DNA from: Bryoerythrophyllum caledonicum
Taxonomy: Eukaryota > Streptophyta > Bryopsida > Pottiales > Pottiaceae
Reading direction: 5' to 3'
Length of the DNA: 64,000 bases
Assembly (NCBI GenBank): GCA_963971425.1
Contig: OZ020517.1
Location: 15,037,297 to 15,101,296 of the forward strand
The notes beneath the pieces were generated by a model. That model worked only from the letters and a program-made list of their open reading frames with translations, was not told where the DNA came from and made no database searches. Positions 1 through 64,000 of this stretch are shown piece by piece (positions within the stretch are counted from its first letter, which is position 1; the number at the start of each line of letters is the position of its first letter). The position numbers were made by a program, and so were the translations under genes.

Positions 1-267
1 TTCAACAAAAATCTATCACACCAACAGGCACTGTTGACAAATACACATGAGCTAAACCCAAATCACTGATCGTAGGAAACCTAATGCATCACCAATTGTG
101 CTCCAAAAGATGTCATGACAAAGAGGCGCTCAAATGCACAGCAGAGGAGCGATAATGAGGCAGGAGATTGGCAATCTCACCTGATGATTTGCAACTGTGA
201 GATCGTAATCTAAGAGGCTCTGTATCATTCCAAGAGGAAGGAGGCTGACGTGGAGCCCTAATCCAAC

Positions 268-3200
268 ATGATGGCGCACATAGGCTTCTCGTCGTCGCTG
301 CGGCTCTGGACGCGTTGCCGAGGGATTGTGGTGGCTCAGCAGCGACGTGAGCTTGGATTCTCGTCTCTAGAGGTCGGGAGGGGACGTGAGTTGCGGGTGA
401 CTGGAAGCGGAGCAGGGTTAGGTTACAGGTTGCGATCGAGGAGAGCCTTGTGTGTGACGATGGGCGTGGAGGTCGTGGACGCGGTGCAGCTGACGGAGCT
501 CGAGGGGAAGCTCTTCGGTGTTCTCGTTGCGACGTTGCAGCACTTTGGGTTGCAGACCGAGCTGCGAGTCGCGGGCGGATGGGTCCGTGATAAGGTGAGT
601 TTGATTGTTCTTCCTCTTGATTGTTTGATGAATCCTGAGCAAAGATCGATTCCGTGGGTGAGGGTGATCCATGTCGTCTATGAAATCGAATCAGAACTGC
701 TTGATGGTTTTTGGTGCCCAATTTGGCAGCTGCTCGGGAAAGATTCGAACGACATTGATATTGCGTTGGACAACTTGCTGGGCAAGCAGTTCTGCGAGAA
801 AGTGAACGACTATCTCACAAGCATTGGCGAGTTGGCGTCATCCAGAGGTGCATGTCTGATCCGCCTTCTTCTTGATGAATTCGAAGAGGTTGCAGGCATT
901 GATTTTGGTTGTGAGCCCTGTGCAAATGTTTTCTGTGTCTACAGCAACCCTGAGCAGTCGAAGCATTTGGAGACGGCCACTATGCGCGTGAAGGGCGTGT
1001 GGGTGGACTTTGTGAACTTGCGCGCAGAGACATATGCTCAAAACAGCCGGATTCCAACCATGGTATAACATCTGTTTATCTGCCATCTTGTCTTCACTTG
1101 AGAGCACACACATTTCTGAACGTTTTGGAGTGGCCTTCATGACGTGCATTTGGATATCGAACATTTGGGGTCCTTTTCCAGGAATTTGGAACCGCCGCGC
1201 AAGATGCGTTACGGCGGGACTTGACTATAAACAGGTAGTAATATATGCGTCATTTGAAATGATTCATTGTGATGGAGTTCCATATCATGATTAGGGGTTT
1301 AATTCTGTTGGCCAGTATGTTTTACAACATCAACAAGCGCAGCGTGGAGGACTTCACGTCACGAGGTGCGTTTCTCACTTCACCTTTTCAGGGATAGCTG
1401 TTGGATGTTGTTAGTTTGCTTATGAATCATGTTGTAGATGTGGTTATTGGTCCAACATCATGTTGCAGAGAAAGTTGTTGGGTGCGGATGCCATCGCATG
1501 TGGTTTTGCTAATGAGTATGTTTGTATCGGTGAGCTTTGAATGATGTTGCAGTTGTCGCTATTGGCTCAACATCTAGTTCTTGGCTGTTGAGTGTTTTTA
1601 GCGATGACGATATTCATTCCTCTCTTTCAGGGCTGCAAGACTTGAAAGCAGGAGTCATTCGCACTCCGCTGCCTTCGAAGGAAACGTTTCTAGATGATCC
1701 ATTGCGCGTGATGCGGGCTGTACGTTTTAGTGCGTCTTTCACAACCTGTCTAATCAGTTCTTCCGTTTCGTTTTCTTATTTTTAATCCGATCTGCCGCTC
1801 TTGCTTCACTAGGTGCTCGATTTGGATTTGAGCTGGATGACGAGCTCAAAGAGGCAGCTTCTTGTGACGAAGTCAAGGCAGCATTGGGCGAGAAAGTGAG
1901 CCGTGAACGTATTGGTCACGAGGTGAATATTTGTTGCTCATTTGAGGGGTGAGGTTCTAGTCACGCTTTTTTTCACTGATCTTTCCACTTCGGTGCAGAT
2001 TGACTTGATGCTGATGGGCAAGAAACCAAACACAGCAATGCGATGCCTGGAGCAGCTGCAACTCTTTCCCGTCATTTTCACGGGTATACTTATTGACACC
2101 AAGCCTCCACTCGAGGAAAATATTGGGAGGTAAGCTTCGTGTTTTGGTTCTCATCCTTGTGATACTACACCTATTTCGGATCACCTGAGCAACTACAGTT
2201 GTAATCTGTAGGCTATGTGTGGATTACATGGAAGCAGCTGGAAATGTCCTGGTTGAGTTTGAACGCGTGACAAGCTCCGCAGGAGCACAAGCAAAATTTA
2301 CGGTACACAAACATCTACTCAGGGTTGTATTCACCGTGGTCAAGCTTTTTTTCGAGTTGGCCTCATATTTCCAACATAGCATTGCCTATTGTTTGAGTAG
2401 GATTTGCCTAAGCATGCTCATGATGCCTAGCTCAGGATTTTCTGGTTACATGACAAATATTTCTTTTCATGTCCAGGCTGAGGAGAGAAGGTTGTTTCAT
2501 TTAACTAGCTTACTCCTTCCATTACGGCATGCCACTGCTTCACATCCGGAAAAGAAAAAAATCGTGGTGAGTTCCTCCTCAATATAGGTGTACATTTATG
2601 ATTTTTTGTTATTTTCTAAGACATATCATTCTTTCTCACCTGGCTTCTAATTGCCTGTTGTGTTCCAGCTACCGGTAGCAGAATTTATTATGAAAGAATC
2701 GTTGAAGCTGAAATCAGATGATGCAAAGAAGGTGTGCATTTTTTTGTCTTTCTAAGGCACCTGCTTCTATGTGCTCATGCTGGAGACTTCACATGATCTT
2801 CAACTGTGCTTGAGTTAATTGTGATGCTTTGTTACCGTGGCTTTTCATGTATATTGATGTCACGAAGTACTTTTCCCGGCAGGTGTTACAACTTCACACT
2901 GCTGCTGAGCAATTTGTGAACATTACAGAAATGTTTCTTGGTGAGAATCATTACAGGATCGACGAAGATTTCCAGGCAGAGAAGCGAGTTCAAGCAGGTT
3001 TTCCCCACCTCCATTCAAAGTGCTAGTAAAGTGGGATACATTGAAAAACAAATCCAGGAGTTTGTGATTCAGAACTGACGTTAAACTAACAGGAAATGGA
3101 TCAGCAGTTAGTTTTTCTGTTCTTAATAATCACACTCTCAATTAAGTCAGTCTCCGATCTTCAGCTGCTACGCATGTACGTGTTCGTTCACTCAGGGTAA

Positions 3201-3953
3201 TGTTTCTTGCAAGTATTTTTGCGTCACTTCAGGATGTGTTGGTTGGAATCATGTGCAGGTTTGCTGTTGGGGGACATCAAGAGCCTCTGGCGCCTGGCTT
3301 TGGTTCTTTCATCGGTTCTCTCTATTCCACTGGATGAAGCTAGTGTTACGGAGAGGGCGAATTGCTGCCTCATAGTTGATTCTAACATACTCAAATTAGG
3401 TGAGAATCTTTGACATCTTTTACAAACCTTCATTATTACAGAGTCCATCTAAGACCAATAAAAACAATGGTCTCGTTTTTGCAGGTCTCGAGAACGTATG
3501 GACGCGGAAGCCATTACTTGACGGCAGAAAAGTAATGAGCCTTCTAGGACTACAGAAGGGTGGCACCCTAGTCAAAGAATGGGTACGCTGACAATTCCAT
3601 AATACTTGAAGGAGACACCCCTCCTTTTCCATTTTGACAGATTAAAATGAGCTGTAAATAATCCCAAGTATCTAAAATCAGGTCGCTAATTTTTATCAGG
3701 GTTGATCTCTTGCTTCACTCTCAACCACTATAACTTGAATTTAGAGACCACCAAGCTCTTTTCTTGATGTAAGAACTGTTTCGGATGAAGAAAGAGTAGT
3801 ATACTAAGTAAAGAGGGGGCTTTTTATCGAAACATATGGGTGATAATGCAGATGGGCAGATTTCACAAGTGGGAGCTGGCTCATCCACAAGGTACAGAGG
3901 AGCAATGCCTGCAGTGGTTCCAAGAGGAGCATGCGAAGCGCCTCAAGCCGTAG
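268..3953 (+). CDS. CCA tRNA nucleotidyltransferase (CCA-adding enzyme), multi-exon
   Basis: Adds the 3' CCA to tRNAs and should act in the cytosol/nucleus and the organelles. Exons I can phase: 268-594, 730-~847, 945-1062, 1182-1234, 1316-1365, 1631-1729, 1813-1922, 1999-2129, 2212-2302, 2477-2566, 2669-2731, 2883-2940; then less certain exons around 2970-3400, 3485-3582 and the last, 3852-3953. Class II nucleotidyltransferase motifs are clear: GGWVRD followed by GKDSNDIDIALDN (head domain metal-binding Asp residues), then FVNLRAE, SRIPTM, RRDLTIN, DPLRVMRAVRF and EKVSRERIGHE. The C-terminal exons (KPLLDGRKVMSLL, KEWVR, KWELAHPQGTEE) match the end of plant homologues. The exon 2/exon 3 junction does not phase with the best GT site and is unresolved. 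About 64 N-terminal residues rich in R and S look like an organellar transit peptide before a second Met at 460. Family identification is firm; exon edges near 850-945 and 2940-3400 are not. Confidence 0.9.
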
Positions 3954-4153
3954 TTAGTGTTTCCAAATTCTTCAAGTTTCACAATCCTGAGCATGTGTAG
4001 GTGTAAATCCTAATATCTGTGCATGTGTAAGCTCCACTCCTTTCCTAAGTTTTCTCCTGTAATGTGTATGGTTTTAGTTCCAGGATAGTATTGGAGTTAT
4101 TTGCAAAGTGAGGCAAAGATACCATGACTTTTGACCTCCTTCCTCGTCTTGAA
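3954..4153 (+). other. 3' flank of the CCA gene up to the hAT insertion
   Basis: Non-coding sequence after the stop codon, presumably the 3' UTR. The hAT element at 4154 begins 200 bases past the stop, so it sits in or just behind the 3' end of the transcript. Confidence 0.5.
4146..4153. repeat. Target-site duplication, left copy (hAT element 1)
   Basis: GTCTTGAA directly before the terminal repeat; the identical octamer follows the right end at 9327-9334. Eight bases is the length typical of hAT insertions. Confidence 0.85.
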
Positions 4154-4385
4154 CAGGGTTGTTTTGGGGACCTCCCCGTCTGGAAGACCGGGAGGTCCGC
4201 TCGTCCGTCCATTAAGGGTCAGGGGAGGTCTATTATGGGTCAACTTAGGGTTGACCACCCGGAAGGTTAAAATGGTTTTACCTCATCCACCAAGCATGCC
4301 ACGTGTTTGACACATCACCAAATTATTCGAAGAATAAAGTTGACATGGAGGGTTAAGGGTCTTCAAGTTTAGGTTGCAGGCATTT

Positions 4386-4600
4386 TGGGGCGTGAATGTC
4401 TCGGGGGGGCGGGGGGCGCGGACGCGTCCAAGGGGCACGGACGTCTCTAGGGGGCCCGGATGTCTGGGAGGGTGTGGACAACTTGAGGGGCGCGGACGTC
4501 TAGGGGGACTCGGACATCTTAGGGGGGGCCCGGACATCTCCTGGGGGGGGGGGGCGTGGACGTCTTCAAAGGGGCCCGGACGTCTCGGAGGGGAGTATTC
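4386..4600. repeat. G-rich GACGTC array A
   Basis: Repeated runs of five or more G spaced by GGACGTCT or close variants (GGACATCT). It lies between the left terminus of hAT element 1 and the end of the kinase gene. Similar arrays recur next to every gene in both hAT elements. Runs of G of this kind could form G-quadruplexes. Confidence 0.7.
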
Positions 4601-4679
4601 GGCATGAATGCGTAGATGGGGGGCTTGCTTCCCCTTCTTTTATTCCTCCCAAACTAAAACTAGTCATACAACCTTTTCA

Positions 4680-6377
4680 TCGCAATTATAACACATAGTT
4701 AACAACATCAAGATTTATTTCTATCATGCAAGTGTTCAAACAATGCCACGTAGAATGCACAATCGAAATGTTCAAAAATTGCTCTATAACTATGCCACTA
4801 CAATGTACATCTAAAATAATTGTTGGGGACTTTGAAGTTGTAGGAGGACCTAGGAAATATGCTACAATTTGAAGAAGTGATGGCCTCTTTGTGGGGTCTT
4901 CGTGAACCAAAGCATCCAACTTTGTTGAGAAAACTATGGTGTCCATGGTATTCTTGAAGAGGTCTGGACACTCCTCGCCTTGTCAAATCATTTTTTCCAA
5001 AAAACCGACCGCATGTGCATCAGATTCCATTGTATATAGATGCAACCTCTTCATGCGTTCCAAATTGCGATCCTCGTTGTTTGGTCCCCCAAATACAAAA
5101 AACAACTCCGGGGCGACATACCGCTTCTGTTCCTTCATTTCTCGGCATCGATCTTCATCTTGGAAACCAAAATACGAGGCCCTGTTTTCTACAATTCGGC
5201 TTGCCATTCCCAATCACACACTCCAATATATACTTTCTCCACATCCTCCGGTGGAAAGTGAAGTAGAACATTTGACGGTGTTAAATAATTGTGGATGATT
5301 TTTGCCTTATGGACTAGGTCCATTACATATATGAGAGCTCAAACCAACATTGCTCTGTTCTTTCGAAAGGCAACAATTTTTTTTCTCTGCTCGATGGTGA
5401 GATGTTTTTTTTTCATTACTTTCTTGTTGCTCATTGCCTCAGACGCCAAGCTATTGAATTTTGTAAGTTGGGAACGCTATCACTGTTCCACCACAATGAA
5501 TAGGCTTCTATGCTATTTGAATGAATAGCCCAAAACTTAATCACACCTGGATGCTGAACGGGGCAAACTAGAGCCTCAATTGAACGTTGTTCATGCTTTC
5601 CACGTTCAGTTTTAGCCATTGAAAGTTTGCCCGCAAATTCAATGTGGATTGGAATATTTGGCATATCTGCAATCCATACTTTCCACACTTTGCCGTATCC
5701 TCCTTGAGAATCAAACCCAAACAACGGCACAATGTTTGCCTTCTCTGGAATCCACACTACTCCCAAGTGCATGTGTTGTTCCATCGCCGCCTTCAGCGCT
5801 TGTTCATTCCAAGGCATGCCTTTTTTATTGCCTCTTCAATGTTTTCTACATTCTTTTTGAACCCACTATAGTTTCTCAAGAAACTGAGCGTCTTCATCGC
5901 TCCTCGTTCTTCCCTCGCTATTATTACCACGCATTCAAACACATGCGTGATGTTTGTTGTAGCTATGCTGACTTATTGTACCATCCATTTTGGAGCATGA
6001 AAATACTTGTTCATGTAATCTATAAACTGCTCAAATTGAGCAAGTTTGCTCCAAAATTCACGTTCCAAAGTAGCCTGTAGCTTTAAAACCCCCGCATGTC
6101 CATAATCCAAAAATGATTTCTTCAGCATATCTCGTATACGAACACGATAGTAAGTGATGGTCACCTCTCGAATGAAATGTGTCTATTCTTTTGGTGGATA
6201 TTCTTCATCTTTCTTGTTGGCGGAAGTATTCTTCTTCTTCTTCTTCCCCCTGGAGCCGGAAGAGGGAATTGAACCAGTTCCCGATTTTGATCCTACCCGG
6301 CTCATGGGGTCCATCGCCTCCGGAGCATCCAAATCTTCATACATGGGCCTTTTGCCAGATCCTTGCCTTAAAGACAT
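4680..6377 (-). pseudogene. hAT-carried atypical protein kinase, copy 1 (decayed)
   Basis: Reads leftward from an ATG at 6377. A lysine-rich N-terminal segment (GSRGKKKKKN) is followed by a helical stretch and then a protein-kinase fold. The glycine loop is GFDSQGGYGKVWKVW with FAGK as the likely ATP-anchoring lysine (5431-5817). The catalytic loop reads IHNYLTPSNVLLHF, where the catalytic Asp position is Tyr, and the metal motif is CDW(G). The activation segment is KRYVAPELFFVFGG (4983-5213) and the C-lobe has HEDPTKRPSLLQIV (4686-4946). Several frameshifts and stops separate these blocks, so it is not functional. The copy at 48591-50212 has the same order of motifs. It is flanked by G/C arrays at 4386-4600 and 6535-6660. 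The natural substrate is unknown. Confidence 0.75.
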
Positions 6378-6523
6378 TTTGAAATAGTTCCTGCCAAAAA
6401 AAAATCAAAAATCTCCCCTTCCAAATCTGAACATTCCAAAATAGTTCCAAGCAAGACGCGCGTTCACACGTCAAGACAAGGAGCCACTATGGAATGGAAC
6501 GAAATTGGCCCGAACTCCTTGAA

Positions 6524-6532
6524 CTTTATATA
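6524..6532 (-). promoter_or_regulatory. Possible TATA box of kinase copy 1
   Basis: TATATAAAG on the minus strand, about 150 bases upstream of the proposed ATG at 6377. Position and sequence fit a plant TATA box, but nothing else confirms a start site. Confidence 0.35.
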
Positions 6533-6534
6533 CT

Positions 6535-6660
6535 CGTCCGCGCCCCCCGGACCCGTCCGTGCCCCCCCCCAAACCCGCCCGCGCCCCCCTGGACCCACCC
6601 ACGCCCCCCCCCCAAACCTGCTAGCGCCCCCCGCCCCATCCGTTCGCTCTCCGTTTGCGC
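6535..6660. repeat. C-rich array B
   Basis: CGCCCCCC-type runs with CCGTCCG and CCCACC spacers directly upstream of kinase copy 1. Related to the other G/C arrays but poorer in complete GACGTC cores. Confidence 0.6.
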
Positions 6661-6692
6661 CCCGTTCAACATTTCAAGTCTACACCACTACA

Positions 6693-6904
6693 CTAAATAT
6701 CACTTTTAGTGTAGTATACACTAATTGACTTATAATTGCTATAAGTATTCACTCTTAGTGAATCTTTTTACCATTTGTATCCACAATGATCCGCCTCTTT
6801 CAGTAATATAAATAGTTGTGCTCTCAGTAAATTGATTCATTAAAAGTAAAAAGCTATAGCACTTCAAAATCGTGTAGTGTGGATACACTAAAAGTGATAT
6901 TTAG
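6693..6904. mobile_element. Small inverted-repeat (MITE-like) insertion
   Basis: A 21-base sequence at 6693-6713, starting CTAAATATCACTTTTAG, recurs as an exact reverse complement at 6884-6904, with AT-rich DNA between. The match continues imperfectly outward. No ORF. The target duplication was not resolved. Confidence 0.55.
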
Positions 6905-7090
6905 AGTAGTCTATACTATAAAAAAGCCCTTAGTGTAAAAATAAGTTTCCTCCCCAATAAAAAACTTTTCACACATTGTCAAGCAAGAGGGCCTTTCCAT
7001 CTCACCTCCGAGCCTTACATACTAAGTTCCTTCATCATAGAAACTTGTAGTTTATCTCTAGTTTCTTTTATTTTCTATTCCAAAAGAAGA

Positions 7091-7170
7091 CTTTCTAATC
7101 CAATAGTAGACTCTCTATTCCAATAGTAGACTTTCTATTCCAACAATATACTTTCTATTCCAATAGTAGA
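7091..7170. repeat. Short minisatellite, about 20-bp unit
   Basis: About four imperfect copies of CTTTCTATTCCAATAGTAGA in tandem. It runs directly into the 83-bp tandem array. Confidence 0.7.
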
Positions 7171-8705
7171 CTTTTATACATTCCACTACATATGTCAAAT
7201 AAATCATTGGGTTGAGTTGCATTTTAGATTTATACATTCCACTACACTTAAGGAAAAAAATAAACGAATGATGCATGTCAAATATATCACTGGGGTGAGT
7301 TGCATTTTAGATTTATACATTCCACTATACTTAAAGAAAAAATAAAACCAATGACGTATGTCAAATAAATCATTTGGGTGAGTTGTATTTTGGATTTATA
7401 CATTCCATTACACTTAAAGAATAAAATATACGAATGTCGCATGTCAAATATATCATTGGGGTGAGTTGCATTTTGGATTTATACATTCCACTTCACTTAA
7501 AGAAAAAATAAACAAATGATGCATGTCAAATATATCACTGGGGTGAGTTGCATTTTAGATTTATACATTCCACTACACTTAAAGAAAAAATATACGAATG
7601 TCGCATGTCAAATATATCATTGGGGTATGTTGCATTTTGGATTTGTACATTCCACTTCACTTAAAGAAAAAATAAACGAATGACGCATGTCAAATATATC
7701 ACTGGGGTGAGTTGCATTTTGGATTTATACATTCCACTTCACTTAAAGAAAAAATAAACGAATGACGCATGTCAAATATATCACTGGGGTGAGTTGCATT
7801 TTAGATTTATACATTCCACTATACTTAAAGAAAAAATAAAACCAATGACGTATGTCAAATAAATCATTTGGGTGAGTTGCATTTTGGATTTATACATTCC
7901 ACTACACTTAAAGAATAAAATATACGAATGTCGCATGTCAAGTATATCATTGGGGTGAGTTGCATTTTGGATTTATACATTCCACTTCACTTAAAGAAAA
8001 AATAAACGAATGATGCATGTCAAATATATCACTGGGGTGAGTTGCATTTTGGATTTATACATTCCACTTCACTTAAAGAAAAAATAAACGAATGGCGCAT
8101 GTCAAATATATCACTGGGGTGAGTTGCATTTTAGATTTATACATTCCACTATACTTAAAGAAAAAATAAAACCAATGACGTATGTCAAATAAATCATTTG
8201 GGTGAGTTGCATTTTGGATTTATACATTCCACTACACTTAAAGAATAAAATATTCGAATGTCGCATGTCAAATATATCATTGGGGTGAGTTGCATTTTGG
8301 ATTTATACATTCCACTACACTTAAAGAAAAAATAAACAAATGATGCATGTCAAATATATCATTGGGGTAAGTTGCATTTTAGATTTATACATTCCACTAC
8401 ACTTAAAGAAAAAAATATACGAATGTCACATGTCAAGTATATCATTGGGGTATGTTGCATTTTGGATTTATACATTCCACTTCACTTAAAGAAAAAATAA
8501 ACGAATGGCGCATGTCAAATATATCACTGGGGTGAGTTGCATTTTAGATTTATACATTCCACTATACTTAAAGAAAAAATAAAACCAATGACGTATGTCA
8601 AATAAATCATTTGGGTGAATTGCATTTTAGATTTATACATTCCACTACACTTAAGGAAAAAAATAAACAAATGACGCATGTCAAATATATCATTTGGGTG
8701 AGATG
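7171..8705. repeat. 83-bp tandem repeat array (about 18 copies)
   Basis: The phrase TATACATTCCACT recurs at 83-base steps (7231, 7314, 7397, 7480 and so on to about 8634). Each unit also holds ACTTAAAGAAAAAATA, CATGTCAAATATATCA and GGGTGAGTTGCATTTT. Variant units with CCAATGACGTATG occur at about 7350, 7842, 8172 and 8586, that is 4 to 6 units apart, showing higher-order duplication. No coding potential. It fills the middle of hAT element 1. Confidence 0.9.
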
Positions 8706-8944
8706 AGTCTTACATTCATATGCCTTATAAAATTCCTTTACAATTCTCTCTTTATTCCCTTTTAAAATTTGATTTTTAACTTCAAAAGTTGCAATTGTGT
8801 TAGTAACTCCTAACACATAAGACATTTTTAAAAGTAAAGGTAGAAGTCTTAAGTTTCAAAAAGTGAAAGTGAAAGTCAAAAGTTCACTATATAAACTCAG
8901 AAACTTCACTTGAGTACTTTGTCAAGAATGTATTGAAAATTATT
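8706..8944. other. AT-rich linker inside hAT element 1
   Basis: Simple AT-rich sequence between the tandem array and the last C-rich array. No ORF or repeat that I recognise. Confidence 0.4.
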
Positions 8945-9105
8945 TTAGGCGTGCCCCCCCCATCCCCTAGACGTCCGCGCCCCCCCTCCAGACATCTGCG
9001 CCTCCCCAGACGTCCGCGCCCTTAGACGTCCGGGCCCCCCCCAAACGTCCGGGCCTCTCTAGACGTCCGCGCCCCCCCGAGACGTCCGCGCCCCCTCCAA
9101 ATTTG
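8945..9105. repeat. C-rich GACGTC array C
   Basis: CGCCCCCCC runs alternating with AGACGTCCG, the reverse orientation of array A. It lies just inside the right terminus of hAT element 1. Confidence 0.7.
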
Positions 9106-9326
9106 AAATGCCGATGTGGCCTTTCAAGTCGTCCACGTCACCAATCGCTTGTCCATGTCATCGTATCACTTTAACTTTTCGTAAATTGTGAAGAAAAAAT
9201 TCACCGCAGTAATTTTTGTTCCTCCCCTCAATGTCCGATTTTTCTTGGGGACCGCCCGATCCGTCCGTCCGAATGTCCATCTGGTCCACAATATTTGGGC
9301 CATGTCCGTACTTTATGACAACCCTG

Positions 9327-9334
9327 GTCTTGAA
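9327..9334. repeat. Target-site duplication, right copy (hAT element 1)
   Basis: GTCTTGAA, identical to 4146-4153. Confidence 0.85.
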
Positions 9335-9633
9335 TAACTCAAATCAATCCTTAAATAGCTCTAAATATCTATAATCAGCTCATAGAGCAAAAAAAGGAAA
9401 AGGCAGCCAAAATTCATGGTACAACATGATTTTTCCTTTGTTCTCAACTACATCCAGTTCAAAGTTGAGTTTAAAGACCAGCAAGCTCTTCCATTGATGT
9501 AATAGCTACTGAATGTGAACAAATCATACTATTTTAAGTTAAAAGAGGGGTATATGTTTGATTTTTTGGATGACTTTATAAATAATAGATGGTGATGTCA
9601 AAGGAGGTACATAGATGATACTTATTTGGTATA

Positions 9634-9985
9634 AGGTGAGCCCCCCCATAACCAACAAAAACCCATAGCCAATGCCTAAAAAATTGGGGTATATCCAACC
9701 CTCTTTCATCCCATTACCACCAACTCAGTTCTAAATGGAGGTTTGCTATTAGTCAAGACCCTTACTTTTGGTCGTTGGTTATGGGGGGTACCTACTACTG
9801 GCTACCCACTAAACATGGCTGTACAGTTTGAAAATTCAAAACTAATTCAGTTTTCATCGAAAAGATATGAAATCACTTGGGTTGGAATTGTAATTCTATT
9901 GGCTATCACTGAAAAGTAATAGTATAATTATCTCCTCTCCATATATGCACATTCCTTAACTTGTCCGTTTTAGGGGGCTTACCTT
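9634..9985 (+). mobile_element. MITE-like repeat, copy 1 of a pair
   Basis: About 352 bases with inverted ends AAGGTGAGCCCCCC and GGGGGCTTACCTT. The whole unit recurs in inverted orientation at 26015-26360. No ORF. The superfamily is unclear because the target duplication could not be seen. Confidence 0.65.
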
Positions 9986-11365
9986 TTAGTTTGATCCCTT
10001 CCCAGAAATTTGAGAGATTGATTTCAGATTTAATAAGCTATGAAAATGGAAGGATTTTGCTGCATTTGCTGTGACTGAACATTTTTTGTGAACCTGGAGC
10101 ATCACTTTGTAACATCCAATTTGGCGATTGGTTGATGGATTTGGAGTTCATATTTCACGAAGTCCTCACCTTGTTGTCAGATATTGAATCCTTGTGTGGG
10201 AAAAATTTGAGGTGATTTGAGACGATATTATCCCCTAAACTTCCTTGACTATTTCACTCCAAAACACTTCAAAAATGCCCATTTTAGTGTAAGGAGCAGC
10301 AAAGGAAAATTTAAGTTTCATTTATAAAATTTATATTTTAGGATCTTGATCTAAAGGAATGGATTGGGATCTTGACTTGGTAGAATATCTTGATAGTAAG
10401 GACATGCTTTGGATTTTAGGATTTGGTGATATCATACAAGGTGAAACATATCATTTTGACATCTACATCAAAAGTAGGTAGGTGTTTTTTATATAACTTG
10501 GAGATACGGTTGATTGACCTCTAAATACCATTTGTTTGTTTGAGGACTTTTTCTATTTTGGGTAAGTTTCTATAGTGTCATTTGATAATGTATTTTGGAC
10601 TTTTTATGATATTGTTGTTAAGTAACCGGTCTAAGTTTGAATCTTGCATACATGTCATTACATGGTTGGCTGAGACTAAGGTGGTAACGCGCGGTAACCA
10701 CCTCCCTCAACACAAAATTTGGGTTATTTTGCAACCATTGATCTGAGCCATTGGACTTGAATCCAATGGTCCTTCACTGGTTGCATTGGGTAACCGACTA
10801 GAGGAGGCCGGTTATTGGGAAAAGACTTGTCTGTCCCCAATAATTGGCCTCCTCTAGTGGGTTAGCTAATATGTAATTGTTGTGGAATTGTAATTCAATT
10901 TTTCACCAAATCTCTAGAAAAAAATATGCTATTCTAGTTGAGATTAAGTGAACTTTGGACAAGTCCAAAAAAAATTCTACAAGCTCCTATTGACAATTAG
11001 GTTATATACACAAATTAACATTGTATATATGTATGTAACATTGTCAAAAAAATCTTGTCTCTTCTGTAAGAATTTCATTTTGACACAAGTCAAACATTTC
11101 TACACCTTGCTAAGAAGTATCCTATACTAAAAGTACTTTTTTCACAAAAATCTAAGCTTCTAATCTTATTAAAGTTATTAAAAAGTTACAAGATGTGGTG
11201 TAAACCGTCTTCTTGATTGTTTGGATTTTTAATTTATAAGATATTGAGTTTACATGAAATTAAAATGTGTACTAGCAACTTCTAACCGTCCAATTCTTGC
11301 ACAATTGTCCTGAATATGCTACCACCTCTTCTACCTCCAAAATTGGTCTACAACAAACTAACATC
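9986..11365. other. Non-coding repeat-derived DNA
   Basis: No gene seen. About 10229-10330 resembles one end of the repeat at 58560-59379. About 11040-11350 is a diverged relative of the element at 27802-28709. A strong hairpin lies at 10797-10858. Confidence 0.5.
10797..10858. repeat. Hairpin with about 23-bp arms
   Basis: ACTAGAGGAGGCC...TTATTGGG at 10797-10819 pairs with 10836-10858, with about two mismatches and a loop of about 16 bases. Smaller palindromes (CCATTGGA/TCCAATGG and GGTGGTAAC/GTAACCACC) lie just upstream, suggesting a foldback element. Confidence 0.6.
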
Positions 11366-11374
11366 ATAAAAATG
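11366..11374. repeat. MULE target-site duplication, left copy
   Basis: ATAAAAATG, repeated exactly at 21624-21632. Nine bases is the standard Mutator duplication length. Confidence 0.95.
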
Positions 11375-11687
11375 CCCGCTCACTAGGTTCAATCCGTGTT
11401 CGGGCTGTCAGGCCCTGTTTTGGTCTTCTTTCCGTCTCCCGCGGCCGTCCCCCAAAAGCATCTTTCCGCCCCCTTGTCCGCGTCTTTTCCTTCCAGCGCC
11501 TCTCGCCCTTTCCGAGATCCCTGCCCGATCCATCCCGATAAGCGCCTGCCCGCCCCTGCTATCGGCGCAGACCCCGAGACCCGATAACACCATATCGGCT
11601 ATCGGCCTAGGAACGGATCCACGCCCACGTGTACCGGTGGGACCCATCCACCCGCCCTCCGCCGCCGATAAGCCAGTATCATCCGGG
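11375..11687 (+). repeat. MULE terminal inverted repeat, left
   Basis: About 313 bases starting CCCGCTCACTAGGTTC. It contains several CCGATAA/TATCGG motifs that may be transposase-binding sites (inference). A 79-codon open frame inside each TIR is a by-product of the duplicated sequence, not a gene. Confidence 0.95.
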
Positions 11688-11819
11688 CAATCCGAGGAGC
11701 GGATATGATGTAGATGATTTATGTTGGACTCGGCTTGCAACGTCTCTCCAGCCCGTGTTCATTGCGGCGCCATTTGTTGTGCTCGCGGGAGAGTAGAGTG
11801 TCACCGATAGGCAGCGGGA

Positions 11820-14800
11820 ATGGAGTTCCTGGATCTGAATCTCCTGCCGCCGGTCTTCCCAGGTGTGGATGCAAGTGAGGTACCAGTTCGGAGTGGAGCC
11901 GATAACGGGGTGGCAGCGAGAGGATGGAGGCGGCAGGGTCGAAAGAAGCTTGCTGGTGTGCGTGAGGAGGGTGTGCAAGATCTAGATACAGCTATCCGAG
12001 AAGGCCCGCACGCTCGGTACCTCATGAAGCATGGTCACAAGGTTCTTAGGATGCGTGATGCATTACATAAGCCTCCACCTGGTTTGCTAACTTGGAAAGA
12101 TCTGAGGTGGAATATTGAGGCCGAGAGGGAGACGAAGTCCGCTGTTGATGACCTCCATGGTCTTCCTGATCATGACCCCGGTGAGGGAAAGCAATCGAAG
12201 CTTATCGCCTACATTCCATGGGATAGAGTAATGGATTTCGTGAACGGTGAGCAATCAGGCCGAAAGGACGTCGAGACCACATTCGTGCGGGATAAATTCG
12301 ACCCCACGAACGTGGGAGATAAGACCCACTATCGCTGGAACTGCCCCATCGAGCTTCAACGGTAAGATGGTCATTGCTGTTACGAGGGTTACTGTCATAT
12401 CGTCTACTGCGCACTGTATCCATCACTAAAAGTTCTCGGCTGTCGTTGCAGATGGCGTTGTCAATACGGTCCCCAAGACAATAGAGACAAGATCGACGAT
12501 ATCACTCCCGATATGGCACCCACAGCACGACGATACAATCGGAAAGGAAAACAGATATACTCAGGACGTGGTCAGAAAGGCCCTCGTGCTACTGACGCGA
12601 AGGAGGGAGGGTCTATGAAGGTGGGCTGCCAATGTAGATTCTATGTAAAGAGGTACTACTTTCTACCATCTATCGCCGAGATAGGGTACTTCTGCAAAGA
12701 TCACGTTGATAGAGAGGGCATTATCGTTCACGATAAGGTAAACATCACAAGGGGGAGACTCAGATTCCGAAAGTGCATATCGGAGGAGGTTAGAGATTGG
12801 GTTCTACGGCAGTACGACGAGCTCGTTCCTATGGAATCGATTAAACTAAAGCATCAGAGGTTGGTACTCAAAGGACGCGATGAGGGCACGCTCACACCTT
12901 CTCGGGATTGTTTCCTGAGCATGGAGGATATTCGGAACATTTGTGGCGTCCGTGCGCAAGAACTCTACCAGAAGCACCATAATGATGCCGAGAGTGTTAG
13001 AATGTGGGTACGAGAGAATCGAGAGATGGTATTCTACTACCAGGATCCGGGGACTAAGATAGAAGGGGTCTTGAACTCTGACAACGTGCCCTTCGTGATA
13101 GGGATTCAGACCCCCTTTCAGCTGCGGATGATGCTCAACTATGGGCACGATAGCATTATTGCGATAGACGGGACCTTCGCTACAAACAACAAGAAGGTAT
13201 GCGCCTTTACGATTCGCTCTGAATGTGTCTACTCATCCTATCTACGAACTTCTGCTACATCGATTCGTATCTTCTAGTACTAATATTTCCTATTGTTTAC
13301 AGTACCCTCTATTCACGATGATGGTGTTCGACGACTGGAGGAATGGCGTGCCCGTCGCCTTTATAATCACCGCGAGATCAAAACAAAGTGATCTAGTGCC
13401 TTGGATGCACGCTCTAAAAGAAAAGCTAGAGCAAATCAACCCAAGATGGAGACCTACAGCATTCGTACTCGACGACGCCGATAACGAGATCAACTCACTC
13501 CGGTAAGAAACTATAGAGACTCACAGAATACCCCCTCTGGTTTCATATCTTGCCTTTTGTACGTCAGGTTCAGGTCGGGATGATACGACATATCGGCGTT
13601 CCGGCTTTCTCGTATCGTGCCGGGTTATCTGATGGGTTATCGTGTTTTTACTTATCGCAGGGAAGTTTGGCCTCGGTCGTTTCTGTTCCTATGCTTGTGG
13701 CACGTGCGTGGAGCCTGGCAAAAGAACGCTTGTGCGAAGTTGAAAGACATGGAGACGAGAGCTGCTGCATTGCGTACTGTAGGGGATCTTATGTACATGT
13801 CTGAGACACCAAGTGATTGCGATGACCCTGCTACGAGAGGACCTCCTACGAGGATCTGGACGTTGTTAGAGTGGGTTCAACACGTCTATATGGAGGCAAA
13901 GGCACGCATTCCAGATGCAAAGGAGTACTGGAAGTATTTTGACAAGGAATGGATGCCGAAAATCCATATGTGGGTAGTGGGAGACAAAAAGATCCCTCAT
14001 GCGGGCCAGGATACCACAGCTGCGATAGAGTCATTCCATTCGAACATGAAATCCGTCTTGCGACAGTCGAAAAGGAAGCTTATCGGCCGACGGATGGACT
14101 GGCTTATCTATGAGCTCACTGGGAATGTCATTGAGAAATATGACTACACCGACTGGAGTAAACAGAACGGGTTCGTGAAGAACAAGAAGTTGAGGCAGAT
14201 TATGGTAAACTCCATTATTCAAGCCAATTCGATCCCAAACGAGAACGTCGTATTGCCAATGTATATTGGAGGACCGGCTTTGGTTAGGTCTTCGAAACGA
14301 GGTCACATTGCGTGCGCTGTATACAATCCCTGCACAGAGTGGGCCGTCTGCGAGTGTGTGTATTCCCAGAAAGGGAACATCTGCAAGCATCAATTTAAAG
14401 TACTCGAGTTAACGAGACCCGACCTCGCCTCGGGCAAGATTGCCCGATACCTCGGCTCTCTACGCGGCACGGCCCAAGGAGGTATGACAAATCTCCTGCT
14501 CTCCAACGACCAGAGATCGGAAATCCTACGGCCTGTTCTCGATATCGACGCCAACGATATCTTGCCTTCAAGATCATGTGACCGAGATGTATGTTTCGAC
14601 ACATCGCCAACACGAGAACTGGGAAGTGTGTGGTCAGATGACTTCGACCGCATGCACCAACTCATTTTGAAGCTCCTCGATAAGGCGTATCGGCAACCGA
14701 TACTGGCGCGGCACTTGGACGCCGGGTTACGAAGTATGGATGCGACATTGTCCAGAATCGAGGCAGATATTGATGCCGGCATGCTTCATCCACTGCAGCA

Positions 14801-14927
14801 GATTGCTCATTCCCTCCCTTGTAACCGAGACGGGCTCGGAATGAGGCTTCAAAGACTGCGCGATTTCTTAGATTCGCGAGGTTACCGACATTCCTCGGCT
14901 CGTGCTCCCGAGAACCTTACGCAGTAA
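11820..14927 (+). CDS. MULE transposase (MURA-type, DDE, SWIM finger), 4 exons
   Basis: Catalyses cut-and-paste movement of this element. Exons 11820-12361, 12452-13196, 13303-13502 and 13661-14927 have consistent GT-AG junctions and phases and give 917 residues without a stop. The N-terminal part has Cys/His residues of the DNA-binding region (NCPIELQR-WRCQYG, KVGCQCRFYVKRYYF, YFCKDHVDREG). The MULE DDE core shows AIDGTF (first Asp), VLDDADNE (second Asp), LCLWHVRGAW and AAIESFHSNMK (catalytic Glu). A SWIM zinc finger follows, CECVYSQKGNICKH. The intron at 13503-13660 is needed to join NSLR to EVWP, as in other MULEs. The start is the first ATG after the TIR. Appears intact. Confidence 0.92.
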
Positions 14928-15336
14928 GCATAGCCAGTAGTCTATATTCTAAATTTAGAGATCCGATAACGCCATCGCGTTATCGGGTTGCCATATTGCG
15001 GTCCATCGTCCTCTCCTACATATGTTCATCTTATCGGAAGAGGTATACTGCTCTCGCTCCTATAGTTCTTATCGCGGGAGGTATAGTCCTCCACAGGATA
15101 CAAACAGGATTGGTAGGACAAATACACATTATAATGCATAGATAAACGATAGCCAGGATAGAAAGACATCTTCGCGATCATTTCATTACCAACACATTCT
15201 TGTACATTATGGAATATACAGTACAGACTCGTCCGGTATTTGATCGGAAAATGAATGTATACACACCTATCGTCGGACGACATGTCTGAGCCTAACCTAT
15301 CGTACATATAAAATACAAGAAGAAGAAGCTCTGAGC
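14928..15336. terminator. Convergent intergenic segment with hairpin
   Basis: Shared 3' region of the two MULE genes. CCGATAACG and CGTTATCGG near 14962-14985 form a tight hairpin. The same CGATAA motif is frequent in the TIRs. It may separate the two converging transcription units, but that is inference. Confidence 0.4.
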
Positions 15337-18300
15337 CTACTTCTTCTTCGGCTTTCTCTTCGTGCCCGGCTTCTTCACCCCTTCCCTAGGTGCTTCGCCG
15401 AGAGCCTGCCTCACACGACATCCCTTGAGCTGCAATGCTATCGTCTTCTCGATACCCAAGTCGATAGCAGCCCTCGTCGTATTCCTCCTTCCTATTTCCG
15501 GGCTCATCTCCATGGTTTCATCATCGCCCTCCATGTTCTCGCTGGCGAGAACATATGCCTGTACAGGACTCCAGACATCAACTGTAGGCTTAGAAAACCC
15601 ATTGGGCGGGGAAATAAGCTCGAGATAGAACGCCTGAACTAACCACAGTCGCGCTTTTGACCCCGCCCAGTCCTGCCATTTGTGGTTCTTCAGCAAATCC
15701 GGATCGGACACTGGACTACTCCCACGTATGACGAGGTACTGCCAGAATGCTAAGCACGACACGTAACCGCACTCCCACGACAACGCTTGCTTTGGAATCG
15801 GCAACCTCTTCACCTTCCGTCCTTGCCACTTCCTCCACATGGCCGACTTTGGCGAAACACCCCTCGCCATCGCCCACGCCATGTGCAACACAAACGCGAA
15901 GTTGCCCGCTCGCTTGTCCCGGTGCATATTCAACGTGTCGAATTGTATCGTCTGGGAGTCCTCCACGACAAATATACTCCAGTGACCCATGTTCTGGTAG
16001 GGCACCACTAGTGTGTCCTCGAGTCGAGATACGGTACGCACGGTACGATAGATGTAATACACGACTTCGTCCCATGTGCTTGCGTCATCGATTTTCGACT
16101 GCATGCAATTGGACATCCAGTTGTGAGTCAACGCGTAGTGCCGTCGTACCTCCGGGTTAGCGCGGTATACGATATGCCGGAGTAGGAAGTCCATAACAGA
16201 GCCGTCGAGCTCTCGCCGGTCCTGGAGAATGCAGCCCCAGTCGGCACGATTGAGCGATATGGTCACAGCTTTCCTCTTGTCCGGGCCGAAGACGAGCATA
16301 TCGTCTACAATGTCATCGAGTTTCTTGCCAGGGGGTCTGCGGGACAGAAATGACACTGTGAGTTAGCAAACGATACGTGCATTTGTACAGTACAAGTCAT
16401 ATCGTATTAAGGGGTTATCGTTCACAAGATATCGAACATGAACTATACTTGAGGAAGCAAATCGGAAAGTATCGGACGATAAGAGTAAAAAAACTAAACC
16501 TGTGCTTCAGAAGCTCGACGATAAGACCCAAACTTTGCTCGACCAGCTCCGGAGAGTGACTTGCAGCCTCGAAGCATAGAGTGGGCTCTCTATTCCAGTC
16601 GGGCATCCGAGACGTGCAGATGTGGCGGTTCTCGGGCAACATACACTCATACGGGGGTGGGTTATCAGGGACGCGTTTCGCGAGCGATTCCAGAAGTCCT
16701 GGATGATACACAATGGACTCCCTCTTCTCCATCACGCCCTCGATGACTTGCGCTAGAGTTCGCTCTCTCCATTGTTCCGATAACCCGTCCTACAAAAACC
16801 AAGAATCTATAGTCGTTAGGGGCGTAGTCTCTATGACACGGATTCGAGGGGAAGCAAACAACATAGCATACATAGGCGGATATCGCGATAGGTTAAAAGG
16901 ACGGTTTTGTCTATTAATTCCCTCGGCAACCTTCACGACTACGTTGTGTTCTTACCCCGTGTAATAATCGTAAGTCCTCGGGGGTTCGGTTCCCGTGTAG
17001 GTTTAGCAACCCATCTCCAAGCGTGAGGTCAGCCATTACCTGGGTCCATCCGAGAGGCGTTTCGTCCCCGTCGTCCGCCACAACAGGCTCCGATGGCGTT
17101 GCCGCTCCTTCTTCAGGTACGGTAGGCTCCGAAGGCATTGCCGCTTCTTCTTCAGACAGCCTAGGCTCCGATGGCTGCGAATCCCTCTCAACGATAGGCG
17201 GATCGTTGTTTTCTTTAGCCCGACATTCCTTCTCGGCTTCGATAGGAACCGGGACCATGTAAGAAGCGACGCCTGATATATCGCCTTCGGCAGTAGCACC
17301 GCCTGCAGATGTAGTGCGCCGGTCCGCTAGGTTCTCAGCTTCCTGGCTGACCTCGGCGTTGTCAGGTGTGACATCGGCTTCTCGCTCCTCGCTCCCACGG
17401 CTTAAATTCGGGACGTCATTGAACCCGGGGTCGGGGATACTGGCATCTCCTTCGTTACCCGAGATCTCCTCCCTCTCGGAGTCGACGTCCATCGTCTCCT
17501 CCCCCTCCCGAGATGCAGGTTCTGAAGGACTCTCATCTTTCTTATCGCCGACGTCCTCCACCACGATATGCGGCGGGAGAGAGACCTTCTCTACGTGCTC
17601 CCTTCTTTGAGCAGGTTCTTGTCGGTCTCCGAGCCCAATCGGAGTTCCGTCGTGGACGGCGATAAGAGCCTGGGCACCCTCGATGTCTCGAGTATTCCGA
17701 GAAGAATCCTCCGTGACGTCTTCGGATCGAATACGTGACACCGATGCTGCGCATTGCTTCCGGCAGAAACTTGTTATCGCCGTGAGACAAGCCTGCATCT
17801 CGGGCCCGTCATGGACTCCGATAAGGTGACCACCTACCATATCTGTACACACGTGACAGTGGATAAACATAAGTACTCACACACGATATGCATAAAATTG
17901 TAAGTGAAGATCGTAAACGATGTGGCGGACGGCTTACTCGATCCACTGCCGACATATAGTAAGTCGATGTCTTCCCGAAACAGGCATTGCTCTTCGAGAA
18001 GCTCCCATGGCATGTACGACGCCAGATCGGTTTGACACCACCTCAGCTCAAACTGCACCTCGTGTCTACAGGCCATGTCGATGACTGTCCGCGCTCTTAC
18101 GTGATGGGTGAACTGTATTACAGCTCTGCCGCATTCACGCGCTTCGTTAACGAGCATCTGATGGAGTTCTACCACCTCCGGATCTTCATCCGCGTACTCC
18201 ACATGCCCGAAGAGAAACCTCCCTAGCTTCTCGTACAGAAATAATGCGCCATCCCAAGGCGAATGTGCGTTATCGGAGTTCCTATCAACCATCAGCGGCG

Positions 18301-20540
18301 TCATTCGCGCGTGGGGATGGCACATATTTGTTCCACTGCAATTCAAACAACAGTCAGCCGATAACTCATAAGCGATACCTCCAATCCAGTAGTTGTTAAA
18401 ACGACAAAAAACTCTGAACTGGAACGAGAATCCGATAGCATTGAATCCCTAAAATAGCTGGTAAAATAGATGACGATAATAGAGGGGGGACAAACCGGTT
18501 ACTGAAACCGTTGGCGATAAACCAGCACTTCAGGAGCCTCGCTTCTCGGGGAGGACGCATGGGATCGATACTTGCTGCCTTCAAGATCGATAACACCACT
18601 CTCGCCTCTTCGGAGTTGTGTTTCCATGGCATGGGCGGCAAGAGCTTGCGAATGAAGGGGTTATCGGCGCAGAAGTGGAACAAGAGATTGTAGTCCCACA
18701 CCAAGGCCTCCCATTCCACAGACCGCTCCTTGTCGTAGGAGGCAATTCGGGAGACCAGTTCCGCCTCGCGGTCTTGTTGGATCCTGGCGGCCCTAGCTCT
18801 TCCCGAGACCTCCCATTCTTGCGCCTCCTTCTCTCGTTGAAGAAATAGCCACGTCTCCCTCACAGTAGCAACCCACCGAATTCTCAGCTTCTCGCTCCAC
18901 GGAAACTGCGCCAGCTCCACGATAGGCTTGCACTCATTTAGCTCGTCGGTGGAGATGGCTTGCGTGCAGAACGCTTGCCCGATAGCAGACGTAAAACGCC
19001 ACTGCCCTTGCGCCACAACGTCCTGCATCATCTGAAGTAGATGATCCTCCGACGATATGCTGCGACGCTCCTCTTCAGACAGCAAACCATTCTTCATGAG
19101 AATCCACAAAGGGGTTCGGGTTCGCCTCACTGGAGGTATGTCGGTTTGGATGGACGCCGCGTACTTTTCGTCCACGTCGAGACGAATGCGCTCTATTTCG
19201 CGAATGCGCATTTCCTCCAATTCCCGCGCCCTGGCTTCTCTGTCCGGGTTACTGTACCTCGGCCTAGCGCCCCCCGCGAGGTATTGTTTGATACTTAACC
19301 TCTCGTCGGAGATATCGGCGAGAGTCGCGCTAGGTCCATCGTCCCTCCGCACCACCTTGTACTGTTCGCGCACTTCCGGTGCATTCCCTACGGAATATGG
19401 ATCGTCTTCTCCATGGAAATTCGGGGCAGTGATGCTGTCAAAGGGACACATCGCACGCGCAGTAAAGTTCGGTTTGGGGCTCCTCGCACGCCGAGAGGAT
19501 GTTGCAACATCCTGGCCTATCGTAGGCCTCTTCTCGACGTTCCCGGAGCTGCATTGCCCACCCTTCGCCGTCGTTGGATGCCTGACCGGGATCGCTTCAT
19601 TGGGACGCGCATCGGTATCTTCGCGCGCCTCAGAGGATTCGCTATCCTCTCGCGACCCGTCCTGGTCCTCCTCATCCGATGTGGTCGTATCGGACGGGGC
19701 CTGTGCATGCACTACTCTCGATGCCCGAGAGGACGATGCACCTCGCTTTATCGAGTGCATGTCCCGACCACGAGCACTTGATGTAACAATCGCCTGGCTT
19801 ATCGGGGCTCTGGAAGCGACATTCCCGGAAACGAAGTGCCCACTTTCCGATGTCGCTGGAACGCTGTAGGCGACGATGTCCATGGGCCTAGCATCGACAT
19901 CTTCGCGGTCCTCAGACCTATCGCCATCCTCGCCCGCCTCGTACTGATCGTCGTCATCCGATGACGACTCCTCGTCATCGGCTTCCAATCGGACTTCTCT
20001 CGATGCCCGAGAGGACGACGCTCCTCGCTTTCTTGCGCGCGTGTCCCGAGATCCAGTCCCGGCCGCTCTCTTCCCGCCGCCTCTCGGCTTCCTGCTAGCC
20101 CTATCGAGTGGGACGATATGCTGGAAAGCAACAATGATTTCGTCCACTGTTGTAGAATCCACCATCTTCTGTATGAATTGAGGTTGATTCTTGATGTCGA
20201 GGTTCGGATAAGCAGGCATTTTCCTGTTAGGTCGCCCAGGGCACTTCGCGTGATTCAGGTGCAGATTGATCCTATGTTTCTGCCCGACCTCCTTGCAATA
20301 CGGACAGTGAAAAGCTTTCTTCTCCGGAGACAGTTCACTGGTCTTGTAAATCTGCGAGTCTGGCCCGTGCATCGCCAGAATCATTCTCCTGGCCGTGAGA
20401 GGAGACCAGCTGTCTTGCCAGTAATGCCCCTCCACCTTGAAAACTTGCTCTATCCTCTTCAGCCTATCGTTGTACTTCGGGTGGGTGGGAACAGCCTCCA
20501 CCCCTCTCGGTAACTCACTGACGCAGTTGCATCTCGGCAT
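15337..20540 (-). CDS. MULE-encoded large protein with zinc finger and C-terminal Ulp1/C48 protease
   Basis: Proposed exons, read leftward: 20540-~18496, 18335-17938, 17842-16956, 16789-16500 and 16336-15337. Phases agree and give about 1539 residues. Near the N-terminus a C2H-type finger, FHCPYCKEVGQKHRINLHLNH, is visible. A long acidic, Ser/Arg-rich segment follows with two similar blocks (GASSSRASREV and GASSSRASRVV). The third exon has a short repeat based on PSEP. The last exon carries the cysteine protease core in C48 order: GHWSIFVV (His, about residue 125 of that exon's frame), QFDTLN (Asp), PKQALSWECGYVSC (Gln and catalytic Cys). The C-terminus is basic (KKPGTKRKPKKK), a likely nuclear signal. 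Ulp1-type domains cleave SUMO or related modifiers; here the role in transposition or silencing escape is unknown. The exon 1 donor is the weakest call. Confidence 0.8.
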
Positions 20541-21310
20541 TTTTGCAGACCTACAGCATACAGCGCAAATCAGTCATGAAACTCATTATGAAACGTGGTA
20601 CATGAGAAACCCTAAACCCTAAACTAAAACCGAGAAGTTAAAGCCTTTTAGTATTCCAAACGGTATCTCCCTTGGTACTCCTATCAGCGCGGCACTTGGA
20701 ATTCCAATCGTTATCTCCTTTCGTACTCCAATCGAAGATAAACTTCAGTATGATTCCAGAAAAAATAGTACTGAGAATATCGAGTTCCAGAAACCCTAAC
20801 TATCAACTTCCTGCGTCCACTTCACAACTCGATATGAGCCTATAGGTTTACAAACTGAATGAGAGCGGGAGGGTTTGCATGCTTACCAGAAGGCGTCGTC
20901 GGAGATGGAAGATGTCAAGGAATTCTCTGAGATCGAGCTCGCAAAAGAACAGCGCAAACGATAATAGCGAGTACAAACAAACGGGTTTGCAAATGAGAGA
21001 GAAAACGAGCCAACAGCAGCCTTCGCCATTTGAACAACGCCGCCGGAACATTTGAAATTGATGGCGACAATGATGAGACTCTAATTCTCCTGTCGAGACT
21101 ACCAGCCGCCAACCACAGAACTATAGCTATCAAAACCATCTCACGCTTTACCATGAAAGCACATCGCCTAGACCAAATCAAGAGACCGCCCTGTCATTCA
21201 ATCCGCGATAGCTCCATCGAAACCCTATGCAAAAAATGATTGCTTTCAGATTCAATCGATTTGGATTCCGGCTGATTGCAACCCTCCTGCGATGGATGAT
21301 TGTGACCATC
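20541..21310 (-). promoter_or_regulatory. Promoter/5' region of the MULE Ulp1 gene with telo-boxes
   Basis: Sequence between the Ulp1-gene start and the right TIR. It contains AAACCCTAAACCCTAAAC at about 20607-20624, roughly 70 bases upstream of the ATG, and another AAACCCTA-like copy near 20793. AAACCCTA telo-boxes are a known plant promoter element. A 5' UTR intron is possible but I could not place it. Confidence 0.5.
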
Positions 21311-21623
21311 CCCGGATGATACTGGCTTATCGGCGGCGGAGGGCGGGTGGATGGGTCCCACCGGTACACGTGGGCGTGGATCCGTTCCTAGGCCGATAGC
21401 CGATATGGTGTTATCGGGTCTCGGGGTCTGCGCCGATAGCAGGGGCGGGCAGGCGCTTATCGGGATGGATCGGGCAGGGATCTCGGAAAGGGCGAGAGGT
21501 GCTGGAAGGAAAAGACGCGGACAAGGGGGCGGAAAGATGCTTTTGGGGGACGGCCGCGGGAGACGGAAAGAAGACCAAAACAGGGCCTGACAGCCCGAAC
21601 ACGGATTGAACCTAGTGAGCGGG
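21311..21623 (-). repeat. MULE terminal inverted repeat, right
   Basis: Reverse complement of 11375-11687. The only difference I noticed is one base in the short stretch GCGAGAGGTGCTGG. The flanking duplication is at 21624-21632. Confidence 0.95.
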
Positions 21624-21632
21624 ATAAAAATG

Positions 21633-24223
21633 CATAGAAATAAATAATTTGATTTTCTTCCAAAAATTTCCCCCTAATAGAAGAAGGCATGATAATGTCA
21701 TCTTTCATTTGGATTCTAGATCCAACAATCGTTTTTCTTATCTAACAAATAAAATTGCTTTCCAAAGGACATGGCTACTTTCTACACCAACACTCGTCGC
21801 AAGTCCATCTTTCTTATCCAAAACACTTATATTACATGTGACTTTTGGCATGCAATGACTCAACACAATGTAGAACATGTATCTATAAAATTTATGCAAT
21901 GTGTAATGGAAAAAATGCTATTATTTTGAGTCAAAGTAGGTTGACCTTGTCCAAGTGAGGAAAAGAAAAATCATATTGCACCCTTCTAATGCATAAATCT
22001 TACAATCCGTGCAGTCAAAGTTTATGACATTTTTTTTAATGTCTTTTTGTAGTATTGCCGTTTGAGATACAGCGGTTGAAAATAGTAAAACATTATTTAG
22101 AATAGTCTAATGATATCTCATATAAAAAAGGCAGTTTTGGGGTGCTTTTGGTAAAACATAGTCATTGTCCTCTAGAGGTTAACATGGATTTTTTTAATAC
22201 AAATAAGTGATATCATCCAAAATAGCTTACTTCAATGTGGAAACTTCATTTTAAGGCACTTCAAAGGTTTTCACACCTTCTTGATTGAGATACAAGAAAA
22301 GCCCATTATTCTTTGAATAAAATTCTCGGAGTTTAGGCTATCTATCCTTCTTTAGAATGTGATATGATTGTTATTTTTGACTATTTATATTTTCATTTAC
22401 CAAAAATTTAAAAATGTATATGGAAATTTTTGAACCTACATTCTTTGCAAACTTGTTTTGAAGATGCAATTCTTGGTCTTTAACCTTTAAAAATTTGTGT
22501 AGAAGCTAATATCATCTGGATCATAATGGTATAAAATTTAGATCTTATATAATGCAAAAATTTAACATGAGGTGGAATTAAAGTCTATCCATCATCTTCA
22601 TTTAGGATGAAAGAAGTCCTTTCTTTTCACTCCAAATGCTATAATCTATCAATCAATGCAGTCAAAATTTATGAAATTGTCTTTATACATGCTATTTTAT
22701 TAATCTAGGTCAAGATCCTGAGGTTTAAATTCAAAATAGAGCTTTTCTATTACAATTTCACTCTTTGCACAAAATTGGATATTGTTGAAGTGTTTTGGTG
22801 GAAAAAGTCAAGCAAATTTAGGGGTTGTAATAGCAAGGAATTTTCATGACATTGTTAAAGTAGAGGACCTAAAGGCACCTATAAGTAAATATATGATCAT
22901 TGAAAATAAACAATACACAAACAATGAAAAAGGTAGAACTTTTGTACACAAGAAGAAACCCTTTCTAAGAAACAACCCTTTACTATAAAAGGTTTGAGTT
23001 GCTGAAACCTTTACATCTACGTGCTATTAATTTTGGGATAAACCTATTTGATATAAATGGGGATATCATTTATTTCTTTAATAGACAATAATTTCCTGTT
23101 TACTCAAAGTTATTCACTACCTTTGACCTCAAGCAAAGGTTCAATACAAGTGCTACAACATGAGTACACTCTCCATCAACACCAAGGGTAAAAAACCACT
23201 TTGGCTACACCGCTCACTAAATATAGTGTGGATGCATTGCTAATGTGGGTGAAAAATGATGTGGACCACATCAATTTTGGTTTTGTAACAAAATCAATGT
23301 GGACAAATTTCAACATGTGTCATGCCGCTCACTGCCACCTCACCAACGCTCATTGCCACCTTTCCATCAATCCACATTAATTTTGTGCCAACAATTTTGA
23401 AACATTCCACACAATTTTTCTGAGGTACATGATTCAACCTCTAAATTTCTTTCACAAAAAAACACAAAAAAACACTTCAAAATTGCTTGTTTTATTGCAA
23501 TAAGTAAGGAAGAAAAAGCAAAACTCTTGTTTCTAGTTTTAACCGTAGGATTCAATTAAGACTTATTAACTAACATACTCACAAAACTTAATAAAATTTG
23601 GCTGTAGAGATTGATTACAGTGTTTGAAGTAGAGAAAAAGGTTCATTTTCTTCCCTGCATTTAGTGGATTGGTTGTGTATGACTTCACTTGGTGTCCAAT
23701 TTTTGCACTACACAAGGTCTAAATTCATTACCATCATGTTGAGCATGTTATTAGCTCCCTGTACACCAATTTTTAGATATAGAAAAAGGGTGTAGCATAT
23801 TCAAAAAAATTGCGCAAGGAGTGAAGGTTCAAAAATTGCCAATTCATGTTATATTTTTTTGTGAACTTAATATGCTGTAGAATGAGAATCTGGATGGTCA
23901 ACAAGAACATTTACACCACATAATGCTGTGGGAGAAATAAAAAGTAAAAAATATGAAGATCTCTAAGTTTTATGTGGAAAAGAAAGAGATTTTTTAGTAC
24001 CTTGCCCGACAATGTGCGACAATGTGTGAAAATGTTTGACTTGGATTAATAATATGCTTTTTTTTGCTAGAGACAAGAGATTTTCTATGATAATATGAAA
24101 TGAATTAATATTAGTAGCCAATATTGAAAATCTCACATTCAATAGTGTCCTAGCAAAAGTTATTGGAGTTGCCCGACATGCCCAATCTTTCCATTTGAAA
24201 TTCAAAACCCAATAACATTTTCA
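21633..24223. other. AT-rich repeat-derived DNA
   Basis: No credible gene. About 23400-24227 is a member, inverted, of the dispersed family also seen at 27802-28709 and 58560-59379 (shared phrases on GTGTAGCATATTCAAAAAA, GCGCAAGGAGTG and the CCCGACAATGTG region). The rest, 21633-23390, has only short phrases related to that family. Confidence 0.5.
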
Positions 24224-25011
24224 TTAACCCTTCAGTGCCCACAAGACCCAATATGGAACTCTGGAGGTGTAAAAACTCAATTTGCATGAATCCATGAGGA
24301 ATTAGGTTGTGAAATGTTAAGTTTAGATTTGGGCACACACTACAAGAACACTCTGCAAAAATCAGATCATGATTTGGAATTATAGAATTCCTATAAAAGC
24401 TAGGAATATAACATAAAATACATCAAATACACTGAATACCATGCCCCATATTATGTTGTATTTCATACACTTGCAAAATGATTTTGATCTTAAATTTGAT
24501 TGAAATTTGTCTTTCAAAGACTCTTCATTGTTTTATAATTGTTGATCTTTCTCATTGCATACAAAACTTTCATTTTAATTTGTATAAGTTTGGAACATTT
24601 TTGTATACAATCAAGTAGTTTTTTAAAAATCAAATCATCAACAATCATGTATAAATGTTTTCTGCACTTATGATATGTCAGTGCAAAGCTATCAACCTAG
24701 TGCACTTGTGGACCTCTTTATTCAAAGTATAAAAATTCTTGCAAGAACCTATTGATGGTTAAAGTAGTATACCCTCCAATTCCACAGTTTTCATTACCAA
24801 TATACGGTAACTTTAAACACTATAATCTATTCCATCAAATGTTGGATGTTGTGCAAATCTTCCTCAAAGTTGTGGTCATGGTTTGAGTTCAATTTTGTAA
24901 GGTTGAATACTAAAATTAGGCATTAGTTTTCCATCAAAGTCAGTTCAAAGAAAAATCAGCACATATCTTGCTTTTAGAGAAACATGACCTGGGTGCTAAT
25001 TTAAGGGTTAA
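24224..25011. mobile_element. TTAA-flanked element (788 bp)
   Basis: Begins TTAACCCTTCAGTGCCC and ends TTTAAGGGTTAA. TTAA borders with short inverted CCCTT ends are what piggyBac-type elements leave. Part of the inside (about 24650-24840) recurs at 50365-50540. No ORF. Confidence 0.5.
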
Positions 25012-25365
25012 ATGTTGGATTCAGGAAAAAAATGGATTCACACAAAGCTTTTAATAATGTCCATCTAAAATTTAATTTTAAAAAAAAATGTTATAGATTG
25101 ACATAGTAGGAACATGCCCAAACCTTCAAGAGTCCCCCAAGGAGACTCTTGGAAATTTAGGGGTTAATGTTGACTGAGAATCAAGGTGGACGACTTTAAT
25201 TTGCATTAATTGAAATTAATTTGGGTATTTCAAAATAGTCTAGTCCACACTATATCCAGTAAACAATGTAGCATGCTAGAGCCATAAATAAACAAAAAGA
25301 CACTAAATAAAGCAAACTATGGAGTTGGTAAGAATGGATGATGCTACTAATAACCATATGATATA
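25012..25365. other. Non-coding AT-rich spacer
   Basis: No gene seen. One more AGGGGTTAA phrase near 25152 may be a remnant TTAA-type end. Confidence 0.4.
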
Positions 25366-25480
25366 GGGAGAGGCCCTCCGGGCTAGGCCTTATGCAATGA
25401 AAGGTTCCTCCTCGTCGCGCTACCGCCCTCCTGGTCGGGTACCTCTCATTGCATGAGGCCCGGCTGAGAAGGCCTCTCCC
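25366..25480. repeat. 115-bp foldback hairpin
   Basis: GGGAGAGGCC at the left and GGCCTCTCCC at the right pair exactly. Inner segments TATGCAATGA and TCATTGCATGA extend the stem. Much more GC-rich than its surroundings. Could be a MITE, a foldback repeat or a small-RNA precursor; not a tRNA by arrangement. Confidence 0.6.
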
Positions 25481-26014
25481 GACGTAATGGCCCGAGGGAT
25501 TTTCACTCTAAAAAGGATTTCCGAATCTTACGAAGGGCATTCCGTCCTGTACGACGGGCATTCCATCTCGGGAGGCCCAGGAACATTGCAAATGCAGGAT
25601 GGAATTCTCGGAAACTTTTAGATCGTAGGCCTTGACACGCTTGAGAGGGACGTCGGAGTTCCATTCAATCAAAATCCCAAGGGCGTTACGTTACTTGAGA
25701 CATAGCCACGAGCAACCCTTATTTTTTTGTCGATCTAAAGCCAAATTGCAAGAAAAAAATTCCCAAAAAAGGAATGTTCCTGGAAAAAGTGGGAAAATTA
25801 TGATTTCATGTTGCCAAAACTTCATTGATGGCCGTTGCTACATTGCTGTATTGCCACTAATGAACAGCCGGGACTCCATCCTATCGCCGAAAAGGATGTA
25901 CAATTCTTTGTTTACGGAGATGAATTCTCAAAAATGGATGTTTATGGAGAAAGCCAGAATTGCTGCGACGTCCTTGCCTCTATAGCCACTATGGCTATCC
26001 CACTAAGGTACGCC
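25481..26014. other. Unassigned segment
   Basis: No gene I can support. A short direct repeat (GGGCATTCCGTC and GGGCATTCCATC) lies near 25540-25575. Open frames here are short and without recognisable motifs. Confidence 0.3.
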
Positions 26015-26360
26015 CCTCTAAAACCGACAAGTTAAGGAATGTGCATATATGGAGAGAGGAGATAATTATACTATCATTTTTCAGTGATAGCCAATAGAAT
26101 TACAATTCCAACCCAAGTGATTTCATATTTTTCCAATGAAAACTGAATTAGTTATGAATTTTCAAACTGTGCAACCATGTTTAGTGGGTGGCCAACAGTT
26201 GGTAACCCCCATAGCCAACGACCAACAGTAAGGGTCTTGACTGATAGCAAACCTCCATTTGGAGGTGAGTTGGTGGTAATAGGATGGAAGAGGGTTGGAT
26301 ATACCCCAATTTTATAGGCGTTGGCTGTGGGTTTTTGTTGGTTATAGGGGGGCATACCTT
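26015..26360 (-). mobile_element. MITE-like repeat, copy 2 of a pair (inverted)
   Basis: Inverted copy of 9634-9985. Ends AAGGTACGCCCC and GGGGGGCATACCTT. Clearly the same element with scattered differences and small indels. Confidence 0.65.
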
Positions 26361-26458
26361 AAAACGAAAAAATAAGGGGTGGTCACAAGAGAACAGTGTC
26401 TGCACAAGTTGCAACTGCACTGTACACCAAGCACCTTCCCGAACAGTCATGGGCACGC

Positions 26459-26630
26459 CTTGTTTTCTCCTCTTGCAGCCTTGTTTTCTCCTCTGCAGTC
26501 CTCGTTTTCTCCTCTGCAGTCCTTGTTTTCTCCTCTTGCAGTCCTTGTTTTCTCCTCTTGCGCCTGGTTTTCTCCTCTTGCAGTCCTTGTTTTCTCCTCT
26601 TGCGCCTGGTTTTCTCCTCTTGCAGTAAAG
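26459..26630. repeat. Minisatellite, about 22-bp unit
   Basis: About eight imperfect copies of TTTTCTCCTCTTGCAGTCCTTG. The array is bracketed by a 15-base direct repeat, ACAGTCATGGGCACG, at 26443-26457 and 26661-26675. Open frames across it are repetitive and not credible proteins. Confidence 0.85.
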
Positions 26631-26675
26631 TCTTCCTTTGCTTGTGTCAAAAACAAAAAAACAGTCATGGGCACG

Positions 26676-27801
26676 TGTGTGTCTGCATCGAGACGATGAG
26701 AGTGAATCCGACAGCTGCTCCAGAACTAGCGAGTATATTCCATGCCCAGGATTCCTCTCGGCGTCTCGCTTGTAAGCATTGTGCCAGCGTCGTCTAGATC
26801 ATTGTATTGCGCCCGCGCCGTCTAGATTCCACCTCTCTTCATGATTTGTGACCAAGGTGCAGGAATGGTTCGGTTGACTCAGTCTAGAGGTCCATACGAA
26901 TTCACAGATGCGGTGGCGGACTGGTTTTTTAGAGCTGCTCTGTGATTTCGTGTGTGCAGACCGATTCTGTGGTCTCAGTCCGCGCACCCTCTGGATCCTC
27001 TCAGTCCGCGATCGCCACCGACAGAGCAGCAGGTGAAACACCTCAAGTGAGTGCACTCAACCACCGATCCCTGGCGTCCTGTGCTTGCGTTTACTTCAGA
27101 GTCAGAGGGCAGTGTCTGCACAACTTGGTACACCTTCCTTGAGTCTGCCCCTCACTTTCTTTCCTTTCCTCCGTCTAAGGAAGAGGTACCCGAGACCTGC
27201 AACGTACCTTGCACCGCTGGTATGTACTACCCTTCATTTAAAGGAGAATTGTTAGTCATGTGAGAGTACATGTTAGCGGTTTAAGGTGCACTCTCGGTTT
27301 CAGGTACCTCTACGTTGAAGCCGTTTACATGATATACTCTTTCAGTTGCACTCACAAACATGATCTCGTCACGAGAGTGTTCTCTTCAAGGTAAATGTTC
27401 TCTTCAGCGGCGTGTTTTTGCCCTCCTCAAGTTGCTTCTGTCTGTCCGGTTTCCATGTCTGGGGGGTTTGACGAAGTGGTGGTGTCTGGTCACTGTTATA
27501 GAGATCTGGACTTCAGAAGGGTGCGGTTGCTTTGTCGTGATCACTACCGTTGTGCTAGAAAAATATGGAGGTCGATCTTCATATTCAAGAAACTGCTTAG
27601 CAGGTGAGATTCATGTGATAGTAGTCTGCAGTGGTAGCGTCTATCAATCGATCTTAGGGTGTGCTTTGTTTTCTATGAGAGTGTAAAGTTCTTAGCTTTT
27701 TATCAAGGACTATAGAATGTGCATTTCGTGTAGCAAACCGGGGGTAACATGTGATTGGCATCAATCCTTGCTTGAGGATTGATTGCCAGCAAAGCCAAGC
27801 A
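26676..27801. other. Unassigned, possible leader exons
   Basis: Higher GC than its surroundings, with several exon-like open stretches but no recognisable protein. Because it lies upstream of the ROCO gene on the same strand it could hold untranslated leader exons; this is only a possibility. Confidence 0.3.
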
Positions 27802-28709
27802 TTAACCCCTAAAGAACCAGAGTCTCCTTGGGGGGGGATTTTTGATTTTGGGCAGGTTCCTAAAATTCGAAAAAAAATCCTTTTTCTCTGAAATTTTTAT
27901 TATAGATTGCCTCTGATAAGAGCTTCGTGGACATATTTTTATTTTATTTTTTGGATTTGTGGTTTGAAAGTTAGTACCACTTAAAGCCAAAAGTGGGGAC
28001 ACCGGGCACCTCCAAAATTTTTGACAAAAGTTTCTATTGACATTGAGATTTTTCATGCATATAAAGAATATTTTCCTTTTTGGAAATTTTCAAAAAAAAA
28101 TCTTGTCTTTAGTGTTAAAAGGCATTATATTCCAAGTCAAACATTTTCACACATTGTCGGGCAACGGGGGAAAAAAAATTCATCTTTTCTACATAAAACC
28201 TAGAGATCTTCATATTTTTCACTTTTTATTTTTTCAACAACAATATGTGGTGAAAACCTTCTTATTGACCGTTTGGATTATCATTTGAATACATACGTAG
28301 TTCACAAAAAAATAAAACGTGAAATGGCAATTTTGAACCTCCACTCCTTGCACGCTTGTTTTGAATATACTACACCCCTTTTTTACCTCTAAAAGTTGGT
28401 GTGTTGGGAAATAACATCATGCTTAAGACAATGCAAAAATTTGATACAAAGTGAAGTCAAAGTCTGCTGATCTACTCAATGCAGGGAAGAAAATGAACCA
28501 TTGTTTTGACTTTAAACACTAAAATCTATTAATCCGTACAGTGAATTGCAACCAAATTTTGTTGGAATGTTTATATAGAAGTCTATTTTAAGATCTTATG
28601 GTTGAAAATCCAAAATTCACTTCAAAATGTGATTTTCATATCTCTTTTTGGCAGTGGCAGTTTTGGACTGGTTATAGAGCAAAAGTGGTCGTGGTCCTTT
28701 AGGGGTTAA
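27802..28709. mobile_element. TTAA-flanked element (908 bp)
   Basis: Begins TTAACCCCTAAAGAACC and ends GGTCCTTTAGGGGTTAA, an inverted repeat of about 12 bases bordered by TTAA. It contains G/C homopolymer runs and AT-rich filler, no ORF. Related sequences lie at about 23400-24227, 44930-45538 and 58560-59379. Confidence 0.7.
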
Positions 28710-28733
28710 AACTTGGTCCATGTGACCGATCCT

Positions 28734-29014
28734 GGCGTGGACAGGAAACCCCCCATGCTCGGACTTACCCGAGGTGGGGCCCCGTCTGTACTACATGGGC
28801 TCATTTTTCTGGCCCTCCCATTTTAGGGGGGGGGGTAAGAGGTTTTTTTGGCTTTTTTTTACTAAATTGGAGCCTACGGCCCCAACTTAATGAAAATGAC
28901 CCCCCCTTGCTAAATTGAGGGCCCCATCCAAAAACAAAATAGGGGCCAGGTTTTGGCCCCACCACCTCCTCCCCCACCTGGTAAGTCCGAGCGTGGGGGG
29001 TGTCCTGTCAAATC
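28734..29014. mobile_element. MULE-type MITE (281 bp)
   Basis: Inverted ends share GACAGG-ACCCCCC and GCTCGGACTTACC in the same order over about 30 bases, and inner GGTGGGGCC also matches. The unit is flanked by a 10-base direct repeat GACCGATCCT at 28724-28733 and 29015-29024, close to the 9-bp Mutator duplication. No coding capacity. Confidence 0.75.
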
Positions 29015-29024
29015 GACCGATCCT

Positions 29025-29914
29025 AGTGTAAGTCCAAAGAATTTCTTGACGACATATACTGACGATGCCTTTTGCTTTGCATGCGTTTCCTGTACAGTTT
29101 GCGTCGGATGAACAGTTGCTGGCAACATTTACAAGCGTATGATAACCGGCTTTCCTCGTTATCTTGGATTTTCATGTATGCATGGCCTACTTTGAGGCAG
29201 GCGTTTGAAGACTTCCTCGAGGGTTTGCGTTGAGTGCCCCAAGAACTCAAGCTGTGATATACGTCACATGTATTCACCTAGTGAACTTCTAGTTTTCTTG
29301 TAAGCTGCAGAGTGGGTAAACTTTTTCAGAAATTATCTTATCCTGATCACAGTTTTCCATGAATCTGGGTAAAGTTCTTAACCGGGAAATATAGATTCCT
29401 ATTTTTCTAATAGAATCAAAGTGTAAGCAGCTCGTCAGCAGCTTGATGATAGATGCATCGAGCAGTAGTTCCAAGCAGACTATGTACCTCACCTACAGGT
29501 TTGGAAAGCGTGAACTTTAATAAGTATTGAAACATTGGTGTGGCTGTATGGCTTATGGCTTGTGTCACTGTACTGTACAGTCGATGTGAGGAAAAACCGC
29601 ATGTGTGCCATGACTTGAGTACTAGAGTCGAAGTTTAGGAACATCTTGAATACAGGGCAAACCAATGTGTGCCTGATTCTGTTCTGAAGTTTGAGGTTAA
29701 GGTTGTTTCAATGTGTACAGATCATCGACAACACCATTCTTTTGCGTTGATTTGGCTATGAGCACGTCCACGGAAGCGATGACCGCGTCTTGAAGTATTC
29801 CTTACTAGACGACAAAGTACGTCGGCAGCAGTATCCCAGGAAGTTGAGGATTATAAGCCCGATGTGCTGTCCTTTAGAGTTGCAGCATTTCGGTGATTCT
29901 CGTATACCGAGTGT
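29025..29914. other. Upstream region of the ROCO gene
   Basis: No protein recognised. It probably holds promoter and 5' UTR sequence of the ROCO gene; I could not place a TATA box or leader intron with any certainty. Confidence 0.35.
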
Positions 29915-29992
29915 GTGTTCGGTCTGCATATTTGCACACGAGCGACATTTACCGTGCTATTTTTCTGGACATTGAGCAAGGAGCTGAGAATC

Positions 29993-32900
29993 ATGGTGCG
30001 GTGGCTTGCCTACATGTTGTGGTTAGTCAGCTTTTCTATTTGGAAGGCGTTCTTTGTTCGTCTGTGTTGGAAGCCCTCCTCTGTTGATGTTGCGGATGAT
30101 GGTGTTCGGGTGCAGGTGTTGTCGGGCAGTGACAGCGGGTTGCGATCAGACGAGGAGGACGCTGATACATCTTCGGAACATCGAAGTAAACTTTCAGATT
30201 ATCTGGCGGATGTGCTCTCACAGGTTTCATTAAATGAGAAGGTTACCATTCACTTCTACGTTGACCAATATGGATACGGGCCATTGACATGCGATGAGGA
30301 CGCACAGGTGAAGGAGATCTTGGGAGCCATTGCTACTTCCACCGTTGTCAAAGAGTTGGATGTATCCAGCATTTGGCCAATGACATGGGAGGGAGTGTCA
30401 GAATCCTTGCTCTCCAACCAAAGTGTGAAGAAATTATTAATTTCGGGCTATCCGAGCAGGTTTATACATGAATTGATGTCGAGAGTGTTGTTGGAGAATA
30501 CATGTCTGGAGGATGTTGATCTTAGTAGTATGACAATGGACAGCAACTGTGCGGTGTTGGTGAGTAGTGCGTTGCGCCACAATCGAACTCTAAAACGCCT
30601 TCATTTAGGTTGGTGTGAGATGGATGAAGAAGGATGGAAAGTGTTTCTTGATCCACTCTCAGGGGGCGATGATCATAATTCCGTCCTTGAGCACTTGAGA
30701 TTCTCTGTTAGATCAAGAGCAAAGTCCCATTGTGATGTGCACATTGGCAATATGGTTTGTAGAAACTCCTCCCTCCTTTCTTTGGCCATTCAAGTTATTG
30801 ACTCGGTTGTTGGCACAAGTGTGGTTTCAAGTATTGGAGAAGCCCTTCACTTCAACAAGCAACTCTCAAGTTTGGATATTTCTAACGTGAGTGGAACAAA
30901 GGTTGTATGGAAGGGATTATTTACATCACTCACACCAAATGCAGAAGGACAACAAGCGAATACTAGTCTACATGAACTAATTATGTTTGAGGGTTCTGCT
31001 TGGGAGGATGTTTGGAAATTGGAACATGATTCCTTGTGTGACATGCTACGAGGCAATACATCCTTGATTAAATTCTCGTGGTGGTCAGATCATAACACTG
31101 AATGTGTCCATGTGATTCAACTCTTCGAATCCTTGAAAAGCAATAAGTGTTTGGAGATATTGGACCTATCCGATTGTAGCGGAGTAAAGGGTCGCAGAGT
31201 GTTGGGGGCAATCATGGATCTCCTAGATGAAAATCACTACTTGAAGGAAATCATATTGCATGGTACACCTTTCGAGGAGGATGGAAGCGTTGAAGTGGTG
31301 ACGGTAGCACTAGACAAGAAGGCAAAGGATCGGTTATGGGAAGTGGTGCAAGGCATGGCAACAACAACACCCACTTCTGGAAGAGTTTTCTTGTGTGGCG
31401 AGCCATATGCAGGTGAGCTTGTTTGTTTTACATTGGTTTGGTTTGGAACCCTATCTATATCAATGGTAATCATGTATGTATTATGATTGATCAACCTTTA
31501 AAGGAATGTACTAATTTCTAAAGGTTATGAAAATTTGAGTTATAATCATGGTAGAACCCTGAATGATTCATGTGAAAAAATAGAGGATGCATCTTATCCA
31601 CCTTATTTTCATATTATAGCTATGAATTTCAGATAGTTTTGATGTGTGGTTGGTTATACAAAAGTGGATAATATATTTCACATGATCAAACTTTATACGA
31701 ACTTGGATCCAACTTGGATTGGTAGTCTCTACAATGTAAGTAGAAAGTAATCATTCATTTATGTGTTTGATCATAATGACACTTATCCTCATATCAGAGC
31801 AGTACTTAAGCATGAGATTGTTCACATTACCTTGAACATACTTTCATCAAAAGTCATGTACACAATTAAATATATATCGAGCATTACAATTTCTCCATTC
31901 TACCTACTTCCTATGATTATATATGGCCTTACCTAATTATTGGTAACAACTTGTGACGTGTACCATTGACTTAATAATCATTCATGACTTTCATGTTTTA
32001 AGATCATTCTACACTAATCTAAGCGTTTTATTCAAGAGTGAAGTGTAATTGGTTATTATCAATGATTGTACCATACCATCTTACAGGTAAAACTACTCTT
32101 CGCAAGACAATAATGAAAAATTATTCAAGTGCGATTGGAAAACAATCAATCAAAACGAGAGTGAAAGCAATTTTCAGGGGAAGGAAAAGAGATGGAAGAG
32201 TTCCAAGTGCCAAAGATATTGTTGAAGAACGAACTCGAGGAATTGAGGTACATAACCTTCAATGTGAGGATATCATTATGACTATCTGGGACATGGCTGG
32301 AGAAGAAGAATACCATGCTTTCCATGATTTGGTGGTTCCAAATCTCCCGATGAGTGGAAGTTGTTGTTCATTTGTACTTGTATGCAATCTTGCATACTGT
32401 CATGATAACCCACATGAATTGAAGGGAATTGAAGAGATCATTATAGAGCTCCAATATTGGTTGAAGTTCATTGTCTCTAATTCAAGAATTTCAAACCTAT
32501 ATCAACCTCATGTGATGATTGTGTTCACTCACATCGATGAGTGCTCATGGGATACAAGTCTTTTGCTCCAAGCAACCAAGGATTTGAAGGTAAAATTTGA
32601 AGAGTTCCTTGAGTTTGAAGATGATGATTTTGTGATTAATGCCAAGACTTGCAAAGATTCAGTCGATGGTGTGTTCAAGGCCATGGTAAACCACTTGAAA
32701 GGCTTATTGGCAAGGGTGCCAAAAACTATTGAAGCTTGTGACAAGCTTCAACAGGTAATAGCAAGGAGGATCAAAGACAATCCACAAGAGTTGGTGTTGG
32801 AATGGGATAGATTTTCTAGGATATGTGATGAAGTGCGAGAGTTACAAATGGTGGATGCATCAGATCCGAAGTTGATAAAGAGGAGGAAAGAATTTGTTGC

Positions 32901-35126
32901 TTCGTCCTTGCATGATAGAGGGCATGTGATATACTTTGAAGACCCAAATATGGTGATTGTGAATCCCCACTTGTTTTGTCATGGCATCATGGGTGAGCTC
33001 ATGAATGGGGATAGAATGTCAAAATATAAATCAGATGTACGACATGGCATTACAAAGGCAAATCTCCAAATGGCATTGTCAAGCACACCTACAGCGAAAC
33101 AACACAAGGTGGCTTTGGAGGATGTATTGCAAGTGATGCAAAAGATGGAACTTTGCTATGAGCAAGAGGATGGAACTATTATGATTCCATCAATATTGTC
33201 AGATCGATATGGGAAATCGACTTGGCCAATGAAGTCCAATGCATCCATTTCTTATAGGTATATTGGAAGGAGATTGACAATTGATGATAAAGAGAAGACA
33301 CTTCTTAGTCTTGGGTTTTTTCCTCGATTACAAGTAAGCCATCATGTCATTCCACTTTTAATTTGTACTTGTGTGATAATAAATTGTAGTTGGCGATTGA
33401 TTATTCATGTTTGAATAGATCCTGCTGTATAGAAATCATGAAAAACTTACTAGAGATCAATGCTTATTATATAACTAAGGTGCTCATTTTCTTAATTGTA
33501 AGTTGGTGGTTTGAGGATTGTGCAATTTAGGATGGCTTGGTGTCTGAAAATTCATTATTGATGTTGAGGCATTTAGAACTCAATAGTTGTTTGATGTAAC
33601 AACAATGTATTCATAAACATATCTACTTGTCTTTCATGAAAAGATATTGTTGTTGGTAGAGTAAATTGCCACATGATTTCACAATCTCATCATTTGTACT
33701 ATATTTCCATTCTTGAAATCTTAATACTCAATAGCTCATTTATACAAATAACAATTGCTTTGTGCAGGTTTCTTTACAAAAGGAATTTGGAAGAGCCTGT
33801 GAAATCATGAAAAACATGATCAAGTTCATTCATAATGGGATGGAGACCATCATTGAATACAGTGGTACTCCTGCTTTTGATATTGATATTTTGATGCGGT
33901 CAAATGGGAACGAAGACATGATTAAGTTGGATTCTCTTCAAAGGCATCTCATCAAGCGCATTGTCACACTTTGTGCACATCCCACATTGGGTTGTCCAGG
34001 AGTGAAACTCGTGGACCACATCATGCGGCCTGCGTGTGCTGAAGAACTTGTTGCATACAAATATAGGTCCGAGCATCAAGTTGTTATGGTAGAGAAGTTG
34101 AAACAAATGGTATTGGACCGTGCTGACCTTGCTTTGAAGTATGATTGGCGTAGTGAAGGGCCAGTACTAAAGATGGGTTGTGATGATGCAAAGACATTGT
34201 TGGGGGATCAAATGTCTAATGATGTGTTGAATCAACTTGTGGTTGATTTGAAGATGATTGAATGTCAAATTTTGGGGGATAAGGGATCATTGGATGTCAT
34301 TGGCAATGCAAGGTCGATGGGCATCATAAAGGCTTCAAAACCATCACATGTGACCATGGATGACTTATGGATCAAGATGGACAAGCTTGAAGACACAATG
34401 AATCAAAGATTTGATAGGCTTGAAGAGAAAATGCAGGAGATCAAGTTGCTTCAAGAGAAATTGTTGCCTAAAGTGTGCAAAAGATTGGAGGAGTTGGTGA
34501 CATTCACGGTGGAGTTTCAACAACACAAATATCCACGCCTTCCTTATTTTTTAGATTGTCTACATGGTGGTCTAACACACATGGTGCCCGGGATGCGAAA
34601 GTATGTTCTCCACTTGTTATGTGAACACAAAGATGGATTTCACATTGTTGAAGATCAAGAAGGTTGTGAGTTGTCAATTGGCACGGAGTCAATACAAGCA
34701 TTTCAAAATGTTGTAAGGTGGGGATTAAGAGTTTTCTCACTCTTGTTGAAAGTGGGGGCACACGTTGGAGCGGGCATGGGTTCAATGGTTCCAGACCTTG
34801 GAAAGGCTTTCCTACTTGTGTTAGATACACCAGGGATTGGACTTGATAAAGTGAACTTGGGTACGACACAAACTTTGATGAATGAAGCAAAGCCACACAT
34901 TTCACATACCAAAGAGAAGGTGGCTGAGCAATGGTTGATTGATGTGTTGAAAGAAAAGTGCAAAGGTAGCAATGATATCAAAAGAATGTTCAAGCTTCAA
35001 AAGGTGATGTACACAAAGAAAGAAGATGATGAATCTGGAGGTGTGGCATGGATTTGTAACAAGCACTATGAGGAATGTCGAAGGAGTAGTACCTTGGAAT
35101 TGTTGCTTTGTGACATGGATGGTTGA
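29993..35126 (+). CDS. TORNADO1-like LRR-Roc-COR (ROCO) protein, 3 exons
   Basis: Exons 29993-31412, 32087-33333 and 33768-35126 phase perfectly into 1341 residues, close to the size of plant TORNADO1 (TRN1). Residues about 75-450 are leucine-rich repeats of the ribonuclease-inhibitor style (KRLHLGWCEMDEEG, LEILDLSDCSG). The Roc GTPase follows: GEPYAGKT P-loop (about 469-476), WDMAGEEEY (G3, about 541-549), FTHID (G4, about 620-624). The COR region and a winged-helix-like stretch (ALEDVLQVMQKMEL) come next, then a coiled coil in exon 3 (KMDKLEDTMNQRFDRLEEKM) and a C-terminus ending near GGVAWICNKHYEEC. Intron 1 falls inside the P-loop. The N-terminus is strongly hydrophobic (LAYMLWLVSFSIWKAFFV), a possible membrane anchor. 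An in-frame ATG at 29915 could add 26 residues. TRN1 acts in plant cell patterning and auxin-linked growth; the same role here is inferred. Confidence 0.9.
31413..32086 (+). other. ROCO intron 1
   Basis: GT-AG intron of 674 bases splitting the glycine codon of the P-loop before Lys-Thr. AT-rich, no gene or repeat recognised. Confidence 0.85.
33334..33767 (+). other. ROCO intron 2
   Basis: GT-AG intron of 434 bases, phase 0, between LQ and VSLQ. Nothing else recognised in it. Confidence 0.85.
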
Positions 35127-35770
35127 CTATGTGTTGTATAGTGTAGAAGAGGTAGTCTAGCCTACAATGATATATTAAGGAGAGTGTATGTGTGAAGAAT
35201 CTTCATGTATAATCTTAGGGCTTGGCTATGATGAATCTTGGTTGTTATGAACTCTAATCTTTGGTTCATTATTCTTTAACCTACTTGTGATTGTTGACTA
35301 ATCTAGTAGATATAGTTCACAACTTTGTGGTCACACAATTTCAAATTATTTGACACTTGACTTTCTCCATAACAAATATTTGACAACAGATCTAAGTCGT
35401 GTATGAAAAATTTGAAAGTATTTCAATATCTTATTTGTTTGGCTATTGCCAAATATGTGTTCCAATAAAGTCATATTCCACAAACATCTTGCATAATACC
35501 TCCATCCTTTGAAAATAAGCTTATTTCCTAACAATACAATGTCCTCAATATTTCAACTTGCCTGCATGCAAAAATCCTCATTGTTTTGCCAAGATGATGA
35601 AAAGCTTTCAAGTGAGGAAGTTGAGGAACAACCATAGGAACAACGTTTTGTAGCATAGTTGGAAATGCATAGCAATTGGTTGCATCAGATTGACATTGCC
35701 ATTCACTTGTTCAGCATGGATGAACCCTCACACATTTTGAATCCTTTGTTTCTCAAGCTCTAGCTCAAAT
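35127..35770. other. 3' flank of the ROCO gene
   Basis: AT-rich non-coding DNA, presumably 3' UTR then spacer. No gene seen. Confidence 0.4.
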
Positions 35771-36678
35771 TTAACCCTTAAAGGTTTGAGAAGCCACATT
35801 TGGGTTTCCACATGATGTTTTATGTGCATTTGACATAGAAGGTGTAAAAATTGATGTATGCAATATTTATAAAAGTTTGTACTTGTGTTGAGCCTAATCT
35901 AATGGCACATGGCATTTTATATTTAGATCAATCTTGCACCTATTACATATTTGAGAAGTTGCAAAATGATCATGTATTCTACCTTTATGGTGTTGTATTT
36001 GAGCATGATAAGGTCTAATTATTGAAATGACTTCCAAATGAAAGATGTTACTTGAAGAATCTTCAATCCAAAGGTGTATGTTCAGAAGTCATTTTTGAGT
36101 GTAAAATACGTGACTATATGTACGGTCCCCTTAAGACCTTTACAAATTATGGTAGAGGAAGCCTAAACCGTTCTTTTAAGCGAAATGGGGTTTGAAATCA
36201 CATTGTATGGTAAAAAGGGACATTGCATAAAGATGAGGAATCATTGAGCAAACTCATCAAACAATTTCTTTAAATTAATCTCAAATGTCCCAAATTGATA
36301 CTGAATTTAAAAGTTGTAATACTACTTGGGCTTTTAACTATGGTGTAGAGTATGTGGTACTTGTTAAGGGTTGGTTTGGAATTTTGTGCCCCCTTGACCC
36401 AATGTTAGGAACTGACAATGAGTAAAAGAGAAAAAACATGGGATTTGATGATGTGACTATTCAAGACTAAGTTTGAAGAATTGAGAGTGGACGATGATGC
36501 ATTTAGACTTCAAGATCAAAAAGTGATAACTTGTTCGAGCGAGCGCTCTACCACCTCTAAAATTTGGTGCAAGTCCGAGTTTAGTCTAAAATGATTCCTA
36601 AATTTCTTGAAATAGAATTTTATAACAATTATTCTCCAATTATCAAAATTCAAGCACATCATCTGACCTAAGGGTTAA
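35771..36678. mobile_element. TTAA-flanked element (908 bp)
   Basis: Begins TTAACCCTTAAAGG and ends CTAAGGGTTAA, bordered by TTAA on both sides. Same length as 27802-28709 but with a different inside as far as I can see. No ORF. Confidence 0.45.
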
Positions 36679-36751
36679 GAAACCCTAGCAGTTTGATCAC
36701 CCTTGCCTTTGAACGGGGGTTTTCCAGTGCATACAATTAATAAATCGGAAT

Positions 36752-37054
36752 GTGTTGAGGGGTGGCGTTCCAACAACTCACAACCATGACTTGCCCTTGA
36801 AACCCAACTTGATTTTTTCATCTTTATATGTGGCCACACCCTCTGACGTATACGTCACAGATGATATGGACCGCTCTTGGCACACCATGATGAGTGAACA
36901 CTCATACAATGAACTGTGTAAGGCAAAATTGAACACACCAGAAATAGGCCATTTTTCCCGTGCAATTCTATTTGTCAGGCAATACATTGAAAATTTCTAC
37001 AGAGTCAAGGCATTGGTGGGGAGCTATTCTCGCAAAAAAATTCCCGCAACCTAA
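36752..37054 (+). CDS. Hypothetical 100-aa ORF
   Basis: An open frame with an ordinary amino-acid mix (TPSDVYVTDDMDRSWHT, IGHFSRAILFVRQYIE) but no family I recognise. It sits right after a TTAA-type border and could be a transposon fragment. Coding status is uncertain. Confidence 0.2.
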   Translation: MLRGGVPTTHNHDLPLKPNLIFSSLYVATPSDVYVTDDMDRSWHTMMSEHSYNELCKAKLNTPEIGHFSRAILFVRQYIENFYRVKALVGSYSRKKIPAT

Positions 37055-38820
37055 ACATATACCAATCCAAGGTAAGTTTCTTACGGCTGCTAGCGATGGT
37101 CCAACAAATGGCACGTAACATATTTGTTATGGCCCCGCCTTCAGGCCTCAAGATATCAAACATTTTGAAAGGGCACATCTTTAGAGGTTGGCCAAACACA
37201 TTTTGAACTCTTCCATCTTTTGTAGCGTTTGGATCAATTTAACCCCTTAAGGACAAAGTGTCCATTCAAGGGACAAAATATTTCAATTGGACTACAATTG
37301 TCTTACAACTAATATATTGACTCGTTGTCTCCAACAGGAGGCGACAACATATAAGATGAATTTTTGATGTGAATCGTCTGCACTAATTTACATCAAGCTC
37401 ATACATATCAAGTTTTGATTTGGTACTTGTTTCCAAGAAAGTGTGTGCAAGTCAAAGATTGCACGTTAATATTTAATCCGTGTAGAAACTTGAAGTATTG
37501 TATACACGGTGTTGTCAAGAACCACAATTGACTTGAAGTACTATAGCTTCAACTAAATATGATGTTCAGCATACAAAGTGCAATTCACTTTTTAAATCAA
37601 ACTTGCCCCAATTGTCTAGAACAACAACAACGATTCCCCTATCAACAACGAACACTTGATTGTCTCGTTTACAAAAACCTAGCTCACAGCAATAAACTCA
37701 CATCATCACACACTAAAATAACTCCAAGTCTCCTCGGATTTATTTTCACAAACCTCATCTCAAGAAAGAAAAAATTGTACTACACACTCTCTCCTCCTCA
37801 GATTTCCTTTTAAACTTCGACTCTCACTTTCACACCAAATCCTAAAACTATGAAAGTTTCTGTCAACAATGAATCTGGCTTCTCCTCCAGCACCATCACC
37901 GCCTTCCTTGCCTTGCCACCATCTCCTACGCACGCCCCATCGTCATCCCACCATTATCATCTGCAAATCACCAACACATGTACACAACTTTGAATCCTTT
38001 ATTAAAAATTTGACCTATTCTAAATTTAAGGTGCAATCAATACTACTTACACTTTGATGAACCGTGGTGCATAAGTTTATGTCCCAAAAGCATCTTTGTG
38101 TTCTTGTATGCTCCTTCATGCCTCCAAAATCCACACTTTATAACATACCAACGATGAGCACGCTTCAAGCAAACCATTAAAGATGCCTAAAGACCTAATA
38201 AAACCTGAGTCACGTCTCCAAATTCATAGACCTTGTTGTCTTGTATTGCTCCCTTTCATGCAAGTCCCAAAAATGCTTCTTGAGCATCTCGAGTCCCACT
38301 TGATCTTCCTTAGAAAATTTGAAGCAACGAAAGAGTGCGCGAAGAAACACACATCCTTATGCGGGAATAATCTTTCACACCGATTGTGAGGAGTCATGGC
38401 TTCCCTTTGCCGTCTTGATCTACCGCAGATTGCCTTCCTTGCTCCCAGCTAGCTCCGTCGTCACTGCTCCATGGCTCCCGCCATAGCCGCGGCCATAGCC
38501 GCAGTTGCTTTGCTCCAACACCTTCAAGTTGCCTCTTTCTACTCCTTGTTCTCCTAATCTCCCTCCTCTTAGCGTTGTAGTGAGCTTCGCCGCTCCCCAC
38601 ATCCCACTTCTATCATCTAAGTTCAGTTTGCTCTCACCCACACTCCCAAAAGTAAAGTGTAGATGATGTGGAGGTTGCTTTTGTGTAAGCTGCCCTTTGC
38701 TTCTTCCTTCCTTGCGACATATTTCATCCACTACGGATGAAAGCTGCCCATTTCCTAAGTTTTTTGCTTTTGGGCAGCGAGGTGCAGTCATTCTACAGTG
38801 AAATTAAATGCAAGTGTGGC
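37055..38820. other. Intergenic, repeat-rich
   Basis: No supported gene. TTAACCCCTTAAGGAC at about 37239 looks like another isolated TTAA-type end. Short open frames near 37869-38057 and 38420-38791 lack recognisable domains. The last bases are the left flank of hAT element 2. Confidence 0.35.
38813..38820. repeat. Probable target-site duplication, left (hAT element 2)
   Basis: AGTGTGGC before the left end; ACTGTGGC follows the right end at 50806-50813, seven of eight bases equal. Confidence 0.65.
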
Positions 38821-38994
38821 CAGGGTTGTCATAACGGACGGGTTGAGGTGATCGGGCGGGACAACGGGACAGGCGGTCTGGACCCGACAAGCGGACGGTT
38901 CGGACGGATTGCCTGAAGTGCGCCCAATAATTTTTTGGAGGTAAGAAATTTTTACTGTGATGGACACATTACATTCAGACGTGTCACGCCACGA

Positions 38995-39125
38995 TGGCGC
39001 TAGGGCGGGGACATCTCCCCTGGGGGCGAGGACGTCTCCCTGGGGGCGGGGTGGTCTTCGCCTCGGGGTGGGGACGCCTCTATGAGAGGCAGGGACGTCC
39101 CCGCCCCTAATGGAGGCGTTGCCGC
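38995..39125. repeat. G-rich GACGTC array D
   Basis: GGGGGCGAGGACGTC-type units between the left terminus and the transposase tail. Confidence 0.65.
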
Positions 39126-39348
39126 CCTTGCATCATTCACCTAGGGGACCTTAATGTCTGAAATTAAGAGGCTGTCCATTTCATTAAATCATTTTACGAT
39201 ATAACAACAATGCCATGATTTCATACTTCCATACCAAGTAATATCGGCACTTGTTATCTAAGAAACTTTTTAATCTCCTAGCTTCTTCAATGAATTATCA
39301 CAACTCTCTTGATTTCGCATACATATACGTAGCTACTTTTCTTGTCCC

Positions 39349-42300
39349 TTAATTATTCAAACGACCCAATCTGCGTACTCCTTCAGTGGACGGGCCACCC
39401 ATAACCGCATCTCGAAGGACGATATCATCATGATCTGGTGCCTCATTGCAATCCCGACCATTGTCATCATTAGCACCTTCATTGCTCTCATCTTCGTATT
39501 CTCCATTGCTACCATTCGTAGTCCAAAAGCTCCCTACTTCAGAGTTGTCGTTGCGAAACTCTACGATTGTTTCACCATCGCTATGCGAGCATCTGAATCT
39601 CTTTTGTCGATGTACATGAAGATCATCGCCGTTGGAATTTATGGTTGGGCCGCTGGTAGGACGAACTGCTCGACTCGGAACAACAAATGCCGGAGTTGAT
39701 GAAGAGCATCCTGGAACATACGTGTCGAAAAACGGTTGTACAACCACGTTCGGATCTCGTGCCCCTATTCCAACGAGGGGACGTCTACAAGGCCTTGAGG
39801 ATGATGCTTCGCCGTTGTTTCTTCCTCCACGGCCTCTAGACCCTCCACGGGCATTAGTCCTTCCACTGCCTTGTTGATATTGACCCATTGGATGAATTGG
39901 CTCCGCTCTAGCGACCAAAGGGGGTCTGCTATTTCTGGTAGTAGTAGTGGAAGTGTTTAGACCCGTCCCCTCAACGCCTACACTTTGTTGGGAAGGTCCA
40001 TACATGGCATTCGCCGTTCTAGGAAAAGACGAATTCCGAGAAGGCGGCATTGGTGTATTCTGGTCATTAATAACAGTAGGCCACACCACAACCGGAGATG
40101 GTTGTGGGTCAAGGTCCTCTATGAATGCAAAAGCATCAGAGGGATCTATATATTCCGGGTCAAAACGCCTTCGCTCATTAACAACCCTTTCATTTCTTCG
40201 AGCTGTCCCTACAATTCTTATGTTTTCAACATTTGCATCAGAGTCTCGTTGAACAACTCCAGTGCTACGAAATGATGCACCCATTTGAATAGGGCTCCTC
40301 TGGCCATACCGGTTCTCAACCGCTCCTTGGTTGTTTTGAGTTGCAATAATTACTGCGTTCTCTCCGGCTCCGTTGTTGTCGGCATCTCTATTTTCACCTC
40401 CTTAATCTGATGGAAATTGTCATCATCGCAAACGTTCCCAACATTGTCCCCCCCCCGTTTCAGGCTCTTCAAGGTTAGTCACATTTGGGATGTCACTCTC
40501 TGAGGAAGTAGACAAATGATGTATTCATGAATGCCTTCATTTTGAGGAAGATGAGGCGAAGGACTACGACGAGGACTTCGATTCCAAGGTCCCCAACGAC
40601 CTTGAGCCAATTCTTCTTGTACGTCGTCATTATCTCCGTATTAATTTCTCGTTTCCTCAAGGTGATCAGGGCCTTCCGCCTAAATATTAGGGTTTCCCCG
40701 GTACTCTAGCGGAGAGCGGGGAGCTTTCATATTGTGCTCCTCCTCTTCTTCAGCTATCAACACATCAAATTCACGATTATGTTCATCCACCAGGACCCGC
40801 CCCAGGGCATCTGGGTCGGAATCCTCCGAGTGAATATTCGCATCGTACCATCAAACGGGATCGGCCCCTGGTCTTTGTTGAAGGCATCGACTATTGGTAT
40901 AAATATACACCAATGACGCAGCCTTTTCCGGCGCTAATCGATTTCGGCTCTTGTGGTGGACAAAAGAATACATACTCCAGTTTTGTTTGCAAGAGCTAGC
41001 TGAACACGTAAGGGCTAGAATACGAACGGCTATTTTAGACAATGCTTTGTCTGCGATCTTGGCCCACCATTGATGGAATTCAAGCTTTGTCTGGCTGATG
41101 TTAGATGCCTCGGTAGGGCCATATGGTCATGTGCCCTCCTCGTACTATGTTAACTCAAATTGGACGTCGTCATAAGAGATGTCCAATACCTCCATCATTT
41201 TGCGAACAACCTGATTCAATGCTCTTTGTGCGATTCCGTCAGCTGTAAGCGCCACATTATCCTTAAGGTACGGATTCAAAAGAACTACGGTGTAGTGAGC
41301 ATTGCTAAACACCATTTGCCACCGGGCATCAAAAGATTGCTCAAGAGTGGATGCTATGTCAGCTCGTAGAGTAAATGGTGACTCTCTCAAAGAGTACACA
41401 TGTTGTCGCAAATCATGCATTACGAGCCACGCACGACCCATGGCTGGTTCTCGGCCATCAAACACACGCAATGCCTTCAAAACATCCCCAGTCATGTGCA
41501 CATAATTCTGACATCGTTGCCAAAAGGCCACATCTTCGATGGTTTGCATCACATCACGCGAAGCGGTTGCTGCTTGCTCTCCATTCTATCTATTCCGTAG
41601 GTTGCAAAGTAGTTTACAACACGAGGGTGGTCTTTCAACTGCTCCAACAGTCCTTTGAGTCTCACCAATCGATCCAACATAAGGAAATTACAAGCAAAGC
41701 GGGTTTCACTCGGCACTACAATATGCAGGTTTGGACTCAACTCACGAAGTGTCCCCATTGTCGAATGATGGTTTCTAATATATTGGCACAATTTCTTTGC
41801 CCTGTCTATTAAATCTTTAAATTCTTGGACCTTCGCCCAATCTTCCAACATGAGAACCAATGCATGTGCCATGCACCCTGCTTGTGAATGTGCGGGTATG
41901 TGAAAATCATATCATCCATCGCTCCAAGCATGTTGGCAGCATTGTCTGTACGAATATGTGTCACATTCTTGGAACCCACCTTCTCAATGTAAACTTTCAC
42001 TTGGTCCGCTATGTACCGCATGGACTTCTTTTGACCATTGGTGTCTATGCTCCCCAAGAATACGTCACCAGTGGGGCACGACATCATTAAATTCATGAGG
42101 GGCCTCTGGTTGACATCATCCCAACCATCCGTGCATATCGACACCCCATAATTTTTTATTGCAAAACCAACTTTGGCTTCAATCTCTTTCTCAATTTGCA
42201 ACCTCTTAGGTTCAATCAATTTAGTCCTCAACTGGTGATATGAAAGAGGAGTGTACTCAAATTTTGCCACGGATGTTGCCCTCACCGCATCAATGAACGC

Positions 42301-42870
42301 CTGATTTTGCACCTTATTAAAAGGCACATTCGCCTAATAGAAAAAGGTCGTCCATTTCTCATCAAGTTCCTTCCTCTTTACAATGTTAAAAGTATCAAGC
42401 ATTCGTTGTTGATGTAGTTGCCCAGATCTGGCGGAATTTAAGGAGGCAAGACCACCCGACATATGTGAAGGGCGTTTCCTTCAGAGGAATTAGGCACTCC
42501 TTCCCAAGGCCCACTTGTTATCCCACCCTCCACATTATTTTGAGCGTCGGATTGGCTTGAAGTGTCAACAATTGGTGCCCTCGATGGACCACTCGGACCT
42601 GAATCTCCGCCATACATGTCCCCGCCCGTCATTCTTTGTAGAACAATGTTTCCACAGTTGGCAAATCAATGTCGCACATGGGGAGGTAGGCTACGACAAA
42701 TTCACCTCTCTGACTTGGCGCCATATCCAAAGTGAGCGAACGCACGCTCACGTTTGTAGCTAACAGTAAAGTTGCAGAAAACACAACTCGCTTTGCCCCC
42801 GTTGTCACAAAAATTGTACCAAGGTTCCCATTCCTTTGTTTGCTTCCTTTGACTTCCCATTGCATTTACG
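39349..42870 (-). pseudogene. hAT transposase remnant (BED finger, DUF659, dimerisation domain)
   Basis: Read leftward. A BED-type zinc finger lies at about 42735-42850 in a shifted frame (CVFCNFTVSYKRERAFAHF). The DUF659/RNase-H-like part is at 41809-42327 (VSICTDGWDDVNQRPLMN, HIRTDNAANMLGAM), continuing at 41549-41872 (PSETRFACNFLML) and 41145-41552. After a stop the hAT C-terminal dimerisation region follows at 40851-41042 (TCSASSCKQNWSMYSF, KSRNRLAPEKAA). An open, disordered tail with an RG-rich patch is at 39349-40284. Frameshifts and stops break the gene in at least four places, so it cannot make an intact transposase. Gene order within it matches other plant hAT transposases of this type. 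Confidence 0.82.
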
Positions 42871-43149
42871 GCTTATGCCAAATATCCCCGGCTTCTCCCG
42901 TCTAAGCCAAAATACGGGGCTAGATATAGTATAGAATCGGGTGAAAAAATTAGTTCTGATAGAGCTGGTGCAATGCTTGAACCAATTTTTACATCACCTT
43001 AGCCGCACACCAGTGTGGCCAGCCACCCAAGTAGACTCACAAGGAGCTCAAACCGAACTGAGGTCCAAGGGATAGAGGCCAAGGTGACGAGTGTAATGAC
43101 AAACGGCCCTCCCTGCTCCTTTTATACACAAACGAAGGACGTGTGGGAC

Positions 43150-43260
43150 CTGTTGCGCCAAGGGCGGGGACGTCCCCGCCCTTGCCCGGGTAGGGGCGAG
43201 GACGTCTCCGCCCCTATCCCACCAGGGCAGGGGCGGAGACGTCCCCCCAACCCAGGAGAA
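43150..43260. repeat. G/C array E
   Basis: GGGGCGGGGACGTCCCCGCC and related units. The linker after it (about 43312-43375) is repeated after array F (about 44930-44985), showing that an array-plus-linker unit was duplicated. Confidence 0.65.
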
Positions 43261-43968
43261 GGAGGCCTTTGGGGCATTTTGGGTGCCTAAGCACTTCTCT
43301 CCATGGAGCGGGTAGAGGTTTTAATATAGGGTGCCTTATTTTTGGTTCCGACAAGATTGCAACACACTTAAAAGAACAAGCAGATTATGTCTAGGAAGGA
43401 GGCTAAATGGAAAGTACGACTTTTGTCCTGTGACAGCATGCTCTCCAATTAGGAACACCTTTATTAGCTCCCTAATAGTTTTGGGGCGGACATAAGAGAC
43501 TAGAAATGAATGCACCACTAGACATAGGAAATTGAAAAAATATTGAAAAGATTAAAGAATTTAAAATAAGAGAATTTTCAAGTTTCGTAAAAATTTAATA
43601 AATCAAGTGTCCAATAGCAAGGGAGCTATGCAAGTCCCCATACAAAAGGGGTAGTATAATCTTCTAGTTGAATGTAATGTGCAAGTTCTCTAATTAGAAA
43701 CTTTAAACACGAGTGCCCCACAAAAGATTAGGAATGCACCACATACCATTAAAGAAAATAATAAATCAAGTAATGAATAGCAAGGGAGCTATGCAAGTCC
43801 CCATACATAAGGGGTAGTATAAGCTTCTTGTAGAATGTAATGTAAAAGTTCTCTAAATAAAACGTACCATTACAAACAAAAAGGATATTTTAAAATCATA
43901 TCATATTTAGAGCAAAAGTATTGTTCCCAAAAAAAATTGCTACGTCAATAACCTTTAAATACTCCTAG
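43261..43968. repeat. AT-rich linker with a 164-base direct duplication
   Basis: The phrase AGCAAGGGAGCTATGCAAGT followed by CCCCATACA occurs near 43615 and again near 43780, each continuing into similar sequence for about 100 bases. No ORF. Confidence 0.65.
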
Positions 43969-44619
43969 TCAGTGGTAACGTTGGGCTCGTTTGGTCTTCC
44001 TCAGCCTACCACGTGCTTGTGCCTTTTCGCTTGCGACTTGGACGTGGGTTCCGTCGAAGTCCGAATCTGAACTCGACGTGCCGGTATCGTAGCTGGGTGT
44101 GTTGTCCATCACAGTCATGAATTTGCCCAATCCACCTTCCGGATACTTGCGCCATCCCATTGGAATTATTTCATATTCTCGGGAAGGAATTTTGATCTTC
44201 CCCGGCATCGACTTCAAAGTGGACCAATCCACTCTCTTGTTCAACTTCACCTCCGCATGAACACCCCACGCAATGAAGAGATTTACTTCGTTGCGTTTGA
44301 CGAATGGGACGTCGTACAACACCAGGTATACTTCAATGCACCGATTTTTAAATGCCTTGTCAACGCAGTGTTTGAGGTTTGCCTTGTGGAAGCGTCGGTG
44401 ATAGTTGTGTCGCTCCTCTAGGAAAGCCTTGTCCATGTAGCACCACTCGATGAAGTTTGCGCAATCATCAAAATTCCATGGCTCCTATACATCTTCCCAA
44501 CCTTGAAAGGCCAACTTCGCAGGATTACGAAGAACGTGCAACTGCTTCCGATGGGCGTTCCTCGCTCGTGCACGGGTCTTGTCTCGCTCCTCTTTCGCCA
44601 ATTGTCCGGGTGAAGCCAT
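43969..44619 (-). pseudogene. hAT cargo gene X, copy 1 (truncated)
   Basis: Starts MASPGQLAKEERDK at 44619, then LHVLRNPAKLAFQGWEDV, an in-frame stop near 44482, and an open frame from DKAFLEERHNYH through RVDWSTLKSM and PMGWRKYPEGGLGKFM to an Asp/Ser-rich stretch and a basic end. It aligns along its length with the start of copy 2 (47120-48059), but ends before the coiled coil and RING of that copy. Family not recognised; no known domain in this portion. Confidence 0.6.
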
Positions 44620-44759
44620 GGTTTGCACCCAATCCAAATCTTTGGTGTGATTGGATGAATGAAGGCTTCGCACGACGCCATCAACCAGCTCAATGAAGAG
44701 ATGGATGGAGAGGAGTATGCAAGGCGGGGACAAATGGGGCCAAAAATCATTAAAATAGT

Positions 44760-44875
44760 CACTCGGAGACGTCTCCGCTCTGCCCGGGCAGGGGCGGGGA
44801 CGTTTGTTTGAAAAAATTTAAAAATTGGAGGGGGACGTTTCCACCTAACTCCAGAAGGAGGCGTTTGAGGCGCAT
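44760..44875. repeat. G/C array F
   Basis: GAGACGTC and GGGGCGGGGACGTTT-type units between the two cargo gene X copies. Confidence 0.6.
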
Positions 44876-44929
44876 TGTAGCTTGGCCGGGGCACTCCTCA
44901 TCTCCATTTGGCGGGTGCACAATTAAATA

Positions 44930-45775
44930 TGGGGTGTCTTATTTTTGGTACCGACAAGATCGCGTTGCACTTAAACAAGGTACCAAAAACAAAAACGTCT
45001 TTCCACATAAAACTTAGAGATTTTAACTTTTTATACATTTGATTTTTTCCACAACAATATATGGTGTAGACCTTCATATTGACCATTTGGATCATCAATC
45101 TAAAACATATCAAGTATCTAAAAACTAAAACGTTAATTGGCCATTTTTGAACCTCCGCTACTAGCATAGTTGACTTGAATAAGCTACACCCTTTTTCTAG
45201 CTCTAACAATTGGTGTATAAGGAACTAACATCATCCTAAACACAATAGTAATGGATTTTGACCTTATGTAGTGCAAAAATTTGATATGAAGAAAAGTCAA
45301 AGTCTGTTGATCCACCAAACGCAGGGAAGAAAATGAACCATTTGCTTGACTTCAAACACTATAATCTTTCAATCCGTGCGGTCAAAATTTGTGAAATTTT
45401 GTGGGCACATTAACAAAGAAGTATTTATTGAGATCCTATGGTTAAAAAGGTTTTGTCTCCCTTCTTAGGCATTATACTATAGCCGGGCAGTTTTGAAGTG
45501 TTTTTGGTGCAAAAATGCCTTGGTCCTTTAGGGGTTAAAATGTTTGGAGGTTTAAAAATTGGTCCATACCATTTTGTTTTATACAAACGCACAAATCCTT
45601 ACAAGGCTTAAGTACATCCATAATCACACCTCTATTATCAAGTAAAGTAGACACTACTATTCATATTTTTTTACTATGCATAATGTAGTACGAAAATTGG
45701 AAAATACATTAAACGCTAAAAGATAGAGCATTGTAAGAAAAATATCTTTTGCAACTGCAAAAACAAAAAATACAC
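44930..45775. mobile_element. AT-rich linker with a truncated TTAA-family member
   Basis: About 45000-45538 matches the right part of the element at 27802-28709, ending GGTCCTTTAGGGGTTAA at 45538 with the left end missing. 45539-45775 is AT-rich with no gene. Confidence 0.55.
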
Positions 45776-48059
45776 CTAGTCAATATTCATGCGGCTATTA
45801 GTAGTGCCACTCGCCCCTGCCTCGTTGCCATGTGCCCCTACATGCATCGGGAGGTCTTCATCCGAGCCCAACTGAAGTCTACGAGACGCCGTCCGTGTTC
45901 TCCTTGCTAGTCCATCTTCATCCAACACGGCCCTTAGGATTTGGGATTGCATGAGGTGGTCGAGCGCTTGCCGTGTCCCTGGATTGTGCACATCAAGCAA
46001 GAAGTCGATTCCGTCATTTTGGAAAATTTCTTTCCACTCTGATTCCGATAATTGCCTTAGTTCTTGCGGGTCGGGTTGGTCAACGTCGTGAGAAATGCGA
46101 TCCCCATTGTCGTCTGTGATGCGAACTCCGTCAACGGCCCACAACCATTGCCGTGGATGAGGTCCGAATCAAAATTGCTCCCCGTTCTCATCCCAATGCC
46201 CATTAAAGCATTGGTAGAAGAAATTTCGTTTTCCTTGACCGTATTTGTCCTTTAACATGATCAAATTCTTGCACACTCGGACAATTTGCTTCGGGTCCCT
46301 TTCCCAACCCCACTTGTTTGAGAGATGCATCTTATCCAACAAGTGCATCCTCAGTTTCTAGCTCCACACCAATCATTTTCCCACATTTGTGATTGATCAA
46401 GAAGTTCATCACATTGAACTCCCAATACGGGGGCATGTATGGAACTAATCCAAAAAGTTTGTACAATTGCTCATGAAAAGGGGCCTTGCACAATGAGCAC
46501 CGCCGGCGTACAATCATCAAACTAATCAAGCAAAATAGATGGTACAAGTGCTCGCAAGTGCCTAGATGCATTCCACCTTCTGGACCAAATGGGTTTAGAC
46601 AAATTGAGCAAGTCGTACCGTTGGATACAAAGCTCGAAGGTTGTGGCCACAATAACATGGGGTTGCCTCGATGGTCGAGGGTGGATGAAACCTCTTTTTT
46701 GAAATCAAAATTGTAACGGGACCAATCGATGGTTGTTTGCCCACCGGTGGTTTTCAACATTGCCATTTCATCCATCTTGAAAAGATCATCTACGAGGGCC
46801 CACGACATCAAACCAAACACCCTCTCTTGGTTGTTTTCGGTATAGTTGTTGTCGATTTTCTGGAATTCTGCCACCAATTGTCGGGACCAATCGACCGTGA
46901 AGACGGAGGCCAACTTCCATTGATAGAAATGTTCTACCAACACATCCAAGCAACTTTGTAGTCTTGAATTCTCTTTAAGGCGGAAGCGAGCTCTTTACCG
47001 CCGTCACCCGCCACACCCTCTTCTTTGTTGACCATAGTTTTGTCTGCGTTGGTAGGGGCCTCGTCAAACGACAATGAATCGTCTTCGATTGACACGTGTA
47101 CAAGCCCTTCCTCCTCACGTCATGGATTCCGATCTTCTGTGGTCATTGTATTAGCTTGTAGGGCAAGTCGGAGCTCCTCCATATCACGTTGTTGCTGGTC
47201 AATAACAATGTTTTTGTCATTGACTTCAACTCTCAACTTGCGAACCTCATCGTGCAATGACAATAGTTTTGTCCTCTTCCCTTCCAATTGGTTTAGCAAG
47301 GTTTGGATACTGCTGGCCAAAATAGCATCAATAGGAGCTTCGAACGTTCGTTCAACAACCGTGTGGGATTGCAAATAAGCTACAACTTCATAAATGGTAT
47401 CGTTAACGACTACGATAATCGTATGTTCCGCCCTCCTTCGTTTGGTGCGTGCTTGTGTCCTTCGGCTCGTTGTGATTGGAACGTGGGATCCGTCAGAGTC
47501 TGTATCCGTGTTTGAGGAATCGGTCTCGTACGTGTCGACTGGTTCAGTCTTCGCCATCAATTTGCTCAATCCGCCTTCTAAATACTTCCATGTCCCCATT
47601 GGGATCAATCCATTCGCCGAAGAAGGAACTTTTATGCTATCTCCCATGGCTTTCAAGGTGGACCAATCCACCCTCTTGGCCAACTTTACCTTTGCATGGA
47701 CACCTCGCGCAAGGAAGGGATTTACTTCATTGCGTTTGACATAAGGGATGTCGTACAACACTTGGTATACTTTAATGCACCGATTTTTAAACGCCTCATC
47801 GGTGCACTTCAATAAATTTGCCTTGTGAAAGCGTCAATGATAATTGTGTCGCTCTTCTGGAAAAGCCTTGTCGATATGGCACCACTCGATAAAGTTTGCG
47901 CAATCCTCGAAACTCCATGGGTCCGGAACTTCTTCCTAACCTTTAAAAGCCTATTTTACTGGATTTCGAAGCACATGCAACCTCTTCCGCTATTTGTTTC
48001 CTGATCGTAGTCGACTCTTGTCTCGTTCTTCTTTACTCATTTTTGCGGGCGTGGCCATG
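45776..48059 (-). pseudogene. hAT cargo gene X, copy 2, with coiled coil and RING finger
   Basis: Reads leftward from MATPAKMSKEERDK at 48059. After several stops an open part runs 47812-47120: NRCIKVYQVLYDIPYVKRNE, RVDWSTLKAM, PMGTWKYLEGGLSKLM, an Asp/Ser/Thr-rich linker, then a coiled coil (EVRKLRVEVNDKNIVIDQQQ). The 46949-46332 frame has a RING-type finger, CSICLNPF, then CEHLYHLFC and CSLC (C3H2C3 spacing), typical of E3 ubiquitin ligases. An acidic end piece lies at 46144-45776. The open parts are separated by stops and a probable frameshift near 46985. That the three parts form one protein is inferred from order and strand. Confidence 0.6.
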
Positions 48060-48224
48060 GGTGACAAAAATCTGAATAACGAATGTCATGCGAATGGAGG
48101 AAGTCCTCGCATGACGCCCACAACCAACTCAATGAAGAGGTGGATGAAGAGGGAGTATGTGAAGCGGGGACAATTAGGGGCGGGATCGATATCATATAGC
48201 CGATAGACGAAGCATTGGTCTAGG

Positions 48225-48375
48225 GTCCACGGGCTGGGGCGGGGACGTCCGCACCCCCACCCGTTTAGAGGCGGAGACGTCTCCGCCTCTGTCCAAGTAG
48301 GGCGGGGACGTGCCCGCCCTACCAGGGCAAGGACGGAGACGTCCCCGTCTCTACTCGGGTGGGGCGGAGACGTCT
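48225..48375. repeat. G/C GACGTC array G
   Basis: At least six GGGGCGGGGACGTC-type units in both orientations, between cargo gene X copy 2 and kinase copy 2, whose starts face apart. Confidence 0.7.
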
Positions 48376-48439
48376 TTGCTAAAACCCGGGAAACCACATA
48401 AATAGCAGACTTTTGTCCTTATTCTCTGCCAAGTCCACT

Positions 48440-48590
48440 CCCTAGGCCTCACGTGTCAGTTTGTTTTGCGGCCTGAAAGTGAGTTCGATGGGTGGTCGGG
48501 CTTGGCCTATTTATTGCATCCAGACTCTTTGCGGTTTTTTTAAAACCATAATTTTGGAATTTCGACCACGGTAGAGAGTTGACTATCACG
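48440..48590 (+). promoter_or_regulatory. Possible promoter of kinase copy 2
   Basis: CACGTGTC (G-box/ACGT core) near 48450 and a TATA-like CTATTTATTGC near 48508, ahead of the ATG at 48591. Suggestive only. Confidence 0.3.
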
Positions 48591-50212
48591 TATGGCGAGA
48601 GAAGGAAGTAGGTTGATGGAGAAGCGCCCCCAATTTATGGATTTGGATGATGTTGGTGAAACGGTGCTTTCGTCCACCAACACGGAGTTGACGTCGGGAT
48701 CATTGAATCCGTCATCATCGAGCAGGAAGAGGTAGAAGAAGACACCAAATCCGGACATGCCTTTGCATGAGTACATGGTTGAATGTAGAGGGATTGTTGT
48801 CGAGTTTTACAACCGCCGAACGAGACAGGCATTGATGAAGAGCTATTTGGCGCACAACAAAGATAGATACCATAAGTTGACCGTTGATATGCAACACAAA
48901 ATAATGTCAAACCTTGATAAATCTGAGATTTAATGATTTCTCAGATTATTGGTTGCATTCGGAGTGATTGGACACACAAGTGACCACACTAACCACCAAT
49001 ATTGTTGCGAACTAGTGTTACGTCACGGGGAAGAAGGAGGATGGAAGAAACTGGGACATTGAGGACAACACACTTGTAGCAAAGATGAAGATGATCTAGA
49101 GCTTCGTTCAACAGTACTCTTCTTCCCGTAAGAAGAAACTCGCTTCTTGGAAAGCGACAATCGAGGACCAAATTTTGGCTCACTACGTCAGTGGAACATT
49201 CAAATGGCTTGAAAGTTGCGCTAAAGTGATTCCAATGCCAGGACAAAAAGCAGTGGGTGGCTATGGGACTGTACGGAAGGTGATGCTAACAAAATTGGAG
49301 AACATTCCAAGTTGGATTTACTTCGCCGGAAAGACTCTGATCAACACCAACAAGAGGGATAAGCGCCGAGACATCATCAACGAGGCTGGAGGGTGTCCGG
49401 TGGTGCATCTAGGGATCATTAGACTTGCGTACATCCACCCGAAAACTATCGAAGGATACACGCTCTAGTGGAATGGGGGATCTCTGGCTTCTTTTTGGTC
49501 CAAGTATGACTCAAAAGTGGACGAATCATTGCCGTTTGAACAAATTCAGACGCATCCAAATACCGGGTTGTCGATCGAAGAGCTTCAGTGGGTAAAAACT
49601 TACCTCAACAATCGACTGAACCTCGCGCTATCGTTGCTTTTCATTGTGGGGAAATGCCACGACGTGAATTATATACACAATGACCTCTCTCCATCGAATG
49701 TTTTGCTCCACTTTGATGAGTGGAAACCCAATACGGTGTACATAGGAATTTGCGATTGGGGGCTTTCTAGTCGGGTTGTGGAGAATGAGCCATCAAGGTA
49801 TGGTTATCAATTCATGGAGCAGGTTTGAGAGGAAAGAGAGCGGGGACGGTTTGTAGCACCTGAACTGTTCTATGTTTTTGGGGAGCAAGGCTCCACCAAC
49901 TCGCTTGAAGTCCTGCAACGGTCACACCTCTACTCCAAGGCAGTAGATGCATTTGCGGTGGGTTGGATTTTTTCTCGCATTTGGCAAGAAAAATGGGACA
50001 CTCAGTATTTCACCATCAAAAACACGGAGCAATATGTACACCTGAAGCTGAAATTGGAAGGCCTACGGAAAGAAGATGTGAGTGAATGGTCTTCTGTGCC
50101 AGATGTTATAGACACATTAATGAAACCCCCCCACGGCTGGACTATGCCTCTATGTTGCTACCGACAATATTTTTTGTTAATTATTTGCATTAGTTTTGCA
50201 TGTGGTGTTTAA
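48591..50212 (+). pseudogene. hAT-carried atypical protein kinase, copy 2 (decayed)
   Basis: Starts MAREGSRLMEKRPQFMDL, with a basic Ser-rich linker and a helical part (EFYNRRTRQALMKSYL) equivalent to the N-terminal part of copy 1. The kinase domain follows: GGYGTVRKV glycine loop, FAGKT, then IHNDLSPSNVLLHF (catalytic loop with HND), ICDWGLSSR (DWG in place of DFG) and RFVAPELFYVFG. The C-lobe runs to about 50190 with a frame change at a C run. Stops interrupt it near 48735, 48930, 49467 (Trp position) and 49826 (Arg position). Motif order matches copy 1 throughout, and the catalytic Asp is kept here, so this copy better represents the ancestor. Pathway and substrate unknown. Confidence 0.78.
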
Positions 50213-50544
50213 ATAGACAGTACGGCATCTTTGTAGAAGAGTATATGTACTTGGCAATTGCCATACGTCTCAATTAATCAATTTTGTATACATCCAATTT
50301 TTAATTTTTCAGCCTGGGATTTGCATTTCTTCAATCACCAATAATTGGGTATAAATATTTTCTTCACATATAATATGTCAATGCGAAGCTATCAACCTAG
50401 TGCACAGGTAAACCGCTCTAATTTAAAGTTATAAAATTCTTGCAAGACTCTATTGAAAGTTAAAATAGTACACCCTCCAAATTCCACAGTTTTCACTACC
50501 AATATACAGTAACTTTAAACACTATAATCTATTCCGTCAACGGT
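50213..50544. repeat. AT-rich repeat fragment
   Basis: About 50365-50540 matches about 24650-24840 inside the TTAA-flanked element there (shared GAAGCTATCAACCTAGTGCA-like phrase and ACTTTAAACACTATAATCTA). No gene. Confidence 0.6.
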
Positions 50545-50640
50545 TGGACGTCCCCGCCCCTGTGCTAGTAGAAGCGGAGACATCCCGGCACTGCCTCCCT
50601 CTTCCCTTTAGTCCCCACCTCTACTTAAACACGTCCATGT
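50545..50640. repeat. G/C array H (short)
   Basis: GGACGTCCCCGCCCC and diverged units between kinase copy 2 and the right terminus of hAT element 2. Confidence 0.5.
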
Positions 50641-50805
50641 CATGCGTGGCAGCGATATGGTGTCAACATGGCCGCCACGTCGCAGGTTTTTTACCTTGAT
50701 AGTAAGTCAACTCTAGGTTGACTGTATCAGACGGGCAAGACCTCTACCGGACGGGCAAATTGGACGGACGGGCGAACCGGACGTCCGTCCAGTATGACAA
50801 CCCTG

Positions 50806-51058
50806 ACTGTGGCTAACGTGGACATCCCGTGTTTTCTATGACGTTACAGTCTCTCGTGGTCACGTTTCTTTTGACGTCACCAAAAATGTGCATGTCTACG
50901 GTGACATCAACACGTTTTGTCTTTAATAGGAACACGTTTGATGCAACGTCAAACTAAATTTGAGATATTAAAGCAATTTTTTTACTAACGCTTGACATCA
51001 CAGAAAACACAACACGTAACAGCCTTGATGACACCAAAAACATGGTTTTCTTATAATG
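50806..51058. mobile_element. CACTA-like right end, copy 1
   Basis: Ends CATGGTTTTCTTATAATG at 51058, the reverse of CATTATAAGAAAACC, close to the plant CACTA-element terminus CACTACAAGAAA. The subterminal part holds repeated ACGTCA/TGACGT and CACGT motifs, typical of CACTA subterminal arrays. hAT element 2 lies directly at its left, so the hAT appears to have inserted into this element. Confidence 0.5.
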
Positions 51059-51599
51059 GGAGGGATGGAATCCCGGGGTCAACCGGGAGTTGCTGGATAA
51101 GCACCTATCAAGCTCCTACGACATATCGGAGTGCTACCGGAGTGATCAATTCATGAACAATCAGTTGAGGAGGGTGGTTGAATTTTTAAACCCAATCTTC
51201 TATCCCAACCAACGTGAAAGAATCACAACGCCGCTAGCCACAACCTAGATACAGGCATTCTTTGAAGATTCCTTTCCGGATTAGGGATTTTTGTTGGAAG
51301 AAGCATTTATGCCACAGCTCCGGGCAATTTAACAAGGTGGATGTTCTAAGACTTTCTTGACTCCATATCTCATGCATCTATATGAGCATTGTGGTTGTTT
51401 GAAATCGGAAGAAAAGAGGGTTTAGAGGCAAGGGATGGTTCCCCAAGACCATTCTCCCCGGGCCTTTTCCCAACTTACTGAAAGAAGTTTGGCGCTACCG
51501 GCAAACCAACAGGAGGCGTCATCATCCCGGTCACTCTTGAACGATAGTAGGTCATTTCGGTCTCATCGAGAAAACCCACCACCACCTCGGCCATCAAGA
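51059..51599. other. Degraded retroelement-like sequence
   Basis: Conceptual translation shows stretches such as ELLDKHLSSSYDISECYRSD and RRVVEFLNPIFYPNQRER broken by stops. It precedes the gag-like ORFs on the same strand. Confidence 0.35.
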
Positions 51600-51607
51600 A
51601 TCTCACA

Positions 51608-52357
51608 TTGGTAGAGAAAATAGTCAAGTTCTCCAAGGATGTGGCCCAAGCTGTCCAGCAAATGGAGATCGAGCTTCTAGAGGCAACGAGTCTTCAGAGG
51701 GCTCTCCGGAAGGTATTAGAAGTAGTTGACACCGGTGACATAATAACTGCAGCCCGGGAGATCCGAGAACAGTTTGCCAAAGTGAAAAAGGATCTTCGGA
51801 CATCCTAGAAGCAGCACCTTGACACAAAGGTCAAGGCACATGAGACTATGGTGGCACTAACCAAGCTACTTACTGAACAAACAAGTGCCACCATACCAAT
51901 ACAAGACCGGAGCCCAATGCGGAAGAAGAAAAGGTTTATCTACACCAATTATCTTTCTTCAGAAGATGATGATCCACCCACTAAATATCTAATGAATAGA
52001 GCGGATTCTTCATCTTCCAAAGAGTGGGGTGTAAAAATTTATAAGAGACACCGGGGTCTCCCGGTCAATCCTCTCGGGAAGGAACCGGTTGATTTTTCCT
52101 TCTCACGAATGGATTCTTTGGTTGAGTCTTCGGTAGCTATGCTTGTTGATTTGGTGGAGACTTTTTATGTATCGGTGGATACTTCCAAAATACCGGTAGA
52201 TACTTCCAATCTACTGGTAGACCGCCCGGTTGAGATTTCCAACCTTCCGGTGGATACTCTTGACCATATACTCGTGGATACTCCCAACCTTCCAATCAAT
52301 CCACCCATGGATTTACCAAAAGATAAGTCCACTCTTCCGGATAAGTCTTCTGAATGA
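51608..52357 (+). pseudogene. Gag-like retroelement ORF remnant
   Basis: Two open parts in one frame, 51608-51808 (helical, KFSKDVAQAVQQMEIELLEA) and 51848-52357, separated by a stop. The second has a basic patch (RKKKRF) and a degenerate repeat of VDTSNLPVD type. Such charged, repetitive proteins just before a putative 3' LTR suggest a retroelement gag or accessory ORF, but I recognise no diagnostic motif and see no protease, reverse transcriptase or integrase. Confidence 0.35.
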
Positions 52358-52445
52358 GCCTATGTTATATATTATTGTGAATTTTCCTATCCATTGATAG
52401 GATGTTGCTGGGTACGGTAGATTAACGCTAGGGTGGGAGTAGTGA

Positions 52446-53942
52446 TGTCGAATGGGCCCCATTGTGCACCCTGTCACTACCACTTGAGTGAATTCTCCGG
52501 CTACCTACTTTTGTTAAAGTGTGCTTTACCGGTCTCGGACCGGGAGTCTTGCGGTTTATCGGTTTAACCGGTAATCCGCCGGTGACTAGGCAACCCTCAA
52601 TTCTAGGATCTAGTTGTCGTTTCTCACCTTCTGTGATGCTAGTTTTTGAAGGGTAGCTAGCGACCTTCGTGTATTTAAAAAGCCTCAGGCTCTTGGTTTA
52701 AGTACTCTTCTCTTTGTTGCTTTGCTTGTGTCTTGCCGTCATTGCTTGTGTCTAGAGTTATTGTTGAGCTTGTGTGAGTAGGGAGGGAGGAAGTTGAGTC
52801 TTCCTAGTAGGTCTTTGCTAGGATGTGCAAGGTTGTGGCTTCTTGAATGTTATGTGGTTGAATGTTAGCTAAGGCTTTCGGAGGGTGTAGAAATCCAAGC
52901 TAGATGGTGGAATAAGATCCGAGATCTACTCCAAACCCTAGACCGGTTGGATCGGGAAGAGTTGCTTACCAGATGGGATCCGGGAAGTCCACTGCTATTT
53001 ATGATAGTATCCTTTAAGTGGGAAGTCTTTGGATTGGTAGGGAGGAGGGATGACATCCCCCCTCTTGGTACACCCGGAGAGATCCTGGCTAAGCCCGAGT
53101 TTGGAGTATTCCCAATTTTCTTCCCTTATAGTGAATGAGATCCCTTGATCCCTGTGAAAGGTTGTTGTGCTTATATGAATTACTTAGCACTAGATTGTTG
53201 TAATTCTTGTATCTTCCTTGTTTGATTCATAAGGTGTGGTTGTAGTTGTAATCCGGCTTTGCGTGAGCGGTTTACCGGGACTGTTTTCCGGTAAATTGTG
53301 AAGGCCTATAAACTAGCTGCAATCTTTTAACTCTTTTATGGTGTAGAGTTAGGTTGTGGAGATTGTGGCCTCTGGACTGCGAGAACGGAGGGCAGTGACT
53401 TTGTGGGCATTGTAAAAACATACCAGGAAACTACTCTGACGCTCAACAGAGTTTAAATGAAACATTTGTGGTTACTTGTGACCGATTACCAAGGTACCGG
53501 AGAAGCCATCCTTCTGGGTGTGCTGAGGTATTGAGTATGTATTGTTCTTAGATTTAGGAAGTTTGATAGACGATAAAAATTCCTGGAAACAATCTCGTTA
53601 GGTGGGCTCGCTTAAGGTTAATTTTGGTTAACTTTGGAAATTACAAACCACTGGACTATGACATGGGGTCGCAATAAATTGTATCAATTGTCTGGAATCT
53701 GGATGTTGATTTGCATGATCTATTACCCTCGTAAATTCTGGCTGGCCGGAGAAGCCCATGGGCCGTAAAAGGTTAAAACTTAGTCAATTGCAACTAAGTT
53801 CTACTCGCTTCTTTAATTTATCTGTTAAAATTAGTAGTTCCAAGTAGTCTGCAAGGACTCACTACACCGACGCACATGAGCACCATATAATGTTGTTAGG
53901 TACCAAATCCGGTTTCTATAGGGCCAGGTTTGGTGCATGACA
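52446..53942 (+). repeat. Possible LTR (about 1.5 kb)
   Basis: Starts TGTCGAATGG and ends GCATGACA (TGTC...GACA borders). It is preceded by a purine-rich stretch, AGGGTGGGAGTAG, and has a TATA-like GTATTTAAAAAG near 52670. No second LTR was seen in the window, so this is tentative. Confidence 0.35.
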
Positions 53943-55014
53943 CCCATATTGTGTTGAGGTGAAAAATTGGTTTGATTAAAAGTTACACATATGATAAAAT
54001 TGTTCCCAAGTGCGTTCCCTAGTGTTCACAAGGTATAATTTTAAAATGGCAAAAAACAAAAATTTGCGTTAGGTGGGGCCTCCACCATTTGACATCGAGG
54101 TCCGGATGAGAGCTCAGTCTGGTTGCATGTGTGTGTGCTTACTATCTGGGCATGCTATGTGGGTCCAAGGCCCATGTGAGCATCTCTAGTTATCTACATC
54201 ATGATGACCAAGTCTTTTGCATTACTAGTTCAACTCTTGGCATTCTTTTCTCCACAATGTTAGATTTCATGTAATTTGAGGACCCAAGTTTTCAAACTCC
54301 TTTGCCACACTTTGGTGGTACATTTGCTCATACAAAATTATTTACCTTAACCCATAAAGGACAATTTGTTCCTATGCGGGACAAATCAATTTCAGGCAAA
54401 TTCTTGAAAATCCTTTTTTAAAAGTAACCTCTTGAAATTTTTACTACTAATAGAAATACGGGATCTCTTTGCAGGGAATTTTTGAATTTTTTTTGAAATT
54501 TATAGGAAAAAATCTATGGTGCTTCAAACATAAAAAGCTCAACTCTTTTGGCAGTTGAGAAGGTACTATAGAAATGAATAGTGTTATTGTAGAGTTGGCA
54601 ATTGCACTTTTTTGAGGCGGGTAGTAGTGAAGCAAAGTTCTTGGCTACCTTCATTGTTTTCACTTGATTACTTTAAGAAATCCAACATTCAATGAAAAAT
54701 TTATAGGCTTATGAATTTCAAATGGGGAGAGTGGGCACCTCGGGCAACTCCAAAAACTTTTTCTAGAACACTCTACCAAATGTGAGATTTTCAATACTAG
54801 CAATTAGTATTATTTCCTTTCTTATTGTCAAACAAAAATCCTTGTCTTTAGTGAAATTTCGAGATGGACCCTGCAAATTGGGCACGCAATTTCAGAGTAG
54901 GAGAAAGCTCGAAGGGAAGAAGAACGATGGTAGGGAGCCCCTGGCCATAGCTGGCTAACCCAGCCATAGCTGACCTCAGCCATGGCTAGGAAACCCTAGC
55001 CATAGCCAAGTTCA
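53943..55014. other. Unassigned repeat-rich spacer
   Basis: TTAACCCATAAAGGAC near 54352 is another TTAA-type end. About 54720-54860 resembles the left part of 27802-28709. About 54935-55010 has several AGCCATAGC/AGCCATGGCT units. No supported gene. Confidence 0.4.
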
Positions 55015-55160
55015 GTGTTCGCCACCGCGGAGAGGCTGCTGCAACAACAAGGACGAGCTCAAGAATTTGCAAGTTTACACGTTAGTACCTCCTTCTCCTG
55101 TGTTTTTTTTATGCTCACAAAGGAGTTATTGACGTCTTTCCTTGATGTGATGGCGTCGAC

Positions 55161-55427
55161 GTGGCGGGTGAAGCGAACACAACGGAGGTGGAGGCTGTTG
55201 AATTCTTCTCTAGCAGCCTTTCAGAGCCCTTGGTAGGTATGACATCCCTGAATCCATTATTTGACAAGTGTACTTCCTCAAAACCGCCAGAGTTGGTACA
55301 GTTTGCGACTTCTAACCGTTTGAAAGGACAACCTCCCGTCAATCCTAACGTCATTTTGACGTCAGAGATGATAGTTTGCAACGTCGGTGACAACGAAGGC
55401 AGTACATATGATTTACCTTATGGGTGA
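55161..55427 (+). CDS. Hypothetical exon-like ORF near a CACTA end
   Basis: 88 residues, acidic at first (GEANTTEVEAVEFFSS), no known domain. A Lys/Pro-rich exon-like stretch follows at about 55600-55755 (PRRAAKTSHVVKATKQTA, PKQADLPKPP). Together they could be exons of one gene carried inside the CACTA-like element ending at 56875. Weak. Confidence 0.2.
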   Translation: MAGEANTTEVEAVEFFSSSLSEPLVGMTSLNPLFDKCTSSKPPELVQFATSNRLKGQPPVNPNVILTSEMIVCNVGDNEGSTYDLPYG

Positions 55428-55979
55428 GAGTAGCCTCCAGATGCATTTGTTTTTCACAAGGAGGTCCTATTATTTTCATGTCTGGATGTTAGATGTTGTT
55501 TTTCCATCTTATTGGGAATGTGAAGTTGTTGAGCTTTGGTAAGAATACCAATTTAGTCATCTATTGTATCAAACTCCTGAACTCACGTAGAAAGATATCA
55601 AAGCACTAGGTGAGCCATCAACCCGCCCACGACGTGCTGCAAAGACCTCACATGTTGTGAAGGCAACGAAGCAAACGGCTAAGGCAACAACAAGCAAATG
55701 CCCAACACCGAAGCAGGCTGATCTACCTAAACCTCCTCATGTACTGTCAAAGGTGACTAAGGAGTATTAATATTATTTTTTGTTTCAATTTAATTCTCAA
55801 TACAAATGAATGCAAGTGTTGAGGTAGAAATGTGCTAAATCCACATAAACAATGCTCTTCTAGAATGGAGTAGCTCGTTCACAAACTAGCGCTATGAGAA
55901 TGGCTCTTTTAATTGTGCAGGCGGGGAGTGGCAAGAAAGTTGAAGGCATTTGGAAAAAGTGAGGGGCGGCAGTGTTGTC

Positions 55980-56875
55980 AAAATTGATGTCAAGGCAATT
56001 GGCAAGTGTTTTTTTTATGTTTTAAACAACAACTGTCATTTTTTATTGTGTTAGATTAGACAGGTTTTGTATGTCATATTTGGATTGGTAGAACAGAAGG
56101 ATATATAGGATGCTTTGTGTTGTTGTAGGCAACAAATGTAGCAACGGTGTTCCACGCTTGACCACCATCTATGTTACTTGGAATGAGAAAGCCACGTTGA
56201 TGGCATGTTCATCCTCACGTCACGGCTGACAATGCTACACGTCTTCACTAACATTGTCACACATTCATCCCACGTTAAAGAGAACATCACATAGAATAGC
56301 AGTTTTTTTAAATCATGTTTAGAAAAACAACCGCAAGAACATGCTAGATGTTCATGTGAACATGAACTCCAACATGAAAAAGGTCAATGACAACATATAG
56401 GCAGAACGCGCCAACGTCATGATCAATGTCATGAACAACACAAGCATGTCAAAACGAACGTTAAAAGTAACAGCCTTGTGTGGACGAAATATGCTCTAAA
56501 AGCATGACGTCAGCTGACGTGGATTTTCCACGTTATAATTCTTTGGGTCCCAATCAACAATTATTAAATTCCACGTCACTGCCCGCTTAAAATAGAATTG
56601 GATGAAAAAAATCCCGCATGGCGCTGCCCAAAGGGAAACATAGTTAACGTGGACATGGGCCCCCCTCCACGTGGAGCCCTTTCCAAAACTTTTAAGGCCA
56701 CGTTCAATTGGATGTCAAGAGGTTGACAACCATGTTACGACAAATTTTTCGACATTTTTGGCCTGTTCATCTAGACGGATTTTAGGTGACACCAACATTG
56801 ACGCAACAACATGTTATTTTTTACGTTCAGACATGTTTTTCAACCCATTACAAAAAACACGGATTTCTTATAGTG
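55980..56875. mobile_element. CACTA-like right end, copy 2
   Basis: Ends CACGGATTTCTTATAGTG at 56875, the reverse of CACTATAAGAAATCCGTG. The preceding 700 bases are dense in ACGT-core motifs (CCACGT, TGACGT, CACGTTA). Same orientation as the end at 51058. The left terminus was not found. Confidence 0.55.
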
Positions 56876-57374
56876 TCCTCCTCTACAAAAGAGTATACAT
56901 TATGCCATACTTCTCTAGTCCATGTCGGGGGATTAGCCCGATAGACTCCCGGGTGTCCCGAGAGGTAGCAACTCCGCAGCTGCATATCCCTTTTGGAAGA
57001 TCCAAGGTTTCTTGTATAATTCCATGCAACCCATCCGGGTGAGGTCTTCCTCCAATTGTCCTCCTTTTTTAGTCCCCTCCCACTTATTAGAATCAATCTT
57101 GGAAAGCTTCAATGTTACCGGTGGAGTCATGTTGTCCGGGATGGACTAACTCCAGGATGTGCCTTGTTCACAATTCTTGCCACCTCCTTGTTGCACCCGC
57201 AACCTCCTTGCAATCTTGGTTTAGTCTCTGAATCTTCTCGCCACGGTTGTGAACCTCCTTGCACCGCCTCCACGCCTAGTAATTGCCACCTCCGTTGTGT
57301 CTAAAATTCCTCCGCCGTGATCTTCCTCAAATCCTAGTTTGCAACTTCAAACCCTAATTTGCAACTCTAAACCC
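56876..57374. other. Unassigned, retroelement-like
   Basis: Minus-strand frames at about 56848-57130 (TRMGCMELYKKPWIFQKGYA) look like a fragment of a retroelement protein, without a diagnostic motif. AAACCCTA-like boxes occur near 57340-57375. Confidence 0.25.
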
Positions 57375-57540
57375 TAGGTGGTTGCAACTCTCCTTCAAAA
57401 CCCTCCTCTTCCTCTTGTTCTCGGCCTCCTCTTCCTCTTCCTCTCCTCTCTTCTCCTTCTCCTCTCCTCTCATTCTCCTTCTCATCTTCTTCTCCTCTCT
57501 ATCTCATCTTCTTCTCCTCTCTGTCTTGTCTTCTTGTTGG
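57375..57540. repeat. CT-rich low-complexity tract
   Basis: Long polypyrimidine stretch of TCCTCTTCCTCT type. The Leu/Ser-rich open frames across it are not credible genes. Confidence 0.8.
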
Positions 57541-58559
57541 ACGTCGGCAGTCCCGGTACCCAAGCAGTACCCCCCAGGTACCCAAGTGATAACCCTACCC
57601 GGCTGATATCCGGGTTCTGTCCTGGTATCAGTTGATATTTATTTTTTATTTTATTTTATTTTCTCCTTTTTTATTTTTATCTTTTTCTTTCATATAAATT
57701 TAAATTCCTATTCTTTTGAATAAAATTGAAGTTTTCAACAACACTTCAACTAAAAAGGAAACCTAATCAATTAAACTAGAAAGAAAACTAATAAATAGTC
57801 TATCTACTTAATGAAAACTTGACTAGCTAATTTAGCTCTAAGTGGTGATTTGAACCTTTGTCCCGAAAACTTTCCCGGACACTTTCTTTTAGTTTTTCCG
57901 GGCATTAAAATTTGGTTGTTTAAAGACCCGGTTTTATCACCACTATTACACTATTTAACTAGTTAAGAATTTTTTTATTTTCACTATTTGCTATAGAATC
58001 TAATTCTATGCAATACTAACTACTTTGCTCGATATCTAAACAAAAAATCTCAATTTAACTAATTTTTTTGGTAGGGGCAACCGAGTGGGAGTTTCAGACT
58101 CCCACAATCCACTTCATGGAATTCAGTGTAGCTCGCCAATGCTTCAACCGATTTTTGTGGCGATGGTCCCAATACATGCCCATCTTTCTCCAGCTCTATG
58201 TTGCAATAACAAAATTTCATGGAGGCGGCATGTGTTGTTTGCTATTGGGATTATCTTGCCAAAACAATCCAAAAATGGACATTAAGTCTAAAAGGGTTAA
58301 GACTTATGAGCTCTTTTAACCTGCGTGAATCAAAGAGTGTTCTAGATCATGGACAACAACATCTATGCGTAGGGTACTTTTCACCTCAACCCCACTTCAC
58401 AGAAATTACTATAGATTGCTGATGCTTCCACCGATTTTTATGGCACCACTGCCAATAGATGCCCATCTTTTTCCACCTCTATGTCATAGTTTTAATCTTT
58501 AATGGAGGTGGCCTAAGTGTTTGCTATGGATATTTTTGTGCCGGAATAACCACAACATG
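57541..58559. other. Non-coding; degenerate direct repeat
   Basis: No gene. TGGTATCAG at 57623 resembles an initiator-Met tRNA primer-binding site, but no LTR border ends just before it. About 58130-58310 and 58410-58580 are diverged direct copies (shared GATGCCCATCTTT- and AAATGGACATTA-like phrases). Confidence 0.4.
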
Positions 58560-59379
58560 GACATTAGGCCTTAAAGGATTATCCCCTAAATTTCTGTAAC
58601 AATTTCACACCAGAAACGCTTCAAAATTGTTGATTCTAGTGCAATGAGTAAAGAAGGAAACAAAAACTTTCATTTTTAGTATTGACCGTAGGATCTCAAC
58701 TAAGACTTATCAAATAATATGCTCACAAAATTCCATACAATTTGACCGCCCGAATTGAAAGATTACAGTGTTTGAAGTAGAGAAGACAATTCATATTCTT
58801 CCATGTGTTGAGTGGATCAGCAGACTTTGACTTCACTTGGTGTCATAGTATTGCACTACACAAGGTCTAAATACAATACCATCATGTTAAGCATGGTAGT
58901 AGTTCCTTGTACACCAATTTTTAGAAGTAGAAAAGACGTGTAGCATATTCAAAAAAATTGTGCAAGGAGTGGAGGTTCAGATTTTATTTGCAAGGAGTGG
59001 AGGTTCAAAAATTGCCAATTCACATTATATATATTTTTGAACTAAATATGTTATAGAATGAGAACCCAAATGTTCAATTAGAAGGTTTAAGCCACATCTA
59101 TAGTAGGAAAAATAAAATGTAAAGAACATTAATATCTCTAGTTCTTATGTAGGAAAGAAGTAGTTTTTGGGTTCCTTGTCCAACAATGTGTGACCATGTT
59201 TGTATTTTTTTTACTTGGATTAGCATGCTATTTTAAACCAAGGACAAGAACTTGTTTTTGACAATATGGAAGGAAATAATATTGTTTGCTAGTATTGAAT
59301 ATCTCACATTCAATAGAATGTTCTAGTAAGAGTTTTTGGAGTTGCCCAATGTGCTCGCTCTCGCAAAGTTTTGCTTTAA
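58560..59379 (-). mobile_element. TTAA-family element, inverted relative to 27802-28709
   Basis: Right border TTTAACCCTTAAATGCCC at 59376. The inside matches 27802-28709 and about 23400-24227 in shared order. The left border near 58577 is mutated (TATCCCCTAAA). Confidence 0.6.
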
Positions 59380-59914
59380 CCCTTAAATGCCCAGGGCTCC
59401 AAAAGCGGGCAGCCCGGAGCATATAGTGAGAATCTAGAGCGGATCGGGCAGGGTTTGGAGGTGGGGTCGGGCCCTCTCAGACCAGGCGGAGAATCGTACA
59501 GGGGCTTACGCGGGAGAGCGACGCAGCGGGTTCACGCATTGGAGCCCGACATCGCGAGTTGGGATCGGGCGGGCGGGGCAGTTGGCGGGAACGCTCAGGA
59601 ATGCGTTCGAACGCTCGGGAACCAGGGGAACCGGATGAAGCCCGGAGGCAGAACAGGCGCTCAGGCGCTCAGTCTCTCAGTGGCACTATTCACTAGGAGC
59701 TTTCGAAGTGCAACTAAAAGGAAGACTCACATATGGCTCACACATCAGGAAGACTCACATAAAATCATAAAGACTTACATATGGCATAATGTATACTTTA
59801 TTGATGGGAATTGATGGGAAATTCAAAAGACACGGTTAAGATAAAACGCATGGTGTTATAAATTCTACACTAAACATTGGAGGGTTAGAAAAATCAAATC
59901 AAATAATTTATATG
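59380..59914. other. GC-rich segment downstream of the piggyBac gene
   Basis: 59400-59700 is markedly GC-richer than its surroundings, with GAACGCTC repeated several times. It may be the subterminal part of a piggyBac element whose TTAACCCTTAAATGCCC border is at 59376. Confidence 0.4.
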
Positions 59915-62214
59915 TCACGATTTGCTATGGTGAATCACAAAGCATTCCCCCATGCAAACGGAAACATTGCAAGTAGGGCAATACCATTGGCGAATTTTCT
60001 TACATACCACGCACTTTTGCCGATGACGCTTTCCATGACCACTCCAAGCCATCGTGTAATGCAATTTTCCGGGATTCGAAACCGTCGCCCCGGGCATACA
60101 TGTCGGCTTTTCTACGGGCATCTCGGTCAACACATTAGCAATTTCAACGTAGAATTGTAAATGCGACATAGGGGTAGACCCTCTACTTACCATGGCTTTT
60201 TTATACAAAATATAGGCATTCAAAAACGATTGATCTAAAATATGAAAAAATATTTTATGCCACCATTTGTGATCCCTTCTTTGCAAAGAATAATAACCCC
60301 GCAATTGATCATGGACATCAACACCTCTCATATGTTCTTGATAATGCAACAAAACCGGGGACGCGGGGATTTGAATATAACCCCCTAAATGCCACCGAGA
60401 TATAAACAAAGATTTTGAAGTATCAATTGGACTACATGCGGTCGAAAGCAATGACACGGGTTTATTATCATACCATGTAACGGCGCACATCCGCCCGCTT
60501 GGGTGCACCCGGTACCAAAGTTGTCCCCGAGATCCCTTGGGCGAGTTAGTGAGCGCTTGAGGCCACCCGATTCGGTTTGTCCTACAAGTTCCCGTGGCAA
60601 ATATGCCACGCTCCAATAAAGACCAAAATAAAGCCGGTGAGGTAAAAAAATTGTCACATGTGACAATGTGGCCCTTACCTTCCAAACCGGACATGAGATT
60701 TAGCACCACTCTCCCGCCGACGTTGCCCTCCTCTTGAGAATCGCTCGCCCCGCAATAAATTTCGATCTTTTGCACATACTTAGACTCACAGTTAGCCAAA
60801 CACCACATTTTTAAACCATATTGCATAGGTTTTGCTTTCATATATTGGCAAATGGGAGCATACTTACCGGTATACTTGATCATCATTTCGTCTACGCATA
60901 CATTTTGCTCAGGGTTGTAATACAAAGAACATAAATTATTATGTTCAGTCACTAACCATTCTGTTTTTGCTAACTTGTTGTAATTAGGGCTAGATTTATC
61001 GGTAGTAACATTTTTATTATCAACTAAGTGCAAACATCTCAAAATGTCCTCAAATCTATTTCTACTCATGCACTTAGTAATTGATTTGGTTAGAAATAAC
61101 TCATCAAAAGATTTTGACCAATGTAATCTAACATTAGGTAATTTTTTAGTAGCCATTAGCATAAGTATACCAAAAAAAGTTAGTAGCTCTTTTACCGTCA
61201 ACAGGACCCACCGGGCCTCTCCAAGGGTCTTGCCTTCCTCATTGCTTGATGCGGCGTATAAATTAGACATTCTAACAATTCTCACCAACATGGAGTTAGG
61301 CCAAAACAACATAAAAATGTCTAGGGGATTTTGGCATAGGGTCAAGGGGGCAACCAAACCTTGGTTGCCCCCTAACCAATGAACGGGGGGGGGATTTGAT
61401 TACTAGGTAAATTCCACATCCCGGGGGCAAAACGTTCATGGACCGATAAATTACAAAATTCGGTAAAAGTCAAATCACATCCTAAACCTAATTCATTTGT
61501 TGCATTAGAGTTGTTTATAAACCACTTCTTGGAATTTGGGGTCAATTCCAAACTCTCTAATTTATCCATGTCATGTGAAATTTGAGATTCCGATTGTCCG
61601 GGGTAATATGTACAATCGGAAGAGTCGTTCTTGGATGGACTTGGGGTTCTAAGTCTAGAACCCCAAAGTTGAACCTCACTTACCCTACCATACACACCGT
61701 TTTCATCTACAAATTTTACCACGGCCTCGGGTACACAAAATGTCCCCCATGGTCCAAACAACAATACTTTTAGCATATCAATGGCAAGCATTGGGTCATA
61801 GAATTCATCTACAACGGTGCCCCAAAACAAATCAAGGTATTGAGCATCACTATCTAATGGAATTTGCAAATCAATCAACTCACACTTGGGGACAATCACA
61901 CATCTCCCGAGGCAACCAAGATCAAACAAGGGCATATGCAAAGGGGTAGTTTTGTCACTTCTTAGTGTAATATTTCTAGTAGGCAATGAAGAATTGGCCC
62001 ATAATAACTCAAAATCACTTTGAGTTTGAGCATCTAAATTACAAACATCTATATCTTCTAAAGCCTCCAACAATAAATCCACGTGTTCTTCATCTCCATG
62101 CTCAACCTGCAAAAGCCCACCAAAACCAGCATTAGGATTCTCCAGGAGAGAATCCACTGCGGTTGCACTTGTAGTTTGACCAAGGGGGTGGAGAGACTTA
62201 CCTGAAGTGCCCAT
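59915..62214 (-). pseudogene. piggyBac-type transposase, split by a frameshift
   Basis: Two minus-strand frames, 62214-61372 (N-terminal, acidic) and 61357-59915 (DDE_Tnp_1_7 core), join across a run of nine C (61385-61393 on the plus strand as G). The core keeps the catalytic Asp set: CVDEMMIKY, VTCDNFF, GVDVHDQLRGYYS. The Cys-rich C-terminal domain CVVCKK, CPTCNVSVCMGECF is intact. A splice donor CAGGTAAGT follows codon 4-5 of the 62214 frame and an acceptor lies near 62157, so the true first exon may lie upstream (for example within 62239-62613). Apart from the homopolymer shift it looks nearly complete. The shift could be a real lesion or a sequence error. It is the best candidate source of transposase for the TTAA-flanked elements in this window. 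Confidence 0.85.
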
Positions 62215-62238
62215 TTTCTTCCTCTTTGAAGTCCCTGG

Positions 62239-62613
62239 CTACAAGCTGCTGGTGTCTTCCCTGGCTGGTACCGGACTCACTACAGTAACAGATTGTTCCA
62301 AGACAATCTGCCCGGAGCTGCCGACCTCTAGCCTCTGGTGGACGGAACGCCTTGTGCCGGCAGGGATGACTAACCTCTGGTCGAAGGCATGACCCGATGG
62401 TTCTGAGTTGCCGATGTCTTCCTGCTGGTCGAAGATGGAGCGACGCTGCCTACCCTCCTCCTCCCGCCCGGCGCCACGATTCCTACCGCCTTCATCCATC
62501 TGCCTCAAAACACACAACCATGCAGTTAGTAGAGAACAGCAATTGTTGTAATCAGGACTCCAATCGACCACCATGATCCTGAGGTTGACTTCGATCGACC
62601 ACTCACAGCCCAT
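62239..62613 (-). CDS. Open frame upstream of the piggyBac core, possible first exon
   Basis: 124 residues with a Glu/Arg/Gly-rich part (DEGGRNRGAGREEEGRQR). It may be the 5' exon or leader of the piggyBac gene; the frame does not run directly into it without splicing. No domain recognised. Confidence 0.25.
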   Translation of the reverse strand: MGCEWSIEVNLRIMVVDWSPDYNNCCSLLTAWLCVLRQMDEGGRNRGAGREEEGRQRRSIFDQQEDIGNSEPSGHAFDQRLVIPAGTRRSVHQRLEVGSSGQIVLEQSVTVVSPVPAREDTSSL

Positions 62614-62639
62614 CCTCGCTCTCCTTCAGAGCTACAACC

Positions 62640-63093
62640 TTCGGAATGTGACCTCGTGAACATTCGATACCTCTATTTACTTCAAATCCTCATGAGTTTC
62701 ATGATCACGTACTACCAACATCAGTTTTGTACTTCCTCTTCGACTTGTTGCTCGAGTCTTAGTGGAAGATCGTTCGAGTTTCAAAGAAATTCAGGAAGTA
62801 AGGGAGAGGCACCTGCCTTCGAAGATCAGATCGAGGTCTGTCGGTCAACCTTGGCCTCGCTGCCTAGCCTTTATTCATCAAACAAACGAACAAGACGACA
62901 AACAAGACCACTATCTGCAAGGACGAACTTCAGGTCGAACAAGACGACGGCGGGGTTGATGATGCCTCCTCGTGCTTGATTTGTGCTGCGTCTCATCGAC
63001 CTAGACCGCTCGAAGTATCGGAGAGTGGCTGGTGTGCCCGGAGCCGACGTACACCAGCTTGCCGCAGGTGTGTAGGTGCTTTTGAGCGAAGGC
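62640..63093. other. Unassigned
   Basis: Short open frames only, none with a recognisable domain. Confidence 0.3.
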
Positions 63094-63606
63094 TTACAGC
63101 AATTGGCTAAACCACCGAGTGGGTACTACCACTACCAGTACTCCAGGTGACCATTTTAGAATCGCTCTCCCCTCCGTTACAAAGAATTCGACGACTTGAC
63201 TGGACTGGACCGGTCTGGACAAACTGAGCAAGCGCTGGGATATGCAAACTGGAAACGGTGAGGGATTTGAACTTACCGTGGTTGCTAGACGCTGATCACG
63301 ACGAGGAAGCCCGGAATTGGTCTCCTTCGCAGCGCCACGGTTTCCTCTGTCCAATTCGACAGTCGATGTTCCGCTCACCGTGGTTGCCAATACCACCTGT
63401 GAGGCCATCGGCATGACGCCTTCGACGTTGGTTGACCCGCGTGGTCCTAATCCCTGTCCAACCGGCCCACTACCGAAGTGCAAAGATTCACGAATTTGCG
63501 AATCACCAAGAAACCCTAATTCTACCGACTGAGAAACAGGAAATTGAAACCCACCTCGATTGTCGTTGCTCGTGCCCGACCCTGTGGAGGGCCTCTGAGG
63601 CCTCAT
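63094..63606 (-). CDS. Hypothetical ORF, possible 5' exon
   Basis: 170 residues, Gly/Ser/Arg-rich, low-complexity. The ATG at 63606 lies close to AATTAGGGTTTCTTGG-like plant leader sequence on the same strand, so it may be leader rather than protein. Not recognised. Confidence 0.25.
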   Translation of the reverse strand: MRPQRPSTGSGTSNDNRGGFQFPVSQSVELGFLGDSQIRESLHFGSGPVGQGLGPRGSTNVEGVMPMASQVVLATTVSGTSTVELDRGNRGAAKETNSGLPRRDQRLATTVSSNPSPFPVCISQRLLSLSRPVQSSQVVEFFVTEGRAILKWSPGVLVVVVPTRWFSQLL

Positions 63607-63817
63607 CGGGCCACCACGTCTCCCTGATAAACCGGTTTAGGGAGTCGTTGAAACCTTGTGCGTCCCCTTCTGCGAGTCTCTCTGTCCACCGGAGTAAGGA
63701 TGCAACGTTCCTGCGAAAAAGGAAACGATAGTTCCTGGGACCAGGATTTGCCGGCAAAACGACACCAAGCGGCAGCGGTCGCGATAGCAGGTATTCCTCG
63801 TTCAATAGCTTCAACAC
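63503..63817 (-). CDS. Hypothetical ORF, possible exon
   Basis: 104 residues with ordinary composition (LRWTERLAEGDAQGFNDSLN, FIRETWWPDEASEALH). A GT donor candidate follows RQSR near 63560. It overlaps the frame at 63094-63606 in a different phase, so at most one is used there. Family unknown. Confidence 0.25.
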   Translation of the reverse strand: MLKLLNEEYLLSRPLPLGVVLPANPGPRNYRFLFRRNVASLLRWTERLAEGDAQGFNDSLNRFIRETWWPDEASEALHRVGHEQRQSRWVSISCFSVGRIRVSW

Positions 63818-64000
63818 TTATTCACGATGGATTGAGGTTGCAATTGATTGTGTGTAAGCCAATTTCTGAGCTCTTCACAAAAAGCACTCCCCTGCCGCTT
63901 GCGACGTTCTTCAACCCAAGTCGACACCATCCTGAGCCGTTGTCCAACCGAACTAACAACGGTCGTTGCTAACGTCTCCAGAAGCGGACACACTAAAAAT

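What the first reader, a model, noticed from the sequence alone, without database searches (positions are those of the whole stretch)
38821..50805. hAT transposon family carrying an atypical protein kinase as conserved cargo
Two elements in this window (4154-9326 and 38821-50805) share termini and a subterminal hairpin, and both carry the same kinase gene. After allowing for opposite orientation, the kinase is the last module at the same end in both and is transcribed outward in both. The kinase has HND in place of HRD and DWG in place of DFG. Conservation of position argues that the gene is a standing part of the family, not two chance captures. I know of no described plant hAT family with a kinase gene.
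Basis: partly seen in the sequence, partly recalled or inferred. Interest (0 to 1): 0.87.

Follow-up and report, generated by a model that had tools for sequence, protein, structure and literature searches.

The report
Plant jumping genes with built-in kinase
A family of plant "jumping genes" carries a protein-kinase gene next to one of its ends, in well over a hundred copies whose intact members are kept in shape by selection, which suggests the element uses a signalling enzyme of its own inside the plant cell.

Summary
The window lies in a 437-Mb plant assembly. The 38821-50805 element is a decayed hAT transposon; a full relative (12,729 bp, perfect 8-bp duplication) has a DUF659/hAT-C transposase, a RING-finger protein and a 526-aa kinase as last gene, read outward. 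119 kinase places were scored (2060 candidates); of the 30 best, 28 have the terminal repeat 0.55-0.78 kb downstream. Ten intact copies give pN/pS 0.335 in frame against 0.94 and 1.16 off frame.

The 4154-9326 element is a second lineage with the same subterminal hairpin. Two more kinase lineages also lie just inside CAGGGTTGT-type ends (15 of 22 and 13 of 27 tested). So the kinase looks like an old, standing gene of this hAT clan, not two captures.

Corrections: the small element's kinase reads HNY and DWE, not HND and DWG; active-site residues are mostly kept, so "atypical" is a motif variant; "cargo" undersells it, since the RING gene is standing too. What the kinase does is inferred. My literature searches listed no plant hAT with a kinase; fungal IS3EU transposons with an alpha-kinase are the nearest precedent seen.

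The parts
38821..50805 (+). Whole large hAT element (decayed copy), kinase-side end at right
   Evidence: Ends and duplications; 75-89% identical in the seven main aligned blocks to full copy A, C2:39894345-39907073, 12729 bp
38821..38834 (+). Left terminal inverted repeat CAGGGTTGTCATAA
50792..50805 (-). Right terminal inverted repeat (CAGGGTTGTCATAC, 1 mismatch to the left one)
38813..38820 (.). Left target-site duplication AGTGTGGC
   Evidence: right partner ACTGTGGC at 50806-50813, 7 of 8 bases equal
39355..42872 (-). hAT transposase remains: N-terminal part, DUF659, hAT-C region (42872-40614); 40245-39355 is a C-terminal exon or a separate ORF. Stops in 4 of 7 aligned pieces
   Evidence: tblastn with copy A proteins; Pfam DUF659 5.9e-24 on the window piece; DUF659 3.1e-36 and Dimer_Tnp_hAT 0.0011 on copy A
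43972..44628 (-). ORF-X: partial duplicate of the N-terminal part of the RING protein, one stop, function unknown
45992..48079 (-). RING-finger gene remains, stops in 2 of 4 pieces (relatives have an open frame of 777 codons)
   Evidence: Pfam zf-RING_5 9.4e-6 on the window piece, 25.9 bits against a cut-off of 27.9
48592..50167 (+). Protein-kinase gene remains, one frameshift and six stops; HND and DWG present; read outward
   Evidence: locus L009 = window 47630-51649
50706..50722 (.). Subterminal hairpin GTCAAC/GTTGAC
4154..9326 (-). Small element of a second lineage, no transposase or RING remains by tblastn with copy A proteins; kinase-side end at left
4146..4153 (.). Target-site duplication GTCTTGAA (identical partner at 9327-9334)
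4824..5934 (-). Kinase remains of the second lineage, frameshifted; HNY and DWE
4239..4255 (.). The same subterminal hairpin GTCAAC/GTTGAC
   Evidence: position counted from the printed end
7192..8702 (.). 83-bp tandem array, 18 copies, inside the small element

Best explanation
Shown: these are hAT DNA transposons of a plant in which a eukaryotic-type protein kinase is a standing gene, the last one before the same end and read outward in nearly all copies examined closely. In the best preserved lineage it travels with a hAT transposase and a RING-finger protein. The kinase mostly keeps its active-site residues, and the reading frame of intact copies is under purifying selection. Inferred from this: the kinase was gained once, before at least three and probably four lineages of the clan split, and was kept because it works for the element. 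Also inferred: the transposase cuts and pastes the element by its CAGGGTTGT ends and 8-bp target duplication, while the kinase and the RING protein are accessory proteins that act on the host cell or on the transposase to help the element spread. The route I think most likely is a phosphorylation and ubiquitin step that weakens host silencing of the element, comparable in role, not in chemistry, to VANC of VANDAL elements. I put about 0.4 on that specific role; the confidence given is for the standing, selected accessory gene.
For: Copy A: 12,729 bp, perfect 8-bp duplication GTTGGAGG, CAGGGTTGTCATA ends, transposase + RING + kinase. Kinase-to-end link: 28 of 30. Gene order: 35 kinase-transposase pairs with the transposase upstream on the opposite strand at 6.9-9.9 kb, and 0 pairs in any other arrangement within 12 kb (119 and 113 listed places); 64 kinase-RING pairs with the RING gene upstream on the opposite strand, 0 opposite-strand downstream, 1 same strand (119 and 134 listed places). 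Other lineages: 9 of 13, 15 of 22, 13 of 27; mirrored or wrong-side counts are 0 for the two groups. Selection: kinase pN/pS 0.335 in 10 intact copies against 0.943 and 1.156 off frame; RING 0.468 in 9 copies against 0.703 and 0.809 off frame. Active-site residues: K248 30 of 30; E265, D365 and N370 29 of 30 each. Copy A and the third lineage are 37% identical over 317 aa; GGxG, FAGK, HND, CDWG and APELF are invariant in the three sequences aligned, two of which are large-type.
Against: No expression, activity or transposition data. 20 of 30 fetched kinase copies have stops or a frameshift. Two of 10 intact copies, and 7 of 30 in all, carry NWG in place of DWG at a CpG, which should kill the enzyme. 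Of two regions read at length only copy A is a whole element; the other (C14:18817-36316) keeps just the right 4.5 kb with kinase and part of the RING gene, 95.7% identical to A. Selection on transposon genes also reflects which copies spread, so low pN/pS shows use by the element, not by the plant. The transposase of the third and fourth lineages was not seen, and the left ends of those elements were not read. The small element has no transposase. 14 of 27 fourth-lineage kinases, 7 of 22 of the third and 4 of 13 of the second lack an exact end at the expected place. A test for joint descent of kinase and RING gene in 7 elements was uninformative (Mantel r -0.09, near-star distances).
Confidence: 0.82

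Rival explanations
1. Passive cargo: one old capture of a host kinase that simply hitchhikes and does nothing for the element.
For: 20 of 30 fetched copies have stops or a frameshift; transposons do capture genes (recalled).
Against: In-frame pN/pS of 0.335 against 0.94-1.16 off frame in intact copies, copies with stops higher at 0.467; active-site residues mostly kept; found at the same place in four lineages.
Confidence: 0.1
2. Right-end module: kinase plus kinase-side terminus moves between elements as a unit by recombination or nested transposition, so presence in several lineages is due to swapping, not common descent.
For: The small element has kinase and ends but no transposase; a second region read at length keeps only the right 4.5 kb; two large-type kinases (C1:5527906, C1:60969288) lie 1.39 and 1.28 kb from a fourth-lineage end.
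Against: The kinases of copy A and the third lineage are only 37% identical, so any swapping between them was old; in the large type the unit with transposase and RING is regular.
Confidence: 0.15
3. Host kinase family with transposons merely inserted nearby, or an artefact of two neighbouring copies.
For: None found.
Against: Narrow distance and one orientation to the terminal repeat in 28 of 30 and no mirrored case; perfect duplication around the whole unit in copy A.
Confidence: 0.02
4. Two independent captures of related host kinases, favoured at the same place by chance.
For: No blastn match over 80 bp between the two window elements.
Against: Same end, same outward direction, same hairpin inside the end, and mutual similarity of the kinases well above that to any solved kinase for the piece tested (44.6 and 64.5 bits, against 15.9).
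Confidence: 0.05

Closest known systems
hAT superfamily DNA transposons (Ac/Ds, Tam3, hobo)
   Same: CAGGG-type terminal repeats, 8-bp target duplication, DUF659 and hAT-C transposase
   Different: About 12.7 kb, with kinase, RING and extra ORF; ordinary hAT elements carry a transposase only (recalled). The main text of a survey of 276 plant hAT sequences has no occurrence of the word kinase (PMC6027215, passages only)
IS3EU DNA transposons of fungi with an alpha-kinase gene
   Same: DNA transposon with a kinase as a regular gene, opposite in direction to the transposase (PMC12730594, passages only)
   Different: Another transposon superfamily, fungi, and an alpha-kinase rather than a Pkinase-type (PF00069) kinase
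Giant DNA transposons of algae and fungi with accessory genes
   Same: Large DNA transposons carrying genes beyond the transposase (PMC12477816, passages only)
   Different: KDZ, EnSpm and Sola superfamilies; the word kinase does not occur in that paper's main text
VANDAL elements of Arabidopsis with VANC anti-silencing protein
   Same: Plant DNA transposon with a standing accessory protein beside the transposase (PMC10398659 and PMC5735166, search listing with start of abstract; PMC13317346, one passage)
   Different: MULE superfamily; VANC acts by recognising short sequence motifs, and is neither kinase nor RING (the latter recalled); anti-silencing is not shown for the present element
Kinases VRK1, CK1, CK2
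   Same: Best solved matches of the kinase profile: VRK1 7.2e-5, then CK1 and CK2; CK2 has DWG in place of DFG (recalled)
   Different: Match covers only about 60 residues around the catalytic loop; no family assignment

Membership tests
hAT superfamily | 8-bp target-site duplication | tested here: met
   GTTGGAGG 8 of 8 in copy A and 7 of 8 for the large window element; GTCTTGAA 8 of 8 for the small one. Three elements tested
hAT superfamily | Short terminal inverted repeats of CAGGG type | tested here: met
hAT superfamily | Transposase with hAT-type domains | tested here: met
   DUF659 3.1e-36 over cut-off; Dimer_Tnp_hAT E 0.0011, 19.1 bits, under its cut-off of 21.4
hAT superfamily | hAT transposase in the second, third and fourth kinase lineages | not tested
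Eukaryotic protein kinase | Pkinase domain over curated cut-off | tested here: met
   7.8e-9, 35.7 bits against 31.7; third lineage 7.1e-10, 39.2 bits
Eukaryotic protein kinase | Lys, Glu, catalytic Asp, Asn and Mg-binding Asp | tested here: met
   30, 29, 29, 29 and 23 of 30 large-type copies; Mg-binding Asp is Asn in 7 of 30
Eukaryotic protein kinase | HRD and DFG in canonical form | tested here: not met
   HND and DWG
RING-type ubiquitin ligase | RING zinc-finger motif | tested here: inconclusive
   zf-RING_2 2.2e-5, 25.1 bits, just under the cut-off of 27.3
RING-type ubiquitin ligase | Ligase activity | not testable with these tools
   bench assay needed
Transposon anti-silencing system (VANC-like) | Loss of methylation of related copies when expressed | not testable with these tools
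   no methylation or expression data

The most novel reading that the evidence does not exclude
A transposon clan that carries its own signalling module: a non-RD kinase together with a RING protein, kept for a long time across several lineages because together they disable a host control (silencing, or a defence response triggered by transposition), so that the plant genome holds a large, selected population of kinases that belong to the transposon and not to the plant.
Probability: 0.3. Interest if true: 0.88.

Novelty: new variant of a known kind. Interest (0 to 1): 0.68.

Why it matters
Most DNA transposons are thought of as a transposase between two ends. Here a plant hAT clan keeps a kinase, and in its best preserved lineage a RING gene, under selection. 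That gives a direct way to ask how transposons act on host signalling or silencing, and it warns that many kinase-like genes in this genome are transposon genes that annotation could count as plant kinases.

Tried and rejected
Independent chance captures and host-kinase neighbourhood were weighed against the link to ends and set aside. Relatives outside the genome: viral contigs, 47 pattern stretches, none a relative; genome contigs, 121 stretches, one weak match (Oscillatoria, 31% over query residues 343-396), taken as an ordinary kinase resemblance. The lead that the kinase is of Crinkler type (recalled) found no support in Pfam results; only a search listing was seen. My first reading that the 54-65% kinase groups lie outside such elements (0 of 23 on C1 with the CAGGGTTGTCATAA end; 0 of 42 of the 60-65% group with the third-lineage end) was wrong for want of the right end sequences. 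Mantel test of kinase and RING gene uninformative (7 elements, first 2000 permutations only). Structure prediction of the window kinase never ran: queue full. Literature searches: (all 10; two searches returned no paper); judged by titles and starts of abstracts, none listed a plant hAT family with a kinase. Passages were read in four papers.

Rows dropped or not seen: the genome search lists only the first 100 places of a pattern and scores only the best candidates, so counts are of what was listed (100 of 410, 100 of 164, 100 of 469 places; 119 of 2060, 134 of 1901, 113 of 2265 and 150 of 1416 candidates). The 30 kinase and 30 RING loci are the best-scoring ones. In one search, 22 of the 30 kinase loci were used (10 intact, 12 with stops); eight more divergent, shorter or frameshifted ones (L009, L010, L014, L015, L016, L022, L023, L035) were left out. 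In one search the 9 of 30 RING loci with the open 777 frame were used. In one search, 103 of the 150 rows were entered and only those on C1-C4 and C6-C8 counted, because the end listing stopped at C9:238156. In one search only C1 and C2 were counted because that listing stopped on C3. The third-lineage count of 15 and the fourth-lineage count of 13 each include the copy from which the end sequence was read. In one search the third-lineage sequence was entered without its last part, so its low score with the third piece means nothing.
Full report
The genome. The window is C4:15037297-15101296 of an unnamed 437,360,962-base assembly in 894 contigs. Forty-nine matches to the WRKY domain, with none in the 14 control genomes, indicate a plant; many hits are split at about profile position 20-24, as at an intron, and the modest number suggests an early land-plant lineage (that reading is inference). 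No name was available.

The two window elements. The large element is broken: transposase pieces between 42872 and 39355 (stops in 4 of 7), an ORF-X at 44628-43972 (one stop), RING-gene pieces between 48079 and 45992 (stops in 2 of 4), and the kinase at 48592-50167 with a frameshift and six stops. The small element shows neither transposase nor RING remains to a tblastn with copy A proteins.

A full copy. Two regions were read at length. One, called A (loci L039 and L040, C2:39894345-39907073), is 12,729 bp with GTTGGAGG on both sides and 75-89% identity in seven main blocks to the large window element. The other (C14:18817-36316) keeps only the right 4.5 kb, 95.7% identical to A, with kinase and part of the RING gene. 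In the orientation with the kinase on the right, A has: transposase on the minus strand, split over several open stretches; GC-rich repeat arrays; ORF-X; a RING gene, split in A by a stop but open over 777 codons in 9 of 30 fetched copies; and the kinase at 10460-12046 on the plus strand. Pfam: DUF659 3.1e-36, Dimer_Tnp_hAT 0.0011 (below its cut-off), RING 2.2e-5 (just below its cut-off), Pkinase 7.8e-9.

Genome-wide link. The kinase query scored 119 places of 2060 candidates. Of the 30 best, fetched as loci, 28 have the terminal repeat with at most one mismatch in the expected orientation, its outer edge 550 to 779 bases beyond the kinase frame, and 26 of those 28 have the GTCAAC/GTTGAC hairpin inside it. 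On C1, 12 of 35 kinases within the listed span also have an exact left end 10.1-11.4 kb upstream, with 0 on the wrong side and a random mean of 0.36, maximum 2 (only 100 of 410 ends are listed). Transposase, RING gene and kinase keep one order and direction: 35 kinase-transposase pairs and 0 in other arrangements within 12 kb, 64 kinase-RING pairs and one same-strand exception.

More lineages. A 58-residue piece of the small-element kinase scored 150 places of 1416 candidates. I sort them into a small-element type (47 rows), a group at 54-58% identity and a group at 60-65% (103 rows together). For the small-element type, 9 of 13 on C1 have an exact left end upstream. For the 54-58% group one kinase and its downstream flank were read (L073, L074): HND, CDWG, then an array of repeats, then an end..GACAACCCTG, at which 36 other copies stop within a few bases of each other; it gives the terminal repeat CAGGGTTGTCTATCG. 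That 15-mer occurs 83 and 81 times on the two strands, control 0, and 15 of 22 kinases of the group have it 1.2-3.1 kb downstream; two of the seven misses (C3:2647991, C7:24097181) have the same end in the BLAST list. For the 60-65% group the end was inferred from L076, where another repeat resumes right after ..CGAACAACCCTA; the exact TAGGG form is rare (21 places), but CAGGGTTGTTCGGCCG with up to one mismatch has 469 places, control 2, and 13 of 27 kinases on C1 and C2 have such an end 1.17-1.34 kb downstream, 0 mirrored, random mean 0.05, maximum 1. The right ends of the two window elements and copy A share the hairpin at the same distance; the third lineage has the first arm and much of the same sequence at that place but an imperfect second arm. 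The fourth was not examined for it.

Is it one kinase family? Copy A and the third lineage are 37% identical over 317 residues. GGxG, FAGK, the alpha-C Glu, HND, CDWG and APELF are shared by the three sequences aligned (two large-type, one third-lineage), and WWNGGSLAS too except for one masked site in the window copy. Three pieces of the small-element kinase match the large type at E 1e-6 to 1e-20 in the loci held (a small database). By phmmer, its HND-region piece scores 44.6 bits with copy A and 64.5 with the third lineage, and 15.9 with the best solved kinase. The best solved kinase for the profile is VRK1 at 7.2e-5, on about 60 residues. So these kinases are nearer to each other than to the kinases I could compare; other plant genomes could not be searched, so the host source is unknown.

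Selection. Ten intact large-type copies: pooled pN/pS 0.335, median pairwise dN/dS 0.324 over 45 pairs; 12 copies with stops: 0.467. Off-frame values for the intact ones are 0.943 and 1.156. RING gene, 9 copies with the open 777 frame: 0.468 against 0.703 and 0.809 off frame, a weaker signal. Active-site residues Lys, Glu, catalytic Asp and Asn are kept in 29 or 30 of 30 copies; the Mg-binding Asp is Asn in 7 of 30, by G to A at the same CpG; two of these seven are otherwise intact. I read this as decay by methylated-CpG mutation, which is inference.

Mechanism. Shown: a hAT transposon with standing kinase and RING genes under constraint. Inferred: accessory role. The kinase could act on the transposase, on host silencing or on damage signalling. 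Anti-silencing has a plant precedent in VANDAL/VANC (search listing with starts of abstracts; one passage), and fungal transposons that carry TET/JBP dioxygenases are explained the same way (PMC12730594, passages). The same fungal paper states that TET-carrying IS3EU families have an alpha-kinase gene opposite to the transposase, so a kinase in a DNA transposon is not without parallel; accessory genes in large DNA transposons are also reported from algae and fungi (PMC12477816, passages).

Novelty. In the ten literature searches no plant hAT family with a kinase was listed, judged by titles and starts of abstracts; the main text of the plant hAT survey PMC6027215 does not contain the word kinase, nor does that of the 2026 review of gene capture by plant transposons PMC13317346. 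The library holds open-licence papers only, and Repbase was not searchable. I therefore rate it a new variant of a known kind: a known superfamily with a gene content not described there in what I could search.

Noticed in passing
window 11375-21623: A young Mutator-like element: 313-bp terminal inverted repeats 99.7% identical, perfect 9-bp duplication ATAAAAATG on both sides, a MULE-type transposase-like ORF (12366-14927, +) and an ORF resembling an Ulp1-type protease (15337-16362, -, both named from recalled motifs).
   Followed up: partly
window 29897-35126: ORFs that look like an LRR plus Roc-COR GTPase (ROCO-type) gene on the + strand, named from recalled motifs.
   Followed up: no
window 59915-62238: Long ORFs that look like a piggyBac transposase on the - strand (recalled motifs).
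   Followed up: no
window 7192-8702: 83-bp satellite-like array of 18 copies inside the small kinase element.
   Followed up: no
G000 C1:5527906 and C1:60969288: Two large-type kinases lie 1.39 and 1.28 kb from a fourth-lineage end (CAGGGTTGTTCGGCCG), hinting at exchange of right ends or nested insertion.
   Followed up: no
kinase codon 389 in L010, L014, L015, L016, L022, L029, L030: The Mg-binding Asp of DWG is Asn in 7 of 30 copies, by G to A at the same CpG; looks like a methylation-driven mutation hotspot in the active site.
   Followed up: yes
copy A (element coordinates) 5969-6694 and 8743-9849; window 43972-44628: ORF-X duplicates the N-terminal part of the RING protein inside the same element; only a weak, doubtful Pfam hit (MmlI, E 0.0026-0.044)..
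   Followed up: partly
C14:18817-36316 (L041, L042): A truncated relative that keeps only the right 4.5 kb of the element with its kinase (95.7% identical to copy A), so right-end derivatives exist.
   Followed up: no
window 9619-9985 with 26005-26374; 23438-24174 with 58583-59347, 45000-45447 and 28086-28607: Further dispersed repeat families within the window, about 70-90% identical, not identified.
   Followed up: no
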